Shown here: positions 1 through 63,382 of the stretch, one piece after another
Layout of the letters: each line of letters begins with the position of its first letter
How positions within the stretch are numbered: the stretch's first letter is position 1
NCBI GenBank assembly: GCA_023382675.1
Contig: JAHDWN010000014.1
Location: 87,461 to 150,842, forward strand
DNA length: 63,382 nt
From: Anaerolineae bacterium
Lineage (GTDB): Bacteria > Chloroflexota > Anaerolineae > Aggregatilineales > Phototrophicaceae
Reading direction: 5' to 3'
Translations under genes and position numbers: made by a program
Notes under the pieces: model-generated
The model's database searches: none
What the model was told of the DNA's origin: nothing
Seen by the model: the letters and a program-made list of their open reading frames with translations, nothing else

Positions 1-1
1 C

Positions 2-412
2 GCCGAACAAAATCAAGACGTGCTGCACCGTGTGATTGACGAGGGATTCAACAGAGGCAACTATGACGCGCTTGACGCGCTGTTCGCACCCGATTTCAAA
101 GAGCATCAATTCGGTATGAAACCCGGCCTGGACGGATTGAAGCAGGACATTCAATTCCTGCGCGCCGCTTTCCCGGATCTGCACCTGACGATTGACGATA
201 TGGTCGCGGATGAAGACACAGTGTGGATCCGCATGACATCTCACGGCACGAATCTTGGCCGTTTCATGGGCCCACCGACTGGCAAGCCGGTGTCAGTCAC
301 TGTCATGGACGTTTGCCGGTTTGAGAATGGTCGCATCGTCGAGCACTGGGGCGTGCCAGACCGTTTTGCGCTGATGGCGCAGCTTGGCCTGCTGCCGAGG
401 GCGAACAGCTAG
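2..412 (+). CDS. SnoaL-like ester cyclase (5' partial)
   Basis: The open frame runs off the left edge: codons from base 2 are in frame with an internal GTG at 20, so the true start is probably outside the window. The product resembles the SnoaL/ester-cyclase family of small alpha+beta-barrel proteins. Supporting features are the N-terminal helix with EGFNRGNYDALDALFAPDF, the central FPDLHLTIDDMVADEDTVWIRMTSHGTN-type core and the C-terminal RFENGRIVEHWGVPD segment. Members act on varied small hydrophobic substrates or have no known activity, so no reaction is assigned. It is followed by a 144-base gap and then an aldo/keto reductase; nothing ties the two functionally. Confidence 0.8.
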   Translation, partial: AEQNQDVLHRVIDEGFNRGNYDALDALFAPDFKEHQFGMKPGLDGLKQDIQFLRAAFPDLHLTIDDMVADEDTVWIRMTSHGTNLGRFMGPPTGKPVSVTVMDVCRFENGRIVEHWGVPDRFALMAQLGLLPRANS

Positions 413-556
413 GCGGCAAGCCTTTGTTGCTCAGGCGCGGGCGTAGCATGATGGTGCGCCCGCGCGCACCCGTTACGACCATTCCAGATTGGCTCTTCGG
501 CATTTTCGGCGCTATTCGCTATGATTGCGCTCTGAATTCTTTGTGGGAGAGCTGAC

Positions 557-1534
557 ATGGAATATCGCCTCTTGGGACGGACGGGCGTCCGCGTATCGCC
601 GTTGTGTATGGGCACGATGACCTTTGGCGACGCGGCGGACGAGGCCGAATCGGCACGCATCTTCAATCGCTGCCGCGAGGTCGGCATCAACTTCTTCGAC
701 TGCGCTAATGGCTACGCGGGCGGTCGCTCGGAGGAAATCCTGGGCCGGTTGATCGCTGACTGCCGCGACGATCTGGTGATCACGTCGAAGTTCGGCTTTC
801 CGCAGGGCAATGATGTTAACGCTCAGGGCGCATCCCGCCGCCACATCCAGATCCAGATCGAGCGCAGCCTCAAGCGCCTGAACACGGATCGCATCGACGT
901 GTATTTCGTCCATCGCTTCGACCCGGACACGCCGATTGAAGACACGATCCGCGTGCTCGATGATCTGGTGCGCCAGGGCAAGATCCTCTACCCGGCGTTG
1001 AGCAATTGGGCCGCCTGGCAGATCGCGATGGCGCTCGGCGTCTCGGCCTGCGCCGGGCTGGCGCGCGTCGAGGTCTTGCAGCCGATGTACAGCCTGGTCA
1101 AGCGGCAGGCCGAGGTCGAGATTTTGCCCCTGGCACAGGCGCAGCAGATCGGCGTCATTTCGTACAGTCCACTCGGCGGCGGCCTGCTCACGGGCAAGTA
1201 CACGACGCAAAGCAAGGCGGAGCAGGGGCGTATCGTCCAGAACAGGATGTATGCCGCGCGCTATGGGGATGCGCTCAACTTCGAGGTCGCCGAGAAGTTC
1301 GCCGCCCATGCCCAGGAACGCGGCTATCACCCGGCGACGCTGGCGGTGGCCTGGGTCATGGCGCATCCGGCAGTCACCGCGCCCATCATCGGCGCGCGCA
1401 GTGTTGAGCAGTTGGAGTCGTCGCTGGCCGCGCTCGACGTGGACATGACGCCCGCGTGGCGCGCGGAGATCTCGGCCCTGTCCTACGAGCCGCCGCCCGC
1501 GCACGACCGCTCGGAGGAAACGCGGCGGGCGTAG
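557..1534 (+). CDS. Aldo/keto reductase
   Basis: A 325-residue NAD(P)H-dependent oxidoreductase with the usual length and (beta/alpha)8 signature of the AKR superfamily. The N-terminus has the LGRTGVRVSPLCMG pattern. The catalytic tetrad is visible as Asp48 (FFDCANGY), Tyr53, Lys78 (ITSKFG) and His119 (YFVHRFDPD). The C-terminal nucleotide-binding part has SPLGGGLLTGKY and PIIGARSVEQLE. GGGAGAG precedes the ATG at a good distance. The carbonyl substrate cannot be read from sequence. A long open frame on the opposite strand is treated as a shadow. Confidence 0.93.
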   Translation: MEYRLLGRTGVRVSPLCMGTMTFGDAADEAESARIFNRCREVGINFFDCANGYAGGRSEEILGRLIADCRDDLVITSKFGFPQGNDVNAQGASRRHIQIQIERSLKRLNTDRIDVYFVHRFDPDTPIEDTIRVLDDLVRQGKILYPALSNWAAWQIAMALGVSACAGLARVEVLQPMYSLVKRQAEVEILPLAQAQQIGVISYSPLGGGLLTGKYTTQSKAEQGRIVQNRMYAARYGDALNFEVAEKFAAHAQERGYHPATLAVAWVMAHPAVTAPIIGARSVEQLESSLAALDVDMTPAWRAEISALSYEPPPAHDRSEETRRA

Positions 1535-1555
1535 GATCGCGGGGCAGTAGGCGCG

Positions 1556-1561
1556 TATAAT
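1556..1561 (+). promoter_or_regulatory. Candidate -10 box of the PIN toxin-antitoxin operon
   Basis: A perfect TATAAT lies 28 bases before the ATG at 1589 and would give a leader of about 20 bases. No good -35 hexamer is seen 16-18 bases upstream, so it may need an activator or be fortuitous. The position fits a short-leader, autoregulated toxin-antitoxin operon. Confidence 0.35.
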
Positions 1562-1588
1562 AGGAGGGAAGTCTAGGAGATCTGGCTG

Positions 1589-1903
1589 ATGAGCACGGCT
1601 GTATCACTTGAAGAAGCGCTGGAACTGGCGCTCAAACTCGCGCCCAAAGAGCGGCTGCAACTGATTGAGCGCGTCGCGTCCTCTATTGAACGTGATATCG
1701 ACGCTGCGCCGTCCGCTGCGGGGCAGACGGAAGAACATTGGGGACGTAACTTGCTGCGCCTGCTGGATAAGCTTGGCCCGGTTGAGATGTTGTACCCGGA
1801 GATTGAAGATCCGGTGGAGTGGGTCAAGCATCTTCGTGCTGAAGAGCGCCGCCGTCGTCTGGGGGATTGGGGGGACGACATTCATTCGGATGAAACAGAA
1901 TGA
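1589..1903 (+). CDS. Small acidic protein, putative antitoxin partner of the PIN toxin
   Basis: A 104-residue hydrophilic protein with no signal peptide. The N-terminal segment SLEEALELALKLAPKERLQLIERVASSIERD resembles the 'L-x-L-P-x-E-R-x-x-L-I-E' helix common in proteins encoded before VapC-type toxins. The C-terminus is charged (LRAEERRRRLGDWGDD). Its stop overlaps the start of the next gene (ATGA), so the two are translationally coupled. Antitoxin role is inferred from this arrangement; the DNA-binding fold cannot be named from sequence. Confidence 0.7.
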   Translation: MSTAVSLEEALELALKLAPKERLQLIERVASSIERDIDAAPSAAGQTEEHWGRNLLRLLDKLGPVEMLYPEIEDPVEWVKHLRAEERRRRLGDWGDDIHSDETE

Positions 1904-2283
1904 CCGTTGGAATTGTAGATACGACTGTGATTCTGCATCTCTTCCGCAACTATGGTGACGCGCGGGCATGGGTGGACTCTCAACCTGCCCGTCTATCCAT
2001 CGTTTCGATCTCCTGGATGGAGGTTATGGAGGGTGCGAACAGCAAAGCAACTCAAGCCCAGTGCAAGACTATTCTGGAGCGGTTTGAGGTTGTCTATCCC
2101 ACGTCCTCTGACCAGCAGTGGGCTATGCAGCAGCTCGAGCGATTCCAGTTCAGCCATCATATCGGCAAGGATGACTGTCTGATCGCTTCCGTCGCCTATC
2201 GTTTGCAACGGCCGCTGTACACGCACAATCTGAAAGACATGACGCCGCTGATCGGCAGCCTCGCTGTCAAGCCGTATGCCTGA
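1900..2283 (+). CDS. PIN-domain ribonuclease (VapC-type toxin)
   Basis: A 127-residue PIN-domain protein, standard VapC length. Acidic metal-binding residues of the family are visible: Asp7 in GIVDTTVILHL, Glu41/Glu44 in SWMEVMEG, and Asp91/Asp92 in GKDDCLIAS, with a C-terminal THNLKDM where the fourth acid is expected. PIN toxins are Mg-dependent endoribonucleases that cut tRNA or rRNA. It overlaps the preceding small gene by four bases, the typical type II toxin-antitoxin layout. RNA target unknown. Confidence 0.88.
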   Translation: MTVGIVDTTVILHLFRNYGDARAWVDSQPARLSIVSISWMEVMEGANSKATQAQCKTILERFEVVYPTSSDQQWAMQQLERFQFSHHIGKDDCLIASVAYRLQRPLYTHNLKDMTPLIGSLAVKPYA

Positions 2284-2310
2284 ACAAATCAGAGATGAAT
2301 ATCGCCTGCG

Positions 2311-2790
2311 CTACCCCGCCGTCTTGATCGTACACAGCGCCTGGCGGATTTCGCCCAGGTGATAGGCCGTGTGCGCCAGGATGCCGAAGGCGTCGAACAA
2401 GGCGTCTTCGTGTTCCCATGTCCTCGTTTTGATGATCGACACGACGCGCCGGTAGCTGGCATCGAGGCGCGCTTTACTGGCAGCCCACTCGTCCGCGGTG
2501 ACGGCGCTGACCGTGCGCCAGATTTCGCCCCAGTCGACTTTGCCCGCGTCTTTGCCTTCCATGTGGTCTGCCACCAGGTCCAGGTAGAAGCGCGTGTGTT
2601 CGACCTGGGCAGCGAGGGTGGCACAGGTCGCTGAGACTGGGCGCGACGCTTCCTCCGCCGTGATTGTAGCGAGCGTTTCAAAGAGCGACGTGCCCTTATC
2701 CAGATAAAGGCCGTGGACGCTCTCGAAGGTTTCGACGAGGGTCAAGCGGAGTTCTTTGGCGAATCGTTCGACTGCGATTTGATCTGGCAT
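2311..2790 (-). CDS. DinB/YfiT-like four-helix protein
   Basis: A 159-residue helical protein read from ATG at 2790. It has the DinB-superfamily look: an N-terminal VERFAKELRLTLVETFESV helix, a central His in AAQVEHTRFYLDLVADHM, and a C-terminal His in ILAHTAYHLGEIRQAL. In the superfamily three His residues bind a divalent metal and some members transfer thiol cofactors or are damage-induced, but many have no known role. It is divergent from proS across about 115 bases. Function not assigned. Confidence 0.8.
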   Translation of the reverse strand: MPDQIAVERFAKELRLTLVETFESVHGLYLDKGTSLFETLATITAEEASRPVSATCATLAAQVEHTRFYLDLVADHMEGKDAGKVDWGEIWRTVSAVTADEWAASKARLDASYRRVVSIIKTRTWEHEDALFDAFGILAHTAYHLGEIRQALCTIKTAG

Positions 2791-2905
2791 ATAATCTCCA
2801 GGAATGGACTATCCGGGTGTTAGCAACGTTTCACATCTGTATGTCGGTGCGCGCGTGATGCGTGACGCCGCCGCTCAAGATTGGCTCGTTTGATCGGAGT
2901 CTGCC

Positions 2906-4675
2906 ATGCGCATGAGCAACCTGTTCAGCCAGACGCTGCGGCAAGCGCCCGCCGAAGCTGACGTGACCAGCTACCAACTGCTGGTGCGCGCGGGCTTCAT
3001 CCGCCAGTTGTCGTCCGGCATCTTCTCGTACCTGACGCTCGGCGTGCGCGCGATGCGCAAGATCGAGGCGATCATCCGTGAGGAGATGGACGCCATCGGC
3101 GGGCAGGAGATCACGATGCCGGTCGTGCATCCGGCGGAGCTGTGGAAAGAGACCGGGCGCTGGTATCAGGTCGGTTCGGAGATGGCGCGCTTCAAGGATC
3201 GTGCCGAGCGCGATATGGTGCTCGGCATGACGCACGAGGAAGTCGTCGCCGATCTCGTCCGGCGCGAGATCAACTCGTACCGCCAGCTGCCGCGATTGGT
3301 CTACCAGATTCAGACCAAGTTCCGCGACGAGCCGCGCTCGCGCGCCGGGCTGATCCGCGTGCGCGAATTCACGATGAAGGACAGCTACAGCCTCGATGCC
3401 GATTGGGATGGGCTGGACGCGCAGTATCGCCGCCACTACCAGGCGTATTTCAACATCTATCACCGCTGCGGGCTGCCCGTGCTGGCGGTCGGCTCGGATA
3501 CGGGCATGATGGGCGGCAGCCTGGCGCACGAGTTTATGTACCTGACGCCGATCGGCGAGGACACGCTGTTCGTCTGCGATGCCTGTGACTACGCGGCCAA
3601 CCGCGAGGTGGCGCGCTTCCGCAAGCCGGATGGCGACGACGAAGTACTGCTGCCGCTGGAGAAGGTCGCCACGCCGGACGCGACGACCATCGAGGCGCTG
3701 GCCGCGTATCTCAAGATCCCCAGGGCGAAAACGGCCAAGGCCTTCTTCCAGATGGCGACAGTGCCGGACGGTGACGAGTACGCCGAGCGCTTTGTGATGG
3801 CGATCATCCGCGGCGACATGGACATCAACGAGACGAAGCTCACGAATGCGCTCAAGGCCAAAGCGCTGCGTCCGGCGACCGAGGACGAGATCCGGGCGGC
3901 AGGGGCGGTGCCGGGCTATGGTTCGCCGATTGGTATCAGCGGCGTGCTCGTCGTCGTCGACGACTCGGTCGCGACATCGCCGAATCTGGTCGCCGGGGCG
4001 AACGACGCCGGCTACCATTACCTGCACAGCAATCACGGGCGCGATTATACGGCGCAGATCGTCACCGACATTGCGGCGGCGCGCGATGGCGATGCCTGCC
4101 CGGCGTGCGGCGAACCGCTGCGGAGTGTGCGCGGCGTCGAGGTCGGCAACATCTTCAAGCTGGGCACGCGCTACAGCGCAGCGCTCGGCGCAACCTTCCT
4201 GGACGAGAATGGCGAAGCGCAGCCGGTGATCATGGGTTCGTATGGCATCGGCGTCGGGCGGCTGCTGGCCTGCGTGGCCGAGGCGCACAACGACGCGCGC
4301 GGGCTGATCTGGCCGGTGACGATTGCGCCATTTCACGTTCATCTGGTGCTGGCGGGCGGTGATAATGCCCAGGTGCGCGCCGCCGCCGAACGGCTCTACG
4401 TCGATTTGAGCCGTGCGGGCATCGAAGTGCTCTACGACGACCGCGACGAGCGGCCGGGCGTTAAGTTCAACGACGCCGATCTGATCGGGCTGCCGCTGCG
4501 GATTGTGGCCGGGGCGAAGGCGCTGGCCCAGGGCGGTGTCGAGATCAAGCGGCGGGCGGCGGAGCAGGGCGCGGTCGTAGCGGTCGATGCGGCCGTCGCG
4601 CACGTGCAGGCGGAACTCCGGGCGCTGCGTGCTGAGATCGATGCGACCGTCGTCGAAGTCCCGTTTCGAGAATAG
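2906..4675 (+). CDS. proS: Prolyl-tRNA synthetase
   Basis: A 589-residue bacterial-type class II aminoacyl-tRNA synthetase that charges tRNA-Pro. Motif 1 region is in the N-terminal QELTMPVVHP-like stretch. Motif 2 is FRDEPRSRAGLIRVREFTMKD with the following YSLDAD. Motif 3 is GSYGIGVGRLLACVAE. Between motifs 2 and 3 sits the roughly 180-residue editing (INS) insertion typical of the bacterial form. The C-terminal anticodon-binding domain contains YDDRDERPGVKFNDADLIGLP. Start at ATG 2906 (MRMSNLFSQTL) follows a GGAG-type site. A long minus-strand open frame opposite it is a shadow. Confidence 0.97.
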   Translation: MRMSNLFSQTLRQAPAEADVTSYQLLVRAGFIRQLSSGIFSYLTLGVRAMRKIEAIIREEMDAIGGQEITMPVVHPAELWKETGRWYQVGSEMARFKDRAERDMVLGMTHEEVVADLVRREINSYRQLPRLVYQIQTKFRDEPRSRAGLIRVREFTMKDSYSLDADWDGLDAQYRRHYQAYFNIYHRCGLPVLAVGSDTGMMGGSLAHEFMYLTPIGEDTLFVCDACDYAANREVARFRKPDGDDEVLLPLEKVATPDATTIEALAAYLKIPRAKTAKAFFQMATVPDGDEYAERFVMAIIRGDMDINETKLTNALKAKALRPATEDEIRAAGAVPGYGSPIGISGVLVVVDDSVATSPNLVAGANDAGYHYLHSNHGRDYTAQIVTDIAAARDGDACPACGEPLRSVRGVEVGNIFKLGTRYSAALGATFLDENGEAQPVIMGSYGIGVGRLLACVAEAHNDARGLIWPVTIAPFHVHLVLAGGDNAQVRAAAERLYVDLSRAGIEVLYDDRDERPGVKFNDADLIGLPLRIVAGAKALAQGGVEIKRRAAEQGAVVAVDAAVAHVQAELRALRAEIDATVVEVPFRE

Positions 4676-4684
4676 GATTAGCTC

Positions 4685-5125
4685 ATGGCGCAACCATCGT
4701 CCCCACAGCCAGATAACGTTCAAGTTCGCTACGTGCCCGCCAGCGGGCCGCGGAAGCGCCACCCGCTGCGGCGTCCCGGCTGCGTGGCCGCGCTGGTGCT
4801 CTGGTTCGCGCTGCTGATCGTGATCCCGGTGGCACTCTTCATGCTGCTGACGCAGGGGCAGATCGTGATCCCGCTTGGCGATGCGCCGGAACAGGAAGTG
4901 CGCATCTGGCTGTTGAGCGAGGCGCAGGTGCGCGGTTTCGGCATCTCGAATGCGTGGCAGGCGGCGCGCAGCGAGACGGCGGTCTGCGTCGAGCACGACG
5001 TGCGCTTCCTGCTGTGGATGGGCGAGCAAGCGCCATCCCGCTACTGCGAATGTTATACGCGTGTGGATGCGACCGCCGATTGGTCATTCCTGAGCGGCGG
5101 GGAAGGCGCGTGCGACGCAGGCTAA
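4685..5125 (+). CDS. Single-pass membrane protein of unknown function
   Basis: A 146-residue protein beginning 9 bases after proS. A Pro/Arg-rich cytoplasmic N-terminus (about 1-32) precedes one hydrophobic segment (about residues 33-57, VAALVLWFALLIVIPVALFML). The remainder is a probable extracytoplasmic domain with several Cys residues (VCVEHD, RYCECYTR, GACDAG), which could form disulphides. I recognise no family. The tight spacing suggests cotranscription with proS but gives no functional hint. Confidence 0.6.
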   Translation: MAQPSSPQPDNVQVRYVPASGPRKRHPLRRPGCVAALVLWFALLIVIPVALFMLLTQGQIVIPLGDAPEQEVRIWLLSEAQVRGFGISNAWQAARSETAVCVEHDVRFLLWMGEQAPSRYCECYTRVDATADWSFLSGGEGACDAG

Positions 5126-5291
5126 TGGTTAAGCACGGGCAAATCGTTCAGGCAATGCCGCCGCGATCCTGACGTATTATTACAACATAGTGCTTTGCTG
5201 CACCATGTACTTCTGCGTGTCCGCTTTGTCGCGCTCAGTGAGGTGGGATGCGCTGGAGGTCGGTGGTGATGCTTTGAAAGAAGTAGTCCTG

Positions 5292-5708
5292 ATGCCTATC
5301 AGATTTGAATGGAACGAAGCCAACCGCAACATCCTGGTCACGAAGAGCGAAGGCAAGATTAGCTGGGATGATTATCACCAGATGATCGACGAACTGCATA
5401 AAATCGCGGAGACGACCACCGAACGTTTCGACGTGGTCAATTTTCCCGAAGGGCCAATGCCATCTGGCAACCCGATGACGCACTTTAGCAGGTTGAAGAG
5501 ACTGGTGGACAGCACGCCGCAGCTTGGACTGTATGTGACGGTGAATCCACAGCAGACGGGCGCGCTCGTCAAGGCTGTCACCACGGTCATGCGTGCCACC
5601 GGCTTTCAGATGACGAAGAGCAGCTTCGCCTCATCTATGGAGGCTGCCATCGCGCTGATCCTGGCTGATCGCGGCGAAAACGCGGACAAGCCTGCGACCG
5701 GAGAATAG
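5292..5708 (+). CDS. Hypothetical protein, possibly SpoIIAA/STAS-like
   Basis: A 138-residue soluble protein. I chose ATG 5292 (MPIRFEWNEANRN) because the homology-like part begins there and the preceding 34 codons are low quality. The pattern of strand, ILVTKSEGKISWDDYHQMIDELHKI and then a hydrophobic FDVVNF resembles the alternating fold of SpoIIAA/STAS-like proteins, but this is a shape-level impression. The neighbouring genes give no further clue. Confidence 0.55.
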   Translation: MPIRFEWNEANRNILVTKSEGKISWDDYHQMIDELHKIAETTTERFDVVNFPEGPMPSGNPMTHFSRLKRLVDSTPQLGLYVTVNPQQTGALVKAVTTVMRATGFQMTKSSFASSMEAAIALILADRGENADKPATGE

Positions 5709-5775
5709 CCCTCGCTTGCGGCGTGTGGATGTGGCGGGGAAGGCGCGTGCGCGGCTTTATCAGCGGGAGAGTGAG

Positions 5776-6741
5776 TTAGGCCGGATCACTGATCATGTCC
5801 AACGCCTTCGTCGCCAGCCGCCGCAGAATATCACGCAGTTCCTGCGGCTGGCGGACGACGACCGGAAAGTCCAGATCCATCAGTACGTGAGCGACCCATT
5901 GAAGCTGCGATGCGCTGCGCCGGAAGATGACGCCTTCGTCCGCTGATTCCAACGCGCCCAGAACGGGCGGGATCACCTCTGATGCATGTTCCAGCGTTGT
6001 CTTGAGCAGCACTTCGACCTGGTGCGTTTCCGGCACGAAGCCGATAGAACGCAGCACGTGGTCAAGCGGGTCGAAATCGTCCGGGTGCTCGAAGGTCTCA
6101 TCGCGGAGTTCGAGCGCCGTAACGCGATCCAGCCGGAAAGTGCGCAAACCCTGGCGCAGATGGCAATAGCCCGCCGTATACCAATAGCCCTCGTTGAAGA
6201 CGATGCCATAGGGATCAAAGTCACGTTCAGACACGTCGCCGTTCCACGCGCGGTAGCTCATGTGAACACGCTGCCGCCTTTGCGCCGCGCCGCTGAGCGT
6301 GACCACAAATTCACTCTGCTGCAACGCTGGCGGTGTGAAATGCGACCCGATGTTGAACGTGATCGCCTCCTGCAAACCGCGCACTTGCGCGAGCGGCTTC
6401 TCCGGCAGGGCGCGCTCGGTTTTGGCAAGCGCGCCCTCGACCGCGGTCACATCCACTGGAAAGCGAAACTCGCGGATGGCGAGCAGCCCCAACGTGATGG
6501 CGACCGCTTCAGCGTCAGTAAACATGAGGGGCGGCAGGCGATTACCGCGCTGCAGTTGATACGCGCCATACGGCCCGCGCTCGGCCTCGACCGGGATGCC
6601 CATGTCTTGCAGCGAGACGATGTAGCGCCGAACGGTGCGCACGTCGATTTCAAGGCGGCGGGCAATTTCCGGGCCGCTCATTTGCTTGTAGGACTGCAAA
6701 AGCTCGAGCACAGTCAGCAGGCGGGTCGTCGGTGAATACAT
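5776..6741 (-). CDS. WYL-domain transcriptional regulator (YafY-like)
   Basis: A 321-residue regulator with an N-terminal winged helix-turn-helix (SGPEIARRLEIDVRTVRRYI, about residues 23-42), the linker GPYGAYQLQRGNRLPPLMFT, and a C-terminal WYL domain (MSYRAWNGDVSERDFDPYGIVFNEGYWYTAGYC with RTFRLDRV). WYL regulators bind nucleic-acid or nucleotide ligands and often control DNA-damage or defence genes. It is divergent from an AlkZ/YcaQ-like gene, with two strong inverted repeats between them, suggesting it controls that gene and itself. Confidence 0.92.
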   Translation of the reverse strand: MYSPTTRLLTVLELLQSYKQMSGPEIARRLEIDVRTVRRYIVSLQDMGIPVEAERGPYGAYQLQRGNRLPPLMFTDAEAVAITLGLLAIREFRFPVDVTAVEGALAKTERALPEKPLAQVRGLQEAITFNIGSHFTPPALQQSEFVVTLSGAAQRRQRVHMSYRAWNGDVSERDFDPYGIVFNEGYWYTAGYCHLRQGLRTFRLDRVTALELRDETFEHPDDFDPLDHVLRSIGFVPETHQVEVLLKTTLEHASEVIPPVLGALESADEGVIFRRSASQLQWVAHVLMDLDFPVVVRQPQELRDILRRLATKALDMISDPA

Positions 6742-6760
6742 GCGTCACTTCCTCCGGTGT

Positions 6761-6785
6761 GATCAGGGCGAATTCTGTCCTGATC
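6761..6785. promoter_or_regulatory. Inverted repeat in the divergent WYL / AlkZ-like promoter region
   Basis: Perfect 7-base arms GATCAGG and CCTGATC are separated by 11 bases. The repeat lies 20 bases upstream of the WYL regulator's start codon, a place where an autoregulatory operator is expected. Binding is inferred from position only. Confidence 0.45.
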
Positions 6786-6822
6786 CCGACCTATGATCAA
6801 GAGTGGGCGAAGGCTAATCCTC

Positions 6823-6844
6823 TCGCTCGACCACAGTCGAGCGA
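6823..6844. promoter_or_regulatory. Perfect 9-base inverted repeat in the same divergent region
   Basis: Arms TCGCTCGAC and GTCGAGCGA flank a four-base centre (CACA). The arms are perfect. It lies 53 bases before the start of the winged-helix gene at 6897 and has no T-run, so an operator is more likely than a terminator. The WYL protein encoded next to it is the obvious candidate ligand. Confidence 0.5.
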
Positions 6845-6896
6845 CCAGCAGCCATTAGATTCATGAACGACACGGACAGACACAGGAGTCGTCGTC

Positions 6897-7985
6897 ATGC
6901 ACAATATCGCAGTGCAGCGCCTCTATAATCAGCGCCTTGACGGGCGGAAATTCGAGTCGCCAGAGGCAGCGGTTGCAGCCCTGGGGGCCGTTCAGGCGCA
7001 GGAATACCCTGGTGCGAAGTGGGCGCTCGGTCTGCGTGTCGCCGGGGTGACGGATGCGGACATTGCCCAGGCATTCAATGAAGGACGCATCCTGCGCACA
7101 CACAGCCTGCGCCCGACGTGGCATTTCGTCGCGCCGGACGATCTACGCTGGATCATGAAGCTGACCGCGCCACGCGTTCAGAAGCTAAATGCGTATTATT
7201 TTCGCCAGCTTGGGTTGGACGCCGCGCTGCTGGCACGCTGCAACGACGTGATCGTGCGAGCGCTCGAAGGCGGACACTACCTCACGCGGAAGGAACTCGG
7301 TGCGCGGCTGGCGGATGCCGGGATTGCGGCGAGCGGCTTGCGGCTCAACAGCATCATGATGAACGCGGAGTTGGAACTGGTGGTGTGCAGCGGGCCACTG
7401 CGGGGCAAGCAGCACACGTATGCGCTGGTGGGTGAGCGCGTCCCGGCGGGGCTTGACCTGGAGGGCGACGAAGCGCTGGCCGAGCTTGCGCGCCGCTACT
7501 ACACCGGGCATGGCCCGGCCACGCTGCGCGACTTTTCGTGGTGGAGTGGCCTGACGCTGGCGGATGCGCAGGCTGGTGCCGCTATGATGAGCGCGAATCT
7601 GGCTCAAGAGGAGATCGGCGGGCAGACCTACTGGTTTTCGGCGCATGGCACACCAACGCCTGACTCCATGCCCGCCGCCCACTTGCTGCCGTTGTTCGAT
7701 GAATACTTCGTCGGCTACGCGGCGTTTGGCAAGGCCATCAGCGCCGGGCAGGACGTGGAGCAAGGGTATAGCCTGGATGCGCCCATCGTACTCGCCGGAG
7801 AGATCGTGGGGCGTTGGCGGCGGACGATCAAAAAGCGCGAGGTTGTCGTACACCTCAGTTTACAGCGCCCGGTCAGCGCTGACGGACGCGCCGCCATTGA
7901 AGCGGCTGCCGAGCGCTACGGGGCGTTCCTCGAATTGCCCGTGGCACTCGGCAAACCGGCGCCGGCGCGTCCTGACTCAGGCTAG
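6897..7985 (+). CDS. Winged-helix DNA-binding / AlkZ-YcaQ-like DNA glycosylase family protein
   Basis: A 362-residue member of the HTH_42 (AlkZ/YcaQ) family. These proteins are built from tandem winged helices around a beta-barrel, and characterised members excise alkylated or interstrand-crosslinked bases. The catalytic QxQ signature is present as Gln33-Ala-Gln35 (GAVQAQEYPGAKWALGLR). Other family blocks are LRTHSLRPTWHFV, RKELGARLADAGI and PLFDEYFVGYA. AGGAG precedes ATG 6897. It is divergent from a WYL regulator, a pairing consistent with a damage-responsive unit. Many relatives are annotated only as DNA-binding, so glycosylase activity is inferred. Confidence 0.85.
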   Translation: MHNIAVQRLYNQRLDGRKFESPEAAVAALGAVQAQEYPGAKWALGLRVAGVTDADIAQAFNEGRILRTHSLRPTWHFVAPDDLRWIMKLTAPRVQKLNAYYFRQLGLDAALLARCNDVIVRALEGGHYLTRKELGARLADAGIAASGLRLNSIMMNAELELVVCSGPLRGKQHTYALVGERVPAGLDLEGDEALAELARRYYTGHGPATLRDFSWWSGLTLADAQAGAAMMSANLAQEEIGGQTYWFSAHGTPTPDSMPAAHLLPLFDEYFVGYAAFGKAISAGQDVEQGYSLDAPIVLAGEIVGRWRRTIKKREVVVHLSLQRPVSADGRAAIEAAAERYGAFLELPVALGKPAPARPDSG

Positions 7986-7988
7986 CTC

Positions 7989-9407
7989 TCACTTCGCCGG
8001 CGGAATGTTCTGGTTGAGCCGGAAGAGATTGGTTGGGTCATACTGAGCCTTGATCGACGTGAGCCGATCCCAGGTCGCTCCCGGATAGGCTGCACGAACC
8101 ATCGCTTCATCAACATCGCCGAGAAAATTGACGTAAGCCCGCGCATCGCCCTGATTTAGGGCCGTCGCGAAGTTCTTGGCCCACGCTTCGTGCGCCGCTG
8201 CCTCGTCGGGATTCTGGTACAGCGCGGCGACGTTGGCCATGATGCGCCGGCCGCGATGAGCAAACGCGGTCGCGTCGGCGGGCACGCGTGCCATCGCCCC
8301 GCCGAGCACGCGGAGTTGTGCCGCTGCCATCTGCGCATTCGACGCCCGGATATGCTCGAAGATCACGTCCGCTGTGTGCTGATCGACCTTGTCGATGAAC
8401 ATGGTGCGCGAAGCAGCGACCGGGTGATAGCCCTCCGGCTCCGGCGGGTAGATCTCAGGATACGACATAGGCCGCACCATGTCCGCGATCGGCGCGGCCA
8501 GTGCCCGGAACGGTGCAATGGCGCGTTGACCTGCCTCCACCTCACCAGCGTAGACCATCAATGCCATAACGATCAGCTTGCCGTAATACTCGCTGGGAAT
8601 GAACGGCATCGGCGGCGCGGTCATGACGGTGACGATGGTGGAAAGTTCTTCCGGTGCAGCCTCGGCCTGGGTGATAAATGTGCGCAGAAGGTCGGGCGTA
8701 GCGGGAAGGATGAGCATTCCACCCACGACCTGATCGACCGGGTGCAGCCGGAACTGGAAGCGCGTCACCACGCCGAAGTTGCCACCGCCGCCGCGGATCG
8801 CCCAGAAGAGATCCGGGTGTGTATCGGCATCGACACGCAGAATCTGCCCGTCCGCGGTGACAATCTCGGCGGCCAGCAGATCATCGATGGTCAGGCCGTA
8901 CTTGCGCACGAGGAGGCCGACGCCGCCGCCCAGTGTGATGCCTGCGATGCCGACCGAGCCGGTATCACCGAAGCCGGTCGCCAGGCCATGTGCTCCTGCC
9001 GCAGTCGTGTACTCGCCGGCAGTCAAACCAGCCTCTGCCCATGCGCTGCGCTGCTCGACGTCGATTTCCAGCCCTTTCATCGCCGAGAGATCAAGCACAA
9101 TGCCGCCTTCGGTCGTGCTGTGCCCGGCGACGCTGTGCCCGCCGCTGCGGATGGCTAACTCCGCTCCGGTCTCGCGGGCAAACGACACAATCTTCGACAC
9201 GTCGGTCGCGTCCGCGGCCCGAACAATCCAGGCCGGGCGGCGGTCGATGCCACCGTAAAAGACGGTGCGCGCTTCGTCGTAACCGTCGTCGCCAGGGGTG
9301 ATCACCGTGCCCTTGACCGCAGCACGGAGCTGTGTGATCGACACTCCGTTCTGTCCATTCATACGGCCAGTAATCTTGCTTGTAGCCGTTCTAGTTTCGT
9401 CTGACAT
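7989..9407 (-). CDS. FAD-linked (BBE-like) oxidoreductase
   Basis: A 472-residue flavoprotein. I placed the start at ATG 9407 (MSDETRTATS), preceded by AAGGAG; an in-frame ATG 29 codons upstream adds a stretch with no family resemblance. The PCMH-type FAD domain is clear: WIVRAADATDVSKIV, then RSGGHSVAGHS, where the His is the usual 8-alpha flavin attachment site. The position that carries the second, cysteinyl flavin link in berberine-bridge enzymes reads GDTGSVGIAG with no Cys, so flavin is probably singly linked. The C-terminal BBE motif (YDPTNLFRLNQNIPP) is intact. Substrate unknown, likely a sugar or alcohol. Confidence 0.92.
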   Translation of the reverse strand: MSDETRTATSKITGRMNGQNGVSITQLRAAVKGTVITPGDDGYDEARTVFYGGIDRRPAWIVRAADATDVSKIVSFARETGAELAIRSGGHSVAGHSTTEGGIVLDLSAMKGLEIDVEQRSAWAEAGLTAGEYTTAAGAHGLATGFGDTGSVGIAGITLGGGVGLLVRKYGLTIDDLLAAEIVTADGQILRVDADTHPDLFWAIRGGGGNFGVVTRFQFRLHPVDQVVGGMLILPATPDLLRTFITQAEAAPEELSTIVTVMTAPPMPFIPSEYYGKLIVMALMVYAGEVEAGQRAIAPFRALAAPIADMVRPMSYPEIYPPEPEGYHPVAASRTMFIDKVDQHTADVIFEHIRASNAQMAAAQLRVLGGAMARVPADATAFAHRGRRIMANVAALYQNPDEAAAHEAWAKNFATALNQGDARAYVNFLGDVDEAMVRAAYPGATWDRLTSIKAQYDPTNLFRLNQNIPPAK

Positions 9408-9787
9408 TGCCGCTGTCTCCTTCAGATTGTCGAGTATCGCTCGCAATACGCCAAATGCTGAATACGCACAGGTTCTCGGATGGTTGAGTTTCACGGGTTG
9501 CCGCTGAATGAACCTCCAGTCTTCAACACAAACCGCTCACGCAGGCGCTTCGCTCAGATTTGCGCAGACCTTTCTAGTCATGCGCGCGGCTTGCGTGACA
9601 CGCCCTTTACCTTATGACAGTTCAAGGAAGATTCGCACTGCCCTTTCGTACAGTTCGGGCACTGACGACTGGCAGCGCTGTAGACAACGCGCCGGACACG
9701 CCCGTTGCCCCGGCGAACATTTGGCGTTGGGCGCGTCTTTGTGGTTCAATACCGGGGGTATTCGCCCGCGACCGCAAAGGCTGACTC
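9408..9787. other. Divergent intergenic region, no gene seen
   Basis: About 380 bases between the divergent flavoprotein and HAD genes. It must hold both promoters, but I see no convincing -35/-10 pair, no coding frame with a family signature and no RNA gene. Confidence 0.5.
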
Positions 9788-10453
9788 TTGGCTCAATCAT
9801 TCGCGTTCTTTGACATCGACGGCACGCTGATCACGGCCAACGTCTGGCGCTATTTTCTCGACGGCCCGGAACTGGCGCACAAGAAGCGCAGTGTCTACCT
9901 GTCCGCCATGCCGATGTATGCCGCGCGCAAGCTGGGGCTGGTCGGCGAACCGCGCCTGCGTGAGCGCTGGGTCGAGATGATGGCGCGGCTGCTGGCAGGC
10001 TGGCAGCGGGCGCAGATCGACACGCTGATGGATCGGATCGTGTTGGAGCAGATGCGCGACTCGTTCCGCGAGGATGTGGCGGCGCGGGCGCGCGAGCACA
10101 TCCAGCGCGGCGACCGGGTGGTGCTCGTCTCTGGCATGTTCGCCGGCTTCGCCGAGCGCTTCGCGAAGCTCCTTGGCGCGGAGATGGGCGTGGGCACGCG
10201 GCTGGCCTTCGATGGCGACATCTGCACCGGGCGTATCGACGGGCACGGCTGTGCGGGCCAGGAGAAGCCGCGTTTCATGCGCGACTACGCCGGTGCCGAG
10301 GCGGTGGCGGTGGCCTATGCCTACGCGGACAGCTTCTCCGACGTGCCGATGCTCTCGACGGTGGCACACCCGGTGGTGACGTACCCGGACGCCAGGCTGA
10401 TGGCGGTGGCGCAGGCGCACGGCTGGGAGGTGATCGGCACGGCGCACGATTGA
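9788..10453 (+). CDS. HAD-family phosphatase, subfamily IB
   Basis: A 221-residue HAD phosphohydrolase. Motif I is FFDIDGTL with nucleophile Asp9 and general acid Asp11. Motif II is the Ser of VLVSGMFAGFAERFA. The loop-4 acid motif is YADSFSDVPML. The alpha-helical cap between motifs I and II is of the C1/IB type seen in phosphoserine phosphatase and in CicA-like membrane phosphatases. The start is TTG 9788, the only one matching the family N-terminus. It probably dephosphorylates a small metabolite or lipid phosphate; the substrate cannot be set. Confidence 0.88.
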   Translation: MAQSFAFFDIDGTLITANVWRYFLDGPELAHKKRSVYLSAMPMYAARKLGLVGEPRLRERWVEMMARLLAGWQRAQIDTLMDRIVLEQMRDSFREDVAARAREHIQRGDRVVLVSGMFAGFAERFAKLLGAEMGVGTRLAFDGDICTGRIDGHGCAGQEKPRFMRDYAGAEAVAVAYAYADSFSDVPMLSTVAHPVVTYPDARLMAVAQAHGWEVIGTAHD

Positions 10454-10514
10454 ACGATGAAGCAGGCAGCGGCGCGTGTGTTCTGTGATGCGCGGCTTTA
10501 AGCGTGAGTAAGTC

Positions 10515-10823
10515 ATGGATTTATCCCAGTTGATCAACTCCAGCAATATCTCTGGCATTCTCGTCGTCTGCGGCGTGATGTGCGTCGTTGGCGTCGTGTT
10601 GTTCATTGCGCTGAATTTCCTGGGCACGATCTTCGGCTTGCTCGGCGGCTTCCTCGAACTCGGCATCGACCTTATCACCGGCGGCCCGGTCACGTGGTGC
10701 GGTTGCCTGGTCGTGCTCGCGGTACTCTTCATCTGTGGGGCGACAGTGCTGCTGCTCGGCTCGGCATTTTCGAGCTGCGGCACGCCCAACGCCACCAATC
10801 TGTGTACACTGCTGGGGCGGTGA
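10515..10823 (+). CDS. Small two-to-three-pass membrane protein
   Basis: A 102-residue, strongly hydrophobic protein with segments around 15-35 (GILVVCGVMCVVGVVLFIAL), 37-58 and 62-86 (WCGCLVVLAVLFICGATVLLL). Five or more Cys residues sit in or near the membrane. ATG 10515 follows GTGAGTAAGTC. No family is recognised and the neighbours (HAD phosphatase, methyltransferase) do not suggest a role. Confidence 0.55.
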   Translation: MDLSQLINSSNISGILVVCGVMCVVGVVLFIALNFLGTIFGLLGGFLELGIDLITGGPVTWCGCLVVLAVLFICGATVLLLGSAFSSCGTPNATNLCTLLGR

Positions 10824-10829
10824 GTGGGG

Positions 10830-10885
10830 AGTCGGTACTCGGCAGTTGGCTGTTGGCAGAATAGTGACGGTTGGTTGGCAGGCGT
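10830..10885. repeat. Degenerate heptamer repeat tract
   Basis: Successive seven-base units such as GGGAGTC, GGTACTC, GGCAGTT, GGCTGTT and GGTTGGT can be laid out in register. Similar tracts occur at about 17.33 and 59.84 kb. They are non-coding and recall the heptanucleotide short tandemly repeated repetitive sequences known from cyanobacteria. Confidence 0.4.
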
Positions 10886-10930
10886 TTTTACGGAGCTAAA
10901 AGTCATTCATACTTATGATGAGGGTGGCGT

Positions 10931-11746
10931 ATGACCGATCTCAGCCTGGGTATACAACGGGCATTGGCCGCCAATCCGCTGCGGGAGCCAGTGCTGCGCG
11001 TGGTGATCGAGTCGTTGCAGCTTCCCCGTGGCAGCCACGGCCTCGACGCCGGGTGCGGGATCGGGTTGCAGTCGCTGATGCTGGCGGATGCAGTCAGCGC
11101 GGAGGGGCATATCACCGGCCTGGACATTGCGCCCGAGGTGCTGTCGTTTGCGACCGACAATGCCCGGCGCGCGGGCTATGCCGAGCGGATCACATTCTGC
11201 GAGGGCGATGTCAAAGACATGCCGTTCGAGGCTGACAGTTTCGACTGGGCGTGGAGCGCGGACTGCATCGGCTATCCAGCGGGCGAGCTGACCCCGCTGT
11301 TGACGGAGCTGGCTCGCGTCGTCCGGCCTGGCGGTTGTGTCATCCTGGTGGGCTGGTCGTCGCAGCAGCTCCTGCCGGGGTATCCCTTGCTGGAGGCGCG
11401 CTTGAATGCGACCTGCTCCGGGTACATTCCGTTCTTGCGCGGGAAAGACCCGGCGCTGAATTTCTTGTCTGCGCTGCGCCGGTTCCGGGAAGCCGGGCTG
11501 CGGGACGTGAAGGCGCGCACGTTCGTGGGCGACGTGCAAGCGCCGCTCAGCGGCGGGGAGCGGGCTGCGCTCGCATCGCTGTTCGAGATGCTGTGGGGAC
11601 AACCCCAAGCGGAGGTGTCGGCAGAGGATTGGCAGGCGTATCAGCGGTTGTGCGTGCCGGGATCGGCAGATTTCATCCTGGAGGACGACGGATACTATGC
11701 CTTCTTCACCTATTCGCTGTTTCGGGGCAGGGTGCCGCCGCGCTAA
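10931..11746 (+). CDS. SAM-dependent class I methyltransferase
   Basis: A 271-residue Rossmann-fold methyltransferase. The SAM-binding motif I is GLDAGCGIGLQSLML, followed by the acidic motif in ITGLDIAPEVLSFA and motif III/IV in FCEGDVKDMPFEADSFDWAW. The C-terminal half (LLEARLNATCSGYIPFL onward) is less typical and may bind the acceptor. It resembles the UbiE/Methyltransf_11 group. The acceptor molecule is unknown. The gene stands alone between a small membrane protein and a CPBP protease. Confidence 0.88.
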   Translation: MTDLSLGIQRALAANPLREPVLRVVIESLQLPRGSHGLDAGCGIGLQSLMLADAVSAEGHITGLDIAPEVLSFATDNARRAGYAERITFCEGDVKDMPFEADSFDWAWSADCIGYPAGELTPLLTELARVVRPGGCVILVGWSSQQLLPGYPLLEARLNATCSGYIPFLRGKDPALNFLSALRRFREAGLRDVKARTFVGDVQAPLSGGERAALASLFEMLWGQPQAEVSAEDWQAYQRLCVPGSADFILEDDGYYAFFTYSLFRGRVPPR

Positions 11747-11804
11747 GACCGGCACATAGGGGATGGCTCGCTTTGAGCCGTGCCTGATCTGGAGGAGTAA
11801 CCGG

Positions 11805-12521
11805 ATGCTTCGCGTCGTGATCTTCTACGTTCTGGCCTTTGTGTTTACCTTTGTCCTGGGTTGGGCGCAGTTTGCTATTTCCTTCGCGTTCAGCCTGCCG
11901 CAGTGGGGGCCGGGGCTGGCGGCGCTGGTCATGGTGCGGGTGCTCTTTCGCCAGGACAGTCAGCCGCTGTCGATCTTTGACCGGCAGATCCCCGTGCTCC
12001 GCCACCTGCTGGCGCTGCTGATCCCGGCAGGCGGCGCGCTGATCATCTATCTGATCAATAGCGCGCGGCTGGGATCGGTGGACAACAGCGGGATGCCATC
12101 CCTCGCCTGGCTGCTGGTCTTGATGCCGCTCGGCGCGTTCGGCGAGGAACTGGGCTGGCGCGGCTACCTGCATAAGCACCTCAATACCCATGCCAATGGC
12201 TTGCTGTCTTCGCTGGTGGTCGGTGTGCTCTGGGCCTTATGGCACATGGGCTACTACCAGAACGGCCCTGTCTACATGATCTTCTTCGCGCTCCTGATGG
12301 TGTCGTACAGCATCGTCATCTATGCGCTGGTGGTCGATACCGGTTTCAATGTGCTCCTGGCGACTGTCTTCCACGTGATGATCAACCTCACGACGCTGCC
12401 GTCGTTCGCCATCTTCAACCGGGTGGACTTCATCGTCGTCAGCAGCCTGGTCTGGGCGGTGATTGCCGCCGCCGTCGTGCTGATGCGGCGGTCGCTGTTC
12501 CTGGGGCAGCGGGTGGGCTAG
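11805..12521 (+). CDS. CPBP-family intramembrane glutamic protease
   Basis: A 238-residue multi-pass membrane protein. GGAGGAG lies just before ATG 11805, so this start is preferred over an in-frame ATG at 11763. The CPBP/Abi motif EExxxR is present as Glu114-Glu115-Leu-Gly-Trp-Arg119, the second motif as His147 in LWALWHMG, and the third as His190/Asn194 in FHVMIN. Members are Rce1-like proteases, some linked to bacteriocin immunity. The last 75 bases of the gene are duplicated at 13269, beyond an HNH module. Confidence 0.92.
   Translation: MLRVVIFYVLAFVFTFVLGWAQFAISFAFSLPQWGPGLAALVMVRVLFRQDSQPLSIFDRQIPVLRHLLALLIPAGGALIIYLINSARLGSVDNSGMPSLAWLLVLMPLGAFGEELGWRGYLHKHLNTHANGLLSSLVVGVLWALWHMGYYQNGPVYMIFFALLMVSYSIVIYALVVDTGFNVLLATVFHVMINLTTLPSFAIFNRVDFIVVSSLVWAVIAAAVVLMRRSLFLGQRVG
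12447..12521 (+). repeat. Direct repeat, copy 1 (3' end of the CPBP gene)
   Basis: These 75 bases are the end of the CPBP coding region. A second 75-base copy lies at 13269-13343. The first 45 bases are identical in both and the last 20 differ at one position; the ten bases between are mostly different. Confidence 0.85.
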
Positions 12522-12587
12522 GTTAATCCGGCACGGTAGCCCAACATTTGCGCTACAATGGTGGCAGCGGAGCACTGGAGAGTATCC

Positions 12588-12845
12588 ATGTTAAATGCAC
12601 CTGCGCGCACTGTCTTCGATGCGATCACCGACTTCCTAACATCTGATCCAACGCCGGAGGCTATCATCGCCTATCATCTGCCGGATGATTTGCAGGCACG
12701 GGTAGACGAACTGGTTGAGCGCAATGGCGAAGGGCAGTTGACCTTCGATGAGCAGCAGGAACTCTACGATTTCATGCGCGCTGACGAAATGATGGCCCTG
12801 CTCAAGGCGAAGACCAAACTTAAACTGCGGAACAGCACTCGGTGA
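12588..12845 (+). CDS. Small protein paired with HNH endonuclease (putative regulator/antitoxin)
   Basis: An 85-residue, mostly helical, acidic protein starting at ATG 12588 (an in-frame GTG/ATG at 12558 is less likely). The core ADDLQARVDELVERNGEGQLT-like pattern followed by FDEQQELYDFMRADEMM resembles small proteins found directly before HNH nucleases and PIN toxins in Chloroflexota and cyanobacteria. Its stop overlaps the HNH start. A toxin-antitoxin or accessory role is inferred from arrangement only. Confidence 0.6.
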   Translation: MLNAPARTVFDAITDFLTSDPTPEAIIAYHLPDDLQARVDELVERNGEGQLTFDEQQELYDFMRADEMMALLKAKTKLKLRNSTR

Positions 12846-13261
12846 GCATTACCGCTGAGCAGCGACAACTCATTCGTGAATCGGCAGGTTATTGCTGCGA
12901 GTATTGCCGTGTCACTCAAGGGGATCGTTTCTCCAGGTTTCAGATCGACCACATTGTTCCGATCAAGCATGGTGGCAGTGACGACATCGAGAACCTGTGT
13001 CTTGCTTGTTTGAAGTGCAATAGCTTCAAAGGGCCGAATGTCGCCGCACTTGATCCAGTAACCGGCGAAGCGACGAAGCTCTATAACCCACGTCAGCAGC
13101 AGTGGGATGACCATTTCCAGGTCAATCCGGACGCCACGCTCACCGGGACAAGCCCGGAGGGGCGGGCGACGATTATTGTCTTGCGTATCAACGATGTGAG
13201 TCGTGTTAAACAGCGTCGTGTTGCGATGGTGCTCGGCGAGTATCCCTGCGAGAAAGCTTGA
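12842..13261 (+). CDS. HNH endonuclease
   Basis: A 139-residue nuclease with GTG start at 12842, translationally coupled to the preceding gene. The HNH fold is complete: zinc pair Cys19/Cys22 (CEYC), catalytic Asp36-His37 (FQIDHIVPIKHGG), Asn51 (IENLCLAC), second zinc pair Cys56/Cys59 and CNxxKG. HNH proteins of this size cut or nick DNA and act in restriction, mobile introns or stress modules. With its small partner it sits between two copies of the end of a CPBP gene, implying that the pair was inserted or that a paralogue was lost here. Confidence 0.9.
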   Translation: MSITAEQRQLIRESAGYCCEYCRVTQGDRFSRFQIDHIVPIKHGGSDDIENLCLACLKCNSFKGPNVAALDPVTGEATKLYNPRQQQWDDHFQVNPDATLTGTSPEGRATIIVLRINDVSRVKQRRVAMVLGEYPCEKA

Positions 13262-13268
13262 CAGAGGT

Positions 13269-13343
13269 CTGGTCTGGGCGGTGATTGCCGCCGCCGTCGT
13301 GCTGATGCGGCGGGAAATGTTTGTGGGGCAGCGGGCGGGCTAG
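13269..13343 (+). pseudogene. Remnant of a second CPBP protease gene (direct repeat copy 2)
   Basis: This stretch matches the last 75 bases of the intact CPBP gene at 12447-12521, including the terminal TAG. It reads LVWAAVIAAAVVLMRR-type sequence in the corresponding frame but has no upstream coding part. It begins 8 bases after the HNH stop. The differences between copies suggest two diverged paralogues rather than a recent target duplication. Confidence 0.75.
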
Positions 13344-13369
13344 GGGGTTTTGACGCGCATGAAAGGGTT

Positions 13370-13402
13370 GGCCAGAATAGCCCATGTGCAGCTATCCTGG
13401 CC
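13370..13402. terminator. Stem-loop between convergent genes
   Basis: Arms GGCCAGAATAG and CTATCCTGGCC pair with one mismatch around an 11-base loop. It lies between the plus-strand HNH module and the minus-strand secreted protein gene, where both transcripts should end. There is no T-run, so termination is uncertain. Confidence 0.4.
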
Positions 13403-13450
13403 GAAATGGCGCCGGTACCCATCAACGGGTGGCGTCTTCAAATCTGGATC

Positions 13451-14017
13451 TCAGTTTGATGTCCAGTGATCGTTTAGACCAAAGCCTGGCGCGGCCTCAT
13501 GCCAGTGGTACATGCCCGTCGGGTCGTTGTAGTTTTCCTGGATGATTTCGTACTGGCCCCAAAGTGAGCCACCCGGCCCCACCCAGACGATCTTGACGAA
13601 GTACGTGTAGTGCTGCTCGTTGCCGTCGCCGTCTATGTACTCACCCGTGACGTGATTCGTCTCCCAACCCAGGCTGATGTCATCGGTTCCGCGGTCGAGT
13701 TCGTTATCGCCGTCGCAATCTGTGTTCGAGAGCCAGTCATCTGACCATTTCATCGACAGGCGATCGTCGACAAAGTCGCCCGTTTGTCCAAAATAGGTGC
13801 CGTCCAGGTTGCGGTCAACGCTGTCGTAGGTGCCGTTGAACTGGTGGGCCTGATAGTTGTAACCGTATTGATCGAAACCGACAGTCAGAGGATTTCCGGC
13901 GGAGTCGGTGATGGTGCCGCTCTGAATCGTCGCGCACTGTGGGCCGGCCGCAACACTCGCCAGCGGAATGGAAACCGTCAAAAGGAGTACTACGACAAGA
14001 AGGATTATTCGATGCAT
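13451..14017 (-). CDS. Secreted protein of unknown function
   Basis: A 188-residue exported protein. ATG 14017 gives a classical signal peptide (MHRIILLVVVLLLTVSIPLA, cleavage after VAA-G). The mature part is rich in Asp, Asn, Gly and aromatic residues, with a DCDGDNELDRGTDDIS stretch that could bind calcium. It ends in HWHEAAPGFGLNDHW-like aromatic sequence. Only two or three Cys are present. No family recognised; likely an extracytoplasmic beta-rich protein. Confidence 0.65.
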   Translation of the reverse strand: MHRIILLVVVLLLTVSIPLASVAAGPQCATIQSGTITDSAGNPLTVGFDQYGYNYQAHQFNGTYDSVDRNLDGTYFGQTGDFVDDRLSMKWSDDWLSNTDCDGDNELDRGTDDISLGWETNHVTGEYIDGDGNEQHYTYFVKIVWVGPGGSLWGQYEIIQENYNDPTGMYHWHEAAPGFGLNDHWTSN

Positions 14018-14364
14018 TGTCCGACCTTTCTGAATCATTTATGTAACAGCTATTATGTAACAGCCTTAATTAGTATATGAATATGTTGCCGCGGAGGTAC
14101 GTGATGATCGTCATTATTTTGTACGATCATTTGTAATTGATTCTGTATACGAATAGCTATGTATTCTGTCGATCCCATGGTGGAGACGGAGTCATGCTTT
14201 CGGTGGACGAAACGGCGAACCTACTCGCGGTAAGATGCTCTTCAGTGTCCTATTTTCCATTGACGCTCTACGCTTTGCCTACGCGAATTAGGCGATGACA
14301 TCACAAAATCGTAACGTGGTGTTCAATGGAAGTAGACATTAAATTCTTCACAAGCGAGGCTGCC
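14018..14364. other. Divergent intergenic region, AT-richer, no gene seen
   Basis: About 350 bases between two divergent genes for exported proteins. The part from 14080 to 14170 is distinctly AT-rich and probably holds promoters, but no clear hexamer pair stands out. No RNA gene or coding frame is supported. Confidence 0.45.
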
Positions 14365-15483
14365 ATGGTTAAAAAAATCACTCTCGGTTTGGCGCTGATC
14401 CTCATCCTCAGCCTGGGCATTCCGACGCTGGTCACGCACGCGCAGTGCCAGATCCCGGCAGGCTGGCAGGCCTACGTGATCCAGCGCGGCGATACGCTGT
14501 CGCGGATCGGGCGTAACTACGGCGTCAGCTACGTGACGCTGATGCAGGCCAACTGCCTGACCTCGACCGTCATCTATCCCGGCTGGATCATCTACGTCCC
14601 GGCGTCCGCGCCGCCACCGCAACCCCAGCCAGGGCCTGGCCCGGTCGGGCGCACGGTGACGATCTACGCCACCTACCAGGAGTTCCAGGGTGGCTTCATG
14701 GTCTGGAGTTCGGATAGCAGCTCAATCTCGGCATTTCTCGCCAACAGCGCGCAACTGCGCAGCTTCGCCGCCAGCACCTACGGCTATTGGCCTGATCCAC
14801 GCATCACCGAGCCGATCCCGTATCCCTATTACCAGCCGATCCTGGGCTTCGGCAAGGTGTGGAACTCCGGCGTGGGCATCCGCGCTGCGCTGGGGTGGGC
14901 GGTCACGCCGGAGCGCGGCTTCATGATGACGGTCAATTACGCGACCAACAACCGCGTCAGCAGCTTCAGCCTGCCGACAGGCGGCTACCTGGTCAACAAT
15001 TTCAATGGGACGTGGCAGTATTCCGGCTACGTGCCGCCGGTCGTGACCGTCGTGCCGCCGCCACCAGTTTACCCGACGCCGACGCCATACATCCTGCCGA
15101 ATCCGCCTTCCATCGGCTTCACCTTCCAACCGTTCGATGGCGGCTTCATGGCCTGGCGCGGCGATTCGAGCGACATCTATGCCTACATCTACGCAACCCA
15201 GGAGCTGTTCGTCTTCCAGGGCGCGGTCTATGGGCGGCTGGGGATCAACTATAGCCTGGTCCCACCGGCAGGGCGGTTCCGCCCGGACAACGGCTTTGGC
15301 CGCGTGTGGAGCAACTACGGCAACATTCGCGCTGCGCTCGGCTGGGCGACCGAAAGTGAGCGCGGCTATCTGAGTGTCGTCAATCAGTTCTCCGATGGCA
15401 TGACCTACAGCTTCACGCTGCCGGATGGGCGCGGGACGGTCACGCGCATCAACGACCGCATCTGGTCGATCCTCCCAGCCTAA
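14365..15483 (+). CDS. Exported LysM protein with two tandem copies of an unnamed domain
   Basis: A 372-residue protein starting at ATG 14365, with a signal peptide (MVKKITLGLALILILSLGIP, cleavage near THA-Q). One LysM domain follows (YVIQRGDTLSRIGRNYG to YPGWIIYVP, about 36-80), which binds peptidoglycan or chitin-like glycans. After a Pro-rich linker come two homologous copies of about 120 residues. Both contain GGFM-x-W, GFG-x-VW, IRAALGWA and ERG motifs in the same order. They are separated by a second Pro-rich linker (PPPVYPTPTPY). Probably cell-wall attached; the repeated domain is not one I can name. Confidence 0.82.
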   Translation: MVKKITLGLALILILSLGIPTLVTHAQCQIPAGWQAYVIQRGDTLSRIGRNYGVSYVTLMQANCLTSTVIYPGWIIYVPASAPPPQPQPGPGPVGRTVTIYATYQEFQGGFMVWSSDSSSISAFLANSAQLRSFAASTYGYWPDPRITEPIPYPYYQPILGFGKVWNSGVGIRAALGWAVTPERGFMMTVNYATNNRVSSFSLPTGGYLVNNFNGTWQYSGYVPPVVTVVPPPPVYPTPTPYILPNPPSIGFTFQPFDGGFMAWRGDSSDIYAYIYATQELFVFQGAVYGRLGINYSLVPPAGRFRPDNGFGRVWSNYGNIRAALGWATESERGYLSVVNQFSDGMTYSFTLPDGRGTVTRINDRIWSILPA

Positions 15484-15524
15484 CGAGGCGTGTGATCGAA
15501 TCATCCACGCGGTGACAATCCAGG

Positions 15525-15547
15525 GGGCGACTCGGCGAGTCGCCCCT
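15525..15547. repeat. Palindromic GGGGCGACTC hairpin
   Basis: Perfect 10-base arms GGGGCGACTC and GAGTCGCCCC with loop GGC, followed by TAC. A similar hairpin ending CGCCCCTAC is at 43096-43116. It belongs to the family of short GC-rich intergenic palindromes common in Chloroflexota and cyanobacteria. Confidence 0.6.
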
Positions 15548-15588
15548 ACACCAGCATGAGCATGAATGACATCGAGGCTGCCAGACAA

Positions 15589-15619
15589 GAAAGCGGGGGT
15601 GTGTGCCCCGCTTTTTTGT
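15589..15619 (+). terminator. Rho-independent terminator of the LysM gene
   Basis: Stem AAAGCGGGG pairs with CCCCGCTTTT around a seven-base GT-rich loop and runs into a TTTTTT tract. It lies about 105 bases after the LysM stop codon. It is the clearest intrinsic terminator in the window. Confidence 0.88.
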
Positions 15620-15701
15620 GATCTTTCGGCAATCTTAATTGATATAGCAGCTCAAAACTTGCAAAAATAAAGATAGGGTTATTGAGTGGCGGAATTTTAT
15701 C

Positions 15702-16634
15702 ATGAACGCAATTATTCGTTTGTGTATCGCGCTGGCGCTGATCCTGGTGCTGGCGCTGCCCGCTGCGGCGCAGATGCCGACGCCGGGCACGGACGTGGTC
15801 GATGCCTTCGCGCGGCTGGCGGCGCTTCAGAGTTATTCCGCCAACGTGCAGACGGACATCCACCAGAGTCTTCACGTCGCACAGGGCCTTACCATTGAAA
15901 ACGCACTCACACAGCAGGGCAGTGTTCACGTGCAGACCACCAACGGCCTGCCCGAAGGCTACGCGACGCTCGTTCACAGCTTCGGCGCGCGGGCCGGCGG
16001 CAGCGCAACGAATCTGGACATGACGATGCAGATGGTCTTCCTGGGCGATGATACTTTTGTCAGGTTCTCGGACGTAGCGCCGGGGGGCGGTCGCAGCCTG
16101 CCCGCTGATTGGGTCGATTGGCAGACCGCCGCGCCGTTGTTCCCCGGTGCCGGGCTGGTCGATGCGGCAGGGATGCGCGATCTGCTGACGCACCCGATGA
16201 TTTACCCGGTGCAGAGCGACACGATGCTCTGGGCCGAGGAACGAGGGGCGCAGATGCTCGACGACGAGATGATGCGCGTCTACTTCGTGCGGCTCGACCC
16301 GGTGGCGGTGTTTGATCAGGGCGGCGCAGAAGTGCTGACACGACTGCTGCGCGATCAGGGCGTCGGCGCGGATCGTGACGGCGTGCGCGACCTGATGGAA
16401 CATGCCATGCAGATCGACCTGGAAGTCTGGGTCAGCGTGAGCGACGGCATGATCCGCCGTCTGGTCGATACGACGCGGATCAATGCCGATGTCAGCCAGG
16501 CGGCGGGTGTGCCGCTGGTGCTGGAGCAGACGACGGTGACAGCCTGTGATCTGGGCAGCTTCAACGAGCGCGTGCTGGTCAGTGTGCCGCAGCTCGCATC
16601 GCCGGAAGTGCTGGTCGTGTCTGTGGGCGGGTGA
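15702..16634 (+). CDS. Exported LolA/LppX-like protein of unknown function
   Basis: A 310-residue protein with a signal peptide (MNAIIRLCIALALILVLALP, cleavage after AAA-Q). The mature protein begins with DVVDAFARLAALQSYSANVQTDIHQ and continues through a strand-rich region with DDTFVRFSDVAPGGG and a C-terminal LEVWVSVSDGMIRRLVDTTRIN. This resembles the half-barrel lipoproteins of the LolA/LppX/DUF2092 type that carry lipids. The assignment is by pattern only. It is transcribed away from the preceding terminator and faces a convergent gene across repeat copy A. Confidence 0.6.
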   Translation: MNAIIRLCIALALILVLALPAAAQMPTPGTDVVDAFARLAALQSYSANVQTDIHQSLHVAQGLTIENALTQQGSVHVQTTNGLPEGYATLVHSFGARAGGSATNLDMTMQMVFLGDDTFVRFSDVAPGGGRSLPADWVDWQTAAPLFPGAGLVDAAGMRDLLTHPMIYPVQSDTMLWAEERGAQMLDDEMMRVYFVRLDPVAVFDQGGAEVLTRLLRDQGVGADRDGVRDLMEHAMQIDLEVWVSVSDGMIRRLVDTTRINADVSQAAGVPLVLEQTTVTACDLGSFNERVLVSVPQLASPEVLVVSVGG

Positions 16635-16674
16635 GCGATTCAATCTGAAGGCGAGAAACGACCTTGTGGATGCC

Positions 16675-16787
16675 GCCGACGGGTCAACCCGTCGGCTAGC
16701 CGAAATCAAGCGCACTGAAGGCGCTGGTCTTTCAAAAGCACCTTCAGTGTGCTTGATTATCTCTAGCCAACCAGTTGACTGGTTGGC
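16675..16787. repeat. Dispersed three-stem-loop repeat, copy A (short form)
   Basis: Three palindromes in a row: 16675-16696 (GCCGACGGG arm), 16704-16758 (18-base arms AATCAAGCGCACTGAAGG and its near-complement around a 19-base loop) and 16766-16787 (GCCAACCAGT arm). Related copies are at 24621, 53901 and 60011. It lies between convergent genes, 26 bases beyond the stop of the minus-strand CoA-binding gene. Confidence 0.85.
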
Positions 16788-16813
16788 GGATGTCATCCCG
16801 AATCTGGCGTCCC

Positions 16814-17287
16814 CTAGACCGTCAGCTTGTTGGTCATGTTCATCCACCATTTCATGAATTTGTGGCCGAAATCGACCGGCTGGTCGTACATCAGCGGGCA
16901 GCCTGCCGGGATGACGGCGATGCCGTGGTCTTTGCAGTACTGCACCGCACTGTCCGACGTGCTGCGGACGCCATGCATGAGTGAGCAGTGCATCCAGACG
17001 CGCTTGATCCCGGCTACGTCACAATCGCGCACGATCCGATCCGTCACTTCGGGCGTAGTGACGATCATGACGGCGTCGGGCTTTTCCGGCGTCGATCTGA
17101 CATCCGGATAGCACGGGTCGCCCTCGACGGTTTCCGCGTTCGGGTTGATGGCGTAGACGGTGTGGCCGGTCGCCTTGAGCTTCCTGTAGATCAGGTTGGC
17201 CGTCCCGTCCGGGGAGCGCGATACGCCTGCGACGGCGATGCGCTGCTGCGCCAGAAAGTCGTCCACCATTTCTTGCATTGTCGCCAT
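16814..17287 (-). CDS. CoA-binding (YccU-like) Rossmann protein
   Basis: A 157-residue protein; ATG 17287 is preceded by AAGGAG, and upstream in-frame sequence is non-homologous. It has the CoA-binding domain pattern IAVAGVSRSPDGTANLIYRKL, then VYAINPNAETVEGDPCYPDV, a VMIVTTPEVTDRIVRDC block and the terminal IPAGCPLMYDQP. The family is the stand-alone relative of the succinyl-CoA synthetase alpha N-domain and binds CoA or a nucleotide; its physiological role is unsettled. Divergent from the MFS gene. Confidence 0.88.
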   Translation of the reverse strand: MATMQEMVDDFLAQQRIAVAGVSRSPDGTANLIYRKLKATGHTVYAINPNAETVEGDPCYPDVRSTPEKPDAVMIVTTPEVTDRIVRDCDVAGIKRVWMHCSLMHGVRSTSDSAVQYCKDHGIAVIPAGCPLMYDQPVDFGHKFMKWWMNMTNKLTV

Positions 17288-17332
17288 GATCCATTCTCCT
17301 TTTGATGTGAGTGGTTCTGTGTTCACAATCAG

Positions 17333-17368
17333 AAGTACTCGGTACTCAGTACTTGTGTTGAGTTCGGC
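17333..17368. repeat. Degenerate heptamer repeat tract
   Basis: Units AGTACTC, GGTACTC, AGTACTT, GTGTTGA and GTTCGGC lie in a seven-base register. It falls in the divergent region before the MFS transporter, and the same type of tract recurs at 10.83 and 59.84 kb. Confidence 0.45.
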
Positions 17369-17534
17369 GCGCGGCGCATTCCCAGAGGTGCGCCTACTTG
17401 TGTACGTGCGCACGGGTGTTTGAATCTTTTACGCAGCAGTTGCGCGCAGAGTTGCAGCGATTTGACGGTAGACAGAAAGATCGCGGCGCGGATGCTCGTC
17501 TGATCACAGTGCCGACTGTCGAGAGGAAACCACC

Positions 17535-19094
17535 GTGACCAGCCCATCCACCACCGCAGGTCAATTGCCCATGGAAGCGACGCCCGGCTACGCGCATCGC
17601 TGGCGCGCCATGATCTCCATTTCTATCGCCTTGATCGTCATCTCGCTCGACAACACGATCCTGAATGTAGCGCTGCCGTCGATCTCGCGCCAGTTGGGGG
17701 CAACCGCGAGCGAACTGCAATGGGTGGTCGATGCTTACGTGCTGGTGTTTGCGTCGCTGCTGCTGGCGATGGGATCGCTGGGTGACAAGCTGGGGCGCAG
17801 ACGGGCGCTGCAAGCCGGACTGATCTTGTTTGGCGTCGGCTCGCTCTGGTGCGCGCTCGCACCCTCGACGACGGCGCTGATCGCGGCTCGCGCCTTCACC
17901 GGCATCGGCGGTGCGCTGATCATGCCGGCAACGCTCTCGATCATCAGCGCGACCTTCCCGCCGCACGAGCGTCCGCGCGCCATCGCCATCTGGGCGGCCA
18001 CGTTCGGCCTGGGCGTCGGCATCGGCCCGATCACCGGCGGGGTGCTGCTGCGCTTCTTCAACTGGAATTCGGTCTTCTTCGTCAACCTGCCGATTGTGGT
18101 GCTGGCGCTGGTGGGCGGCTATCTCTACATCCACGAGTCGCGCGACGAGCACGCGCCGCCGATTGACGTGGCCGGGGTGGTGCTGTCAATCGTCGGCCTG
18201 TTCGCGCTGCTGTTCGCGATCATCGAGGCGGGGGAGTTGGGCTGGGGCGCGCAGCCGGTCTGGCTGGCGTTCGGCGCGGCCGTCGTGCTGCTGGCTGCGT
18301 TTGGCTGGTGGGAGAGCCGGGCAGCGCACCCGATGCTGCCGCTGAGCTTTTTCCGCAACCCGTCGTTCACGGTGGCGAATCTGGCGCTGGTGCTGGTGAC
18401 GTTCTGCCTGTTCGGGTGGACGTTCTTCCTGACGCAGTATTTCCAGTCGGTGCTCGGCTTCACGCCCTTCGCAGCCGGGCTGGCCGCGCTGCCGATCGCG
18501 CTGGTGCTGACGTTCGTGGCGGCCCGTTCGGCGGCGGTGGCGCAGCGCATCGGCACGAATAAGACGGTCGCGCTCGGCGCCGGGCTGGCAGCCATCGCCA
18601 TGATCTACTGGCGGCTGATCATGACGGCGGAGACACCGTATCTGGTCTTCATGATCGGCCAGCTCGTCTTCGGCACAGGGCTAGGGTTGATCTTCAGCCC
18701 GGCGACCAACTCGGTCATGCAGGCGGTGCCGGTACGCAAGGCGGGCATCGGCTCGGCCATGAACGATATGACGCGGCAGTTGGGCGGTGCGCTCGGCATC
18801 GCCGTGCTCGGCAGCGTCGCCAACGCCATGTACCGCGCGGAGATCGAGCCGCTGCTGGCGAGCGCCGGGCAAATCCCAGACGCGGTGCGCGAGGCGGCGC
18901 TCCATGGCATTCAGGGCGCGCACGTGATCGCAGGGCAGCTCACGGGCGGGCTGGGCGAGACGCTGGTCGCGACCTCGAATCACGCTTTCCTGGCGGGCAT
19001 CTATTCGGCGCAGATCGTGGCGATTGTGGTGCTGATCGGCGTGTCCGTGCTGGCGCTGCGCTTCCTGCCCGCCGAGGCGCGGCGCGGGGAGTGA
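17535..19094 (+). CDS. DHA2-family (EmrB/QacA) MFS drug:proton antiporter
   Basis: A 519-residue protein with 14 predicted membrane segments, the DHA2 layout. Motif A is GDKLGRRRALQAG, motif D1 is NTILNVALPSISRQL near the N-terminus with the acid in LDNT, and the antiporter motif C is GLGVGIGPITGGVLL. Members export drugs, dyes or toxic metabolites using the proton gradient. GAGAGGAAACCACC precedes the start. No TetR/MarR regulator is adjacent, so the inducer is unknown. Confidence 0.94.
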   Translation: MTSPSTTAGQLPMEATPGYAHRWRAMISISIALIVISLDNTILNVALPSISRQLGATASELQWVVDAYVLVFASLLLAMGSLGDKLGRRRALQAGLILFGVGSLWCALAPSTTALIAARAFTGIGGALIMPATLSIISATFPPHERPRAIAIWAATFGLGVGIGPITGGVLLRFFNWNSVFFVNLPIVVLALVGGYLYIHESRDEHAPPIDVAGVVLSIVGLFALLFAIIEAGELGWGAQPVWLAFGAAVVLLAAFGWWESRAAHPMLPLSFFRNPSFTVANLALVLVTFCLFGWTFFLTQYFQSVLGFTPFAAGLAALPIALVLTFVAARSAAVAQRIGTNKTVALGAGLAAIAMIYWRLIMTAETPYLVFMIGQLVFGTGLGLIFSPATNSVMQAVPVRKAGIGSAMNDMTRQLGGALGIAVLGSVANAMYRAEIEPLLASAGQIPDAVREAALHGIQGAHVIAGQLTGGLGETLVATSNHAFLAGIYSAQIVAIVVLIGVSVLALRFLPAEARRGE

Positions 19095-19251
19095 ACTGCG
19101 CGGGCCGAGGCGTAGTCACCTTGCTCTCAGCACACTATGTGTCAGCGTGGGCATAAGGTGAGCCCGAAAACCATTCGCCATGCCGACATGGAATCATAAG
19201 ATCACGCACGCCGTTTGCTACCCAATAACCAAGAAGTAGACGGGCGAAGTT

Positions 19252-20586
19252 CTAGCTCTTCATTGCGCCCATTGCAAACTTCTGCAGAATGCGTGCGCTT
19301 GGGTGATTCGCCAAAGACACCAGTTTGTTTGCCAAGGCGACAGGCATGAGCGCATTGTCATACATGTCGCACCTAAGTTTTTCAATGTTGGTCAAGATGA
19401 CTCGTAGGTTCGGGAAGTCGGATTCTGCTGGGTTTGCGACCACGTTCCGCGTCGGAATTGAGGCGACGTACATGGAGCCATTTGACGTCTTGAAAATCAT
19501 CTTGTTGCTGTAATATGTCGTCCGTCCATAAGGATTTGACGGGTCGGCCTTCCCTGGAATGACGTAGCGATAGATATAGTCGTTATCGAGGAACAGCACA
19601 CTCCCGGCATCGAAGATGTCGCGAATTTCATCTGCGTGCTCGACAAACGGCCCTGATTTCTCTAGACCCGCGAGATGAAGATCGTGTTTGTCAAACAGAT
19701 AATTGACCAGCGCGCGCATGGGCTTGTACATGTTAGCGGTCTGCCCAAAAAACGCCAACGGACCGTCCTTGATGAAGAGTATTTGCTTGAGGAGATTTGG
19801 CTTCGTAGCGAGTATCAAATGGATCAGGTGAACAAGCACTAGTTGCTCGACCGTGGTTGTTACGTAGCCAAGAATGCCGCCAGCCCCGAGCTCATCATCA
19901 ACAACCTCATGAAGGCGAAACACGTCGGTCAGACAGATGTCACCACCACATTCGGGACACGAGAACTTGTGGTCTGTCGACATGGCTGATCGAACCAGAG
20001 GTATGCTAGAGCGCTCACACACGGGGCAGGTCGCGAGCATCCACTGCGGTAGGGGGTTGTCGTATTCACGGAAGATAAACCAACGGAGGGTGTCCATCAA
20101 TGAGCCATTGTCGAGGCTTGCTGAGAAGAACTCGTACATGGCTCGTCGAACCGAGTACGTCAGGCTTTGGTCGCCCTGGAGGGTGACATTGCGCACTGGC
20201 AACGTGAACTTCAACCGTTGAATGTTGTTGAGTTTGGCCATGTCCGCGGGGTCGATGAATGGCTGCTCGCCGAGGTTATCCAGATCTTCAATGCTGAAGA
20301 TCAAGGCACCGATCTGAAAGAAGCAGACCGTAGCTGAAGGAAATTCGACTCGGACTGGCACTTCGTTGTATCCACCATCAACCGCGATAATGAATTGGAT
20401 GGGATTGTGCTCAACTGGTGTGAAGAACAGTTGATGACGACCTGAGAATGTGACATCAGTAGCTCGCGGCGGCAAGTTGCATCGTGTCAGGAACTCTTGA
20501 ACCGACGGATCCTGAATCACATATCCGTGTGATGATTTGCTTGCGTATTCGTTAGGTCTTCGTCCGTACCTGCTAACGTATGGCAT
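19252..20586 (-). CDS. NurA-type nuclease with internal zinc ribbon
   Basis: A 444-residue protein, last gene of the MTase-HerA-NurA operon and only 5 bases after HerA. NurA hallmarks are visible: the first catalytic block FIIAVDGGYNEV (Asp70), the middle block FIKDGPLAFFG (Asp274), GLEKSGPFVEHAD (about 307-319) and the late LFLDNDYIYRYVI (about 332-343). NurA is a Mn-dependent 5'-3' exonuclease/endonuclease that works with HerA in end resection. An insertion holds a zinc ribbon, CPVC 187-190 and CPEC 210-213, which classical archaeal NurA does not have. The coding region is AT-richer than its surroundings. Family call is by motif, with remote similarity. Confidence 0.78.
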   Translation of the reverse strand: MPYVSRYGRRPNEYASKSSHGYVIQDPSVQEFLTRCNLPPRATDVTFSGRHQLFFTPVEHNPIQFIIAVDGGYNEVPVRVEFPSATVCFFQIGALIFSIEDLDNLGEQPFIDPADMAKLNNIQRLKFTLPVRNVTLQGDQSLTYSVRRAMYEFFSASLDNGSLMDTLRWFIFREYDNPLPQWMLATCPVCERSSIPLVRSAMSTDHKFSCPECGGDICLTDVFRLHEVVDDELGAGGILGYVTTTVEQLVLVHLIHLILATKPNLLKQILFIKDGPLAFFGQTANMYKPMRALVNYLFDKHDLHLAGLEKSGPFVEHADEIRDIFDAGSVLFLDNDYIYRYVIPGKADPSNPYGRTTYYSNKMIFKTSNGSMYVASIPTRNVVANPAESDFPNLRVILTNIEKLRCDMYDNALMPVALANKLVSLANHPSARILQKFAMGAMKS

Positions 20587-20591
20587 TGGGA

Positions 20592-22610
20592 TTACTCATC
20601 AAGGTTCGTGGGAAATCGATCAATCTGCACGGGTACCACGAATGGGTTGGAGTAGGCCTTCATTCGCACGAAGCCCTTATCACTGCTTGCGCTGAATCGA
20701 ACTAGACTGTCCGTGAAGTCCCCAAAATCGTAGTATTTCTTGATTTCTCTGGTCTCGTCTTCGTTGTTCAAGTGGGCGATAAACCAGTTTTGCGTGTTCT
20801 TGAGAATGTTGGAACTAATGGAACTGACTTCTTGCGTAGCATAGACCAAACCCAGGTTGAGTTTCGCGCCTTCCTTCGCAATTCGGTTGTAGATTTGGCT
20901 TAAGTCCTTATCATCCTTCTTAGGGAACAAATTATGCGCTTCCTCGAAGTAGAACTGGATGAAGTTGTTTGGCTTCGCCTTGATAAACCGATCCATCGCG
21001 TCTGCGAAAATCTGGCGACAGATGCGCTCCGAGTAAAGGCTCTGGATATTCGGATCGCCCTGGGACAGGTCAACAATAATGATCTTGCCATTCCGCAGAT
21101 CTTCAATGATCTCCACTTCAAATGGTTTTCCAGTGGTATCTGTATGCAACCCAGCTACATCACGAAGTTTGAGATAGCCTGAAACGGTCGCACTGCCTCC
21201 GGGTCTCGACTTCCGTGTCAGAAAAACAAGAAGCGCCTTCAGGTCTTCGTCAGCCCATTCATGACCCTTCTCAGCTCGATACTTGCTGAAGTAAGGATGA
21301 TCCGCGTAGTTCTCCCAAATGGCGGTGAACCAATTGGCTGCTTCTTCCAGTGTAAGTCCTTGACTCGGATCGTCGCTATTTGCTAAGTCGTTTAGTTCTT
21401 TTGCTCCAGAGAATTTCACTTTGAAACCTTTTGGGATCGTGAACCCTGCTTTATATAAGCAGCACGCGTAGGCGGCGCATTTTCGTGCGTATCGCGTCTT
21501 CGCCGAATAGTCGTTTGGATCTGTCGGTTCGTTAAAATCCACAGATAGGAAGCTACCAACATAATCCGCGGTTTCAGTCGAAAGACGGCTTCTAATGAGT
21601 TCAAAGCCTGATACCATGTCCCGATAAAAGTTGACTTTCATGACCTTGAAATCGGGTTTTTCGAGAACGCTATAGCGGATAACCTTGTCTTTATAGAGTT
21701 CAAAGATTGCCGTTCCCGCATCCTGAAGATTGGAATTGGCGTATTCGCCATTGATGTCAAAGATGATTTGGCCAACGGGATATTTGGGCACGTTGTCATC
21801 CGTAAACGCTTCTAGATTTGAGGCGATCCCGTCAAAGAGTGGGGCATCAAGAACACCTGGAGCCTTGTCACTCATGGTTACGGATGCCTGGATAATCTTC
21901 TTGACAGTGTTTGACTTGCCGGTTCGGGTCATGCCGAACAAAGCACTCCTCTTCCCAAGAAAGTCCTGCGGCGTCACGTACACTTCAACAAGCGGTTCGT
22001 CTACTTGAAATCTACGAGTTGAGCTATATCTCACTTGACCAATTCGAATATCAGTTGGTTTCCCAACAACCTGATCTTCACGGAAATTCACGATAGCGGT
22101 CAGCACGCTGGCATCCGGCTTGATCACGCTGTAGTTATGTGAACTATAGAAGTTTTCCAGATCTGCGCCAAAACGAAGGTGTCGTTCTTGGTCTCGATAG
22201 AACGTGCCAAGGACTCTACACTCAAGCCCTGAAAAGCTGAATTCATATCTTGTGAAGCTATCGAGCTGAGTTTCGTTGCCGCTTGTACGTAGATTGTCCT
22301 TGTAATACTCGATCATCGACGCTATCACGTCATTGTCAGTTGGTAATTTCGTGGGACGCAGAACGCGCAGAAGGATCGCTTCGGAAACGGCCTCCTCGTT
22401 CTCGTAATACGCAATTAGGAACGAGCCCTGCGGAATACCTTTTGCCTTCTGCTTCCACGCGTCTGCCACCAGCAAATGTGCTCTGTCATAGTCCAGGTAG
22501 AAGGGCCGCCCGACAAAACGTCCCGTTTCCCACTCTCCGCTCGCACTGTTTCGCTTGAAGAGATCCGTTGATGCAATCTTGTGGAGGACATCTGCAAAAT
22601 TCAAAGCCAT
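20592..22610 (-). CDS. HerA-type hexameric DNA-translocase ATPase
   Basis: A 672-residue FtsK/HerA-superfamily ATPase. Walker A is GMTRTGKSN (226-234), Walker B with two acids is YFEEAHNLF (554-562), and the sensor Gln motif is YATQEVSSIS (590-599). The N-terminal 200 residues would hold the beta-barrel (HAS-like) domain that precedes the RecA core. HerA rings pump duplex DNA into the NurA nuclease or, in defence systems, drive partner effectors. It starts 17 bases after the methyltransferase stop and ends 5 bases before the NurA start, so all three are one operon. G+C is low: the row 20701-20760 has 26 G/C of 60. Confidence 0.9.
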   Translation of the reverse strand: MALNFADVLHKIASTDLFKRNSASGEWETGRFVGRPFYLDYDRAHLLVADAWKQKAKGIPQGSFLIAYYENEEAVSEAILLRVLRPTKLPTDNDVIASMIEYYKDNLRTSGNETQLDSFTRYEFSFSGLECRVLGTFYRDQERHLRFGADLENFYSSHNYSVIKPDASVLTAIVNFREDQVVGKPTDIRIGQVRYSSTRRFQVDEPLVEVYVTPQDFLGKRSALFGMTRTGKSNTVKKIIQASVTMSDKAPGVLDAPLFDGIASNLEAFTDDNVPKYPVGQIIFDINGEYANSNLQDAGTAIFELYKDKVIRYSVLEKPDFKVMKVNFYRDMVSGFELIRSRLSTETADYVGSFLSVDFNEPTDPNDYSAKTRYARKCAAYACCLYKAGFTIPKGFKVKFSGAKELNDLANSDDPSQGLTLEEAANWFTAIWENYADHPYFSKYRAEKGHEWADEDLKALLVFLTRKSRPGGSATVSGYLKLRDVAGLHTDTTGKPFEVEIIEDLRNGKIIIVDLSQGDPNIQSLYSERICRQIFADAMDRFIKAKPNNFIQFYFEEAHNLFPKKDDKDLSQIYNRIAKEGAKLNLGLVYATQEVSSISSNILKNTQNWFIAHLNNEDETREIKKYYDFGDFTDSLVRFSASSDKGFVRMKAYSNPFVVPVQIDRFPTNLDE

Positions 22611-22627
22611 CAGCTTACTCGCTTCTC

Positions 22628-23596
22628 TTATTCTTGGGCTTTCGCCAGCATTGGATCCTCTAGCCTGATCCTTGCCTGTTCAGAATATCTTTGTAGCTTC
22701 TCAATTGACACCCATTTGCGGTTCAAAAGCTCAGCGACGTACCCCGTGGTATTACTTCCCGAAAATGGGTCAAGCACTATGTCGCCAGGATCCGTAAGGA
22801 ACTGTATGAAGAATGATGCCAAGCCAGGTGGCATTCGTGCAGGATGCGGCGCTATGCCCTTTTCGCGGCACATTCGTGTGAAGTAGTCATTTGAGTTGGT
22901 ATTAGCGATCCGAAAAGCATTGGGTAGCCGAGTATCATCAGTTCCCGCAATTGGCTCCATTTCAAACACGTTGTGAGGAATGCTGCCCCCGTGATCAGTC
23001 AAGAATCCATCTGCGCTAATGATGTGTTCAGATGGTCTTCTACCTGAGTTATAAGATCTGCGTCTCAGGAGCGACTTCATACTCTTGCTATATGGACGTA
23101 GGACTTTTGTGTTATCTGCTTTTGGGTTGTCACTCTTTGCAATCCACCACACATTTGTATAACTATCGGTTGCGCGAATACGTTGGATAGTTACCCATTG
23201 CGCTGGAGAGGGAATGCGTGCTGGGTTATAGCAGATGAACTGTTGGCACAGACGAAGATCGGCGTTTGGAGCGTTGACAAATCCGATCAAGGATTCCAGA
23301 TGAAGTAGAGACTGTACTGGTCGGCCAGGAATCCAGGAGTTGCCAAGCTCAATGACGATAGAACCATCTGGTGTCAGCAATTCTGCAAAGATGTCAGCAA
23401 GGCTAACAAACCAATCCCTGTAGAGTTCGCCAGTTAGATTTCCATAGCTCTTCTTATTGTTCAGCGGGAAGGGAGGAGAAGTAAGAATTAGTTGAACTTT
23501 TCCCGAAAGCCGGCGACCAAGCTTTCCGTTGAGAAGCCGGATCGAATCGCCGATATGGTACTCTCCGAGCGAAGAAGCGTGATCAGGTTTCGGCAT
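22628..23596 (-). CDS. Beta-class DNA methyltransferase (N4-cytosine or N6-adenine)
   Basis: A 322-residue methyltransferase, first gene of the operon. The catalytic motif IV TSPPF (39-43, in VQLILTSPPFP) precedes the SAM-binding motif I DPFSGSNTTG (276-285), so the order is that of beta-class enzymes. Ser/Thr-Pro-Pro at motif IV favours N4-methylcytosine, though some N6-adenine enzymes share it. The middle 150 residues would carry target recognition. No conventional restriction endonuclease is adjacent; instead HerA and NurA follow. It may mark self DNA so that the nuclease pair spares it, which is inference. Confidence 0.9.
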   Translation of the reverse strand: MPKPDHASSLGEYHIGDSIRLLNGKLGRRLSGKVQLILTSPPFPLNNKKSYGNLTGELYRDWFVSLADIFAELLTPDGSIVIELGNSWIPGRPVQSLLHLESLIGFVNAPNADLRLCQQFICYNPARIPSPAQWVTIQRIRATDSYTNVWWIAKSDNPKADNTKVLRPYSKSMKSLLRRRSYNSGRRPSEHIISADGFLTDHGGSIPHNVFEMEPIAGTDDTRLPNAFRIANTNSNDYFTRMCREKGIAPHPARMPPGLASFFIQFLTDPGDIVLDPFSGSNTTGYVAELLNRKWVSIEKLQRYSEQARIRLEDPMLAKAQE

Positions 23597-23643
23597 TTAA
23601 TGCACCATTAGTAGAAAAGAAAAACTGACCATAGTCCAAGTCT

Positions 23644-23671
23644 AATATAGAGTACCTTACCGCGCCCTAAA
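23644..23671 (-). promoter_or_regulatory. Candidate promoter of the MTase-HerA-NurA operon
   Basis: Read on the minus strand, TTTAGG (23671-23666) and TATATT (23649-23644) are 16 bases apart, within the 107-base gap before the methyltransferase ATG. The -35 is weak. It is the only plausible promoter-like pair I see here. Confidence 0.3.
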
Positions 23672-23702
23672 GAAAGTTATGGGAACACATGTACAGCGAA
23701 CA

Positions 23703-24218
23703 TCACCCAAATTCTCTTAGCAGTTTGCGCACGCGTGAGGCGATGGACTTCTTGGGGCTGTACTGGTAGCGCCTGAGGATGGCGCGGAATTCCTGCCGCA
23801 GGTCGTCATCTTGCCGAGCGAATTTCGCCAGCGCTTCCAGCGTGAGATTGACCACGATCCAATCGTCGTACAGATCCAGGTTGAGCTTCAAGAGTTCGAT
23901 TGCGCGGGCCTGCTGCTCGGTCGTGAGCGGAATCTCGCTCAAGATCTGCGCCAGATGCCACTGCACAGACGCCTGCTCGATTTCTGCCACGTCGGTCAAC
24001 AAGCGCTCGACGTAGGGGACGAACCGGTCAGGCTGCTGGCGGGCGACCTTCTCCAGGCCGTCACTTGCGCGCATTCTGACGATCTTATCCTCGACAAACA
24101 GGCACTCAAACAACTCGTCAAGCCGGTATCCATCCGCGAGTACCCAGAGGACGACTTCCTCCGTCCGTCCGAGCGAACGGCGATCACCGCCCGTCAGCGC
24201 TTGTTGAATCAGGCTCAT
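23703..24218 (-). CDS. HEAT-repeat-like helical protein
   Basis: A 171-residue all-helical protein. Successive segments (DELFECLFVEDKIVRMRASDGLEKVA, RFVPYVERLLTDVAEIEQASVQWHLAQIL, DWIVVNLTLEALAKFARQDDD) have the helix-turn-helix pattern with Arg/Asp-Ala positions typical of HEAT repeats, which are protein-binding scaffolds. It lies between an XisI-like gene (45 bases upstream) and the methyltransferase operon (106 bases downstream), all on the minus strand. Membership in the same system is possible but its codon usage and higher G+C resemble the host. Confidence 0.6.
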   Translation of the reverse strand: MSLIQQALTGGDRRSLGRTEEVVLWVLADGYRLDELFECLFVEDKIVRMRASDGLEKVARQQPDRFVPYVERLLTDVAEIEQASVQWHLAQILSEIPLTTEQQARAIELLKLNLDLYDDWIVVNLTLEALAKFARQDDDLRQEFRAILRRYQYSPKKSIASRVRKLLREFG

Positions 24219-24263
24219 CTGGCGTATCCCGTCGATCAGAGGATGCGTCGATCGTGCCCTTGC

Positions 24264-24575
24264 CTAAACACTTTCTGGCGATGGCTCGCCTGCATACGCG
24301 AGGACGATCTTTGCGCGAGGGATGCCTGCTTCAAGCAGAGACTCGTAGAGGGGTTCACTGTTGCGATCTTCGACAATGATGACGTGATCGCCGACGATGC
24401 GCACAAGCAAGTCAACAAACGTGAATTCTTTGCCATCGAGTTGGCCGACGCAGACGCTGGTGAAAACGTTCTGATCGGGATCACTGGTCAGGTAGCTGTA
24501 GCCGTTGAGTCCCTCACCTGTATAGGTATCCAGAACAGACTTGACGATTTGTTTCAGGGTTGCGGTATTGGGCAT
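24264..24575 (-). CDS. XisI-like protein
   Basis: A 103-residue protein from ATG 24575. The pattern of an N-terminal helix (LKQIVKSVLDTYTGEG), a central strand pair (FTFVDLLVRIVGDHVIIVED) and the terminal LYESLLEAGIPRAKIVLAYAGEP matches XisI, described as a factor for DNA-element excision in heterocystous cyanobacteria and since found widely in Chloroflexota. XisI genes usually follow XisH, a nuclease-like partner; no XisH is seen here, so this is an orphan. Repeat copy B begins just upstream of its start. Confidence 0.7.
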   Translation of the reverse strand: MPNTATLKQIVKSVLDTYTGEGLNGYSYLTSDPDQNVFTSVCVGQLDGKEFTFVDLLVRIVGDHVIIVEDRNSEPLYESLLEAGIPRAKIVLAYAGEPSPESV

Positions 24576-24620
24576 AGCGTTATCCAGAATACCCCAAGGA
24601 GAGAAGTCATAGCTTGTTCG

Positions 24621-24795
24621 CCGCCGGCGGGTCAACCTGCGCGGGGGCAGCATTGCTGCCTTAAGTCGGCGTAGGCCGACCCCCTAAGCACGGCTAGCGA
24701 AATCAAGCGCACTGAAGGCGCTATACACATCTGGAGCTTTCTCGAGCATTTTCAGTATGCTTGACTACCTTTAGCCGACCAGTTGACTGGTCGGC
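24621..24795. repeat. Dispersed stem-loop repeat, copy B (long form)
   Basis: It shares AATCAAGCGCACTGAAGGC and the last hairpin GCCGACCAGTTGACTGGTCG (24774-24795) with copy A, and adds a middle segment with GCGGGGGCAGC, a GTCGGC/GCCGAC pair and CACGGCTAG. The final hairpin lies 40 bases beyond the sucD stop codon. Confidence 0.85.
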
Positions 24796-24835
24796 GATCG
24801 TTAAGCCGATTTACCTCCAGGACAGAAACCGCACT

Positions 24836-25693
24836 CTACCCTAGCAGATCCGGGATCTCCTCCGGGTTGGCGGCGATGCGCACACCCGCCTTGCGCAGGG
24901 CGTCGATCTTCTCGGCGGCGGTGCCTTCGCCACCCTCGACAATCGCGCCCGCGTGACCCATGCGCTTACCGGGCGGGGCAGTCGCACCGGCGATGAAGCC
25001 GGCGACAGGCTTGGTCATGTGCGTCTTGATGTACTCCGCAGCATCGATCTCCGCGCGTCCGCCGATTTCACCGATGAGGACGACCTTGTCGGTGGTCGGG
25101 TCCTGCTCGAACATCTCCAGCACATCGACAAAATTGGTGCCGATGATCGGGTCGCCGCCGATGCCGACGCAGGTGCTCTGGCCCAGGCCGCGCTGCGTCA
25201 GGGCGAAGACGACCTCGTAGGTGAGCGTGCCGCTCTTGCTGACGACGCCGACGCTGCCGGGCGTCGCAATGTAGCCGGGCATGATGCCGATCTTGGCCTG
25301 GCCGGGGGTGAGCAAGCCGGGGCAGTTGGGGCCGACGAGACGGCTCTTGCTCCGGCGCAGATAGCTGTAGACCTTCATCATGTCGGCGACCGGGATGCCC
25401 TCGGTGATGCAGACGATCAGCGGGATTCCGGCGTCGATGGCCTCGTAGAGCGCGTCAGCGGCGAACTGCGGGTTAACGTAGATGATCGTCGCGTTGGCGT
25501 CAGTCGCATCGACCGCGCCCTTGACGGTGTCGAAGACCGGCTTGCCGTGCACCCATTCGCCACCTTTGCCGGGCGTAACGCCGCCGACGACGTTGGTGCC
25601 GTACTCGATCATCTTTTCAGCGTGGAAGCTGCCCTCGCGTCCGGTGATGCCCTGGACGATCAGGCGCGTGTTCTTATCGGCGAGAATTGCCAT
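24836..25693 (-). CDS. sucD: Succinyl-CoA synthetase alpha subunit
   Basis: A 285-residue subunit of the TCA-cycle ligase that interconverts succinyl-CoA and succinate with NTP formation. The CoA-binding Rossmann motif [16 protein letters not shown] is at the N-terminus. The phosphorylated His is in the [18 protein letters not shown] region near the C-terminus, and [14 protein letters not shown] is intact. The start is 2 bases after sucC, so the genes are cotranscribed. Length is normal. Confidence 0.97.
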
Positions 25694-25695
25694 CG

Positions 25696-26853
25696 TTACA
25701 TTGCTCCTTTGGCGGCACTGACCGCGAGCTGCGCAGCTTCGGTCAGGGTTTCGGCATAATGCAGGTTGGGCAGGTGGGCGTTCTGGATGATCTCGCGCGC
25801 CTGCTCGGCGTTGGTGCCGTTGAGGCGGACGACCATCGGCAGGTTGATGCCGACCTGCTCACGCGCCTGGAGGATGCCGCGCGCCACTTCATCGCCGCGC
25901 GTGATGCCGCCGAAAATGTTGACCAGGATCGACTTGACGTTGGGGTCGCTGAGGATGATGCGCAGCGCCGCCGCGACTTTCTCCGCCTGCGCGCCGCCGC
26001 CGATGTCGAGGAAGTTGGCCGGGCCGATTTCCTCGCCGCCGAAGAGCTTGGTCATGTCCATCGTCGTCATCGCCAACCCCGCGCCATTGACCATGCAGCC
26101 GATCTGCCCGTCGAGCTTGACGTAGCTGATGTCCGCCGCGCGCGCCTGCGTCTCAGCTTCCGGCTCCGCGTCGGTGTCGCGCATCTCGGCCAGATCCGGA
26201 TGGCGGAAGAGGGCGTTATCGTCAATCGTCATCTTGCCGTCAAGCGCCAGGAGCTGATGATCGGCGGTGATGACGAGCGGGTTGATCTCCGCCAGCACCG
26301 CGTCGCTGTCCAGATAGCAGGCATAGAGCGACTGGGCAATCTTGACGAAGGCGCGCCAGTGTTCGCGCGGCAGGTTGATGCCGCTGGCGAGGTTGCGTGC
26401 CTGATAGTCGCGCAGGCCGAGAAAGGGGTCGATCTGTTCGCGGATGATCGCCTTGGGATTGGTGCGCGCGACCTCCTCGATTTCGACGCCGCCCTCGGAC
26501 GACGCCATCATGACCGGCTTACCCGCGGCGCGGTCATTGACGATGCCCAGGTAGATTTCTTTGACGAACTTTGAAGCGGGATCGACCAGCACTTTGCGCA
26601 CGGTCAGCCCTTTGATCTGCATACCGAGGATGGTCTCGGCAAGCTGCTGCGCTTCCTCGGCGCTCTGGGCGAGCTTGATGCCGCCGGCCTTGCCGCGCCC
26701 GCCGACGAGCACCTGCGATTTGACGACCACCGGGCCACCAAGCTCGCGGGCGATTTCGTAGACTTCCTGCGGCGACGTGGCGACGCGGCCCAGGGGAATT
26801 GGGACGCCGAATTTGCCGAACCGCTGCTTCGACTGGTATTCGTGCAGATTCAC
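25696..26853 (-). CDS. sucC: Succinyl-CoA synthetase beta subunit
   Basis: A 385-residue ATP-grasp subunit carrying the nucleotide and succinate sites. The start is GTG 26853, seven bases after a perfect GGAGG; it yields the family N-terminus (V/M)[11 protein letters not shown]. An ATG 11 codons upstream would add a non-conserved leader. Visible motifs are [39 protein letters not shown] and [16 protein letters not shown]. It forms an operon with sucD. Confidence 0.97.
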
Positions 26854-26896
26854 TGATGTGCCTCCAAACGTGATTCGCTGCGACAATCTTGTTCAG

Positions 26897-26902
26897 AGTA
26901 TA
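26897..26902 (-). promoter_or_regulatory. Candidate -10 box for sucCD
   Basis: Minus-strand TATACT, about 45 bases upstream of the sucC GTG. The -35 region is not convincing, so the assignment rests on the -10 match and position. Confidence 0.35.
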
Positions 26903-27078
26903 GCGAACGAAGCGGGATTGAGGTATGCAGAATGTGGATTCTGCGGTCTTCTCACCCGCGAAAGCAGCAGACGCCGGGATGAAGTCCGCATCAATCCAGG
27001 GCTGCCAGGCGTCAGCGCCACCGCTATCATTTTCGCTATGCGCTTCGGAGCGTGGCACATGTGCAAACAGGATGCAGT

Positions 27079-28287
27079 ATGAAAGCTATTTTCTTCAATG
27101 TCCCGGCAGAAGGGCACATCAACCCGACGCTGCCGGTCATCCGTGAAATGATTGCGCGCGGCGAGCACGTGATCTGCGTCAACACGGAAGACCAGCGTGC
27201 GGCACATGAGGCGGTTGGCGCGCAGTTCATCGCCTATCCAGCCGTTAGCGATCAAGAGCTGCGGCTGGAGCGGATCGGCAGCGAAAACATCGCGCGGATG
27301 GCCCTCAATCTCACCCAGGCCAGCGAGCGGGTGCTGCCCTGGATATTCGACCTGCTCGACCGCGAACAGCCGGACTACATCATTCACGACTCGCTGGTTG
27401 TGTGGGCGAAACAGGCGGCGGAGCAGCGCGGCATCCGTGCAGCAACCAGTATGACCATGTTTGTCATGTCTCGCGACGCGTGGCCGCCGGTGACGCCCGG
27501 CCTCGTCCTCAAACTCATCGCACAGATCCTGCCTGCGCTGCCCGGCTACTGGTGCACAGCGCGGCGGATGCGTCGCACGCTGGGCGTGCGCCCGACCGGT
27601 CTGCTGAACACGCTTTCGGGCATCGGGAACTATCACGTCCTCTATACGTCGCGGGCGTTCCAACCGGGGGGCGACAAGTTCGGCGAAGAGTACGTCTTCG
27701 TGGGGCCGACGATTGATGGTCGCCAGACGACGGGTGAGCTGCCGTTCGAACTGCTGCCGCGCCAACCCGTCATTTACATCTCATTGGGTACGATCAGAAA
27801 CGAGAACCTCAGCTTCTACCACACCTGCTTCGCCGCCTTTCGCGATCATCCGGCGCAGTTCATCCTGTCCATCGGCAAACGCACCGATCGCGCACAGTTG
27901 GGGACGATCCCGGCGAATTTCATCGTGCGCGATTTCGTCCCCCAGCTTGAAGTGCTCCAGCGCACCGATTTGTTCATCACCCACGGCGGCATGAACAGCG
28001 TGCATGAGAGCCTCTGGCAGGGTGTGCCCATGATCGTCATCCCGCAGCAGGCGGAACAGGCGGTTGTCGCCCGCCAGGTCGTAAAGCACGGCGCGGGCAT
28101 CGCTCTCGGCGATAAGCCGCCGGTTGGGCAGGTCAGCGCGGCGGAACTGGGCGCGGCGGTCGAGAGACTCCTGGGCGATCTTGACGCCTATCGCGCGGCA
28201 ACACAGCCGCTACGCGCGTCGTTTGTCGAGGCGGGCGGCTACCGGCGCGCTGCCGAGGCATTCATGCGCTATGGGCGGCGGTCATGA
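27079..28287 (+). CDS. MGT-family glycosyltransferase (GT1, macrolide-type)
   Basis: A 402-residue GT-B enzyme, divergent from sucCD. ATG 27079 gives MKAIFFNVPAEGHINPTLPV, the typical N-terminus of UDP-sugar-dependent macrolide glycosyltransferases, with the base-catalyst His in EGHINP. The C-terminal nucleotide-sugar site is THGGMNSVHESLWQGVPMI followed by PQQAEQ. Members glycosylate antibiotics, flavonoids or sterol-like acceptors. The acceptor here is unknown and no biosynthetic cluster is adjacent. Confidence 0.9.
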   Translation: MKAIFFNVPAEGHINPTLPVIREMIARGEHVICVNTEDQRAAHEAVGAQFIAYPAVSDQELRLERIGSENIARMALNLTQASERVLPWIFDLLDREQPDYIIHDSLVVWAKQAAEQRGIRAATSMTMFVMSRDAWPPVTPGLVLKLIAQILPALPGYWCTARRMRRTLGVRPTGLLNTLSGIGNYHVLYTSRAFQPGGDKFGEEYVFVGPTIDGRQTTGELPFELLPRQPVIYISLGTIRNENLSFYHTCFAAFRDHPAQFILSIGKRTDRAQLGTIPANFIVRDFVPQLEVLQRTDLFITHGGMNSVHESLWQGVPMIVIPQQAEQAVVARQVVKHGAGIALGDKPPVGQVSAAELGAAVERLLGDLDAYRAATQPLRASFVEAGGYRRAAEAFMRYGRRS

Positions 28288-28790
28288 TTGTCTGCCGCTA
28301 GCCGCCGGCGGGCGCGGTTTGCGTAGGGCGCGTCACCGTGCGTCAAGTGTGATGCTGCCGCGATTTAGGAGCAAGATCGGACGCGCGGGGTGACGATGGT
28401 CACTTTTTGACCGGGGGAGGCGCGAGCATACTGGTAGATAGCCGCCTTACGATCTGCATTGCTGGATGCAGGGTTGGCGGGCGTTGACGGACTTTTCACT
28501 TCCTATGATGACTCATCATCAACTAACGCAGGCATCACAGACGTAAGCCCTCGCTCATCGTCGTCAGGTTCTTGTGATGTATTTCACAACTCACGTCGAC
28601 CTTTTTGCGTAATTAGTCATAAGTCATGCCCACCGCGCGTGGGCAAGCCGTGCCGAGCCAGCGACAAGGGGACATGGGAACGCCGGTAAGAAGCGCCGCA
28701 AGCGCGACAGCATCCGGCACGCAGCGCCCGGCACACAGCCAACGACAAGCCTATCCCGCCTCAGACGAGGCTCAAGCGAAAGATGGCTTC
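28288..28790. other. Long leader/intergenic region before the hydrolase and membrane-protein run
   Basis: About 500 bases. It holds a perfect CRP/FNR-type palindrome (28571-28588) and smaller palindromes such as CCCACCGCGCGTGGG near 28628. An in-frame extension of the hydrolase reaches back to 28626, but the protein there is Ala/Ser/Gln-rich and lacks family character. No RNA gene is recognised. Confidence 0.5.
28571..28588. promoter_or_regulatory. CRP/FNR-type binding site
   Basis: TTGTGA and TCACAA are perfect inverted arms with a six-base spacer, the TGTGA-N6-TCACA layout of CRP-family operators. It lies about 200 bases before the hydrolase ATG at 28791, upstream of the multi-gene plus-strand run. 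No strong -10 is seen downstream (CATAAG at 28618-28623 is the best). Confidence 0.5.
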
Positions 28791-30134
28791 ATGACCACAC
28801 GATCAACCTTTCAATCTGCACAGCCGCTGCCGGGCGACGTGCGGACGCCCACGGGCGGCTTGCTGCGCCGTCTCGGTGTCGCTGTACTCACGGTCGTTGG
28901 CATCATCGTCGCGTTGATCCTGGCGCTGCCGGTGCCGCTGCTGTTCATCGCTACGTCTGTGCCGACGCTGGTCGCCATCGCGCTGGCGGCGGTGGACATC
29001 GGCATCGTCATCGCCGTGCTGCGCCTGGGACGGACGCCGGTCGCCGTTGTCGGGGCCTTCGCCGGAATCGTGATCGTCTCCGTCATCGCGATCTGGCTGT
29101 CGCAAGTTCTGGCGTCCACACCGCCGATCGCCCGCGCGGATGGCACTCCAGTCCCCGGCAGCATCGCCGAACTGAGAACCGTCAATCTCAATGGCTCGGA
29201 GCAGTGGATCACCATCCGCGGTTACAACACCGACAATCCAGTGCTGCTGTTCCTGGCCGGGGGGCCGGGCGGCAGCGAACTGGTCATGACCCGGCGCTAC
29301 CTGGGCGACCTGGAGAAACATTTCGTCGTCGTTAACTGGGATCAGCCGGGCACGGGCAAGTCGTATAACGCGGTGGACATCGACAGCCTGACGCCGCAGC
29401 GCTACGTCGATGACGCCTACGCACTGACGGAGTACCTGACCGACCGCTTCGATCAGAGCCGGATCTTCCTGCTGGGCGAGTCGTGGGGCAGCATCCTTGG
29501 CGTCTGGCTGGTGCAGCAGCACCCGGAGTTGTATTACGCCTTCATCAGCTCCGGCCAGATGGTCACGACGACCGAGAACGACGTGCTCGGCTACGAGTTC
29601 GACCTCGACTACCTGGAGCAGCGCGGCGAGAGCGACGCGGCAGAGCGTTTGCGCACGATCGGGCCGCCACCCTACAGCGGCGGCGGCATGATGTGGCGCT
29701 ACATGGACGTGTTCGGCGTGCAGAACGTTTACAGGGACGCGAACGCGCACGGTGAAGGCGTCAGCCACAATCTGATGTTCGACTCGCTGCTCGCGCCCGA
29801 ATATGGCCTGGTCGATAAGGTCAACTGGCTGCGCGGCCTGGTCGATGTCTTCGTCCATGTCTATCCACAGCTTGCCGATCTCGATTTCAGGACGCAGGCG
29901 GCGGAACTGAGCGTGCCGGTCTACTTCATCAAAGGGCGCTGGGATGTCAACGCGATCAATTCGCTGACGGAAGAATACTTTGCCAGCCTCGACGCGCCGC
30001 ACAAGGAGCTGATCTGGTTTGAAGACTCCGCGCATACCCCATTGTGGGACGAGCCGCAGCACTTCGTCGAAGTCATGGTCAATACTGTGATGCGGCAGAT
30101 CCAGCCCGAATGCTGTCGCGGTCGCCGACCCTAG
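28791..30134 (+). CDS. Membrane-anchored alpha/beta hydrolase (proline-iminopeptidase-like)
   Basis: A 447-residue protein starting at ATG 28791. About 100 N-terminal residues hold three hydrophobic segments (LGVAVLTVVGIIVALILALP, LLFIATSVPTLVAIALAAV, VVGAFAGIVIVSVIAIWL). The rest is an S33-like hydrolase: oxyanion block LFLAGGPGGSELV, VNWDQPGTGKS, nucleophile elbow GESWG, a late Asp in KGRWDVNA, and His in FEDSAHTPLWDEP. Related proteins are aminopeptidases or esterases. It opens the cluster of DUF4386, YdjM-like and flavodoxin genes. Confidence 0.88.
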   Translation: MTTRSTFQSAQPLPGDVRTPTGGLLRRLGVAVLTVVGIIVALILALPVPLLFIATSVPTLVAIALAAVDIGIVIAVLRLGRTPVAVVGAFAGIVIVSVIAIWLSQVLASTPPIARADGTPVPGSIAELRTVNLNGSEQWITIRGYNTDNPVLLFLAGGPGGSELVMTRRYLGDLEKHFVVVNWDQPGTGKSYNAVDIDSLTPQRYVDDAYALTEYLTDRFDQSRIFLLGESWGSILGVWLVQQHPELYYAFISSGQMVTTTENDVLGYEFDLDYLEQRGESDAAERLRTIGPPPYSGGGMMWRYMDVFGVQNVYRDANAHGEGVSHNLMFDSLLAPEYGLVDKVNWLRGLVDVFVHVYPQLADLDFRTQAAELSVPVYFIKGRWDVNAINSLTEEYFASLDAPHKELIWFEDSAHTPLWDEPQHFVEVMVNTVMRQIQPECCRGRRP

Positions 30135-30179
30135 CTTAGCCAGCGTTAATGATATAACCCACAGAAATGAGTTGAAACT

Positions 30180-30911
30180 ATGTCCCAAGCTCTCCCCATG
30201 ACTTCTACGAGTCCCAAGACGGCTCGGCCTGGCAGTGATACCGCTGCTTCATCCTGGGCGACGCTCTACATACTCGGTGCGCTGGGCGCGTTGTTCTCCT
30301 TCGTGCTGATCCCGGTGCAGTTGATCGTCTTCTCGACGACGCCAGAGCCGACGACGGCGCTCGGCTGGTTCACGCTGTTTCAGGACAACAAACTGCAAGG
30401 CTTGCTGTCCTTTGAAATCCTGTTTGCCATCAATTCGGCCTTCAGCGTTGCGACGGCGCTCGCGCTCTACGTCGCCCTCCGGCACGTCAGCCCATCGTGG
30501 ATGGCGATCTTCCTGGCGTTCAGCCTGGTCGGCGCGGTCTGCATCGTCATCGCCCGCCCGGCCATCGACATGCTCTATCTGAGCGACCAGTACGCGGCGG
30601 CGACCGATGATGCGCAGCGAGCGCTGTTCCTGGCGGCAGGCGAGACGTTGGTCGCGCTCCGTCACGGCATGGCCTTCCACGTGAGCTACAACCTGGCGAA
30701 CATCGGGCTATTGATCGCCCCGCTGGTAATGCTGCGCACCAACATCTTCAACAAAGTCACTGCCTATGCAGGCATTCTGTCGGGTGTGATCGCGTTTGGC
30801 CTGTACGTGCCGGACATCGGCATTTACATCTCGGTCATTTCGGTGCTGTTCTACGCGGTCTGGCTGATTCTGATCGCTCTCAAGCTGTGGCAGCTTGGGC
30901 GCGCGTCATAA
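30180..30911 (+). CDS. DUF4386 membrane protein (first copy)
   Basis: A 243-residue protein with six or so membrane segments. It shows DUF4386 features: an N-terminal YILGALGALFSFVLIPVQL, a WFTLFQDNKLQGLLSFEILF loop, and the conserved SDQYAAATDDAQRALFLAAGETLVAL segment between later helices. The function of the family is unknown. Two more copies lie at 33934 and 35594, sharing the QYAAA...AAGE block. Confidence 0.85.
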   Translation: MSQALPMTSTSPKTARPGSDTAASSWATLYILGALGALFSFVLIPVQLIVFSTTPEPTTALGWFTLFQDNKLQGLLSFEILFAINSAFSVATALALYVALRHVSPSWMAIFLAFSLVGAVCIVIARPAIDMLYLSDQYAAATDDAQRALFLAAGETLVALRHGMAFHVSYNLANIGLLIAPLVMLRTNIFNKVTAYAGILSGVIAFGLYVPDIGIYISVISVLFYAVWLILIALKLWQLGRAS

Positions 30912-31024
30912 CCGGGAAATGATGCCATAGCGCACCTGCGGATGCCGGGCTGTTATCCAAAGTGTGGGTGACTGCCTGGCAGGTGTTCGATTTCGGCGCG
31001 TTATGGTTGTCAGGAGAATGGATT

Positions 31025-31531
31025 GTGGACCCATTGGCACATGCCTCAATCGGGTTGATGGCAAAGGGCGTTGCTCCGAAGGCACCCCTCTGGGCGCTGG
31101 TGGCAGCGACCCAGTTACCAGACTTGCTGTCGTTCGGATTCTTTGCCGTCGGTCTGGAACATGGCGCCGAGACCCGGCTCGACTTTGAACACGGCCTCCA
31201 GTATGTGAGCCAGCCGTCGATTCCGTGGTCGCACGGGTTCTTCATGTGCGTCGTCTGGTCGCTGCTGGTTATGGCAATCGCTTTCTACTTGTCTCGGAAT
31301 CGCCGGACGAGCATCGTCATCGGACTCATGGTCATGAGCCATTGGCTGCTGGATTTCATCGTCTATCTCTATGTCCCAGTCCTGTTTGATAACTCGATCT
31401 GGACAGGACTTGGCCTCATCACGTCAGTGCCTGGCCTGGTGATCGGCATCGCCCTGGAGATCGCCCTGATCGTTGGCGGCATCGCTGTCTATTGGGGCAG
31501 GCGAAAGGCGAGCGCCGTCCATGCGTACTAG
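31025..31531 (+). CDS. YdjM-like membrane hydrolase-family protein (first copy)
   Basis: A 168-residue, four-to-five-pass membrane protein. GTG 31025 follows AGGAG and begins VDPLAHASIGLMAKGVAPKA, like family members. The blocks LPDLLSF, SIPWSHGFFMCVVWSL, RRTSIVIGLMVMSHWLLDFI carry the His and Asp residues that define the LexA-binding-type YdjM/metal-dependent membrane hydrolase family. Activity is unproven. A close paralogue is at 33293. Confidence 0.75.
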   Translation: MDPLAHASIGLMAKGVAPKAPLWALVAATQLPDLLSFGFFAVGLEHGAETRLDFEHGLQYVSQPSIPWSHGFFMCVVWSLLVMAIAFYLSRNRRTSIVIGLMVMSHWLLDFIVYLYVPVLFDNSIWTGLGLITSVPGLVIGIALEIALIVGGIAVYWGRRKASAVHAY

Positions 31532-31600
31532 GACCGCTCTTTACAGGCGTTTGTCTACAAATTGAGGGGATAGACGAAGTTGCGTCGAAAGGAAACACGC

Positions 31601-32053
31601 ATGTCAGCGAATGTTGGCGAAGGAATAATCAATCAGTCAGGCAGAGAACAGCGCCGCCGGATAATCCGGTATGTCGCGGCGGCGCTGGCTGCCGTCACGG
31701 CAGTCATCTACGTGATGATCGGCTTGCATCTGGTGTCTGTGCTCGATGGCAACGCCGACCAGACCTGGGCGCTCGCCCCGGCAGCCGCCTATGCGCTGGG
31801 TGCAGTCCTGCTCGTCATCTATGACCGCCGCCTGCTCTGGATTCTGGGGGCGGCGCTCCAGGTGTTTGTCATCTTCACCTACTTCAACCTGGCCTTGCAG
31901 CGGACACCCGCTTACGAAGTCTGGGGCATCGTGCTCCGCGTCGTCCAGTTGCTGATCTTGATCGCGCTGATTTATCTCGAAGTTCGCCTGCCGCTGAAGC
32001 AAACGGACAGCAGCAGTTCTGGCGCGCGCGAACCGCTCCAGAGCCACCGTTAG
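31601..32053 (+). CDS. Four-pass membrane protein of unknown function
   Basis: A 150-residue protein; ATG 31601 follows AAAGGAAA. Four hydrophobic segments are visible (AAALAAVTAVIYVMIGLHL, ALAPAAAYALGAVLLVIYD, LLWILGAALQVFVIFTYFNL, VLRVVQLLILIALIYLEV). Hydrophilic N- and C-termini probably face the cytoplasm. No family is recognised. It is part of the same tightly spaced plus-strand run. Confidence 0.65.
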   Translation: MSANVGEGIINQSGREQRRRIIRYVAAALAAVTAVIYVMIGLHLVSVLDGNADQTWALAPAAAYALGAVLLVIYDRRLLWILGAALQVFVIFTYFNLALQRTPAYEVWGIVLRVVQLLILIALIYLEVRLPLKQTDSSSSGAREPLQSHR

Positions 32054-32070
32054 AGACAGAGAGGAATGTC

Positions 32071-32556
32071 ATGACTACCACTAAACCCTTGCCTACCGTT
32101 GAACATTACGACGAAGAGCTAAACATTGGGCGGCGCGTGGGCGAGATGTTTGTCATCGTCGGGCTGCTGGCGCTCGCCGGTTTCTTCGTCCTGCACCAGA
32201 CACGCGAGACAGGCTTTTTCACCGACAAATTCGGTGCGCCGGAGATGTTCTTGCTCTACGCACCGCTCTTGTTCTCACTGCTCGACGCCGGTGTGCAGAT
32301 CGTGACTGGTGATCGCCATCTGGCGCGCCCGTTTGAAGCGATCAGCGGCCTGCTCATGGGGTTGGCGGCGCTTTGGTTCCTGATCAACTTCCCGTTCGAA
32401 TTCGCGCATCTACCGGATGTGCTGCCGGAGGGTCTGCGTTTCCTGCTGGCCTGGATCACGAATGACCTCGCCAAGATACCGCTGGTCATTCAGCTCATCG
32501 TTGGCCCGATCACCGCGCTGGTGGCGCTGTGGCGGTTCTTCGTAGGCCGCCGTTAG
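32071..32556 (+). CDS. Four-pass membrane protein of unknown function
   Basis: A 161-residue protein starting 18 bases after its neighbour, with AGAGAGGAATGTC as ribosome site. The N-terminal 30 residues are polar (VEHYDEELNIGRRVGEM). Four membrane segments follow, with short loops. No recognised family. Cotranscription with the preceding gene is likely. Confidence 0.65.
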   Translation: MTTTKPLPTVEHYDEELNIGRRVGEMFVIVGLLALAGFFVLHQTRETGFFTDKFGAPEMFLLYAPLLFSLLDAGVQIVTGDRHLARPFEAISGLLMGLAALWFLINFPFEFAHLPDVLPEGLRFLLAWITNDLAKIPLVIQLIVGPITALVALWRFFVGRR

Positions 32557-32718
32557 GGCAGCCTCAGAGTCAATGATTTCAGGTGTCTTTCATCCCCACC
32601 CCTGAACCTGCGGTTCGTCCCCTTCCTCATCGCGATTGGGAGGGGATTTAGGGGAGGGGACGCAATCAACCGTGCTGCCCTGGATTTGCACCAGGCTGGC
32701 GGTTCATTTCACTGTGTA

Positions 32719-32734
32719 AGTGTCATTAGACACT
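32719..32734. promoter_or_regulatory. Inverted repeat at the ribosome site of the flavodoxin gene
   Basis: AGTGTC and GACACT flank ATTA and end two bases before the AGGGGG ribosome site of the gene at 32749. This could be an operator that blocks transcription or a small hairpin that masks translation. The preceding 190 bases also hold imperfect CCCC/GGGG inverted repeats (32594-32670). Confidence 0.4.
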
Positions 32735-32748
32735 AAGGGGGAAATAAG

Positions 32749-33279
32749 ATGTCCGCACTGACGCTTGTCACCTATGCCACCCGTTACGGATCAACCCACG
32801 AGGTTGCCGAGGCGATCGCAGCGACGCTGCAAAAGAGCGACGTTGTGGTCGAGATTCAGCCGATGCAGGAAGTGCGTTCGCTGGAAGGCTATCACGCGGT
32901 TGTGATGGGCGCGCCGATCTTCATCGGCAAATGGCACAAGGAGGCGCACCGCTTCCTGGCACGCCACCAGGAGTCTCTCACGCAGCGACCGCTGGCGCTG
33001 TTCGCGCTCGGCCCCACCAGCCGCGACGCGCAGGAAATGGAAGGCTCGCGCGCCCAACTCGACCGTGATCTGGAGAAGTATCCCTGGCTGAAACCGGCGA
33101 CGCAGGCGATGTTCGTCGGCAAATACGACCCGGCAGCGCTGCGCTTCCCGGACAATCTGCTGGCGATTCTGCCGGCAAGCCCGCTCCACAACATGCCTGC
33201 CAGAGACGAACGCGATTGGGAGGCGATCCGCGCCTGGGCGCTGAGCATCGCCGACATGATGAAGGAGACCATCGCCTAG
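32749..33279 (+). CDS. HemG-type flavodoxin-domain protein (first copy)
   Basis: A 176-residue flavodoxin-fold protein. The FMN phosphate loop is TYATRYGSTHEVAEAIA at the N-terminus, followed by AVVMGAPIFIGKWHKEA and the terminal RDWEAIRAWA. This matches the flavodoxin_5/HemG family, whose best known member is menaquinone-linked protoporphyrinogen oxidase. No heme genes are nearby, so a general FMN redox role is equally possible. A paralogue lies at 37017. Confidence 0.82.
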   Translation: MSALTLVTYATRYGSTHEVAEAIAATLQKSDVVVEIQPMQEVRSLEGYHAVVMGAPIFIGKWHKEAHRFLARHQESLTQRPLALFALGPTSRDAQEMEGSRAQLDRDLEKYPWLKPATQAMFVGKYDPAALRFPDNLLAILPASPLHNMPARDERDWEAIRAWALSIADMMKETIA

Positions 33280-33292
33280 CGGGGGAGCATCT

Positions 33293-33937
33293 ATGTATTT
33301 CGGACACATTGCAGCGGGGCTGGCGGCGAAGTCCGTGGCCCCGAAAGCCTCTCTGGGAACGCTGCTCATCACGGCCACGGCGCTGGACACCCTGAGCGGC
33401 GTCTTCCTGGTTACAGGTGTGGAGAGTCTCGGCGTCGACGCGCGCCTGGGGTGGTCGCATGGGTTGTTCATGTCAGTTGTGTGGTCGATTGCGGCCTATG
33501 CGCTTGCCCTGCTCGTCACCCGTGACCGTCGCACAAGCCTCGTCATCGGGCTCCTGATCTTCAGCCATTGGCTGCTAGATTTCATCAGTCACCCAATGCT
33601 ATCGACCACGCCGGATCTGCCGCTGCTCTTCGAAGGATCGCCGAAGGTGGGCCTAGGCTTGTACAGCACCATCCCCGGCGCTCTGATCGGCGACTTCGGG
33701 CTGCTGGCGGCCGGGATCACGGTCTACTTGACCCGGACGTGGGCAAAGGATAGCACGGGGAGATGGGCGTTCTGGGCAATGATCGCTTTTCTCGTGCCGC
33801 TGGCATTCGCCACGTCTTTGCCGGGGCTGCTTGTCGTCCTGCCGATGTTAGCTGTCAATCTGTTGCTGCCGTTCGGCACCTGGGTCGATCGTCATCGCGA
33901 TTTGCTGCCGCAATCAAGAAGGGTGATGCAGACATGA
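33293..33937 (+). CDS. YdjM-like membrane hydrolase-family protein (second copy)
   Basis: A 214-residue membrane protein that begins MYFGHIAAGLAAKSVAPKAS and shares WSHGLFMSVVWSI, RRTSLVIGLLIFSHWLLDFI with the copy at 31025. Five to six membrane segments; the C-terminal pair (FWAMIAFLVPLAFATSL and VVLPMLAVNLLLPFG) is extra relative to the first copy. It follows the flavodoxin by 13 bases and its stop overlaps the next start (ATGA). Function unknown. Confidence 0.78.
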   Translation: MYFGHIAAGLAAKSVAPKASLGTLLITATALDTLSGVFLVTGVESLGVDARLGWSHGLFMSVVWSIAAYALALLVTRDRRTSLVIGLLIFSHWLLDFISHPMLSTTPDLPLLFEGSPKVGLGLYSTIPGALIGDFGLLAAGITVYLTRTWAKDSTGRWAFWAMIAFLVPLAFATSLPGLLVVLPMLAVNLLLPFGTWVDRHRDLLPQSRRVMQT

Positions 33938-34692
33938 CGACGCACACGACTCATGCGGCCGGCATGAGTACCGATAAACGCAATCTCTACACGATTGGCG
34001 GCGCGGCGGCCCTGTTCTGTGCGCTGATGTACGTGATTGCCCTCGCAGTCTACGTCCCGGCCAACAGCGCGGGGCCAGCGCCCGCCAGCGTGCTCGAATG
34101 GTTCACGGTGTTTCAGGATAACGCGCTCACCGGCCTGTTCTTCCTGGGGTTTGCCGACATCGTGATCATGATCGCCTGGGTGCCGATGATCCTCGCGCTC
34201 TACGGCGCGCTCAGACGGCGCGACTCCGCGTGGGCGGCGGTCGCTGTGCCGCTCGTCATGGTGGGCGTTGCGGTCTACCTCACCACCAACACGGCGTTCT
34301 CAATGCTCACGCTCAGCAACCAGTACGCGGCGGCGACGAACGACGCGGAGAAGGCCAGCATTCTGGCGGCAGGGCAGACGCTGATCGCGATCAGCCAGGG
34401 CACGGGCGGCCAGTATCTGGGGATGCCACTGGCCTGGCTCGGCGGCTTGATCGTCTCGCTGGTCATGCTGCGCAGCGACGATTTCAGCCGATTGACGGCC
34501 TGGGTCGGTATCCTGGGCCTGGGACTCTTGCTGGCAAGTGTGCCCTTCGCCGGGTACACAACCGCCGGTGAACCGACCGTCATCGTGAGCGCCATCGTCG
34601 CGGTGACGTATGTCGGCGGCGGCCTACTGTCGCTGGCGTGGTATATCCTGATCGGCTTGCGGTTGCTCAAACTACGGACTCACGCAGGTTAG
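33934..34692 (+). CDS. DUF4386 membrane protein (second copy)
   Basis: A 252-residue protein; ATG 33934 overlaps the previous stop by four bases, so the two are coupled. It repeats the DUF4386 pattern: LYTIGGAAALFCALMYVIA, WFTVFQDNALTGLFFLGFAD, LSNQYAAATNDAEKASILAAGQTLIAI and LMYVxGILG-type C-terminal helices. Six membrane segments. Function unknown. Confidence 0.85.
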   Translation: MTTHTTHAAGMSTDKRNLYTIGGAAALFCALMYVIALAVYVPANSAGPAPASVLEWFTVFQDNALTGLFFLGFADIVIMIAWVPMILALYGALRRRDSAWAAVAVPLVMVGVAVYLTTNTAFSMLTLSNQYAAATNDAEKASILAAGQTLIAISQGTGGQYLGMPLAWLGGLIVSLVMLRSDDFSRLTAWVGILGLGLLLASVPFAGYTTAGEPTVIVSAIVAVTYVGGGLLSLAWYILIGLRLLKLRTHAG

Positions 34693-34710
34693 TTATCCAA
34701 GGAGATAACC

Positions 34711-35577
34711 ATGCAAAATCGCCCTGATGCTTACACGTCCAGCCGCCTGCCGGTCGCACGCGATCTGACGATGGCCTACGTATTGTCGCTGATCGTCGCG
34801 CTGCTCGTGGCCGTGGCTTCGGTCGGCGGGATCGTCTACCAGACGACGCTCTACCCGGCGGAACAGCTCGTCGATCAGGTCGGCAACGACGCGCTCAACC
34901 TCGTGATCGGGCTGCCATTCCTGCTCGGTTCAATGTGGTTCGCCCGGCGCGGCAGTCTGCTTGGCCTGCTCTTCTGGCCTGCGGCGCTGCTCTACCTCCT
35001 CTACGTCTACGTGATCTATCTCACGGGCGTGCCGTTCAACGCGCTGTTCCTGGTCTACGCCATTCTCGTCACGTTGTGCGCGTACGCGATCATCGGCCTG
35101 GTCGCCAGCATTGATGGCGCGGCGGTGCGCCGGCGCTTCGAGGGCGTCGTGCCCGCGCGCTGGATCGGCGGCTTGCTGGTTGTGTTCGCGGTGCTCTTCG
35201 GCGCGTATCAGGTGTCCGAGATCATCAGCGCTATTTTCAACAGCACGACGGTCGATCAACTGCTGCTCGCAACCGGCATCGGCGATCTTACGGTTGAATG
35301 CCCGGCGCTGCTGGTTGCCGGGATCTTGCTCTGGCAGCGCAAGCCGCTTGGCTACGTCGCGGGCGCAGGGCTGCTGCTGCAGATTGGCCTGCTGTTCGTC
35401 GGGCTGCCCATCGCCGGAATCCTCGGCGGGCCTTTGACGGGCACGGCTGCTAATACGAGCCTCGTCGCTTTTGGCGCTATCGGGCTGCTGCCGCTGGCGC
35501 TGCTTATCCCTTACGTGCGCGGCGCACGGTCAGGCGGCGTCACGCGGCGCCCGGATCAGCGTGCCTTCGCCCAGTGA
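34711..35577 (+). CDS. Multi-pass membrane protein of unknown function
   Basis: A 288-residue protein with about eight hydrophobic segments, starting after AAGGAGATAACC. An early periplasmic-looking loop is TTLYPAEQLVDQVGNDALNLVIG. The C-terminal tail is basic (RGARSGGVTRRPDQRA). I recognise no family, but it sits between two DUF4386 genes and is probably cotranscribed with them. Confidence 0.7.
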   Translation: MQNRPDAYTSSRLPVARDLTMAYVLSLIVALLVAVASVGGIVYQTTLYPAEQLVDQVGNDALNLVIGLPFLLGSMWFARRGSLLGLLFWPAALLYLLYVYVIYLTGVPFNALFLVYAILVTLCAYAIIGLVASIDGAAVRRRFEGVVPARWIGGLLVVFAVLFGAYQVSEIISAIFNSTTVDQLLLATGIGDLTVECPALLVAGILLWQRKPLGYVAGAGLLLQIGLLFVGLPIAGILGGPLTGTAANTSLVAFGAIGLLPLALLIPYVRGARSGGVTRRPDQRAFAQ

Positions 35578-35593
35578 GATGAGGGGCAAGCAA

Positions 35594-36328
35594 GTGACGC
35601 ATATTCAACGAGAAGACTCGACCTGGACCCCGCTCTACCGCATCGGCGGCGCGGCTGCCGTGATCGCAGCGTTGTTATTCAGGCGCAACCTCGGCGCAGA
35701 AGTCACGCTCCTCAGCGGGCGGATGCCGCCTGTCGCCGTGAGCGACTGGCTGGCGCTGCTGGCGAATGACAGGCTGCTGGGGTTGGCTTTTCTTAACGTC
35801 TTCGACATCGTCAACTATGCCCTGGTGGGTCTGATCTTCATCGGCCTGTATGCCGCCCTCAGGCGCAGCTATCCAGGCACTGCGGGGCTGGCGGCCTGTT
35901 TCGGCCTGATCGGGGGCGGGGTCTATTTCGCTTCGAACCAGGCCTTCGCCATGCTGTCGCTGAGCAACCAGTACGCGGCGGCGAGCGAGGCGCAGCGCGC
36001 TACGCTGGTGGCAGCCGGGGAAGCGCTGTTGGCGATCGACCAGGGCACCGGCATGTATGCGAGCCTGTTTCTGGTGACGCTGGCGGGTCTGATCTTTTCC
36101 GTCCTTATGCTGCGCAGCCGCGTTTTCAACCGGCTGACGGCTTACATCGGCATTCTGGCGCACGTCCTGCTCATGGGCTACTTCGTTTTGCTGCCAATCG
36201 CGCCGTCGCTGGTGTTCCTGCCTCACGTTCTCGCCGCCGTGCCGCTGGTGATCTGGCAGCTTCTGAGCGGGTGGCGGTTAATCCAACTGGCGCGGGATGT
36301 GCCGAAAGGAGCCGCCGATGCGCGTTGA
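35594..36328 (+). CDS. DUF4386 membrane protein (third copy)
   Basis: A 244-residue protein. GTG 35594 has GAGGGG at good spacing; ATG 35579 is an alternative that adds five residues. It shares LYRIGGAAAVIAALLF, a shortened DWLALLANDRLLGLAFLNVFDIV loop, and LSNQYAAASEAQRATLVAAGEALLAI with the other copies. Six membrane segments. Its stop overlaps the next start by about 11 bases. Confidence 0.82.
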   Translation: MTHIQREDSTWTPLYRIGGAAAVIAALLFRRNLGAEVTLLSGRMPPVAVSDWLALLANDRLLGLAFLNVFDIVNYALVGLIFIGLYAALRRSYPGTAGLAACFGLIGGGVYFASNQAFAMLSLSNQYAAASEAQRATLVAAGEALLAIDQGTGMYASLFLVTLAGLIFSVLMLRSRVFNRLTAYIGILAHVLLMGYFVLLPIAPSLVFLPHVLAAVPLVIWQLLSGWRLIQLARDVPKGAADAR

Positions 36329-36992
36329 TCACCTACCTGCCGGTCAAGCCAGGGCAGGTACACGCGCGCCGTGTGCCACCCGGATCGCCGTCTCGGTCGT
36401 CGGGACTTACGCAGGGCTGCTCGGCGCTGCGCATGGCTTTTTCGAGATCCGCCAGGGCGCCCTTGTCCCGGCTAATATCGCAATCAATGCTATTGGCGCG
36501 CCATGCCAGCCGCAGACGGCCGCGCACGCCTGCTGGCCCGCGCTGACGCTGATCCCGAATCTACGGACGAGCGGCAGCCTTGCCATCCTCATTTCGCTGG
36601 CTGTGCTGGCCTGGTCGGCGTTCTTCATCACGCGGGAGCGGCGCAGACCGATTCTGTTCATGCTGGCACTGGTGCTGCTCGTGGTTGGCGGCGGTTTCCT
36701 GCCGCCGATCTACGCCATGATGGCCGCCACTGCCGCCACGCAGATCGATACGGCGGGCCGGTGGTGGCGCGCGCGCCTGTCTGATCGGGCGCTGATCCGG
36801 CTGGCCACGCTGTGGCCGCGGGTATTCGTCGCCTATTTCGCCTGGATCGCGATCCAGACATTCTTCAGCGGCGCGCTCAACACTTTCCTGCTCGGCATCG
36901 GGCCGCTGATCGTCCCGGTCGAGCTTGGCGTCCTGGCGCTGTCGATTATCAGCGCTTTTGCCTATGACATTCATCAGACAACCGTCACTTAG
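36318..36992 (+). CDS. Multi-pass membrane protein, paralogue of the gene at 37581
   Basis: A 224-residue protein; AAAGGAG precedes ATG 36318, which lies inside the end of the upstream gene. It has a YAGLLGAAHGFFEIRQGALVP segment and LTLIPNLRTSGSLAIL, matching the pattern MSHGFFETQQGN and FTLIPNFLVTGIAAI of the protein at 37581. Five to six membrane helices. Family unknown to me. Confidence 0.7.
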   Translation: MRVDHLPAGQARAGTRAPCATRIAVSVVGTYAGLLGAAHGFFEIRQGALVPANIAINAIGAPCQPQTAAHACWPALTLIPNLRTSGSLAILISLAVLAWSAFFITRERRRPILFMLALVLLVVGGGFLPPIYAMMAATAATQIDTAGRWWRARLSDRALIRLATLWPRVFVAYFAWIAIQTFFSGALNTFLLGIGPLIVPVELGVLALSIISAFAYDIHQTTVT

Positions 36993-37016
36993 CATCATAC
37001 AGGAGCAATAATCACA

Positions 37017-37571
37017 ATGTCCAACACCATCCTTGTCACTTATGCCACCCGGACAGGTTCCACAAAAGGTGTGGCCGAGGCAATTGGCAAAACGCTGTCC
37101 GAAAGCGGCACGCTGGTCGATGTGCTGCCGATGCAAGACGTCAAAGACATCGCGCCCTACGACGCGGTAGTTGTGGGCAGCGCCATCCGCGCCGCTGCCT
37201 GGCTGCCGGAAGCAATGGAGTTTGTACGCACGCACCGCGCGGCGCTGGCAAGGAGGCCGGTTGCCATCTTCGCGGTGTGCATGACGCTCGCCATGAAGAA
37301 GGGCGACTACCGCAATCAGGTATCGCAGTGGCTGGCGCCGGTGCGCGCGCTGGTGAACCCGGTGAGTGAGGGCTTGTTCGCGGGGATTCTGGACATCAGC
37401 CAGGTGCCGACGTTTAGTGACCGGCTCAAGTTTCGCATGAGCGTCATGGCGGGCGTCTGGTCGGAGGGCGATCACCGCGACTGGGAGGCGATTCGCGCCT
37501 GGGCAGCGGAACTGCCTGCGAAGTTACAGCGCTCGAACGCGCCGGATGAGTCACCATTCACACTTCGGTGA
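37017..37571 (+). CDS. HemG-type flavodoxin-domain protein (second copy)
   Basis: A 184-residue flavodoxin. The FMN loop is TYATRTGSTKGVAEAIG, followed by AVVVGSAIRAAAWLPEA and the terminal HRDWEAIRAWAAEL. It is similar along its length to the copy at 32749 but has a Met-rich middle (FAVCMTLAMKKGDY). As with that copy, a HemG-like role is possible but unsupported by neighbours. It is placed between the two paralogous multi-pass proteins. Confidence 0.82.
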   Translation: MSNTILVTYATRTGSTKGVAEAIGKTLSESGTLVDVLPMQDVKDIAPYDAVVVGSAIRAAAWLPEAMEFVRTHRAALARRPVAIFAVCMTLAMKKGDYRNQVSQWLAPVRALVNPVSEGLFAGILDISQVPTFSDRLKFRMSVMAGVWSEGDHRDWEAIRAWAAELPAKLQRSNAPDESPFTLR

Positions 37572-37580
37572 GAGGCATAT

Positions 37581-38243
37581 ATGAATCGCACAACACATAT
37601 CATCTTCGCGACGATAGGGATCGTGCTCGCCATCAGCGGCATGAGCCATGGTTTCTTCGAGACGCAGCAGGGGAATACGCCGACCAATGGTCTGATCATT
37701 AACGCCATCGGCGACGCGCAAAAGATGTGGGAGTACGGCGGTGAAACGGCCTTTACGCTCATCCCCAACTTCCTGGTGACGGGCATCGCAGCAATTGCCG
37801 TCGGGATTGCCATTATCATCTGGTCGCTGGGTTTTTTGCGGACGAAGCACGGCCCGACGGGCTTTCTGCTGCTCTTCATCCTGCTGTTCCTGGTGGGCGG
37901 CGGCATCGGCCAGGTGCCGCTCTTCCTGGTGGCCTGGGCTTTCGGCACGCGGGTTAACAAGCCGCTGACGTGGTGGCGCAGAGCGCTGCCGGAAGCCGTT
38001 CGCGAGCCGCTCTCCAAAATCTGGCCGGTCACTCTGGCTGTAGGCGCGCTGTTGTTTCTGTTGGCGCTCGCCATCGCCATTTTCGGCGATTTCCTCGGCA
38101 TTGGCGATCCAGAGCAGTTGATCGGCATTGTCTTCGCCTCGCTCGGCGTTGGCCTGGCGTTCTTTGTTCTGAGCTACGTGTCCGGGTTTGCGCACGACAT
38201 CGAGGAGCAGGCGGACTCGCGTCTGCGCCCGGCGATGAGCTGA
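37581..38243 (+). CDS. Multi-pass membrane protein, paralogue of the gene at 36318
   Basis: A 220-residue protein starting 10 bases after the flavodoxin. It has an N-terminal helix, ISGMSHGFFETQQGNTPTNG, then GETAFTLIPNFLVTG, a hydrophobic pair (FLLLFILLFLVGGGIGQVPLF), a polar stretch with KPLTWWRRALPEAVRE, and two last helices. It shares this organisation with the 36318 protein. No assigned family. Confidence 0.7.
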   Translation: MNRTTHIIFATIGIVLAISGMSHGFFETQQGNTPTNGLIINAIGDAQKMWEYGGETAFTLIPNFLVTGIAAIAVGIAIIIWSLGFLRTKHGPTGFLLLFILLFLVGGGIGQVPLFLVAWAFGTRVNKPLTWWRRALPEAVREPLSKIWPVTLAVGALLFLLALAIAIFGDFLGIGDPEQLIGIVFASLGVGLAFFVLSYVSGFAHDIEEQADSRLRPAMS

Positions 38244-38310
38244 TGACCGCCCCAGGCCATCGCCGCAAAGTGATCTATACTCGGCGTCCTGCTCAGTGAC
38301 GGAGGAATGT

Positions 38311-39147
38311 ATGACCGGTCAAACGCATCGCTTTCAGGTTGGGGACTTCACCTGCATCGCCATCTGCGACGAAGGCGTGCCGGATACCATCCAGGGCCTC
38401 TATGCCAACGTGTCCGCTGATGACCTGGCGAGCGCCGCTCGCTCGCTGGGCTATGACATCGATTCATTTCCGATGTCGTGCACGCCGCTGTTTGTCGATA
38501 CCGGCACGCAGCGGGTGCTGATCGACGCCGGGCGGCCCCAGCTTGAGGCGGGCGGTGATGGCTATCTCCTGCGCGGGCTGGACGCGGCAGGCATCGCGCT
38601 CGACTCAATTGACGTGGTGATGCTCACGCACGGCCACGGCGATCACATCGGCGGGCTGACGGATGCCAACGGGCGGCACTATTACGCCAATGCGCGCTAC
38701 CTGATGTGGAAAGCGGAGTGGGACTACTGGACGGATGAGGCGACACTGGCGCAGTTGGACACCAAACGGGCGGCGGTGCGGCGAGCATCGTTCGGCGCTA
38801 TGGCGGATCGTGTCGAGCTGCTGACGACGGAAGGGGAGATCGCGCCGGGCATCCGCTGTGTGCCGATGCTTGGGCACACGCCGGGGCACTGCGGCGTGCT
38901 CATCGAGTCGCGCGGCGAGCGGCTGCTCGACATCGTCGACGCCATCCACACGCCGATGCAGATGCAGCATCCTGACTGGCACTGCCGGTTCGACGTTGCG
39001 CCAGCCGTGGCCGTAGAGACGCGCCGCGCTGTGTTCGCGCAGGCGGCGGCGGACAATCTGTTGACGCTCGGCTTCCACCTGCCGTTCCCCAGCCTGGGCC
39101 ACGTTGTTGCGGACGGCGCTGCCTGGCGCTGGCAACCGTTGGCGTGA
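38311..39147 (+). CDS. MBL-fold metallo-hydrolase
   Basis: A 278-residue metallo-beta-lactamase-fold hydrolase; GGAGG precedes ATG 38311. The dinuclear metal motif HGHGDH is present (LTHGHGDHIGGL), with later ligands in LGHTPGHCGV and the Asp/His of DIVDAIHTPMQMQHPDWH. Family members hydrolyse lactones, thioesters or nucleotides. It ends the plus-strand run and converges with a phosphotriesterase-like gene. Substrate unknown. Confidence 0.92.
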   Translation: MTGQTHRFQVGDFTCIAICDEGVPDTIQGLYANVSADDLASAARSLGYDIDSFPMSCTPLFVDTGTQRVLIDAGRPQLEAGGDGYLLRGLDAAGIALDSIDVVMLTHGHGDHIGGLTDANGRHYYANARYLMWKAEWDYWTDEATLAQLDTKRAAVRRASFGAMADRVELLTTEGEIAPGIRCVPMLGHTPGHCGVLIESRGERLLDIVDAIHTPMQMQHPDWHCRFDVAPAVAVETRRAVFAQAAADNLLTLGFHLPFPSLGHVVADGAAWRWQPLA

Positions 39148-39231
39148 GAGGGCACCCGCCGTGACGACCAGACGTTCAGGGCGCGTCTTTGCTTGATCGA
39201 CTCAATAGGCGCATCTACAAAAGACCAGACG

Positions 39232-40176
39232 TTAGCCCATCGAGAACGCGCGCGCCGGATTCGTGACCGTAATCTGGCGAATGACTTCGTCAGCGACCCC
39301 GCGTGCTTTGAGCGCGGGGATAAACTGCTCGAAAAGAACCATATATCCGCGGATGCCATCCGGCTCTGGCTGCCCACCGGGCTGCGACGGATCATAGAAG
39401 CCGGCATCGTGCGAGAGCAGCAGATGATCCGCGTAGCCTGCCTCGATGAACGCCACGACCGACTCGAGCAGTGCGGCTTGGGGATGCCAGTTCTCTGCGC
39501 CAATCGCGTCGAATTCGACCCATGCGCCGCGTTGTGCCGCTTCGATATGGAGCGCGGTATCCGGCTCGGTGTGTGCGTGAACCCAGATGAAACGCTGGAG
39601 GTTGTGACCTGCGCGTTCCAGGATCTCCAGCTCGCGGCGGGCCGCTGCTCCGCCGATGGTATGGCTGGCAACCACCGCGCCTGTCTGCCTGCTTGCCAGA
39701 GCCGCAGCCCGTAGGTTGCGTACTTCGATGTCTGTTGGGCCGTTGTCACTCAGCGCAATCTTAATGAACCCGGCGCGGCTGTCGGTGTCCTCGATACCCA
39801 TTTTCAGCTCTCGAACCCACAATTCCGCCAGGGCTTCGACACTCAAATCCAGAATCGACGTCGGAATAAACCCCTCTTTGTATGTGCCCGTCGGCGCGAT
39901 GATGCGAATCGGTGTACTGTCCGCCAGGCGGCGCAGCACCGCAATGTTTCGTCCCACACCTATCGGCGCACAGTCGACGAATGCCGTCACCCCCGCCGCT
40001 TCGATCGCCGCCAGGTACGGCTTCATCACGGCGACAACGTGATCCGGGTCTGCCTGTGCATAGCCGGGAGCAAAAGGCCCCCGTAAATCCACGAACAGGT
40101 GCTCGTGCGGCAGCATCATTCCGAGCGATTCCGCTTCTTCGTCACCTGTGACCGTCTGGATGATTCCCGGTTTCAT
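39232..40176 (-). CDS. Phosphotriesterase-family amidohydrolase
   Basis: A 314-residue TIM-barrel hydrolase of the PTE family. Metal ligands are visible: His24 and His26 (LPHEHLFVD), the bridging Lys in GFIKIAL, His in VVASHTIGG, His in FIWVHAHTEPD and the catalytic Asp in LLLSHDAGF. Characterised members are phosphotriesterases, lactonases and phospho-furanose lactonases. The lack of substrate-loop comparison prevents a closer call; a lactonase is most common. Confidence 0.9.
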   Translation of the reverse strand: MKPGIIQTVTGDEEAESLGMMLPHEHLFVDLRGPFAPGYAQADPDHVVAVMKPYLAAIEAAGVTAFVDCAPIGVGRNIAVLRRLADSTPIRIIAPTGTYKEGFIPTSILDLSVEALAELWVRELKMGIEDTDSRAGFIKIALSDNGPTDIEVRNLRAAALASRQTGAVVASHTIGGAAARRELEILERAGHNLQRFIWVHAHTEPDTALHIEAAQRGAWVEFDAIGAENWHPQAALLESVVAFIEAGYADHLLLSHDAGFYDPSQPGGQPEPDGIRGYMVLFEQFIPALKARGVADEVIRQITVTNPARAFSMG

Positions 40177-40218
40177 GGCTTTCTCCTCTTGCGAAAACCA
40201 GGTGGCAGGCTCAACCGC

Positions 40219-41223
40219 TCATTCCCCTGCCTCGCGCGTCGTCGTATCGATGCCGGGACGGAGTTCTTTCTCGAACATGTCATAGCGAATCTTGACGGCC
40301 ATGCCTGAGCGCTCGTAGAGGCGAGTCGCGCCGGTCAGACTGTCGGCATCGACGCCGAGGCCGACGCGCGTTTTGCCGATGCTGTGCAGGGCGACGAAGG
40401 CATGGCTCAGCAGCGCCATCGCCAGCCCGCGCCGCCGGTAAGTCCGGCGGACGGCGAGCGTGGACACCCAGCCATAGCCCGTGTCGTCATTGAAGTTGTC
40501 CATGCACAGGCAGACTCCGGCGACGGCAGCGCCATCCATCGCAGCGAGCCAGAGTCCGGGTTTGAAGCGCTCCTGCCAGCGGCGCTGCCAGCGCTCGAAA
40601 TGCTCGTCGAACGGGCCTTCGATGTAGCCGAAATGATCGCGCCAGGCATCGCGGATGCAGTCGAGGATGGGCCGCCAATCGTCATCGCGCTCGATTTCGC
40701 GCAGGCTGAAGCCGTCTGGCAGCGGCAGGGCAGCGGGCACGCCATCGAACACGATCTGCATCCGGAACATGTGGCGGGCAGGCGCGAAGCCCGCTGCTTT
40801 GAGGGCGGTTTTGTACCAGCTATCTTCGGCATAGGTATAGGCGTGCAGCGCCATGCGCACGTCCGGCGGGACGACGGCACTGTTTTCATGGGCGCGCGTC
40901 TCCGCCCAGGCGAACAGATAGGGGGCTGTCGTGTGATCGTGTGCCCATTCGTCGGGATCGACGTAAATGTCGATCACGGGCACCTCTTTTTGACCGGCGT
41001 CGTAGAAAATGCCGTAGCCGACCAGCCGCCCGTCCGGGTTATAGACGACGCGCGAATCACGTGTCAGGTCGAAATCTGGCGCCGTCCATTCGGCGATGAT
41101 GTCTTCGAGTGTGTCGTCGATTTCGCGCACAACCTGGAGCGAGAGCTTGTTCATGATGGCGAGCGCCGCCGGCGCATCTTCAATCTGCGCCGGACGAACG
41201 CTGTAACCGGGGGGGAGGTTCAT
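40219..41223 (-). CDS. Double GNAT N-acetyltransferase
   Basis: A 334-residue protein. ATG 41223 is chosen because a longer start would overlap the DUF503 gene. The N-terminal half (YSVRPAQIEDAPAALAIMN) looks like a degenerate GNAT domain, and the C-terminal half carries the acetyl-CoA motif VRRTYRRRGLAMALLSHAF with the following VGLGVDADSLTGATRLYERSGM. Such two-domain GNATs include mycothiol synthase and many of unknown substrate. Substrate not assigned. Confidence 0.88.
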   Translation of the reverse strand: MNLPPGYSVRPAQIEDAPAALAIMNKLSLQVVREIDDTLEDIIAEWTAPDFDLTRDSRVVYNPDGRLVGYGIFYDAGQKEVPVIDIYVDPDEWAHDHTTAPYLFAWAETRAHENSAVVPPDVRMALHAYTYAEDSWYKTALKAAGFAPARHMFRMQIVFDGVPAALPLPDGFSLREIERDDDWRPILDCIRDAWRDHFGYIEGPFDEHFERWQRRWQERFKPGLWLAAMDGAAVAGVCLCMDNFNDDTGYGWVSTLAVRRTYRRRGLAMALLSHAFVALHSIGKTRVGLGVDADSLTGATRLYERSGMAVKIRYDMFEKELRPGIDTTTREAGE

Positions 41224-41245
41224 GCTTGGTTGTCCAGTGTCTGCG

Positions 41246-41539
41246 TTACAAGATTTCAATTTTTTGGTCGGCAATATCCACCTCGCGGCAGTTTTGCTCG
41301 ATCCAGTCGATCACCTTGTCGATCACGCTGTTAGCGTGCGCCGACGAGTTGCTGACGGTCGCGATGGCAATCACAGCCAGCTCGTGCGTGTCCTGCTCAT
41401 CCACCTCGGCGGCGGTGACGTTGAACTGGTTGCGCACGCGCATCAGCACCGATTTGACGATGCTGCGCTTGAGCTTGAGCGAATCGACCCCGGCGAGGTC
41501 GAGTTCGAGGGTACAAAGTCCGATAACTGCGTGGCTCAT
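41246..41539 (-). CDS. DUF503 (YlxP-like) protein
   Basis: A 97-residue protein with the DUF503 pattern: an N-terminal VIGLCTLELDLAGVDSLKLK, then RSIVKSVLMRVRNQFNVTAAEVDEQDTHELAVIAIATVS and a C-terminal helix with IDWIEQN. The family sits beside rbfA/infB in many Gram-positives but its role is unclear. It lies 22 bases upstream of the GNAT gene, probably in one transcript. Confidence 0.9.
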   Translation of the reverse strand: MSHAVIGLCTLELDLAGVDSLKLKRSIVKSVLMRVRNQFNVTAAEVDEQDTHELAVIAIATVSNSSAHANSVIDKVIDWIEQNCREVDIADQKIEIL

Positions 41540-41894
41540 GGGGCAATTGAGTAGCGGCGATCTACCAAGTGTAACAGACGATGCGGTCAGTATAAGGCAT
41601 TCGTCGCGAATCGGCCAGAAGATCAGCTACCCACGTCGAAAGACCTATTCGTCCCTCATCCGAAAGGAGGATGAGGATGACAGGCAAATGCGCGAAGATG
41701 ACGGACGGTAATGCGCCAGGTGATTGACAGAAATTTTGTAGCACTCTTAGCCTGGAAGTGCATTACATATTGTACGGGCAGTGCTGTGCTGCTGCATTGT
41801 GCTGTATCTGCCCGGCCGATGCTGTCGCCTTCATACGCCGCGTGTGAAGGGGCATGGTTTGAGCATACTCTACACAACTGAGAAGGGGTTCCGA
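41540..41894. other. Intergenic region before the ScyD-like gene
   Basis: About 355 bases between divergent genes. A hairpin with arms CTCATCC and GGATGAG lies at 41655-41675. A perfect TTGACA lies at 41724-41729, but the following -10 region (TTAGCC or TAGCCT) is poor. A TATTGT at about 41767 is a further candidate. No coding frame with a family signature is seen. Confidence 0.4.
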
Positions 41895-42929
41895 ATGCGT
41901 TTGCAGCGAGTGATAACTGTGTCTGTTTTGTTTGTGCTTGTTTTGTTTGCGCTGGCACTGCCGGCCCTGGCGCAGGATCTGCCGCCGCTGCCTGGCGAAG
42001 AGGTCATCGGCGATTTGAGCGCGCCGCGCGGCCTGGCCTTCGACGCCGATGGCAATCTGATTGTTGCGGTCGCCGGCAGCGGTGGCGAGCAGGAGATGGT
42101 AGCTCCTGGCCCTGAGGGCGAAACGAATTACCGCGTCGGCCTGACCGGATCGGTGCTGTCCATGGCCGCAGATGGAACCGTCAACACGCTGCTCCAGGGT
42201 ATCGCCAGCTATGCCTCGCCGATGGAGACGACTGGCGTCTATCGTGCCATCCCGCACGACGGATCGCTGTGGCTGCTCTATACCACCGGCGGGCCGTTCA
42301 ACCCATTCACCAACACAATCGTTGAACTTGACATGGCGACCGGTTTCCCGATCCGCACGTTCAGCCCGTGGCAGTTCGAGGTTGCGAACAACCCGGACGG
42401 CAACGAGATCGACAGCAACGTGACCGACCTGGCCTGGACGGCGGACGGCACGATGCTGATCAGCGACGCGGGCGCGAACTCGCTCTTTAGCTGGACGGAA
42501 GCGGACGGCCTGGCGCTGGTGGCAACCTGGCCGGATAACTCCGTGCCGACCTCGGTCGAAATTGCAGACAACGGCGACATCTACGTCGGATTCCTGGGTG
42601 CGGGTCTTGCGCCGGGTGCGGGCAAGGTCGAGCGCTGGTCGAATGGCGAGCTGGCCGAGACGTTCGGCGGCCTGAACGCGGTCTCGGACATCCTGGTTGA
42701 TGGCGACACGGTTTACGCGGTTGAACTCGTGCGCTTCGGCGAGCAGGGGCCTGGGCCGGGCGGCGTGATCATGCTGACGGCGGACGGCCCGACGCCAGTC
42801 GTCGATGGTCTGCTGGCTCCGTTCGGCATCGCCAAGGGGCCGGATGGCGCGCTCTACGTCAGCTACGGCACGATTGCCTTCGGGCCAGGGATGCCCGCCG
42901 GTGTCGTCAAGATCGACATGGATATGTAG
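41895..42929 (+). CDS. Exported ScyD/ScyE-like beta-propeller protein
   Basis: A 344-residue secreted protein. ATG 41895 gives the signal peptide MRLQRVITVSVLFVLVLFAL with cleavage after LAQ-D. The mature protein begins LSAPRGLAFDADGNLIVAVAGSGG, contains repeated propeller-like strands (VTDLAWTADGTMLISDAGAN, TSVEIADNGDIYVGFLG), and ends FGIAKGPDGALYVSYGTIAF. This is the ScyD/ScyE pattern, named for periplasmic proteins of the scytonemin region, but common as an NHL-like sugar or redox propeller elsewhere. No scytonemin genes are here. Confidence 0.85.
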   Translation: MRLQRVITVSVLFVLVLFALALPALAQDLPPLPGEEVIGDLSAPRGLAFDADGNLIVAVAGSGGEQEMVAPGPEGETNYRVGLTGSVLSMAADGTVNTLLQGIASYASPMETTGVYRAIPHDGSLWLLYTTGGPFNPFTNTIVELDMATGFPIRTFSPWQFEVANNPDGNEIDSNVTDLAWTADGTMLISDAGANSLFSWTEADGLALVATWPDNSVPTSVEIADNGDIYVGFLGAGLAPGAGKVERWSNGELAETFGGLNAVSDILVDGDTVYAVELVRFGEQGPGPGGVIMLTADGPTPVVDGLLAPFGIAKGPDGALYVSYGTIAFGPGMPAGVVKIDMDM

Positions 42930-42999
42930 TCGGGCGGTTGGCTTTCGGCTCTGGAACAGGGCAGGGAGCGCCGCCAGGACAGCCAGACACACACAACCT

Positions 43000-43025
43000 T
43001 GTGGGGGGCGGACATGCCCCCCACA
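43000..43025. repeat. Perfect 10-base palindrome downstream of the ScyD-like gene
   Basis: Arms TGTGGGGGGC and GCCCCCCACA with loop GGACAT. It lies 70 bases after the ScyD-like stop and could end its transcript, although no T-run follows. Confidence 0.55.
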
Positions 43026-43095
43026 GCCTGAATCGATGTGAAGACGTGCTCCTTGACCAGTTCGTGAGAAACCTCGTTGGAGAGGGCGGGCAAGG

Positions 43096-43116
43096 CGGGC
43101 GAGGCAGCGCCTCGCC
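43096..43116. repeat. GGGCGAGGC hairpin
   Basis: Perfect arms GGGCGAGGC and GCCTCGCCC with a three-base loop, followed by CCTAC. It is a relative of the hairpin at 15525-15547 by its CGCCCCTAC end. Confidence 0.55.
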
Positions 43117-43144
43117 CCTACTGAAGACCTTGTAGGATTTTGTG

Positions 43145-43567
43145 ATGAAACGCCACACGCTGCTTGTACTCATGCTGCTGGCGCTGATGTCGGCGGCCTG
43201 CACCTACAATCTGGCGCAGTTTTTGCCCCGGTCTGCCGCCGTGTCGCATGTCGAGCCGGTGGGGGATGCCGCGCGCGGCGACGCGATCTTTCATCAGGGC
43301 GTCAATGGCTCACCGCCATGCTCGTCCTGCCATCTGACGGCAGCCGGCGCATACGGCTTCTCGCTCGGGCCGAACCTGGCCGGGATTGGCGAGCGGGCGG
43401 CGACGCGCGTCGCTGGCCTGGACGCCGACGCCTACATCCGCCAGAGTGTACTCGACCCACGCGCTTACCTCGTGCCGGGCTTCCGCGACATCATGTACCC
43501 CGATTTCGCCGCGCATTTTGACGACCAGGACATCACCGATCTGATCGCGTATCTGCTCAGCCTGTAG
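43145..43567 (+). CDS. Cytochrome c lipoprotein
   Basis: A 140-residue exported mono-heme cytochrome. ATG 43145 is used; a GTG immediately before it is possible. The signal ends in a lipobox, LMSAAC, with Cys19 as lipid site. The heme motif CSSCH is at 59-63, and a later Met in DIMYPDFAAHF is a likely axial ligand. It would carry electrons on the outer face of the membrane. It is not next to any oxidase; the upstream exported propeller may be a redox partner, which is a guess. Confidence 0.9.
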   Translation: MKRHTLLVLMLLALMSAACTYNLAQFLPRSAAVSHVEPVGDAARGDAIFHQGVNGSPPCSSCHLTAAGAYGFSLGPNLAGIGERAATRVAGLDADAYIRQSVLDPRAYLVPGFRDIMYPDFAAHFDDQDITDLIAYLLSL

Positions 43568-43645
43568 CCGTTTCAAGCCTGCGCTGACCGGAGTCGTGGT
43601 ATGATCGAAAAGCACTTCGATCTCCCACCGCGAGGCGGGTGTTAC

Positions 43646-46600
43646 ATGTCTGAATATGATGTTTTTGTTTCTTACTCCCGCAAAGACAGCGAATTTGTCC
43701 GCCAACTGGTTGATGCTCTGAGTGAGCAGCAACGCGCCGTCTGGATCGATTGGCGTGGTATCGATTATTCCACCAAGTGGTGGGAAGAAATCTGCTACGG
43801 CATCGACCGCGCCGACAACATACTCGTCGTTATCAGCCCGGATTCGCTCAATTCTGTCTACTGCCACCGCGAAATCGAGCACGCGCGCAAGCGTGGCAAA
43901 CGGATCATCTGTCTGATCTACCGCCAGATTGACGAAGGCACGCTGATCGGCGGCTGGTATACCGACGAGACCATGCACCCCATCGAGATGATGGCGCGCG
44001 AAAACTGGGAACACCTCAAGACGATCCAGTTCATCTCGTATCCCAAGCTGGGCGACCTCGCGCCGACGATCCAGACGCTGCTCGCCAATATCGACACCGA
44101 CCCGGAGTGCAAGCGCGCGCACACGCTGCTTTTGCAGCAGACGCAGTCGTGGATCGACGCCGGTCGCAGCCCTGGCTACCTGCTAAAAGATGAGGCCTTG
44201 CAAACGGCGGAAACGCGCCTGAACGACTGCCGTGAGCACGTCGTCTTCAGCGCCGAGCAGGAAGCATTCGTCAGTGCCAGCCGCCGCGCCGAAGATGAAG
44301 AAGCCCGCCGCATCGCCGAACAGGAAGCCCGCACGCGCGCGCTCGAAGAACAGAGCCGCCGGGCTGCCGAAGCGAGCCAGCGAGCTGCGCAAGAAAATGC
44401 GCGGCTGGGGCGGACGACGCGCCGCTACCGCATCACGGCGGTGCTGCTGGCGCTGATCGGGGTGATCGCCATCGCGCTGACGGTGATCGCTGCCCAGCAG
44501 TTGGCGAACGCGGTCGCCGAGGTAGCGGATGCGGAACAGTACGCATCGTCGCTCAACCTGGCGTCGAACGTCGCTGAAATCCTGAGTGACGAACGCGGCA
44601 ATCAGGAGACGGCGGCCTTGCTGGCGCTGCATTCACTCGATCAGATCTACACCCCGAACGCAGATAGGGCGCTCAACCAGGCCGTCGATCAACTGCGCAC
44701 AGTGCGGACGCTGGATAACCACGGCGTCACGATGCGCGACATCGTCTACAGCCCGGATGGACTGCATCTGGCGACTGCTGGTGATGACGGCAACGTGTAT
44801 GTCTGGGATGTGGCGACCGGTGACCTGGAACTCGCTCTGAGTGGACACCAGCCGAGTGTGCGGAGCGTCGCCTACAGCCCGGACGGGCGTTATCTGGTCA
44901 GCGCCGGTGACGATGGCGTGGCCCGCGTCTGGGATGCCGAAAGTGGCGCAGCGCAGTTCCAGACGCGGCGGCGCAGCGACAGCCTGTATGACGCCATCTA
45001 CAGCCCGAATGGCCGCTATATCATGACACTCGATAATGAGGGGGTGGTGCGCACCTGGTCTGCGGCGACCGGTCTGGTGCAAGGCGGTGTGTCCGTGCGC
45101 CCCCACGATACGGCGATTGCCTACAGCCCGGATCATAACTTCATCGCTACCGGAGATATTGAGGGAGTAGTGTATATCTGGAGCGCCTTTGATGGCTCCT
45201 ACGTGGCGTCCATACGCGCGCATGACAGTACGATCCTGAGCATTACCTTCAGCCCGGACAGCGCCTACGTGCTGAGTGCCGGTGAAGATTTGACGGCGCG
45301 CCTGTGGCAGCTCGAATTTCCTGGCCGCTCCCTGGGCAAGATTCAGCCCGGATCTGCGCCGGCGGTTCCAGCCAGACAGGAGTCACAGGTCGTTTTGCAC
45401 CTCGTGCATGAGTTTCGGCATCAGGCGCGCGTGCACCGCGCCATCTTCGATCCCAATCAAGAGCTGATCATCACCGCCAGCGGCGATGCCACCGTCCGAG
45501 TCTGGGATGCGAACGACTTCTCACTGCTGCATAACTTCGTTGAGCACCGGGGGCAGGCACTTGCGGTCGCCTACAGCCCGATTGAAAGTCAGATTACATC
45601 CGCGAGCGCCGATGGCAGCCTGCGCGTCTGGTCACCGTACCGCTACCCAGATGCACCTTTATGGGCGTCCGTCGGCGATCAGCACGTCTTTGCGCTCGCG
45701 CTTGATCCGGACGGAATGCGGGCAGCCGCCACGAGCGAGGATGGTTCCGTGACCCTATGGAACATCGAAGATGGCGTGATCGTGAATCGCATAGCCAGTC
45801 GCTACCATGTTGTTTCGCCGGATGTCGCCTACGATCCATCCGGAAGCCGCGTAGTGACGACGACCGACAGCTACGCACGGGTGTGGAGCCTGGATGGTGA
45901 CGAACTGTTCACGCTCGAGGAACAGGCCGAACGCTCGAACTGGATCTACAGTGCGGTGTTCAGCCCGGATGGCCGTTACATTGCCACGGCCAGCGAGCAG
46001 GGCTGGGTGCGCCTCTGGGATGCGCAGACGGGCGAGTCAGTGCGCCATGTCTTTGAAGCAGCAGACGAGGAACGGAGTGTCGCCTTCAGCCCCGATGGCA
46101 GTCGTCTGGCGGCGGCGGGCGACGATGGCCTGGCACGAGTCTGGGATGTGGGCACCGACACGCTGCTGCTGACGTTGGCAGGCCATCACAACGGCATCCT
46201 GAGCGTCGCTTTCAGCCCGGACGGGCGCTCTCTGGTGACGGCCAGCCAGGACATGACCGCACGCATCTGGGATGCTGAGACGGGTGTTGAGCTGCAGGTG
46301 CTCGCAGGCCACCGGTCGTTGGTCAAGAGCGCGGTCTTCAGTCCCGATGGTCGCTTGGTCGCGACTGTCGGTTATGATGCCACGGCGCGGATCTGGGATG
46401 CCGAGACGGGTGCATGGCTGCGGACAATCGCCTGGAGCGGCGACAACATGACCGACGTGGCCTTCACACCCGATGGGCAGTATCTGCTGACGACCGATTG
46501 GGGCGGCAACGTGCGCCAATGGGATGTTGATGTGAGCGCGCTGATGGAGTACGCCTGCACGCGTATCTTTGCCGATCTGCCGGCGTCTGACCGGCTGCTT

Positions 46601-46654
46601 TACGCGGTCGGCGACGCGCCCTCGCCGTGCCCGCAGTTTGCGCCCGATGCGTGA
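43646..46654 (+). CDS. TIR - coiled-coil - TM - WD40 receptor
   Basis: A 1002-residue protein starting at ATG 43646 (an in-frame ATG at 43601 adds 15 residues). Order: TIR domain at the N-terminus (YDVFVSYSRKDSEFVRQL, WIDWRGIDYSTKWWEEI, and SVYCHREIEHA with the likely catalytic Glu), a charged coiled coil (about 201-257, EARRIAEQEARTRALEEQ), one membrane helix (about 263-285), and fourteen WD40-type repeats (SPDG...DG-x-x-RVWD) that would form two seven-bladed propellers outside the cell. TIR domains cleave NAD or scaffold signalling. It probably senses an extracytoplasmic partner and signals inward; whether in defence or development is unknown. Confidence 0.93.
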   Translation: MSEYDVFVSYSRKDSEFVRQLVDALSEQQRAVWIDWRGIDYSTKWWEEICYGIDRADNILVVISPDSLNSVYCHREIEHARKRGKRIICLIYRQIDEGTLIGGWYTDETMHPIEMMARENWEHLKTIQFISYPKLGDLAPTIQTLLANIDTDPECKRAHTLLLQQTQSWIDAGRSPGYLLKDEALQTAETRLNDCREHVVFSAEQEAFVSASRRAEDEEARRIAEQEARTRALEEQSRRAAEASQRAAQENARLGRTTRRYRITAVLLALIGVIAIALTVIAAQQLANAVAEVADAEQYASSLNLASNVAEILSDERGNQETAALLALHSLDQIYTPNADRALNQAVDQLRTVRTLDNHGVTMRDIVYSPDGLHLATAGDDGNVYVWDVATGDLELALSGHQPSVRSVAYSPDGRYLVSAGDDGVARVWDAESGAAQFQTRRRSDSLYDAIYSPNGRYIMTLDNEGVVRTWSAATGLVQGGVSVRPHDTAIAYSPDHNFIATGDIEGVVYIWSAFDGSYVASIRAHDSTILSITFSPDSAYVLSAGEDLTARLWQLEFPGRSLGKIQPGSAPAVPARQESQVVLHLVHEFRHQARVHRAIFDPNQELIITASGDATVRVWDANDFSLLHNFVEHRGQALAVAYSPIESQITSASADGSLRVWSPYRYPDAPLWASVGDQHVFALALDPDGMRAAATSEDGSVTLWNIEDGVIVNRIASRYHVVSPDVAYDPSGSRVVTTTDSYARVWSLDGDELFTLEEQAERSNWIYSAVFSPDGRYIATASEQGWVRLWDAQTGESVRHVFEAADEERSVAFSPDGSRLAAAGDDGLARVWDVGTDTLLLTLAGHHNGILSVAFSPDGRSLVTASQDMTARIWDAETGVELQVLAGHRSLVKSAVFSPDGRLVATVGYDATARIWDAETGAWLRTIAWSGDNMTDVAFTPDGQYLLTTDWGGNVRQWDVDVSALMEYACTRIFADLPASDRLLYAVGDAPSPCPQFAPDA

Positions 46655-46673
46655 GGCAACGATCTGTCTGCAA

Positions 46674-47174
46674 TCACGCCCCTTCAGCGCTGGAGGACGG
46701 CTGCGCCGCTGCCTTAATCGCGCGCGCGAGGCCGCGCCGATTGCGCCAGTATTCGTAGCCAAGCCAGACGCAAACGAGGAGCGAAATGAGGCCGAAGCCC
46801 AGGAGCGCTCTCGACCGCTGTTCGATGTCTTCGACGAAGATGAACAAGAAGGCGGTCATGATGCCCAGGAAAATGACCAGACCTTTGATGGTGTTGGCGA
46901 CGAACTCGCGATACGTTGGCTGCCAATGGCCAGTGATGACCGTCTCACTCGTCACCGGATCGGTGGATAGCATTCCGATAGCCTGCACTATCGTCTCATC
47001 CCCGGATAATTTGTGTTCTTGACCGTGGATCTCGAAGTCATAACCGCCGTCATGACGTGGTGTGACGCTGACGCGCTTGCACCACGTCTGCACGATACTC
47101 CTGGCGGGTTGGTGCAGCGCTTGCAGGCGCTGCGCTACGATGTCAACGGGGGTTTGGGCACGAAATTCAATCAT
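46674..47174 (-). CDS. Two-pass membrane protein of unknown function
   Basis: A 166-residue protein convergent with the TIR-WD40 gene. ATG 47174 is preferred; a TTG at 47186 is in frame. The N-terminal 105 residues are soluble (MIEFRAQTPVDIVAQRLQAL, CKRVSVTPRHDGGYDFEIHG), then two adjacent helices (FVANTIKGLVIFLGIMTAFLF and LLGFGLISLLVCVWLGYEYW) and a short basic tail. No family recognised. Confidence 0.6.
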   Translation of the reverse strand: MIEFRAQTPVDIVAQRLQALHQPARSIVQTWCKRVSVTPRHDGGYDFEIHGQEHKLSGDETIVQAIGMLSTDPVTSETVITGHWQPTYREFVANTIKGLVIFLGIMTAFLFIFVEDIEQRSRALLGFGLISLLVCVWLGYEYWRNRRGLARAIKAAAQPSSSAEGA

Positions 47175-47271
47175 CCTTGTGTCCAAAGATTAGTATGTCA
47201 AACGATCATTTAGATCAATGATATGCCATTCCCCTTGCGTCAGCCATACCTTCGCGCATATGTGAACGTTT

Positions 47272-47301
47272 TTGACTCCGCGCCCCGTCACCGCGTAAAA
47301 T
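47272..47301 (+). promoter_or_regulatory. Promoter of upp
   Basis: TTGACT (47272-47277) and TAAAAT (47296-47301) are 18 bases apart, with a start expected near 47308, 25 bases before the upp ATG. It is the best sigma-70-type promoter I see in the window. Confidence 0.6.
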
Positions 47302-47333
47302 CGTCTGGGTCTATCCTTATTCAAGGGGGACAA

Positions 47334-47960
47334 ATGTCCGCAAACGTGAATGTTTCGAAGCATCCATTGGTGCAGCACAAGCTGGCGGTGCTGCGTGACG
47401 CTGCCACCGAGCATCGCGCGTTCCGCGAGCTGATGCGCGAGCTGGCGATGCTGCTCTGCTACGAGGCTACGCTCGATCTGCCGCTGTCGCCACGCACGGT
47501 TCAAACGCCGATGGGGGCCGCGCAGGGATACAAGTCCGACGAGATGATCGGGCTGGTGCCGATCTTGCGCGCCGGGCTGGGCATGGTTGAAGGCGTTCTC
47601 GAACTGCTGCCGAGTGTGCAGGTCTGGCACATCGGTCTCTATCGCGATGAAGAGACGCTCCGGCCTGTCACCTACTACAACCGGCTGCCGGAAACGCCGA
47701 CTGTTCAGCTCTGCCTGATCCTCGATCCGATGCTGGCGACCGGGGGCACGGCGGTCCACGCGGTCAATCTCCTCAAAGCGTGGGGCGTGAAGCGCATCAA
47801 ATACGTCGGCATCATCGCCGCGCCGGAGGGCATCAGCAACCTCTCCAGTGCGCACCCGGACGTGCCGATCCACGTGGCGGCGGTCGATGAGAAGCTGAAC
47901 GAGATCGGCTTCATCGTGCCCGGCCTGGGCGACGCGGGCGACCGCCAGTTCGGGACGTAG
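47334..47960 (+). CDS. upp: Uracil phosphoribosyltransferase
   Basis: A 208-residue salvage enzyme that makes UMP from uracil and PRPP. ATG 47334 follows AAGGGGGAC. Motifs present are [41 protein letters not shown], the PRPP loop [11 protein letters not shown], and the uracil-binding C-terminal [21 protein letters not shown]. The length is the usual one. A clear promoter lies just upstream. Confidence 0.97.
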
Positions 47961-48018
47961 ATGAAGGTCACGCCATCCTTGCGCCCTTCGCTTCTGAGCG
48001 CGGCTTCTAAGTGATTCC

Positions 48019-49080
48019 ATGATCGAGCTGGCCGCCTTCATCACCATTTTCACGCTGGCGCTCGGCGTCACGCTGCTGCTGATGCCGATCTGCGACCGGC
48101 TGGGCCAGCGCTGGGGCATGGTGGCGAAGGCGGGTGGGCGGCGCACGACCGAGGCCGATTACCGCAGGGTGAGCAAACTCGGCGGCGTCGGGCTGGCGCT
48201 CGGCTTTCTGATTGCCGCCGGGGCGGCGCAGGTCTTGCCCGTCCCGCGTTTCGATCCGTATGAGATCATCCGCTTCACCGGGCTGATCCTGGGCACGCTG
48301 CTGCTGATGTTCGCCGGGATGATCGACGACCGCTACGAACTCAAGGCACTGCCGCAGTTCATCATCCAATCGCTGGCGGCGGGCGTCGCCATCAGCTTTC
48401 AGATCTTCATCGAGTACTTCAACAATCCGCTGACCGGCCAGCAGACCGATCCGTTCCCGTTCATCGTCACGGTGGCGCTGAGCTACTTCTGGCTGCTGCT
48501 GATGATGAACACCGTCAACTTCCTCGACGGGCTGGACGGGCTGGCGGGCGGTGTCGCCATCATCGCCGGGGCGGTGCTGCTCATCAACGGCGTCTTCCGC
48601 CTGGGGCAGATCAGCGTCAGCCTGCTGCACGTCGCGCTGATCGGTTCGGCGCTCGGCTTCACGCTCTACAACTTCTACCCGGCACGTATCTTCATGGGCA
48701 GCGGGGCGGTCACGCTTGGCTTCATCCTCGGCGCGTTGAGCATCATCGGCGGCGCGAAGATGGCGACGATCCTGTTCGTCGTCGGCCTGCCGCTGCTGGA
48801 TACGGTCTGGCAGGCGCTGACGCGGCTGCTGCATGGCCGCAGCCCGTTCGAGGGCGACCGCGGGCATCTGCACTTCCGCCTGCTCGACATGGGCTTCAGC
48901 CAGCGCCAGATCGTGATCGGCTACTACCTGTTCTGCGCGTTGTTCGGCGTGCTGACGCTGGTCGTGGAGAGCCGCTTCTTCAAGCTGCTGGCGCTCGGCG
49001 CGATGGCCGTGCTGATCGCGCTCGGCTTCGCGCTGGTGACGCGCTGGCGGGCGCGGCGCAAGCGCAGCGCCGAGGCGTGA
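48019..49080 (+). CDS. WecA/MraY-family undecaprenyl-phosphate sugar-1-phosphate transferase
   Basis: A 353-residue polytopic enzyme with ten to eleven membrane segments. It has the family blocks LGGVGLALG after RVSKL, MIDDRYELKALPQFIIQ, NTVNFLDGLDGLAGG with the Asp residues that bind Mg and substrate, and the His loop FEGDRGHLHFRLLDMGFSQRQ. The last motif fits WecA/TagO-like enzymes, which put HexNAc-1-P onto undecaprenyl phosphate to begin polysaccharide or teichoic-type polymers. The donor sugar is not certain. Confidence 0.92.
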   Translation: MIELAAFITIFTLALGVTLLLMPICDRLGQRWGMVAKAGGRRTTEADYRRVSKLGGVGLALGFLIAAGAAQVLPVPRFDPYEIIRFTGLILGTLLLMFAGMIDDRYELKALPQFIIQSLAAGVAISFQIFIEYFNNPLTGQQTDPFPFIVTVALSYFWLLLMMNTVNFLDGLDGLAGGVAIIAGAVLLINGVFRLGQISVSLLHVALIGSALGFTLYNFYPARIFMGSGAVTLGFILGALSIIGGAKMATILFVVGLPLLDTVWQALTRLLHGRSPFEGDRGHLHFRLLDMGFSQRQIVIGYYLFCALFGVLTLVVESRFFKLLALGAMAVLIALGFALVTRWRARRKRSAEA

Positions 49081-49103
49081 GGGGGATCGCTGGGGAAATA
49101 ACC

Positions 49104-52100
49104 ATGGTCAAAGTCTTCATAAGCAGCACAAAGCAGGACCTCGAGGATTATCGACAGGCAGCCATAGACGTTTGCAACGAGTTGGATTTTTCTCCAAATG
49201 CTATGGAGTTCTTCGGTGCAATGGGTGTTGGGGCAACCGAAGGTAGCAAACGGGAGGTGGGTAACTCGGACTTGTACGTGGGGATAATTGGTCATCGATA
49301 CGGCTATATCGAGCCGGGATATGACCGATCGGTTACGGAAATTGAGTTTGATTATGCTGGTGAGTGCAAAATTGAACGCATTTGCTTTATTGTGGACCCA
49401 AGATTTCCGTGGCCGCCAGACCAGATAGATGACGAAAATAAGGCTGCCCTGGACTCATTCAAAGAGCGTATTACGGCTAGCCTTATCCGTGCCGAATTCA
49501 CCACAGTGGATAATTTCAAGAGTCAACTAACGATTGCCCTCGTCAAATGGAAGGAGCGACATCCTGAGATATTTTCTCCGCCTGTTGCTCAAGCAACCGC
49601 ACCTCCGCCTAAGTCTTCGGAGGAAGGGAATCTGGTCCAGGAAGGGGACAGTTCACACGCAGAATCCTTGCGGGTTGAAGTCACTGTTGATGATGTTGTG
49701 CAGCAGCTACTCAAACTCGATGACGGATTACTATCGTTTCGGGATTGGTGGGAATTGCCGGAGCTTTCGGTTGAAACCGTCAGGTTTGAAAGTGACGACA
49801 ATAGAAAGGATTTCATTAGCCTTGTCAACAAATTGGAGGATTGGCAGGGAGTACGTGGTGTTCGACTTAAAGGCAAAGCCGGTGTCGGAAAAACACGCCT
49901 TGCGCTAGAAGCGATATGGGCAAGCAAGCTGGAGACGACAACGATATACGTAGTGGCACCCCATTGTTTACCAGGAGATTTCTTCACAGCGCTTTCAGCG
50001 GTCAATGTTGGTGACATACCCATCACGCTTGTGATCGATAACTCGACCTATGAGCAGACACAAGCAATTTGGCGTCGAGCCAAATTGTGCGGCGAGAGAA
50101 TTCAGTTGATTTGTATCGAAACCGCCACCGTTCCAACTGCGAACACCTCTTGTGAGTTTGTGTTAACAGAATTGAAGTCCGACCAAGCAAGCAGGATAGT
50201 GGACAGCCTTTACAAGAAGCACGACGTGATAACGTTCAACGATGATAAGCGGTCCTATGCAGCAGAATTCGTAGGGGGAAATCTCAGACTTCTGGTTGCA
50301 TTTGTTGAAGGTTTTCTGATACATCCGGAGATCAAAGGCGTCGCTGAACTTGTACAACAAGAGGAACTCAATCATCTTCTTACAGCCAATTTGCCCGAGG
50401 ACGCAGTCGCAATGCGCGTGCTCCAGGCGATTTCCCTCGTTGGCGCTGTAAGTGTCGCTGAGCCATCGGCGTTCGTAGGCAGAACTATCGCCGAATTTAT
50501 TGGGTTGCAGTGGGCGGAATTCAAGCACGTAGCGCAATATCTCTTGGAAAAAGGGCTGTTAACTAACTACTCTGAGAGACTTTGGCCGCCTGCAGGTGGA
50601 CATGTGCGTAGTTTGTCTTCTCAACTGTTATCAACTAGATTGGCGACCAATGTGTGGCTGACACTCGGTGACGAACTAACCGAGTTGCTTCTAAACCAAG
50701 ACGAATTGCGCGTTCCACTACTAAGATCCCTTTCCAACTTGGGAAGTCGGAAGATTGCAGAGCCGATTGTTAAGCGCTACTTGTTTGAACATGACACTGT
50801 CAACGACCTTGTCGCCGATCCCGCCTTGTTCGCCCTATTTGGTGAGGCCGACCCAATAACTACGATTAGCTACATCGAGAGGCTACTAGATCCTGTTACG
50901 CCTGAGGAACTGGCCGATTGGCAGAATTATCAGCCCGTTGTATCCATGCTAACTGAGGCATTGCGCCTCAGGGAAACCTGCCTGCCTGCGATTCGCCTCT
51001 TGGCACGCTTCGCGGCAGTTGAGGGAGAAAGTAATAATGCTGATAGCGCAAAGAGGGTTTGGCGCAGTATCTTCTTCGTGAGGTTCGGCGGCAATCCAGC
51101 AACTGGTGAGGAGCGTCACCGGATAATCGACCGTTTATTACACGATCCTTATGCGCAGACCCGCATACTGGCCGTAGAGGCAATTCGCACAACTCTCACG
51201 AACTTGGAAGGAGATTTCATCAGGCATGGTATTGGCGGCTACCTCTCATCGCCAAGTTGGTTTCCTGAGACGTGGGCAGAGTTCTGGGACATCAGGCGAA
51301 GAATCCTTGTCCTGTTGGGCAGGGCTATTGCCGACAACGATCGGAATGTTGCGAATCTGGCATTAGAAGTGCTGTTTTCGACTGCTCAACAGCAGATGCC
51401 TGTTCTATTTGACGAAGTAATCTCCCACCTTGAGGCGCAGGCGGCAGACCACCAATTGCGTGTCGCTAATGTGCTGAAAGGAGTTTTGAATCAACCGTCA
51501 GCTAGGTTGACACAAGAGCAAATTGCTCATGTCAGCACTTTGATCGGTACGGTAATCACTGATAGTTATCACGATCGACTGCTGGTATACGTCGTCGATG
51601 GAAACTCTGGTGCCGAAGATAGATTTGCGAACCCAAAAGCCTTTGAAGTTGAAACAGAAACACAAGTTTGGTGGCTTGTTAAGGAAGCACTTCAGTCTCC
51701 CGAATTATTAGAAACCGAGCTTGAGTGGCTAATCAGTAAGTCCGTCGACTATCCCTCGTGGATAAATCAATTCATGTTCAAGCTGGGGCAGTTCGATGTC
51801 AAGCGCGCCTGGTTTGAAAAACTCCAAGTTGCTTCTCAGAATAACAAGAACTGGGTTGTTCTTGAGCACTATTTGCGTGGGCGCATCCAGTCTGATGATA
51901 TGGACTGGGTACAGCAAAGGGTTTTAGAGCTTGGTCAGGGAAGTCAAGAGTTAGCACCTGCCATATTGGAAATTATCCTGATAACTGATCCAACACAACA
52001 AGGCGTTTCACTTGTGTTGAGTTTTTTGGCCAAGGGATGGATAAATGCAGAGCACATCGCCTGGAGACGATATTGGGCAAAACAACTATCCGCAGACAGT

Positions 52101-52910
52101 CTGTACGCAGTCCTGGAAGAAATCAACAAGAATCCCTCTGAGAAAAGTAACTTTGCGTCCATAATGCTGTTAGGCGCGCATCTTGAAGCTACTCCTTCAA
52201 GTGCGCCAGTCTTTGCCGATTTGGCCATAGAATTGCTCAAGGATTTCAAGGGGAGTCCACAGAGAGATTTCACTGAATGGCGTTATTGGCGGATACTTGC
52301 AGTCACATACTGTGCGGATCTTCCTCTTCAAGTGGCAGATGCTATTTTGACGGTGTTTGCGCGGGTCCACATCTATTTTCATGAAGAAGAAGAAGAGTGG
52401 AAGTTGTTAGGGGTCGTTGTTAAGGCTTCACCCAGGTTGGTATGGGAGCGAATAACCGAGCGCATGTTGGCAGACAGTAACTCGCCGAATTACATAGGCC
52501 GCTGGGATGCGCCAAACTTTAGGTGGATCAATTTCACCGACATCGTGGGCGTGGACGAATTAGTAGGTTGGGCAGGAAATTCACCTGAACGTGCTGAATT
52601 GTTGGCCGAGATGATTGATCTCAGAGGAGAGTCCCTTAATCCTGTTGCACGAGAACTCCTGATACGTTTCCCGGATGATGAGGATGTTCGCGTAGCCTTG
52701 AATCGAAACCACGTGTATCCAGTCAATGAGCCACGTGTATTTACCTACTTTGATAGAGGCGAACTGGAAACACGACAGATTGAGAAGTATAGGGAACTAC
52801 GCATACGAGTCACAGGCTGGAGGACAAGCGAACATCAACCGGAAGTAATTAGATGGATAGACCGTCTAGTTGACGTTTTGGACAAAGATTATTACAGGAC
52901 GCAGCTTTGA
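49104..52910 (+). CDS. DUF4062 - STAND-type NTPase, candidate defence sensor
   Basis: A 1268-residue protein; ATG 49104 follows GGGGAAATAACC and is preferred to an ATG 27 bases upstream inside the previous gene. The N-terminal 150 residues are DUF4062 (VKVFISSTKQDLEDYRQAA, VGIIGHRYGYIEPG, SVTEIEFDYA). Walker A is GKAGVGKTRLA (about 256-266) and Walker B-like ITLVIDNST is near 306-314. The remaining 900 residues are helical, probably a superstructure-forming repeat sensor. Such effector-NTPase-sensor proteins include antiphage Avs/bNACHT-like types. Composition differs from neighbours (27 G/C of 60 in row 51661-51720), so recent transfer is likely. Confidence 0.85.
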   Translation: MVKVFISSTKQDLEDYRQAAIDVCNELDFSPNAMEFFGAMGVGATEGSKREVGNSDLYVGIIGHRYGYIEPGYDRSVTEIEFDYAGECKIERICFIVDPRFPWPPDQIDDENKAALDSFKERITASLIRAEFTTVDNFKSQLTIALVKWKERHPEIFSPPVAQATAPPPKSSEEGNLVQEGDSSHAESLRVEVTVDDVVQQLLKLDDGLLSFRDWWELPELSVETVRFESDDNRKDFISLVNKLEDWQGVRGVRLKGKAGVGKTRLALEAIWASKLETTTIYVVAPHCLPGDFFTALSAVNVGDIPITLVIDNSTYEQTQAIWRRAKLCGERIQLICIETATVPTANTSCEFVLTELKSDQASRIVDSLYKKHDVITFNDDKRSYAAEFVGGNLRLLVAFVEGFLIHPEIKGVAELVQQEELNHLLTANLPEDAVAMRVLQAISLVGAVSVAEPSAFVGRTIAEFIGLQWAEFKHVAQYLLEKGLLTNYSERLWPPAGGHVRSLSSQLLSTRLATNVWLTLGDELTELLLNQDELRVPLLRSLSNLGSRKIAEPIVKRYLFEHDTVNDLVADPALFALFGEADPITTISYIERLLDPVTPEELADWQNYQPVVSMLTEALRLRETCLPAIRLLARFAAVEGESNNADSAKRVWRSIFFVRFGGNPATGEERHRIIDRLLHDPYAQTRILAVEAIRTTLTNLEGDFIRHGIGGYLSSPSWFPETWAEFWDIRRRILVLLGRAIADNDRNVANLALEVLFSTAQQQMPVLFDEVISHLEAQAADHQLRVANVLKGVLNQPSARLTQEQIAHVSTLIGTVITDSYHDRLLVYVVDGNSGAEDRFANPKAFEVETETQVWWLVKEALQSPELLETELEWLISKSVDYPSWINQFMFKLGQFDVKRAWFEKLQVASQNNKNWVVLEHYLRGRIQSDDMDWVQQRVLELGQGSQELAPAILEIILITDPTQQGVSLVLSFLAKGWINAEHIAWRRYWAKQLSADSLYAVLEEINKNPSEKSNFASIMLLGAHLEATPSSAPVFADLAIELLKDFKGSPQRDFTEWRYWRILAVTYCADLPLQVADAILTVFARVHIYFHEEEEEWKLLGVVVKASPRLVWERITERMLADSNSPNYIGRWDAPNFRWINFTDIVGVDELVGWAGNSPERAELLAEMIDLRGESLNPVARELLIRFPDDEDVRVALNRNHVYPVNEPRVFTYFDRGELETRQIEKYRELRIRVTGWRTSEHQPEVIRWIDRLVDVLDKDYYRTQL

Positions 52911-53010
52911 CATTGCCCTCGATGGCTTTTGGTTGCGCGAGGGTTCTCCGCTGCCGACAAATCTATCCGAGACTGTTGGGAGTTGGTGCAGCGGTTTGTC
53001 TTACCCTTCG

Positions 53011-53042
53011 TGGGCGTGGCAGCCCGTCGCTCGCCACGCCCA
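53011..53042. terminator. GC-rich stem-loop between convergent genes
   Basis: Perfect arms TGGGCGTGGC and GCCACGCCCA with a 12-base loop, between the STAND gene (plus) and the PRC-barrel gene (minus). It could stop transcripts from both sides, though no T-run follows. Confidence 0.45.
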
Positions 53043-53066
53043 ACGATACGCGATCACGCTCCGGCC

Positions 53067-53711
53067 TTAGCCTTCGAAGTCGGGTAGGTTCTCCAGCGTT
53101 TCCGATGAGACGGCGAGGCGAACTTCATCATCACTCAGGCGCGTGATCCAGGTCATGGGCACGAGCTTTTCGTGCTTGAACAACAGTCCCTGTGAAATAG
53201 CGAAGTGCGTCACCCTATCGGTGTTCGGCGCGGTGAAGACACGGGCCACGTCGCCGACATGTTCGTCATCGCGCGCATAGACCGGCGCACCTTCCTCGAC
53301 CGCGACCGTGCCCGTGGGCGTGTTCTGCACGGTCTTGCGCACGTACTGCGCATCCGGCCCCATCGGCGCATACCAGCCCGGTGTCCCCAGCGGCGGGTAG
53401 TAATAGACCGGGTAGTTCGGCAGCGGCACCGGGTCGGTGATGACATCGCCGTCATATGGGCGGACGTAGTAGTCTTCTTCGAACACCGGGAAATCGTCCG
53501 GTTCGCCCGCATCGCCCTGCAGCACGACTTCATGCTGAGTGCTCGAGGCAATGGCCTTCACCGGCACAACGCGATCCTCGGTGAACAGGAAGCCCTTTTC
53601 GACCACCAGGTCGGTGATTTCGTTGCTGTTGGGGTCGATAACGAAGCGGCGGATGTGGCCCACCGTCTTACCATCAGCCGTTTTGACCGGCGTACCCTGC
53701 TTGAATTCCAT
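53067..53711 (-). CDS. PRC-barrel (DUF2171-like) protein
   Basis: A 214-residue protein; ATG 53711 has GGAGG at ideal spacing. Two PRC-barrel domains are visible: residues 1-75 (FKQGTPVKTADGKTVGHIRRFVID, TDLVVEKGFLFTEDRVVPV) and about 130-210 (EGAPVYARDDEHVGDVARVFTA, THFAISQGLLFKHEKLVPM). A Tyr/Pro-rich linker joins them. Such proteins are linked to stress or RNA metabolism but are mostly uncharacterised. A palindrome AGGTT-ACGTG-AACCT (53725-53739) overlaps the leader just before the ribosome site. Confidence 0.85.
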   Translation of the reverse strand: MEFKQGTPVKTADGKTVGHIRRFVIDPNSNEITDLVVEKGFLFTEDRVVPVKAIASSTQHEVVLQGDAGEPDDFPVFEEDYYVRPYDGDVITDPVPLPNYPVYYYPPLGTPGWYAPMGPDAQYVRKTVQNTPTGTVAVEEGAPVYARDDEHVGDVARVFTAPNTDRVTHFAISQGLLFKHEKLVPMTWITRLSDDEVRLAVSSETLENLPDFEG

Positions 53712-54109
53712 CAGTATCCTCCTCAGGTTACGTGAACCTATAGTCGGAGAATAGCGGATAGGCACAGGCACAGGAACGGACGGCGGTGGGATTTTGGCAT
53801 AGTTCATCTGACCCAGACCGGCATCACCCCTGGTGCTCCAACGGCTGAGGTAGCACAGTTGTAGTGCCAAGGGGTGTGAGAACATTTCATGCAGGCTGTC
53901 CGCCGACCAGTCAACTTGCCCGGGGGTAGCCAGGCTGCCTTCGTCGGTGCATTGCGCCGACCCCTGAGCACGGCTAGATCCCATCAAGCATGCGGAAGAC
54001 GCTCGAAGCCGTCATTCCCATAGCGCCTTGAGTGCGCTTGATTTCCCTTAGCCGACCGGCTTCAGCCGTCGGCGAACGCCAGCACAATTCTCATCCATTT
54101 GCACAGTCC
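53712..54109. other. Intergenic region holding repeat copy C
   Basis: About 400 bases between the PRC-barrel start and the EamA stop, both minus strand. Apart from the dispersed repeat (53901-54073) and a short palindrome in the PRC leader, I see no gene. The PRC promoter must lie here but is not obvious. Confidence 0.5.
53901..54073. repeat. Dispersed stem-loop repeat, copy C (long form)
   Basis: It shares the CGGGGGTAGC, GTCGG/CCGAC, GAGCACGGCTAG and CATCAAGC blocks with copies B and D and ends in the hairpin GCCGAC...GTCGGC at 54051-54073. That hairpin is 36 bases beyond the stop of the minus-strand EamA gene. Confidence 0.8.
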
Positions 54110-55177
54110 TCACCCCTCGTGCGCGTGGCGGTGGTGAATGTCGGGCAGGTGCGGGTGCTCGTGCTCAAGCGGCTGATGGGTGTGAGCGTGCGCGTGCGCC
54201 AGACTGCGATCCGTCATGCCGGAGTGATCGTGGTCGTGATGGCCGTCGTCGTGGCGGTGACGGTGATCGTGGGTGACGGCGGCGTGCGTGTGCTGGTGGC
54301 CGTGCTGCTCGGCGACCAGGAGCAGGGCGGCGATCACCATCAGCGGCAGGGCGATGGCGAACAGCGTTGACGGCGCTTCCTGAAAGAGGATGAACGACAG
54401 GGCGACCCCGGCCAGCGGTGCCGTCCCGAACAGGGCGCTGGTGCGTGCCGCGCCCAGGCCGCGCATCGCCCGAATGAAGAGGACGATGCTGAGGCCGTAG
54501 CTCAGGCTGCCGAGCACGAGCGCACCGAGCGCGACCGCTGGCTGCGGCAGGCGGTTGCCGAGCAGCAGAGCGATCAGCAGCGAGAATGAGCCTGCGCCGA
54601 AGCCTTTGATCAGGACGATGGTCAGCGGGTCTTTGGCCGAGATGTTGCGCGTCAGATTGTTGTCGATGCCCCAGAGAGCACACGCGCCGAGGATGCCGAG
54701 CGCGCCGAGCGAGACGCCCCACTGCGCGCCGCCGTTCCACGAGAGCAGGATGCTGGCGAGCGTGACCAGCGCCATCGCCAGCAGCGCGCGGCGGCTGACG
54801 GCCTCGCTGAAGACCAGGGCGGCGATCATGGCCGTGGCGACGCCTTCGAAGTTGAGCAGCAGCGAGGCGGTCGAGGCGGGCGTGTTCTGCAAACTGAAGA
54901 GCAGCAGAATCGGCGCGGCGACACCGCCCGCGATGACCGCGCCAGCCAGCCATGGCAGATCCGCGCGCACGATCCGGGCTTCAGCGGCAGCCTCGCGCGT
55001 CCGGGTGAGTTGCGTGTAAAGCAGAATGCCTGCGCCGCTGCCGAGGTAGAGCAGGGCGGCGAGCGCGGTCGGCTCAACCTCGCCGAGCAGCAGCTTGGCG
55101 ATGGGGGCACTCGCGCCAAAGAGCAGCGCCGCGAGCAGCGCTTGTAACATGGGATAGAGTGTCGTGCGGCGCATCAT
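54110..55177 (-). CDS. EamA/DMT-family transporter with His-rich tail
   Basis: A 355-residue protein with ten membrane segments arranged as two EamA repeats (LQALLAALLFGASAPIAKLL at the N-terminus and IKGFGAGSFSLLIALLLGNR in the second half). The family exports or imports metabolites. About 64 C-terminal residues are exceptional: they contain 23 His, with HxH and HDH runs, as in metal-handling proteins such as ZIP/CDF loops. This suggests metal binding or transport of a metal-liganding metabolite. The start at 55177 matches the family. Confidence 0.88.
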   Translation of the reverse strand: MMRRTTLYPMLQALLAALLFGASAPIAKLLLGEVEPTALAALLYLGSGAGILLYTQLTRTREAAAEARIVRADLPWLAGAVIAGGVAAPILLLFSLQNTPASTASLLLNFEGVATAMIAALVFSEAVSRRALLAMALVTLASILLSWNGGAQWGVSLGALGILGACALWGIDNNLTRNISAKDPLTIVLIKGFGAGSFSLLIALLLGNRLPQPAVALGALVLGSLSYGLSIVLFIRAMRGLGAARTSALFGTAPLAGVALSFILFQEAPSTLFAIALPLMVIAALLLVAEQHGHQHTHAAVTHDHRHRHDDGHHDHDHSGMTDRSLAHAHAHTHQPLEHEHPHLPDIHHRHAHEG

Positions 55178-55207
55178 CTGCCTCCTGGTATGAGCTGTGA
55201 CCGTCGA

Positions 55208-56767
55208 TCAGCGCGGATTTGAATCCTCGCCTTCATCTTCTTCCGCGTCTTCGTCTTCGGCGTCCTCATCCTCTTCGTCGGCGTCCCCATCGAGCGTGTT
55301 GTCTTCTGCATCTTCGTCCAGAAATGAACGCGCGCCGCCCGGGGGCATATACGACGGACGCGCAGTCTGCGCCGGTCTGCCTGCGCCCATCACGCGCGGC
55401 GCTGGCGCCTCGTCTTCGTCCTCGTCGTCGTCGAACCTGGCAGCGTGCGACGGCGTGCGCCCAGCGGCAGCGGGTGTGCCTGCGCCCATGACGCGCGGCC
55501 GGGTCGATTGGTCGTCATCCTCGTCGTCTGCCCGGCGCTCGATCGGCGGCGCAGGCGCGCGCGTTGGCTGCCCAGGGCCGCCCGGCGTGAATGGCTGCGG
55601 GCGTGGCGGCGTGGTTGCCGGTCGCGCATCGCCGGGTGGCGCAAACGGTGAGCGCGGCATCGCTGGCGGTGAACCTGCGCCGGCACCAGCGGGCGACGCA
55701 GCCGCCGGGGTGCTCGGTGCGGGCAGGCCGGGTGCTCCCGGGCCGAGTACCCGTTCGTCGTCGCGGCGAACGCCGATCGGCTCCTGCGCCGGGCGCAGGT
55801 CTTTGCCGGGCGCGCCAGGGGTGGGCAGCGGCAGGCGGTAGATGCTCGGCGGGCCGCTTGGCTCGGCGCGCTTCTGGCGCTCAAGCTGGCGTTTGCGCGC
55901 CGTGGCTGCGCGTTCGGCCTGTTCGCGTTTGTACACCTGGACTTCGGCGCGCGTCATGGCGACGAGCTTGCCGTTCTGGTAGGTGGCGCTGTCGCCGCTG
56001 ATGCGCTCGATGATCGACTCGATCAGCCCCAGTCCGGCGGTCATGATCAGGTTGACGCCGATGAGGACGGCAAAGACGGTCGAGACGACGCTGACCGCCT
56101 CCATCAGCGGCGTGAGGATGGTGTCACGGATGACATCGACGCCGACGCCGAGCGCGAACAGGATGCCGAAGACGACCGCCAGCACGATCAGGACGATGCG
56201 CGCGCCGCGCAAATCCGCCCAGGCGGGCATCATCGTGTTGCCGATGGCGAACAGGATGTAGACCCAGAGGAAGAAGTCCGGCGCGGTCAGCAGCTGCTCC
56301 AGCGCGCCGCCGAGATCGCGCAGGCCGTTGGCGCGCACGTTGGCGGCGAAGGCATCGACATTGAGGATGCCGTGCGCGACCAGCCAGATGATCAGCGTGC
56401 CGATGACGAAGGGCGCGATGCTGATGAGCGCAATGCGGAACGCGCCCGCCGCCTTCGAGAGCTTGACGAAGTTGAGCCTCAACTCGGCGATCTGCTGCGC
56501 CTCCGGCCAGGTGAAGGCGCGTTCGGCGCGCACGTCGAGAAAGCCCGCCGCCAGCCAGTAGATGAACTCGTAGACGAGGACGCCCGGCAGGAAGAAGACG
56601 TAGAACAGGATGGTGGTCGTGCGCAGATTCTTCGTCAGCAACCAGCCGACCTTGAAGATGTGCTGGTAGAGCCAGCGGCGCATCTGCCCCAGGGCGTAGA
56701 GCAGCAGCCCGGCGACAACAAACGGCCCGACAAGGTCGAGCAGCGTGGGGGCGGTCGCGGGCTGCAT
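55208..56767 (-). CDS. Membrane protein with long Pro-rich and acidic tail
   Basis: A 519-residue protein. The N-terminal 290 residues hold six or seven membrane segments (LLDLVGPFVVAGLLLYALG, TTTILFYVFFLPGVLVYEFIY, ISIAPFVIGTLIIWLVAHG and others) with the loop GNTMMPAWADLRGA. A charged helix with KREQAERAATARKRQLERQK leads to a disordered Pro/Ala-rich region and an extremely acidic C-terminus (DEEDEDAEDEDAEEDEGED). The tail should be cytoplasmic. It is read towards the tpiA side and I recognise no named family. Confidence 0.75.
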   Translation of the reverse strand: MQPATAPTLLDLVGPFVVAGLLLYALGQMRRWLYQHIFKVGWLLTKNLRTTTILFYVFFLPGVLVYEFIYWLAAGFLDVRAERAFTWPEAQQIAELRLNFVKLSKAAGAFRIALISIAPFVIGTLIIWLVAHGILNVDAFAANVRANGLRDLGGALEQLLTAPDFFLWVYILFAIGNTMMPAWADLRGARIVLIVLAVVFGILFALGVGVDVIRDTILTPLMEAVSVVSTVFAVLIGVNLIMTAGLGLIESIIERISGDSATYQNGKLVAMTRAEVQVYKREQAERAATARKRQLERQKRAEPSGPPSIYRLPLPTPGAPGKDLRPAQEPIGVRRDDERVLGPGAPGLPAPSTPAAASPAGAGAGSPPAMPRSPFAPPGDARPATTPPRPQPFTPGGPGQPTRAPAPPIERRADDEDDDQSTRPRVMGAGTPAAAGRTPSHAARFDDDEDEDEAPAPRVMGAGRPAQTARPSYMPPGGARSFLDEDAEDNTLDGDADEEDEDAEDEDAEEDEGEDSNPR

Positions 56768-56806
56768 CAGTCGCCGCGTCCCCGGGATCGTGCCGGGCTG
56801 TTCACG

Positions 56807-57574
56807 TCAGACGCCTTTCGCCTGGGCGGCGAGCTCGACCAGCTTGGTGAAGTCGTCCACCTTCAGCGACGCGCCGCCGACGAGCGCACCGTCGATGTCG
56901 GGGGCGCTCATGTAGGCGACCATGTTGTCCGGCTTGACGCTGCCGCCATACTGGATGCGCAGTCCGTCAGCAACGGCCTCGCCATAGAGTTCGCGCACGG
57001 TCGCGCGGATGTGGGCGATGACCTCGACCGCATCATCGACACTGGCATTCAGGCCGGTGCCAATCGCCCAGATTGGCTCGTAGGCGACGACGACCTGCGC
57101 CATCTGTTCGGCGCTGATGTTCGCCAGCGCAGCGCGCACCTGCCCCTCGACAAACGGCAGCGCTGCGCCCGCCTGGCGCTTCTCCAGGCTCTCGCCGACG
57201 GCAATGATCGGCTTGAGGCCGGCGTTGAGCGCGGCGAGGGCTTTCTTGTTGACCAACTCGTCGCTGTCGCCGAGATATTGGCGGCATTCCGAGTGACCGA
57301 CGATGACATACTCGACCAGCCCGACGAGCATCCCCGGCGCGATCTGCGAGGTGAACGCGCCTTTCTCCTCATGTGAGACGGTCTGCGCGCCGACCTTGAC
57401 CGGCGTCCCGCGCAGGGCATCCGCCGTGGCGGCCAGGGCGATGAAGGTGGGGCAGACGATGCGCTCGACGCCTGCGAAGGGTTCCAGGCGCGGCGCGAGT
57501 TCGCGGACGAAATCGACCGACTCGGCCAGCGTTTTGTGCATCTTCCAGTTACCGGCGATGATTGGGGTTCGCAT
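56807..57574 (-). CDS. tpiA: Triosephosphate isomerase
   Basis: A 255-residue glycolytic enzyme interconverting dihydroxyacetone phosphate and glyceraldehyde 3-phosphate. ATG 57574 begins MRTPIIAGNWKMHKTLAES, the exact family N-terminus; the frame remains open upstream but has no homology. Catalytic Lys is in NWKMH, His in VGHSECR, Glu in VVAYEPIWAIGTG, and the phosphate loop is IQYGGSVKPDN. It lies 80 bases downstream of the kinase gene. Confidence 0.97.
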   Translation of the reverse strand: MRTPIIAGNWKMHKTLAESVDFVRELAPRLEPFAGVERIVCPTFIALAATADALRGTPVKVGAQTVSHEEKGAFTSQIAPGMLVGLVEYVIVGHSECRQYLGDSDELVNKKALAALNAGLKPIIAVGESLEKRQAGAALPFVEGQVRAALANISAEQMAQVVVAYEPIWAIGTGLNASVDDAVEVIAHIRATVRELYGEAVADGLRIQYGGSVKPDNMVAYMSAPDIDGALVGGASLKVDDFTKLVELAAQAKGV

Positions 57575-57653
57575 AGTCACTCCGATTGTACGTAGCTCGT
57601 GCGCCGATTCTACCGCAGGCAATGAGCGACGGCGAACGTACCTGCAACCCCGA

Positions 57654-59729
57654 TCACGGCCCGGGCGGACGTACACCCTGCGGCGACCCGCCCTGCGGTG
57701 GCGGGAAGGGTGGCGTGTCTCCCGATCGCGGTGTTGGTGGCGGCGGTTGGATAGGCGGGCGCGTTGGGGGTGGCGGATTCGTCGGCTGTGGTGGGTTGGT
57801 CGGTCGTGGCGTTGCCGTCGGTGGGATGTCGGTGGCGGTGGGCGGCAGGCTGACGGCGCTGGCGGTTTCCCCCAGCAGCAGCCGAGCGCGCTCCTTGACC
57901 CAGTTCGGCGCGGACGCACCATCGCGCGCCGCCGTCCACTGGAGGCGGGCGCTGTCGATATTGCCGTTGGCGGCCTGCACCTCGCCGAGCACAAGCTGCG
58001 CTTCTGCTAGCCCTGGCGCGCGATTGAGCGCGGTTTCGACCAGCCGGGCAGCCAGCAGCGGACGATTGACCGTCAGCAGCGCGCGGGCGGAGATCGCCTG
58101 CGCGATCGGCGACGTGGTGCGCAGCGTGGCGTCGCTCAGGTCACGCAGATCGCGCAGGTTAGCCAGCTCGAAGAGTTCGACGCCGCGCTGGGTGAGGGCG
58201 GCTTCGTAAAGCGAACGCCCGCCGTATTCGCGCATCAGGTCGAAATTCGGCGCATCCTGCAAGCGCGAGATGCTGTCACGCAGGAGCAGCAGGGCAGCCC
58301 CATCACGGTTGGCAGCATGCAGCGCGGCGGCGGCGGAGAGCATGTAGGTCACGGCGTCGTTTGTCCGGGTTGCGCCGTTGGTGAGCGGCTGTTCGGTCTC
58401 GGCGTAGCGTTCTTCGACCGCCAGCGCGCGGACGAGGCTCAAATAGGCGGCGGGATTGTCTGGTTCACTGCGAACAAGCGCCTGCGCATCGGCCACGCTC
58501 AACACCGGGACGACGAGCAGGCTCAGGCCGTCGGCGGTGGTGTACATCTCGAAGCCGGACGCGGGCTGCGTCGGCAGCGTGGCGAGCGTCGGCGTGACCG
58601 TGTCGCTGCGGTTGTTACGGACGACGCGGTTGATGATGAACAGCGCCAGCAGCACGACGACCAGCGCGCCGATGATCATCAGGCTGTTGCCGATCAGACT
58701 CCGCTTCGCCTTTGGTGGCACTGTGGCGGCTGGGAGTTTGGCATCGACCACCGTGGGCTGCCCGGCATCGGCCACCACCGGCGCAGAGATGGCGGCAGCG
58801 GGCGCGGTGGCTGGCGGTGTGAGCGGGTGGATACGGCGCGTCTTGTGTGCGACGAGCACCGACTCGGCCAGCGGCTGCGCATCCGGCAGCGCGGGCATGG
58901 CCGCGGGGGCGAGCGCCTGATTGAGCGCGGCCAGCAGCGCGCCCGCCGATTTGTAACGCTCGGCGCGATCTTTGGCGGTGGCGCGCAGGATGACGGCCTC
59001 GACCGGCGGCGGGATGTTCGGGTTGAGTTCGCGCGGCGGCCGCAGCGGCTCGGTGATGTGCTGGTTGATGATCGAGTAGGGTGTGCCGCTGCGATAGGGC
59101 ACGCTGCCGGTCAGCAGCTCGTAGAGGACGATGCCGAGCGAGTAGATGTCCGCGCGGTGATCGATGTCTTCGTCGCCGCGGCCCTGTTCCGGTGACATGT
59201 AGTAGGGTGTGCCGATGAGCATGTCGGCGCTGAGCGTCGTCGCGCCGCCGGTGGCGATGCGCGCCAGCCCGAAATCGGCCAGGTAGGGTGTGGCTGCCAG
59301 ATCGAGCATGATGTTGCTCGGCTTGATGTCGCGGTGGAGCACGCCTTTGCCATGGGCGTAGTCGAGGGCGCTGGCGACGTGCGTCATCACGTGCATGGCG
59401 TCCTGGATCGGGATCGGGCCTTCGTCGAGCGCGGCTTTGAGCGTGCTGCCTTCGATGAACTTCATGACGATGTACGGCTGGCCGGCGTATTCGGCGAAGT
59501 CGTAGACCGGGACGATGTTCGGGTGTTCGAGCCTGGCGACGATCTGCGCCTCGCGTTCGAAGCGGGTGACGAAATTGGTGTCGTCGAGGAAGTGCCGGTG
59601 GATCATCTTGATGGCGACCAGACGGTCGAGCCTGGGGTGATAGGCCTTGTAGACCGTCGCCATGCCGCCCTGGCCGAGATGCTCCAGGATGCGGTACTGG
59701 CCGATGACGGCCGTATCGATGTGCGACAT
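57654..59729 (-). CDS. Hanks-type Ser/Thr protein kinase with TPR-like and Pro-rich extracytoplasmic part
   Basis: A 691-residue membrane kinase; ATG 59729 follows AAAGGATCG. The kinase domain (about 11-275) has the Gly loop GQGGMATVY, Lys41, HRD at 132-134 (LHRDIKPSN), DFG at 152-154 and the GTPYYMSPEQ activation segment. A linker with Pro/Ala leads to one membrane helix (about 346-369). Outside, about 270 residues look like helical TPR-type repeats (AYLSLVRALAVEERYAETEQ, AEAQLVLGEVQAANGNIDSARLQW), and the end is a 60-residue Pro/Thr-rich tail. The outer part probably senses envelope signals. Confidence 0.94.
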   Translation of the reverse strand: MSHIDTAVIGQYRILEHLGQGGMATVYKAYHPRLDRLVAIKMIHRHFLDDTNFVTRFEREAQIVARLEHPNIVPVYDFAEYAGQPYIVMKFIEGSTLKAALDEGPIPIQDAMHVMTHVASALDYAHGKGVLHRDIKPSNIMLDLAATPYLADFGLARIATGGATTLSADMLIGTPYYMSPEQGRGDEDIDHRADIYSLGIVLYELLTGSVPYRSGTPYSIINQHITEPLRPPRELNPNIPPPVEAVILRATAKDRAERYKSAGALLAALNQALAPAAMPALPDAQPLAESVLVAHKTRRIHPLTPPATAPAAAISAPVVADAGQPTVVDAKLPAATVPPKAKRSLIGNSLMIIGALVVVLLALFIINRVVRNNRSDTVTPTLATLPTQPASGFEMYTTADGLSLLVVPVLSVADAQALVRSEPDNPAAYLSLVRALAVEERYAETEQPLTNGATRTNDAVTYMLSAAAALHAANRDGAALLLLRDSISRLQDAPNFDLMREYGGRSLYEAALTQRGVELFELANLRDLRDLSDATLRTTSPIAQAISARALLTVNRPLLAARLVETALNRAPGLAEAQLVLGEVQAANGNIDSARLQWTAARDGASAPNWVKERARLLLGETASAVSLPPTATDIPPTATPRPTNPPQPTNPPPPTRPPIQPPPPTPRSGDTPPFPPPQGGSPQGVRPPGP

Positions 59730-59765
59730 CACGATCCTTTGCTGCGTGTGTGCCTGTCTTTACGC

Positions 59766-59771
59766 ATTATA
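59766..59771 (-). promoter_or_regulatory. Candidate -10 box of the kinase gene
   Basis: A perfect minus-strand TATAAT about 40 bases upstream of the kinase ATG. The -35 region has no strong match. Confidence 0.45.
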
Positions 59772-59838
59772 CGGGCAAGGCGTCGCAGAAACATGGGAGA
59801 AGCAAGTGATGATTGATGGGTAATGCGTGATGAGGGAT

Positions 59839-59896
59839 TGGTGCTCGGTGCTCAGTTCGGGGTACTGGGTTCTGAGTTCTGGGTTCACGGTGTGGG
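59839..59896. repeat. Degenerate heptamer repeat tract
   Basis: Eight units in seven-base register: GGTGCTC, GGTGCTC, AGTTCGG, GGTACTG, GGTTCTG, AGTTCTG, GGTTCAC, GGTGTGG. It is the clearest of the three tracts of this type in the window. Confidence 0.6.
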
Positions 59897-60010
59897 GAAG
59901 GGGATGAGGAGCGAGGTGATGAGATGATGAGGCGGGGAGGGGTCGAATGCGGTTGTGGGCGGCGTTGGGGTCTGGCGCGCCAAACCCGGTTGCGGCGTCC
60001 CTGTGCGGCC

Positions 60011-60156
60011 TCGCGCCGGACGATGAAATTGCGCGGGGGCAGCTACGCTGCCTTCAGTCGGCTTCGCCGACCCCCTAGGCACGGCCAGGGTTGCATCAAG
60101 CCCGCTGAAGGGGCTGGCCGGACAGGCACACTGGCATTCAGCCCCCGCAGAGGGCG
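60011..60156. repeat. Dispersed stem-loop repeat, copy D (diverged)
   Basis: It carries the blocks TGCGCGGGGGCAGC, CTGCCTTCAGTCGGC, GCCGACCCCCTAGGCACGGCCAG and CATCAAGC, then departs from copies A-C. The final GCCGAC/GTCGGC hairpin is replaced by a GGGGGATTTCATTCCCC-type palindrome. Confidence 0.7.
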
Positions 60157-60244
60157 CATCCCCGGACGGGGGATTTCATTCCCCGGCGACGCCGGATTGC
60201 CTACGCCTGCTCGCAGGGGTGTTGCAAAGTCGGTATGTTGCAGC

Positions 60245-60362
60245 TTGCCCTCACCCTATCTCCCTCTCCCGATCGCCGCTGCGCGGCCAGGAGAGGGACT
60301 TGAAAGTCGTTTTCTCCCCTTCTCCCAGCGCAGCGTTCGGGAGAAGGGGCTGGGGATGAGGG
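60245..60362. repeat. Long imperfect inverted repeat with perfect inner stem
   Basis: The outer arms begin CCCTCACCC and end GGGGATGAGGG. Inside, CCCCTTCTCCC (60316-60326) pairs perfectly with GGGAGAAGGGG (60339-60349). A weaker relative with CCCCACCCC and GGGAGGGGATTTAGGGG lies at 32594-32670. These are a second intergenic repeat family. Confidence 0.65.
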
Positions 60363-60616
60363 CTAACGCGCAGTCCTTCAGGACTTTGCAGCAGCCCTAC
60401 GGCTGCTCTATGCCAGCGCGCCGCAGCCGCGATCTGTGGTACATTCGAAGCGTACGCATAAACCGAGATCGGTTCGCTGCGGCAACTGGATTACCTGCAA
60501 TAAGATCCGCGCACAGTATGCTGCGCTGCTTCATGAGTCATCGTGGGGCTGTACATGTCCCGGATCGCAAAAGCATTCCATTCTCCTTAATCTTGACTTG
60601 GACAGGAGGAATTTCC

Positions 60617-62815
60617 ATGCGCACAACCTGGTTGAGTTTACTGACGTTGGTCTTGCTCTTATTCGCGGTGCCCACCGCCTCGATGCAGGGCGACCTGCCG
60701 CCGGTGATGCCGGTGGCGAACCCGGATACCTTTCAAAATGCCTACGTCACCTGGGATTGGCAGGCGTTCGGCGAGCAATGGTTCAGCGCGCCGCCGCCCG
60801 ACCCGCTGACAATCGCACTGCCCGATGCCTACATGGGCAGTCTGCCCAGCGGCCCGTTCGATCTGGCGCAGGTGCGCTTCCTGGACGACACCAACCTGGA
60901 TGCCGCGCAGCGCGATCTACTGGCGCAGAATGGCTTTGTCGTCGTGCCGGGCGGCCTGGATCAGTTCGAAGACCCGTACCGCAACGACAGCACCTGGGAT
61001 GTCTTCACCGGGCACGGTTACTGGGTGACGACGGATGCCATGCTGCACGCGCTCTACGTCGCTTTCAGCAATTTGCTTAACTTCCTCGAAACCGATGAAC
61101 TCTACGCGCGGGTTCAAAATGTCGCCCTGGAAAGCTATCAAGCGGCCTGGAGTCAGTATGAAGCGGCCCAGGGATCGGCGTTGGAAGCACCGGCCCGCGT
61201 CGCCGCGCTCTACTATGCCGTAGCGCTCGGCCTGCTCGACCCGGACGCCTATGCAGGCACAGTCGATCCGGCGCTGCAAGCGGATGCCGCCGGACTGATC
61301 GATGCCGCCAACAGCGCCGAGGGGCGGCTGGACGTGCCTTTCCTGACTGGTTACCAGGAGGACTTCAGCCAGTATAAGCCGCGCGGCAATTACACGACCA
61401 GCGATCTGTTGCAGCGTTACTTCCGCGGCATGATGTGGCTGGGGCGCATTACCTTCCTCGCTCGCGATGACGAATCGCTGCAAGCCAGCCTGCTTGCACT
61501 GCGCGCGATGGAGCAGTCCGGCGCGGTGGCGGATTGGGCTGCGGTTTCGGATACACTGGCGTATTTCATCGGGCCAACCGACAATCTCGGCCCGGCGGAT
61601 TACCTGCCGCTGGCACAGGCGATTTACGGTGATGATCTGCCGCTCGACACCCTCGCCGACATGAGCCGCCTGGCGCAGTTCCGCGCTGAAGTCCAGGCGC
61701 TGCCCGGCCCGCGCATCAACAACGTCGTGCGTCCCATCGGCACCGAGGAGGAGCAGTTGGACGAGGCGACGCGCGGGTTCCGCCTGTTCGGGCAGCGCTT
61801 CACTTTTGACGGCTATGCCATGCAGCGCCTCATCTATCCCTACGTGGGCGAGGCGGGCGCGGAGCGGACGCTGCCATCCGGGCTGGACGTTGCCGCCGCG
61901 CTGGGGTCGGATGTCGCCTACAACCTGCTGGCAGAGCAGGGCGACACGAACTATGCCAACTACGACACCAACATGAGCGGGCTGCGCGCGGAAGTCAACC
62001 AGATCAGCGGCGCGGACTGGCTGGAGAACTTCTATGGTGGCTGGCTGATGGCGCTGCAACCGCTCTGGAATCGGACTGAGCAGCCCTACCCGCCGCTCAT
62101 GAACAGCGACGCCTGGCGACTGCGCGATCTGCAAGCCGGGCTGGGCAGTTGGGCGGAACTCAAACACGCGACCGTACTCTACGTCGCGCAGCCGATGGGC
62201 GGTCTGGGCGGCGGCGGCGAATACATCGCCGATACGACCAACTACGTTGAGCCGAATCCGCTCGTCTTCAGCCGGATCGCGGTGCTGGCTGCCTCGGTTG
62301 TGCAGGGGCTGGATGCGCGCGGCTTCGCGCAGCAGGATTTCACGAGCGGTGGGCCGCCGAGTGGGTCGTCGATGATCCGGGAAGCCTTCTTCCGCCTGGC
62401 GATTTTGTCCGCACAGACGGCGGACATGGCGAACAAGCATCTGTGGGGCATCCCGCTGACCGACGACGAGCAGATCTTCCTGAAGTATCACTTCGGCGAA
62501 GCGCTGTGGTACGTCCGCTATGCGTCGGAGCTGGCGCTGGCTGAGCCGCCGAAGATGGCCGCCATCGTGACTGATGTCGCCAGCAACCCGGATGCGGGCA
62601 CGGTCTTGCAGGTGGGCACCGGCTACGTCGATTACATCTACGTCATCACTGACAGCCCGCAGGGACTCCAGTTGACGCGGGGTTCGGTCTACAGCTATTA
62701 CGAATTCGTCAACGCCATCGACAACCGCCTGACCGACGAGGACTGGCGCGCCATGGTGCAGGCGGGCGATGTGCCCGCACGCCCAGGCTGGATCAGCCGC
62801 TTCTTCGCCGAGTAA
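60617..62815 (+). CDS. Exported DUF3160 protein
   Basis: A 732-residue protein; AGGAGG precedes ATG 60617. A signal peptide (MRTTWLSLLTLVLLLFAVPT) ends near ASM-Q. The DUF3160 core is recognisable by PYRNDSTWDVFTGHGYWVTTDAMLHALY, YFRGMMWLGRI, GPTDNLGPADYLPLA, RLFGQRFTFDGYAMQRL, LASWAELKH-like WAELKHATVLYVAQ, and YVEPNPLVFSRI. The family is abundant in Chloroflexota and some archaea, is extracellular or periplasmic, and has no known activity. It is divergent from the kinase. Confidence 0.92.
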   Translation: MRTTWLSLLTLVLLLFAVPTASMQGDLPPVMPVANPDTFQNAYVTWDWQAFGEQWFSAPPPDPLTIALPDAYMGSLPSGPFDLAQVRFLDDTNLDAAQRDLLAQNGFVVVPGGLDQFEDPYRNDSTWDVFTGHGYWVTTDAMLHALYVAFSNLLNFLETDELYARVQNVALESYQAAWSQYEAAQGSALEAPARVAALYYAVALGLLDPDAYAGTVDPALQADAAGLIDAANSAEGRLDVPFLTGYQEDFSQYKPRGNYTTSDLLQRYFRGMMWLGRITFLARDDESLQASLLALRAMEQSGAVADWAAVSDTLAYFIGPTDNLGPADYLPLAQAIYGDDLPLDTLADMSRLAQFRAEVQALPGPRINNVVRPIGTEEEQLDEATRGFRLFGQRFTFDGYAMQRLIYPYVGEAGAERTLPSGLDVAAALGSDVAYNLLAEQGDTNYANYDTNMSGLRAEVNQISGADWLENFYGGWLMALQPLWNRTEQPYPPLMNSDAWRLRDLQAGLGSWAELKHATVLYVAQPMGGLGGGGEYIADTTNYVEPNPLVFSRIAVLAASVVQGLDARGFAQQDFTSGGPPSGSSMIREAFFRLAILSAQTADMANKHLWGIPLTDDEQIFLKYHFGEALWYVRYASELALAEPPKMAAIVTDVASNPDAGTVLQVGTGYVDYIYVITDSPQGLQLTRGSVYSYYEFVNAIDNRLTDEDWRAMVQAGDVPARPGWISRFFAE

Positions 62816-63148
62816 TCCGGCAGACAGACGGGCCGGTCGGTTTGTCCGGCCCGTGTCATCACCTCCCCGCACAAAACATGACACTCCTCATATAAAGATC
62901 ATAACAAAGTGTTCTGTCAGCGAATTTCGTGTATGATGATAATCGTCGATCGTGTCCACGACGGATGACGCCGACGTAAGTGCGTTTGCTGAACCCTTAC
63001 ATCACCCTTCACAACAATCGCCCACACCCATTGATATTCTCGCACCTGCGTGGCCGGTTGCGTTTCGAGCATCGTCCCACGACTTGATCGGCTCGCCGTT
63101 GAGGCAGGATGCAACAGTCAAGGTTTTGCCCATAGGAAAGGGAAGGCT
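62816..63148. other. Intergenic region, AT-richer, with possible promoter
   Basis: About 330 bases after the DUF3160 gene. After the stem-loop at 62828-62854 the sequence to about 62945 is AT-rich. TATGAT at 62932-62937 is a fair -10, with no convincing -35. The next start codon is far downstream at 63149. No RNA gene is recognised. Confidence 0.4.
62828..62854 (+). terminator. Stem-loop after the DUF3160 gene
   Basis: Perfect arms ACGGGCCGG and CCGGCCCGT, 12 bases after the stop codon. The lack of a T-run weakens a Rho-independent call. Confidence 0.5.
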
Positions 63149-63382
63149 ATGTTGTACCGCTACGGCATCAGGGTCGGCACGTCGCTGCTCTTGCATGGCA
63201 AGATGGTGCTGGGTCTGAAGAAAGTGATCCAACCTGTCGGATACTGGCGCGTGCCGGAATACCGGTTCGTGCTCCAGGAAGCCAATTTCAAAACCGGGGA
63301 GCGCGTCCTTGATATTGGCAGCCCCAAGCTGCTTGCGCTCTACCTGACGAAGTTTCGCGGGGTCGAGGTCTATGCGACCGAT
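63149..63382 (+). CDS. SAM-dependent methyltransferase (3' partial)
   Basis: The frame from ATG 63149 stays open for 78 codons to the window end and is preceded by AGGAAAGGGAAGG. Translation begins MLYRYGIRVGTSLLLHGKMV and reaches a nucleotide-binding-like GERVLDIGSPKLLALYLTKF, then VEVYATD. That is methyltransferase motif I and the acidic end of strand 2, though the Gly-rich loop is short (DIGSPKL). The acceptor is unknown because the rest is outside the window. Confidence 0.7.
   Translation, partial: MLYRYGIRVGTSLLLHGKMVLGLKKVIQPVGYWRVPEYRFVLQEANFKTGERVLDIGSPKLLALYLTKFRGVEVYATD

Follow-up and report, generated by a model that had tools for sequence, protein, structure and literature searches.

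The closest described counterparts of the proteins encoded at this locus are HemG, a menaquinone-dependent protoporphyrinogen IX dehydrogenase, the inner-membrane family YdjM (PF04307), the DUF4386 family (PF14329), and the MalT/LuxR-type regulators (PF17874 with PF00196). Proteins of the YdjM type are predicted to act as metal-dependent hydrolases in the membrane, and conserved membrane His/Asp motifs would define the family. No function is, to our knowledge, known for DUF4386, and 'DUF4386' was not mentioned in the literature searched.

Both flavodoxins of the locus, F and L (39% identical), share the Flavodoxin_5 domain (PF12724; cut-off 27 bits) with HemG, and the HemG model (NF008316) is the best NCBIfam match of each. 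However, their scores against this model (58.1 and 53.2 bits) fall far under its cut-off of 142, such flavodoxins occur in several copies per genome and have membrane partners, and another contig of the same genome encodes an oxidase of the HemY type (265.6 bits, cut-off 97.85), about 1.3 kb from ferrochelatase. The label 'HemG-type' used in the original prediction thus stands as a pointer to the nearest curated model but not as an identification. Since the scores are so far under the cut-off and the HemY-type gene lies near ferrochelatase elsewhere, a HemG role for F and L is unlikely; the HemY-type gene could supply the protoporphyrinogen oxidation step, and to call these flavodoxins 'HemG' is probably a mistake here. 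Comparison of L with a phage collection returned two weak matches, to Salmonella records annotated 'putative protoporphyrinogen oxidase'.

The YdjM-like proteins C and G are 42% identical, and SHG and SHW..DF, candidates for the His/Asp motifs of the family, are invariant in an alignment of four rows. C matches the Pfam profile only partially, below the gathering score, and G does not match and was assigned by homology to C. The three DUF4386 proteins (B, H, and J) all exceed the Pfam gathering score of 27.6 bits, at 35-46 bits compared with up to 184.6 bits for other copies in relatives. An AlphaFold2 model of H (pLDDT 84.9) consists entirely of helices, and no fold was clearly matched when the DUF4386 model was used as a query, the hits being mostly seven-helix receptors and rhodopsins with Foldseek E values of at least 0.3 and Z of at most 9.5, a range that, according to the tool, helical bundles can reach by common arrangement alone. 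MalT-type genes are found near some DUF4386 genes elsewhere, whereas none was found in the window, by which we mean the whole 63,382-nucleotide stretch of DNA analyzed.

Layout of the gene run

The run comprises 14 genes, all on the forward strand (Table 1), and contains four paralogue families: DUF4386 (three copies), YdjM-like proteins (two), Flavodoxin_5 (two), and an unnamed multi-pass family, here K/M (two). The membrane proteins D, E, and I have no paralogue in the run. This family tally, as originally predicted, is borne out by Pfam scores and pairwise identities. Distances between consecutive genes from A to N, using the chosen starts, are 45, 113, 69, 17, 192, 13, -4, 18, 1, -11, 24, 9, and 67 bp. 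Eight of these 13 distances do not exceed 24 bp, and G/H and J/K overlap, in agreement with the short spacing and overlaps noted earlier. The start proposed for the run, 28791, is instead an internal ATG of the 502-aa frame of A.

Table 1. Genes and one intergenic feature of the run, in window coordinates
Feature	Coordinates	Strand	Basis
A: alpha/beta hydrolase (S33-like), ~4 hydrophobic segments	28626..30134	+	Pfam Hydrolase_4 50.3 bits; hydropathy
B: DUF4386 copy 1	30180..30911	+	Pfam 46.4 bits
C: YdjM-like copy 1, GTG start chosen; longest frame from 30962	31025..31531	+	Pfam YdjM 20.5 bits (longest frame), cut-off 29
D: small multi-pass protein	31601..32053	+	no Pfam family above cut-off
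E: small multi-pass protein	32071..32556	+	no Pfam match
192-bp gap, longest within run; candidate A-E / F-M boundary	32557..32748	.	
F: flavodoxin 1	32749..33279	+	Flavodoxin_5 87.0 bits
G: YdjM-like copy 2	33293..33937	+	homology to C
H: DUF4386 copy 2, 4-bp overlap with G	33934..34692	+	Pfam 35.8 bits
I: multi-pass, ~8 hydrophobic segments, unnamed family	34711..35577	+	hydropathy; no Pfam match
J: DUF4386 copy 3	35579..36328	+	Pfam 43.0 bits
K: multi-pass K/M copy 1, 11-bp overlap with J	36318..36992	+	no Pfam match; homology to M
L: flavodoxin 2	37017..37571	+	Flavodoxin_5 92.9 bits
M: multi-pass K/M copy 2, 9 bp after L	37581..38243	+	homology to K; flavodoxin-first order as elsewhere
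N: metallo-beta-lactamase-fold hydrolase	38311..39147	+	Pfam Lactamase_B 54.2 bits

Promoter and terminator scans revealed no clear excess compared with shuffles (2 vs 2.7 and 10 vs 8.7, respectively), and a short-word BLAST search detected no second copy of the 192-bp gap within the window. Protein N scores 130.6 bits against the AidB-type lactonase model, below the cut-off of 360. K and M match no Pfam family above cut-off and are 31% identical (E 1.8e-12); a K/M structure model (pLDDT 50.8, from a three-row alignment) was too poor to interpret. No single superfamily behind the membrane proteins was found by hhalign, which indicated no clear relation (probabilities of at most 5.1%) when A1-A2, A2-A3, A2-A4, and A3-A4, four out of six possible pairs of the thin alignments A1 to A4, were compared.

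Origin of the doubled genes and turnover of the locus

The paralogues within the run are 31-42% identical. Phylogenetic reconstruction rejected a single local clade for the DUF4386 trio (p-AU 1.7e-9) and a common local origin of K and M (p-AU 1.9e-12). F and L belong to two separate, deep, starred clades (10 rows, SH-aLRT 100, and 32 rows, SH-aLRT 99, respectively), with closer relatives in other families, and the YdjM-like tree, with only five rows, neither supports nor rejects a common local origin of C and G. The partners of the flavodoxins also differ, F adjoining the YdjM-like G and L standing between K and M. Frames shorter than 180 aa were left out of the DUF4386 tree and of the tree analysis that also included YdjM-like proteins (120 aa for the latter), as were frames shorter than 170 aa for K/M, 125 aa for the first flavodoxin tree, and 90 aa for the later one, from which seven divergent rows of the first were removed.

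Judged by these trees, the doubled genes are mostly old and separately derived rather than recent duplicates. The original prediction that a flavodoxin-membrane unit was repeatedly duplicated is not supported by the DUF4386, K/M, and flavodoxin phylogenies, and tandem duplication of such a unit is rejected for DUF4386 and K/M by their trees. In G044, a genome from a different family, the nearest relative of J (57% identical) adjoins a flavodoxin of the F clade (locus L076), so the recurring elements are gene pairs or individual genes rather than a unit that repeats as a whole.

The locus is also present in the genome of a member of the same genus (G002), where the flanking sequence can be aligned piecewise between 27364 and 43565, and includes A and K homologs (76 and 71% identical, respectively) as well as E. 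Between these flanks, B and C are missing, approximately 100 bp take the place of G, H, and all of I except its 3' end, a methyltransferase is encoded where J stands, and two binding-protein genes are found where M stands. E was also found in G057, where the run of D, E, and a flavodoxin recurs (L025).

Co-location in relatives and candidate function

While the copies of DUF4386, K/M, and the flavodoxins have unrelated origins, the pairing of flavodoxins with membrane proteins is conserved elsewhere. Of the refuting observations named with the original prediction, unrelated origins were found, but not a lack of co-conservation. In a class-wide sample, a flavodoxin adjoined K/M on the same strand at eight of 17 loci, preceding it, as L precedes M, in seven of the eight, with gaps of -31 to 32 bp; one of eight pool families was present at 13 of the 17, and clusters occurred in other families. 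A scan that scored up to 10 candidates per genome gave a count of at least 18 of 298, from which G108:C296 was left out. The flavodoxins with which K/M proteins of the M side are paired come from three different clades (L029, L153, and L154). The association label requires 18 changes on the flavodoxin tree, at least eight of them forced by starred branches; because K/M served to locate the class-wide loci, the pairs at these loci add to the number labelled 'associated'.

Co-location was also evaluated on the other contigs of the same genome and in 60 relatives. Another of five families was identified within 5 kb of K/M in five of 10 cases (0.21 expected), of DUF4386 in 10 of 23 (0.31 expected), and of I in three of 10 (0.15 expected), where expectations take positions as uniform and ignore contig ends. 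No other family was found within this distance of the remaining five K/M, 13 DUF4386, and seven I genes, or of the single YdjM-like gene, and only five of 93 flavodoxins had one. These counts disregard the window itself as well as the seed contigs (G002:C80, G026:C142, and G041:C297); 26 of 30 rows were used (two G044:C32 pieces merged into one; G050:C449:2373-2579, G060:C538, and G019:C36 dropped), and 99 flavodoxin rows were taken before exclusions. Among 29 named flavodoxin loci, 23 had none of the other window families by tblastn (1e-4; several contigs are short), and a profile search added one weak DUF4386 in L051. In subsequent locus comparisons, L056 was treated as the same place as L037 and removed. 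Relatives of I lie beside flavodoxins in L044, L046, and L063. Quinone-reductase-like enzymes are encoded in L073 and L078, the one in L078 scoring 193 bits against the PIG3 quinone-reductase model, below the cut-off of 296.8. Collectively, the families recur in relatives in changing combinations, and partners are exchanged.

MalT-type regulators lie near DUF4386 genes on the same strand in at least nine of 55 cases compared with 0.44 expected. This count comprises 48 DUF4386 rows outside the window and seven further rows, compared with 88 of the higher-scoring MalT-type rows listed from up to 28 candidates scored per genome, with tandem copies counted separately and the short pieces G050:C192, G050:C28, and G060:C474 left out.

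We suggest that the run is an island of high gene turnover, made up of flavodoxin/membrane modules that are exchangeable and probably redox-linked. The genomic part of this reading, an accessory island that would gain, lose, and swap genes from a common pool distributed over this class of Chloroflexota, is very likely. The pool would comprise FMN flavodoxins that are HemG-like but not HemG, DUF4386, K/M, I, YdjM-like proteins, D/E, and a few enzymes, with MalT-type genes near some DUF4386 elsewhere. The redox part is more tentative, and we consider it somewhat doubtful: L and M (elsewhere, an F-clade flavodoxin and K/M) would act jointly, with the flavodoxin transferring electrons between a reductant in solution and a site in the membrane that the multi-pass partner forms or lies close to. 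The quinone pool would be the simplest such site, and the variety of partners would provide for different substrates or signals. The two parts taken together stand at about even chances.

Other readings differ in how they account for these observations. In-place duplication of a flavodoxin-membrane unit in this lineage would explain why four families each have two or three copies within 10 kb, but it is opposed by the rejected DUF4386 and K/M clades, by the separate clades of F and L, and by a gene order without repetition, and we regard it as highly improbable; the duplication story gives way to a testable alternative. Similarly remote is a heme-synthesis cluster in which the flavodoxins are protoporphyrinogen dehydrogenases. 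It draws on their best NCBIfam match, against which stand the low scores, the HemY-type oxidase near ferrochelatase, and a genome with five flavodoxin and four K/M matches (G044) in which no ferrochelatase match was found.

A more serious competitor, although one we think has less than an even chance, is a permissive site at which genes for small membrane proteins accumulate; they would co-occur through common habitat, strand, and regulators and have no function in common. The rapid turnover relative to G002 between fixed flanks, the many unrelated families, and the majority of flavodoxins that stand apart are all consistent with it, whereas co-location above expectation argues against it, as do the closely spaced and preferentially ordered pairs that recur at other loci in other families. 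A module for membrane lipids or hydrophobic compounds with the flavodoxin as an accessory is suggested by the YdjM-like proteins, hydrolase A, and CAAX-type protease and phospholipid-methyltransferase-like genes in or beside clusters: an Rce1-like gene is the flavodoxin's neighbor at two loci (L048, L153) and lies three genes on in L154, a PEMT-like gene adjoins the flavodoxin in L045, and A homologs occur beside a flavodoxin in G027 (L141) and in a flavodoxin-K/M locus (L157). Each such enzyme is restricted to one to three loci, however, and we consider this reading unlikely. Two further candidates were rejected, namely a defense role (none of five cluster proteins, B, E, I, L, and M, matched a PADLOC model) and mobile carriage (for the three proteins compared, no plasmid match for M, one weak match for J, and the weak phage matches of L).

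Returning to the island of exchangeable modules, a broader and rather doubtful extension is that it represents a type of membrane redox system not described so far. At least three FMN-flavodoxin clades would repeatedly have joined the conserved K/M and exchangeable DUF4386, I, and YdjM-like subunits, with MalT-type control in some genomes, to move electrons between cytosolic carriers and the membrane. The unnamed K/M, I, D, and E families and the unstudied DUF4386 share flavodoxin neighborhoods in several Chloroflexota families, and the flavodoxin-K/M pair, being compact, lends itself to a first attempt at assigning a function.

Gene content and organization of the cluster

The genome carrying the window (6.4 Mb, 96% complete) encodes, in contig C14, a cluster of genes labeled A to N in order. 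The original prediction of four recurring, closely spaced protein families with overlaps was borne out, with DUF4386 present three times and the flavodoxins, YdjM-like proteins, and K/M proteins twice each. Gaps within F to M are at most 24 bp, with two overlaps, and the widest gap in the cluster (192 bp) directly precedes F. It is plausible that F to M are transcribed as a single predicted operon; a promoter and terminator scan was uninformative.

Features of the window and of selected loci in the same or other genomes
Feature	Position	Strand	Content
Gene cluster	28626-39147	+	14 genes read
A	first gene of run	+	alpha/beta hydrolase
DUF4386 proteins x3 (B, H, J)	inside cluster	+	above Pfam cut-off
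YdjM-like proteins x2 (C, G)	inside cluster	+	mutual homologs; one with sub-threshold YdjM match
Flavodoxin_5 proteins x2 (F, L)	inside cluster	+	Pfam
K, M	inside cluster	+	unnamed multi-pass family, two members
D, E, I	inside cluster	+	additional multi-pass proteins; no Pfam family above cut-off
N	last gene of run	+	metallo-beta-lactamase-fold protein
Three-gene run	19255-23596	-	unknown 444-aa protein, HerA-like ATPase, N6/N4 DNA methylase
CAAX protease	11763-12518		Rce1-like; 16 kb ahead of cluster
WD40-repeat protein	43601-46651		1017 aa; N-terminus weakly matches TIR-like PADLOC models
DUF4062 protein	49077-52907		1277 aa, low GC3; partial match to PADLOC PD-Lambda-4 model
L089 (own genome)	G000:C17:43000-56000		fourth DUF4386-related gene
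L157 (class-wide locus)	L157:3451-7577		2-oxoacid oxidoreductase subunit genes with a flavodoxin and a K/M gene between them
L078	G050, 4.6 kb		cut-off flavodoxin, K/M, DUF4386, small membrane protein, quinone-reductase-like enzyme, 4-TM protein, DUF4386, weak cut-off flavodoxin match
L075	G044		DUF4386 x3, I
L073	G013, ~14 kb		flavodoxin, I, DUF6544, I, K/M, quinone-reductase-like enzyme
L053	named locus		DUF4386, YdjM-like, SDR, flavodoxin
L055	named locus		DUF4386 x2, flavodoxin

Turnover and origin of the repeated genes

The same locus was identified in a relative of the same genus (G002), where the flanks align piecewise from 27364 to 43565. There, B and C are absent, a methyltransferase gene occupies the position of J, and two periplasmic-binding-protein genes occupy that of M. 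Downstream of F, G002 has about 100 bp in place of G, H, and most of I, followed by the 3' end of I; this remnant (129-column match, 80% identity) points to a loss on the G002 side.

The repeats had been attributed to repeated duplication of a flavodoxin-membrane unit, a proposal that the phylogenies do not support. Pairwise identities are 40, 32.5, and 40% among the DUF4386 copies, 42% for the YdjM-like pair, 39% for F and L, and 31% for K and M. Constraining the DUF4386 trio as one group was rejected (p-AU 1.7e-9) in a tree of 26 rows that included long rows and in which only 7 of 23 inner branches were starred, as was constraining K and M together (p-AU 1.9e-12; 33 rows). The nearest relative of K is in G002 (71-73%) and that of M is in another genome, G013 (62%). 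F and L fell within starred clades of 10 and 32, respectively, in a quick flavodoxin tree of 108 rows with SH-aLRT support only, and another quick tree, of 110 rows, recovered this split. The YdjM-like tree (5 rows) is too small to settle the origin of that pair. The paralog identities (31-42%), the two rejected constraints, and the separate flavodoxin clades also argue against recent in-place duplication of cluster genes. Collectively, these phylogenies indicate that the cluster is not a duplicated unit.

Association of the families across genomes

Each family was searched separately in 61 genomes (own and 60 relatives), and copies with another of the five families within 5 kb were counted, excluding the window and seed-giving contigs. 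Such neighbors were detected for 5 of 10 K/M homologs (0.21 expected), 10 of 23 DUF4386 (0.31), 3 of 10 I (0.15), 0 of 1 YdjM-like (0.04), and 5 of 93 flavodoxins (0.30). These counts, relative to expectation, show that the membrane families occur near one another and near some flavodoxins; the majority of flavodoxins are located away from them. Named loci retrieved with the L flavodoxin carry Chloroflexota titles in 19 of 29 cases.

K/M homologs were present in at least 18 of 298 genomes in a class-wide draw, from which 17 loci (15 genomes outside the relatives sample) were compiled. In 8 of the 17, a same-strand flavodoxin lies directly beside K/M (gaps of -31 to 32 bp), and it comes first in 7 of these 8 pairs; the L-M pair of the window is likewise ordered, 9 bp apart. 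Of eight families in the gene pool shared across this class, one or more were detected in 13 of the 17 loci and none in L160, L162, L168, and L169, of which L168 and L169 are weak K/M matches and L160 and L168 are on contigs <4 kb. Flavodoxin and K/M partners are not inherited together: homologs that group with M in the K/M tree are found paired with L-clade (L029), F-clade (L154), and third-clade (L153) flavodoxins. Co-conservation of the cluster families elsewhere was seen both in the 61-genome counts, which exceed expectation, and in the class-wide sample. The cluster is a real, uncharacterized modular gene neighborhood with a recurrent flavodoxin-membrane pair.

A strong MalT-type gene lies within 5 kb of at least 9 of 55 DUF4386 homologs, all on the same strand (0.44 expected). 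MalT-like frames of at least 380 aa were detected in 5 of the 17 class-wide K/M loci, a sample that has no background count, and no MalT-type gene was found in the window. The DUF4386-related gene of L089, found by a window-clade profile and missed by PF14329, has a MalT-type regulator upstream and several quinone-reductase-like genes alongside.

Potential function and other features of the window

A HemY-type gene and ferrochelatase are located ~1.3 kb apart on contig C23 of the same genome, which suggests that F and L are unlikely to be HemG and argues against heme synthesis as the role of the cluster. A redox mechanism, as in the membrane redox modules originally envisaged, is possible but somewhat doubtful. 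At the class-wide locus L157, genes for 2-oxoacid oxidoreductase subunits flank the flavodoxin-K/M pair on both sides, a single hint, from one locus, as to an electron source. Within an HG[FY]FE motif near the N-terminus, a single His and a Glu are invariant among K/M homologs (5 rows).

The three-gene run on the minus strand is mostly inside a low-GC patch (~0.49) and looks like an acquired defense or modification island. Members of the Rce1-like CAAX protease family also lie within or next to the flavodoxin loci L048, L153, and L154.
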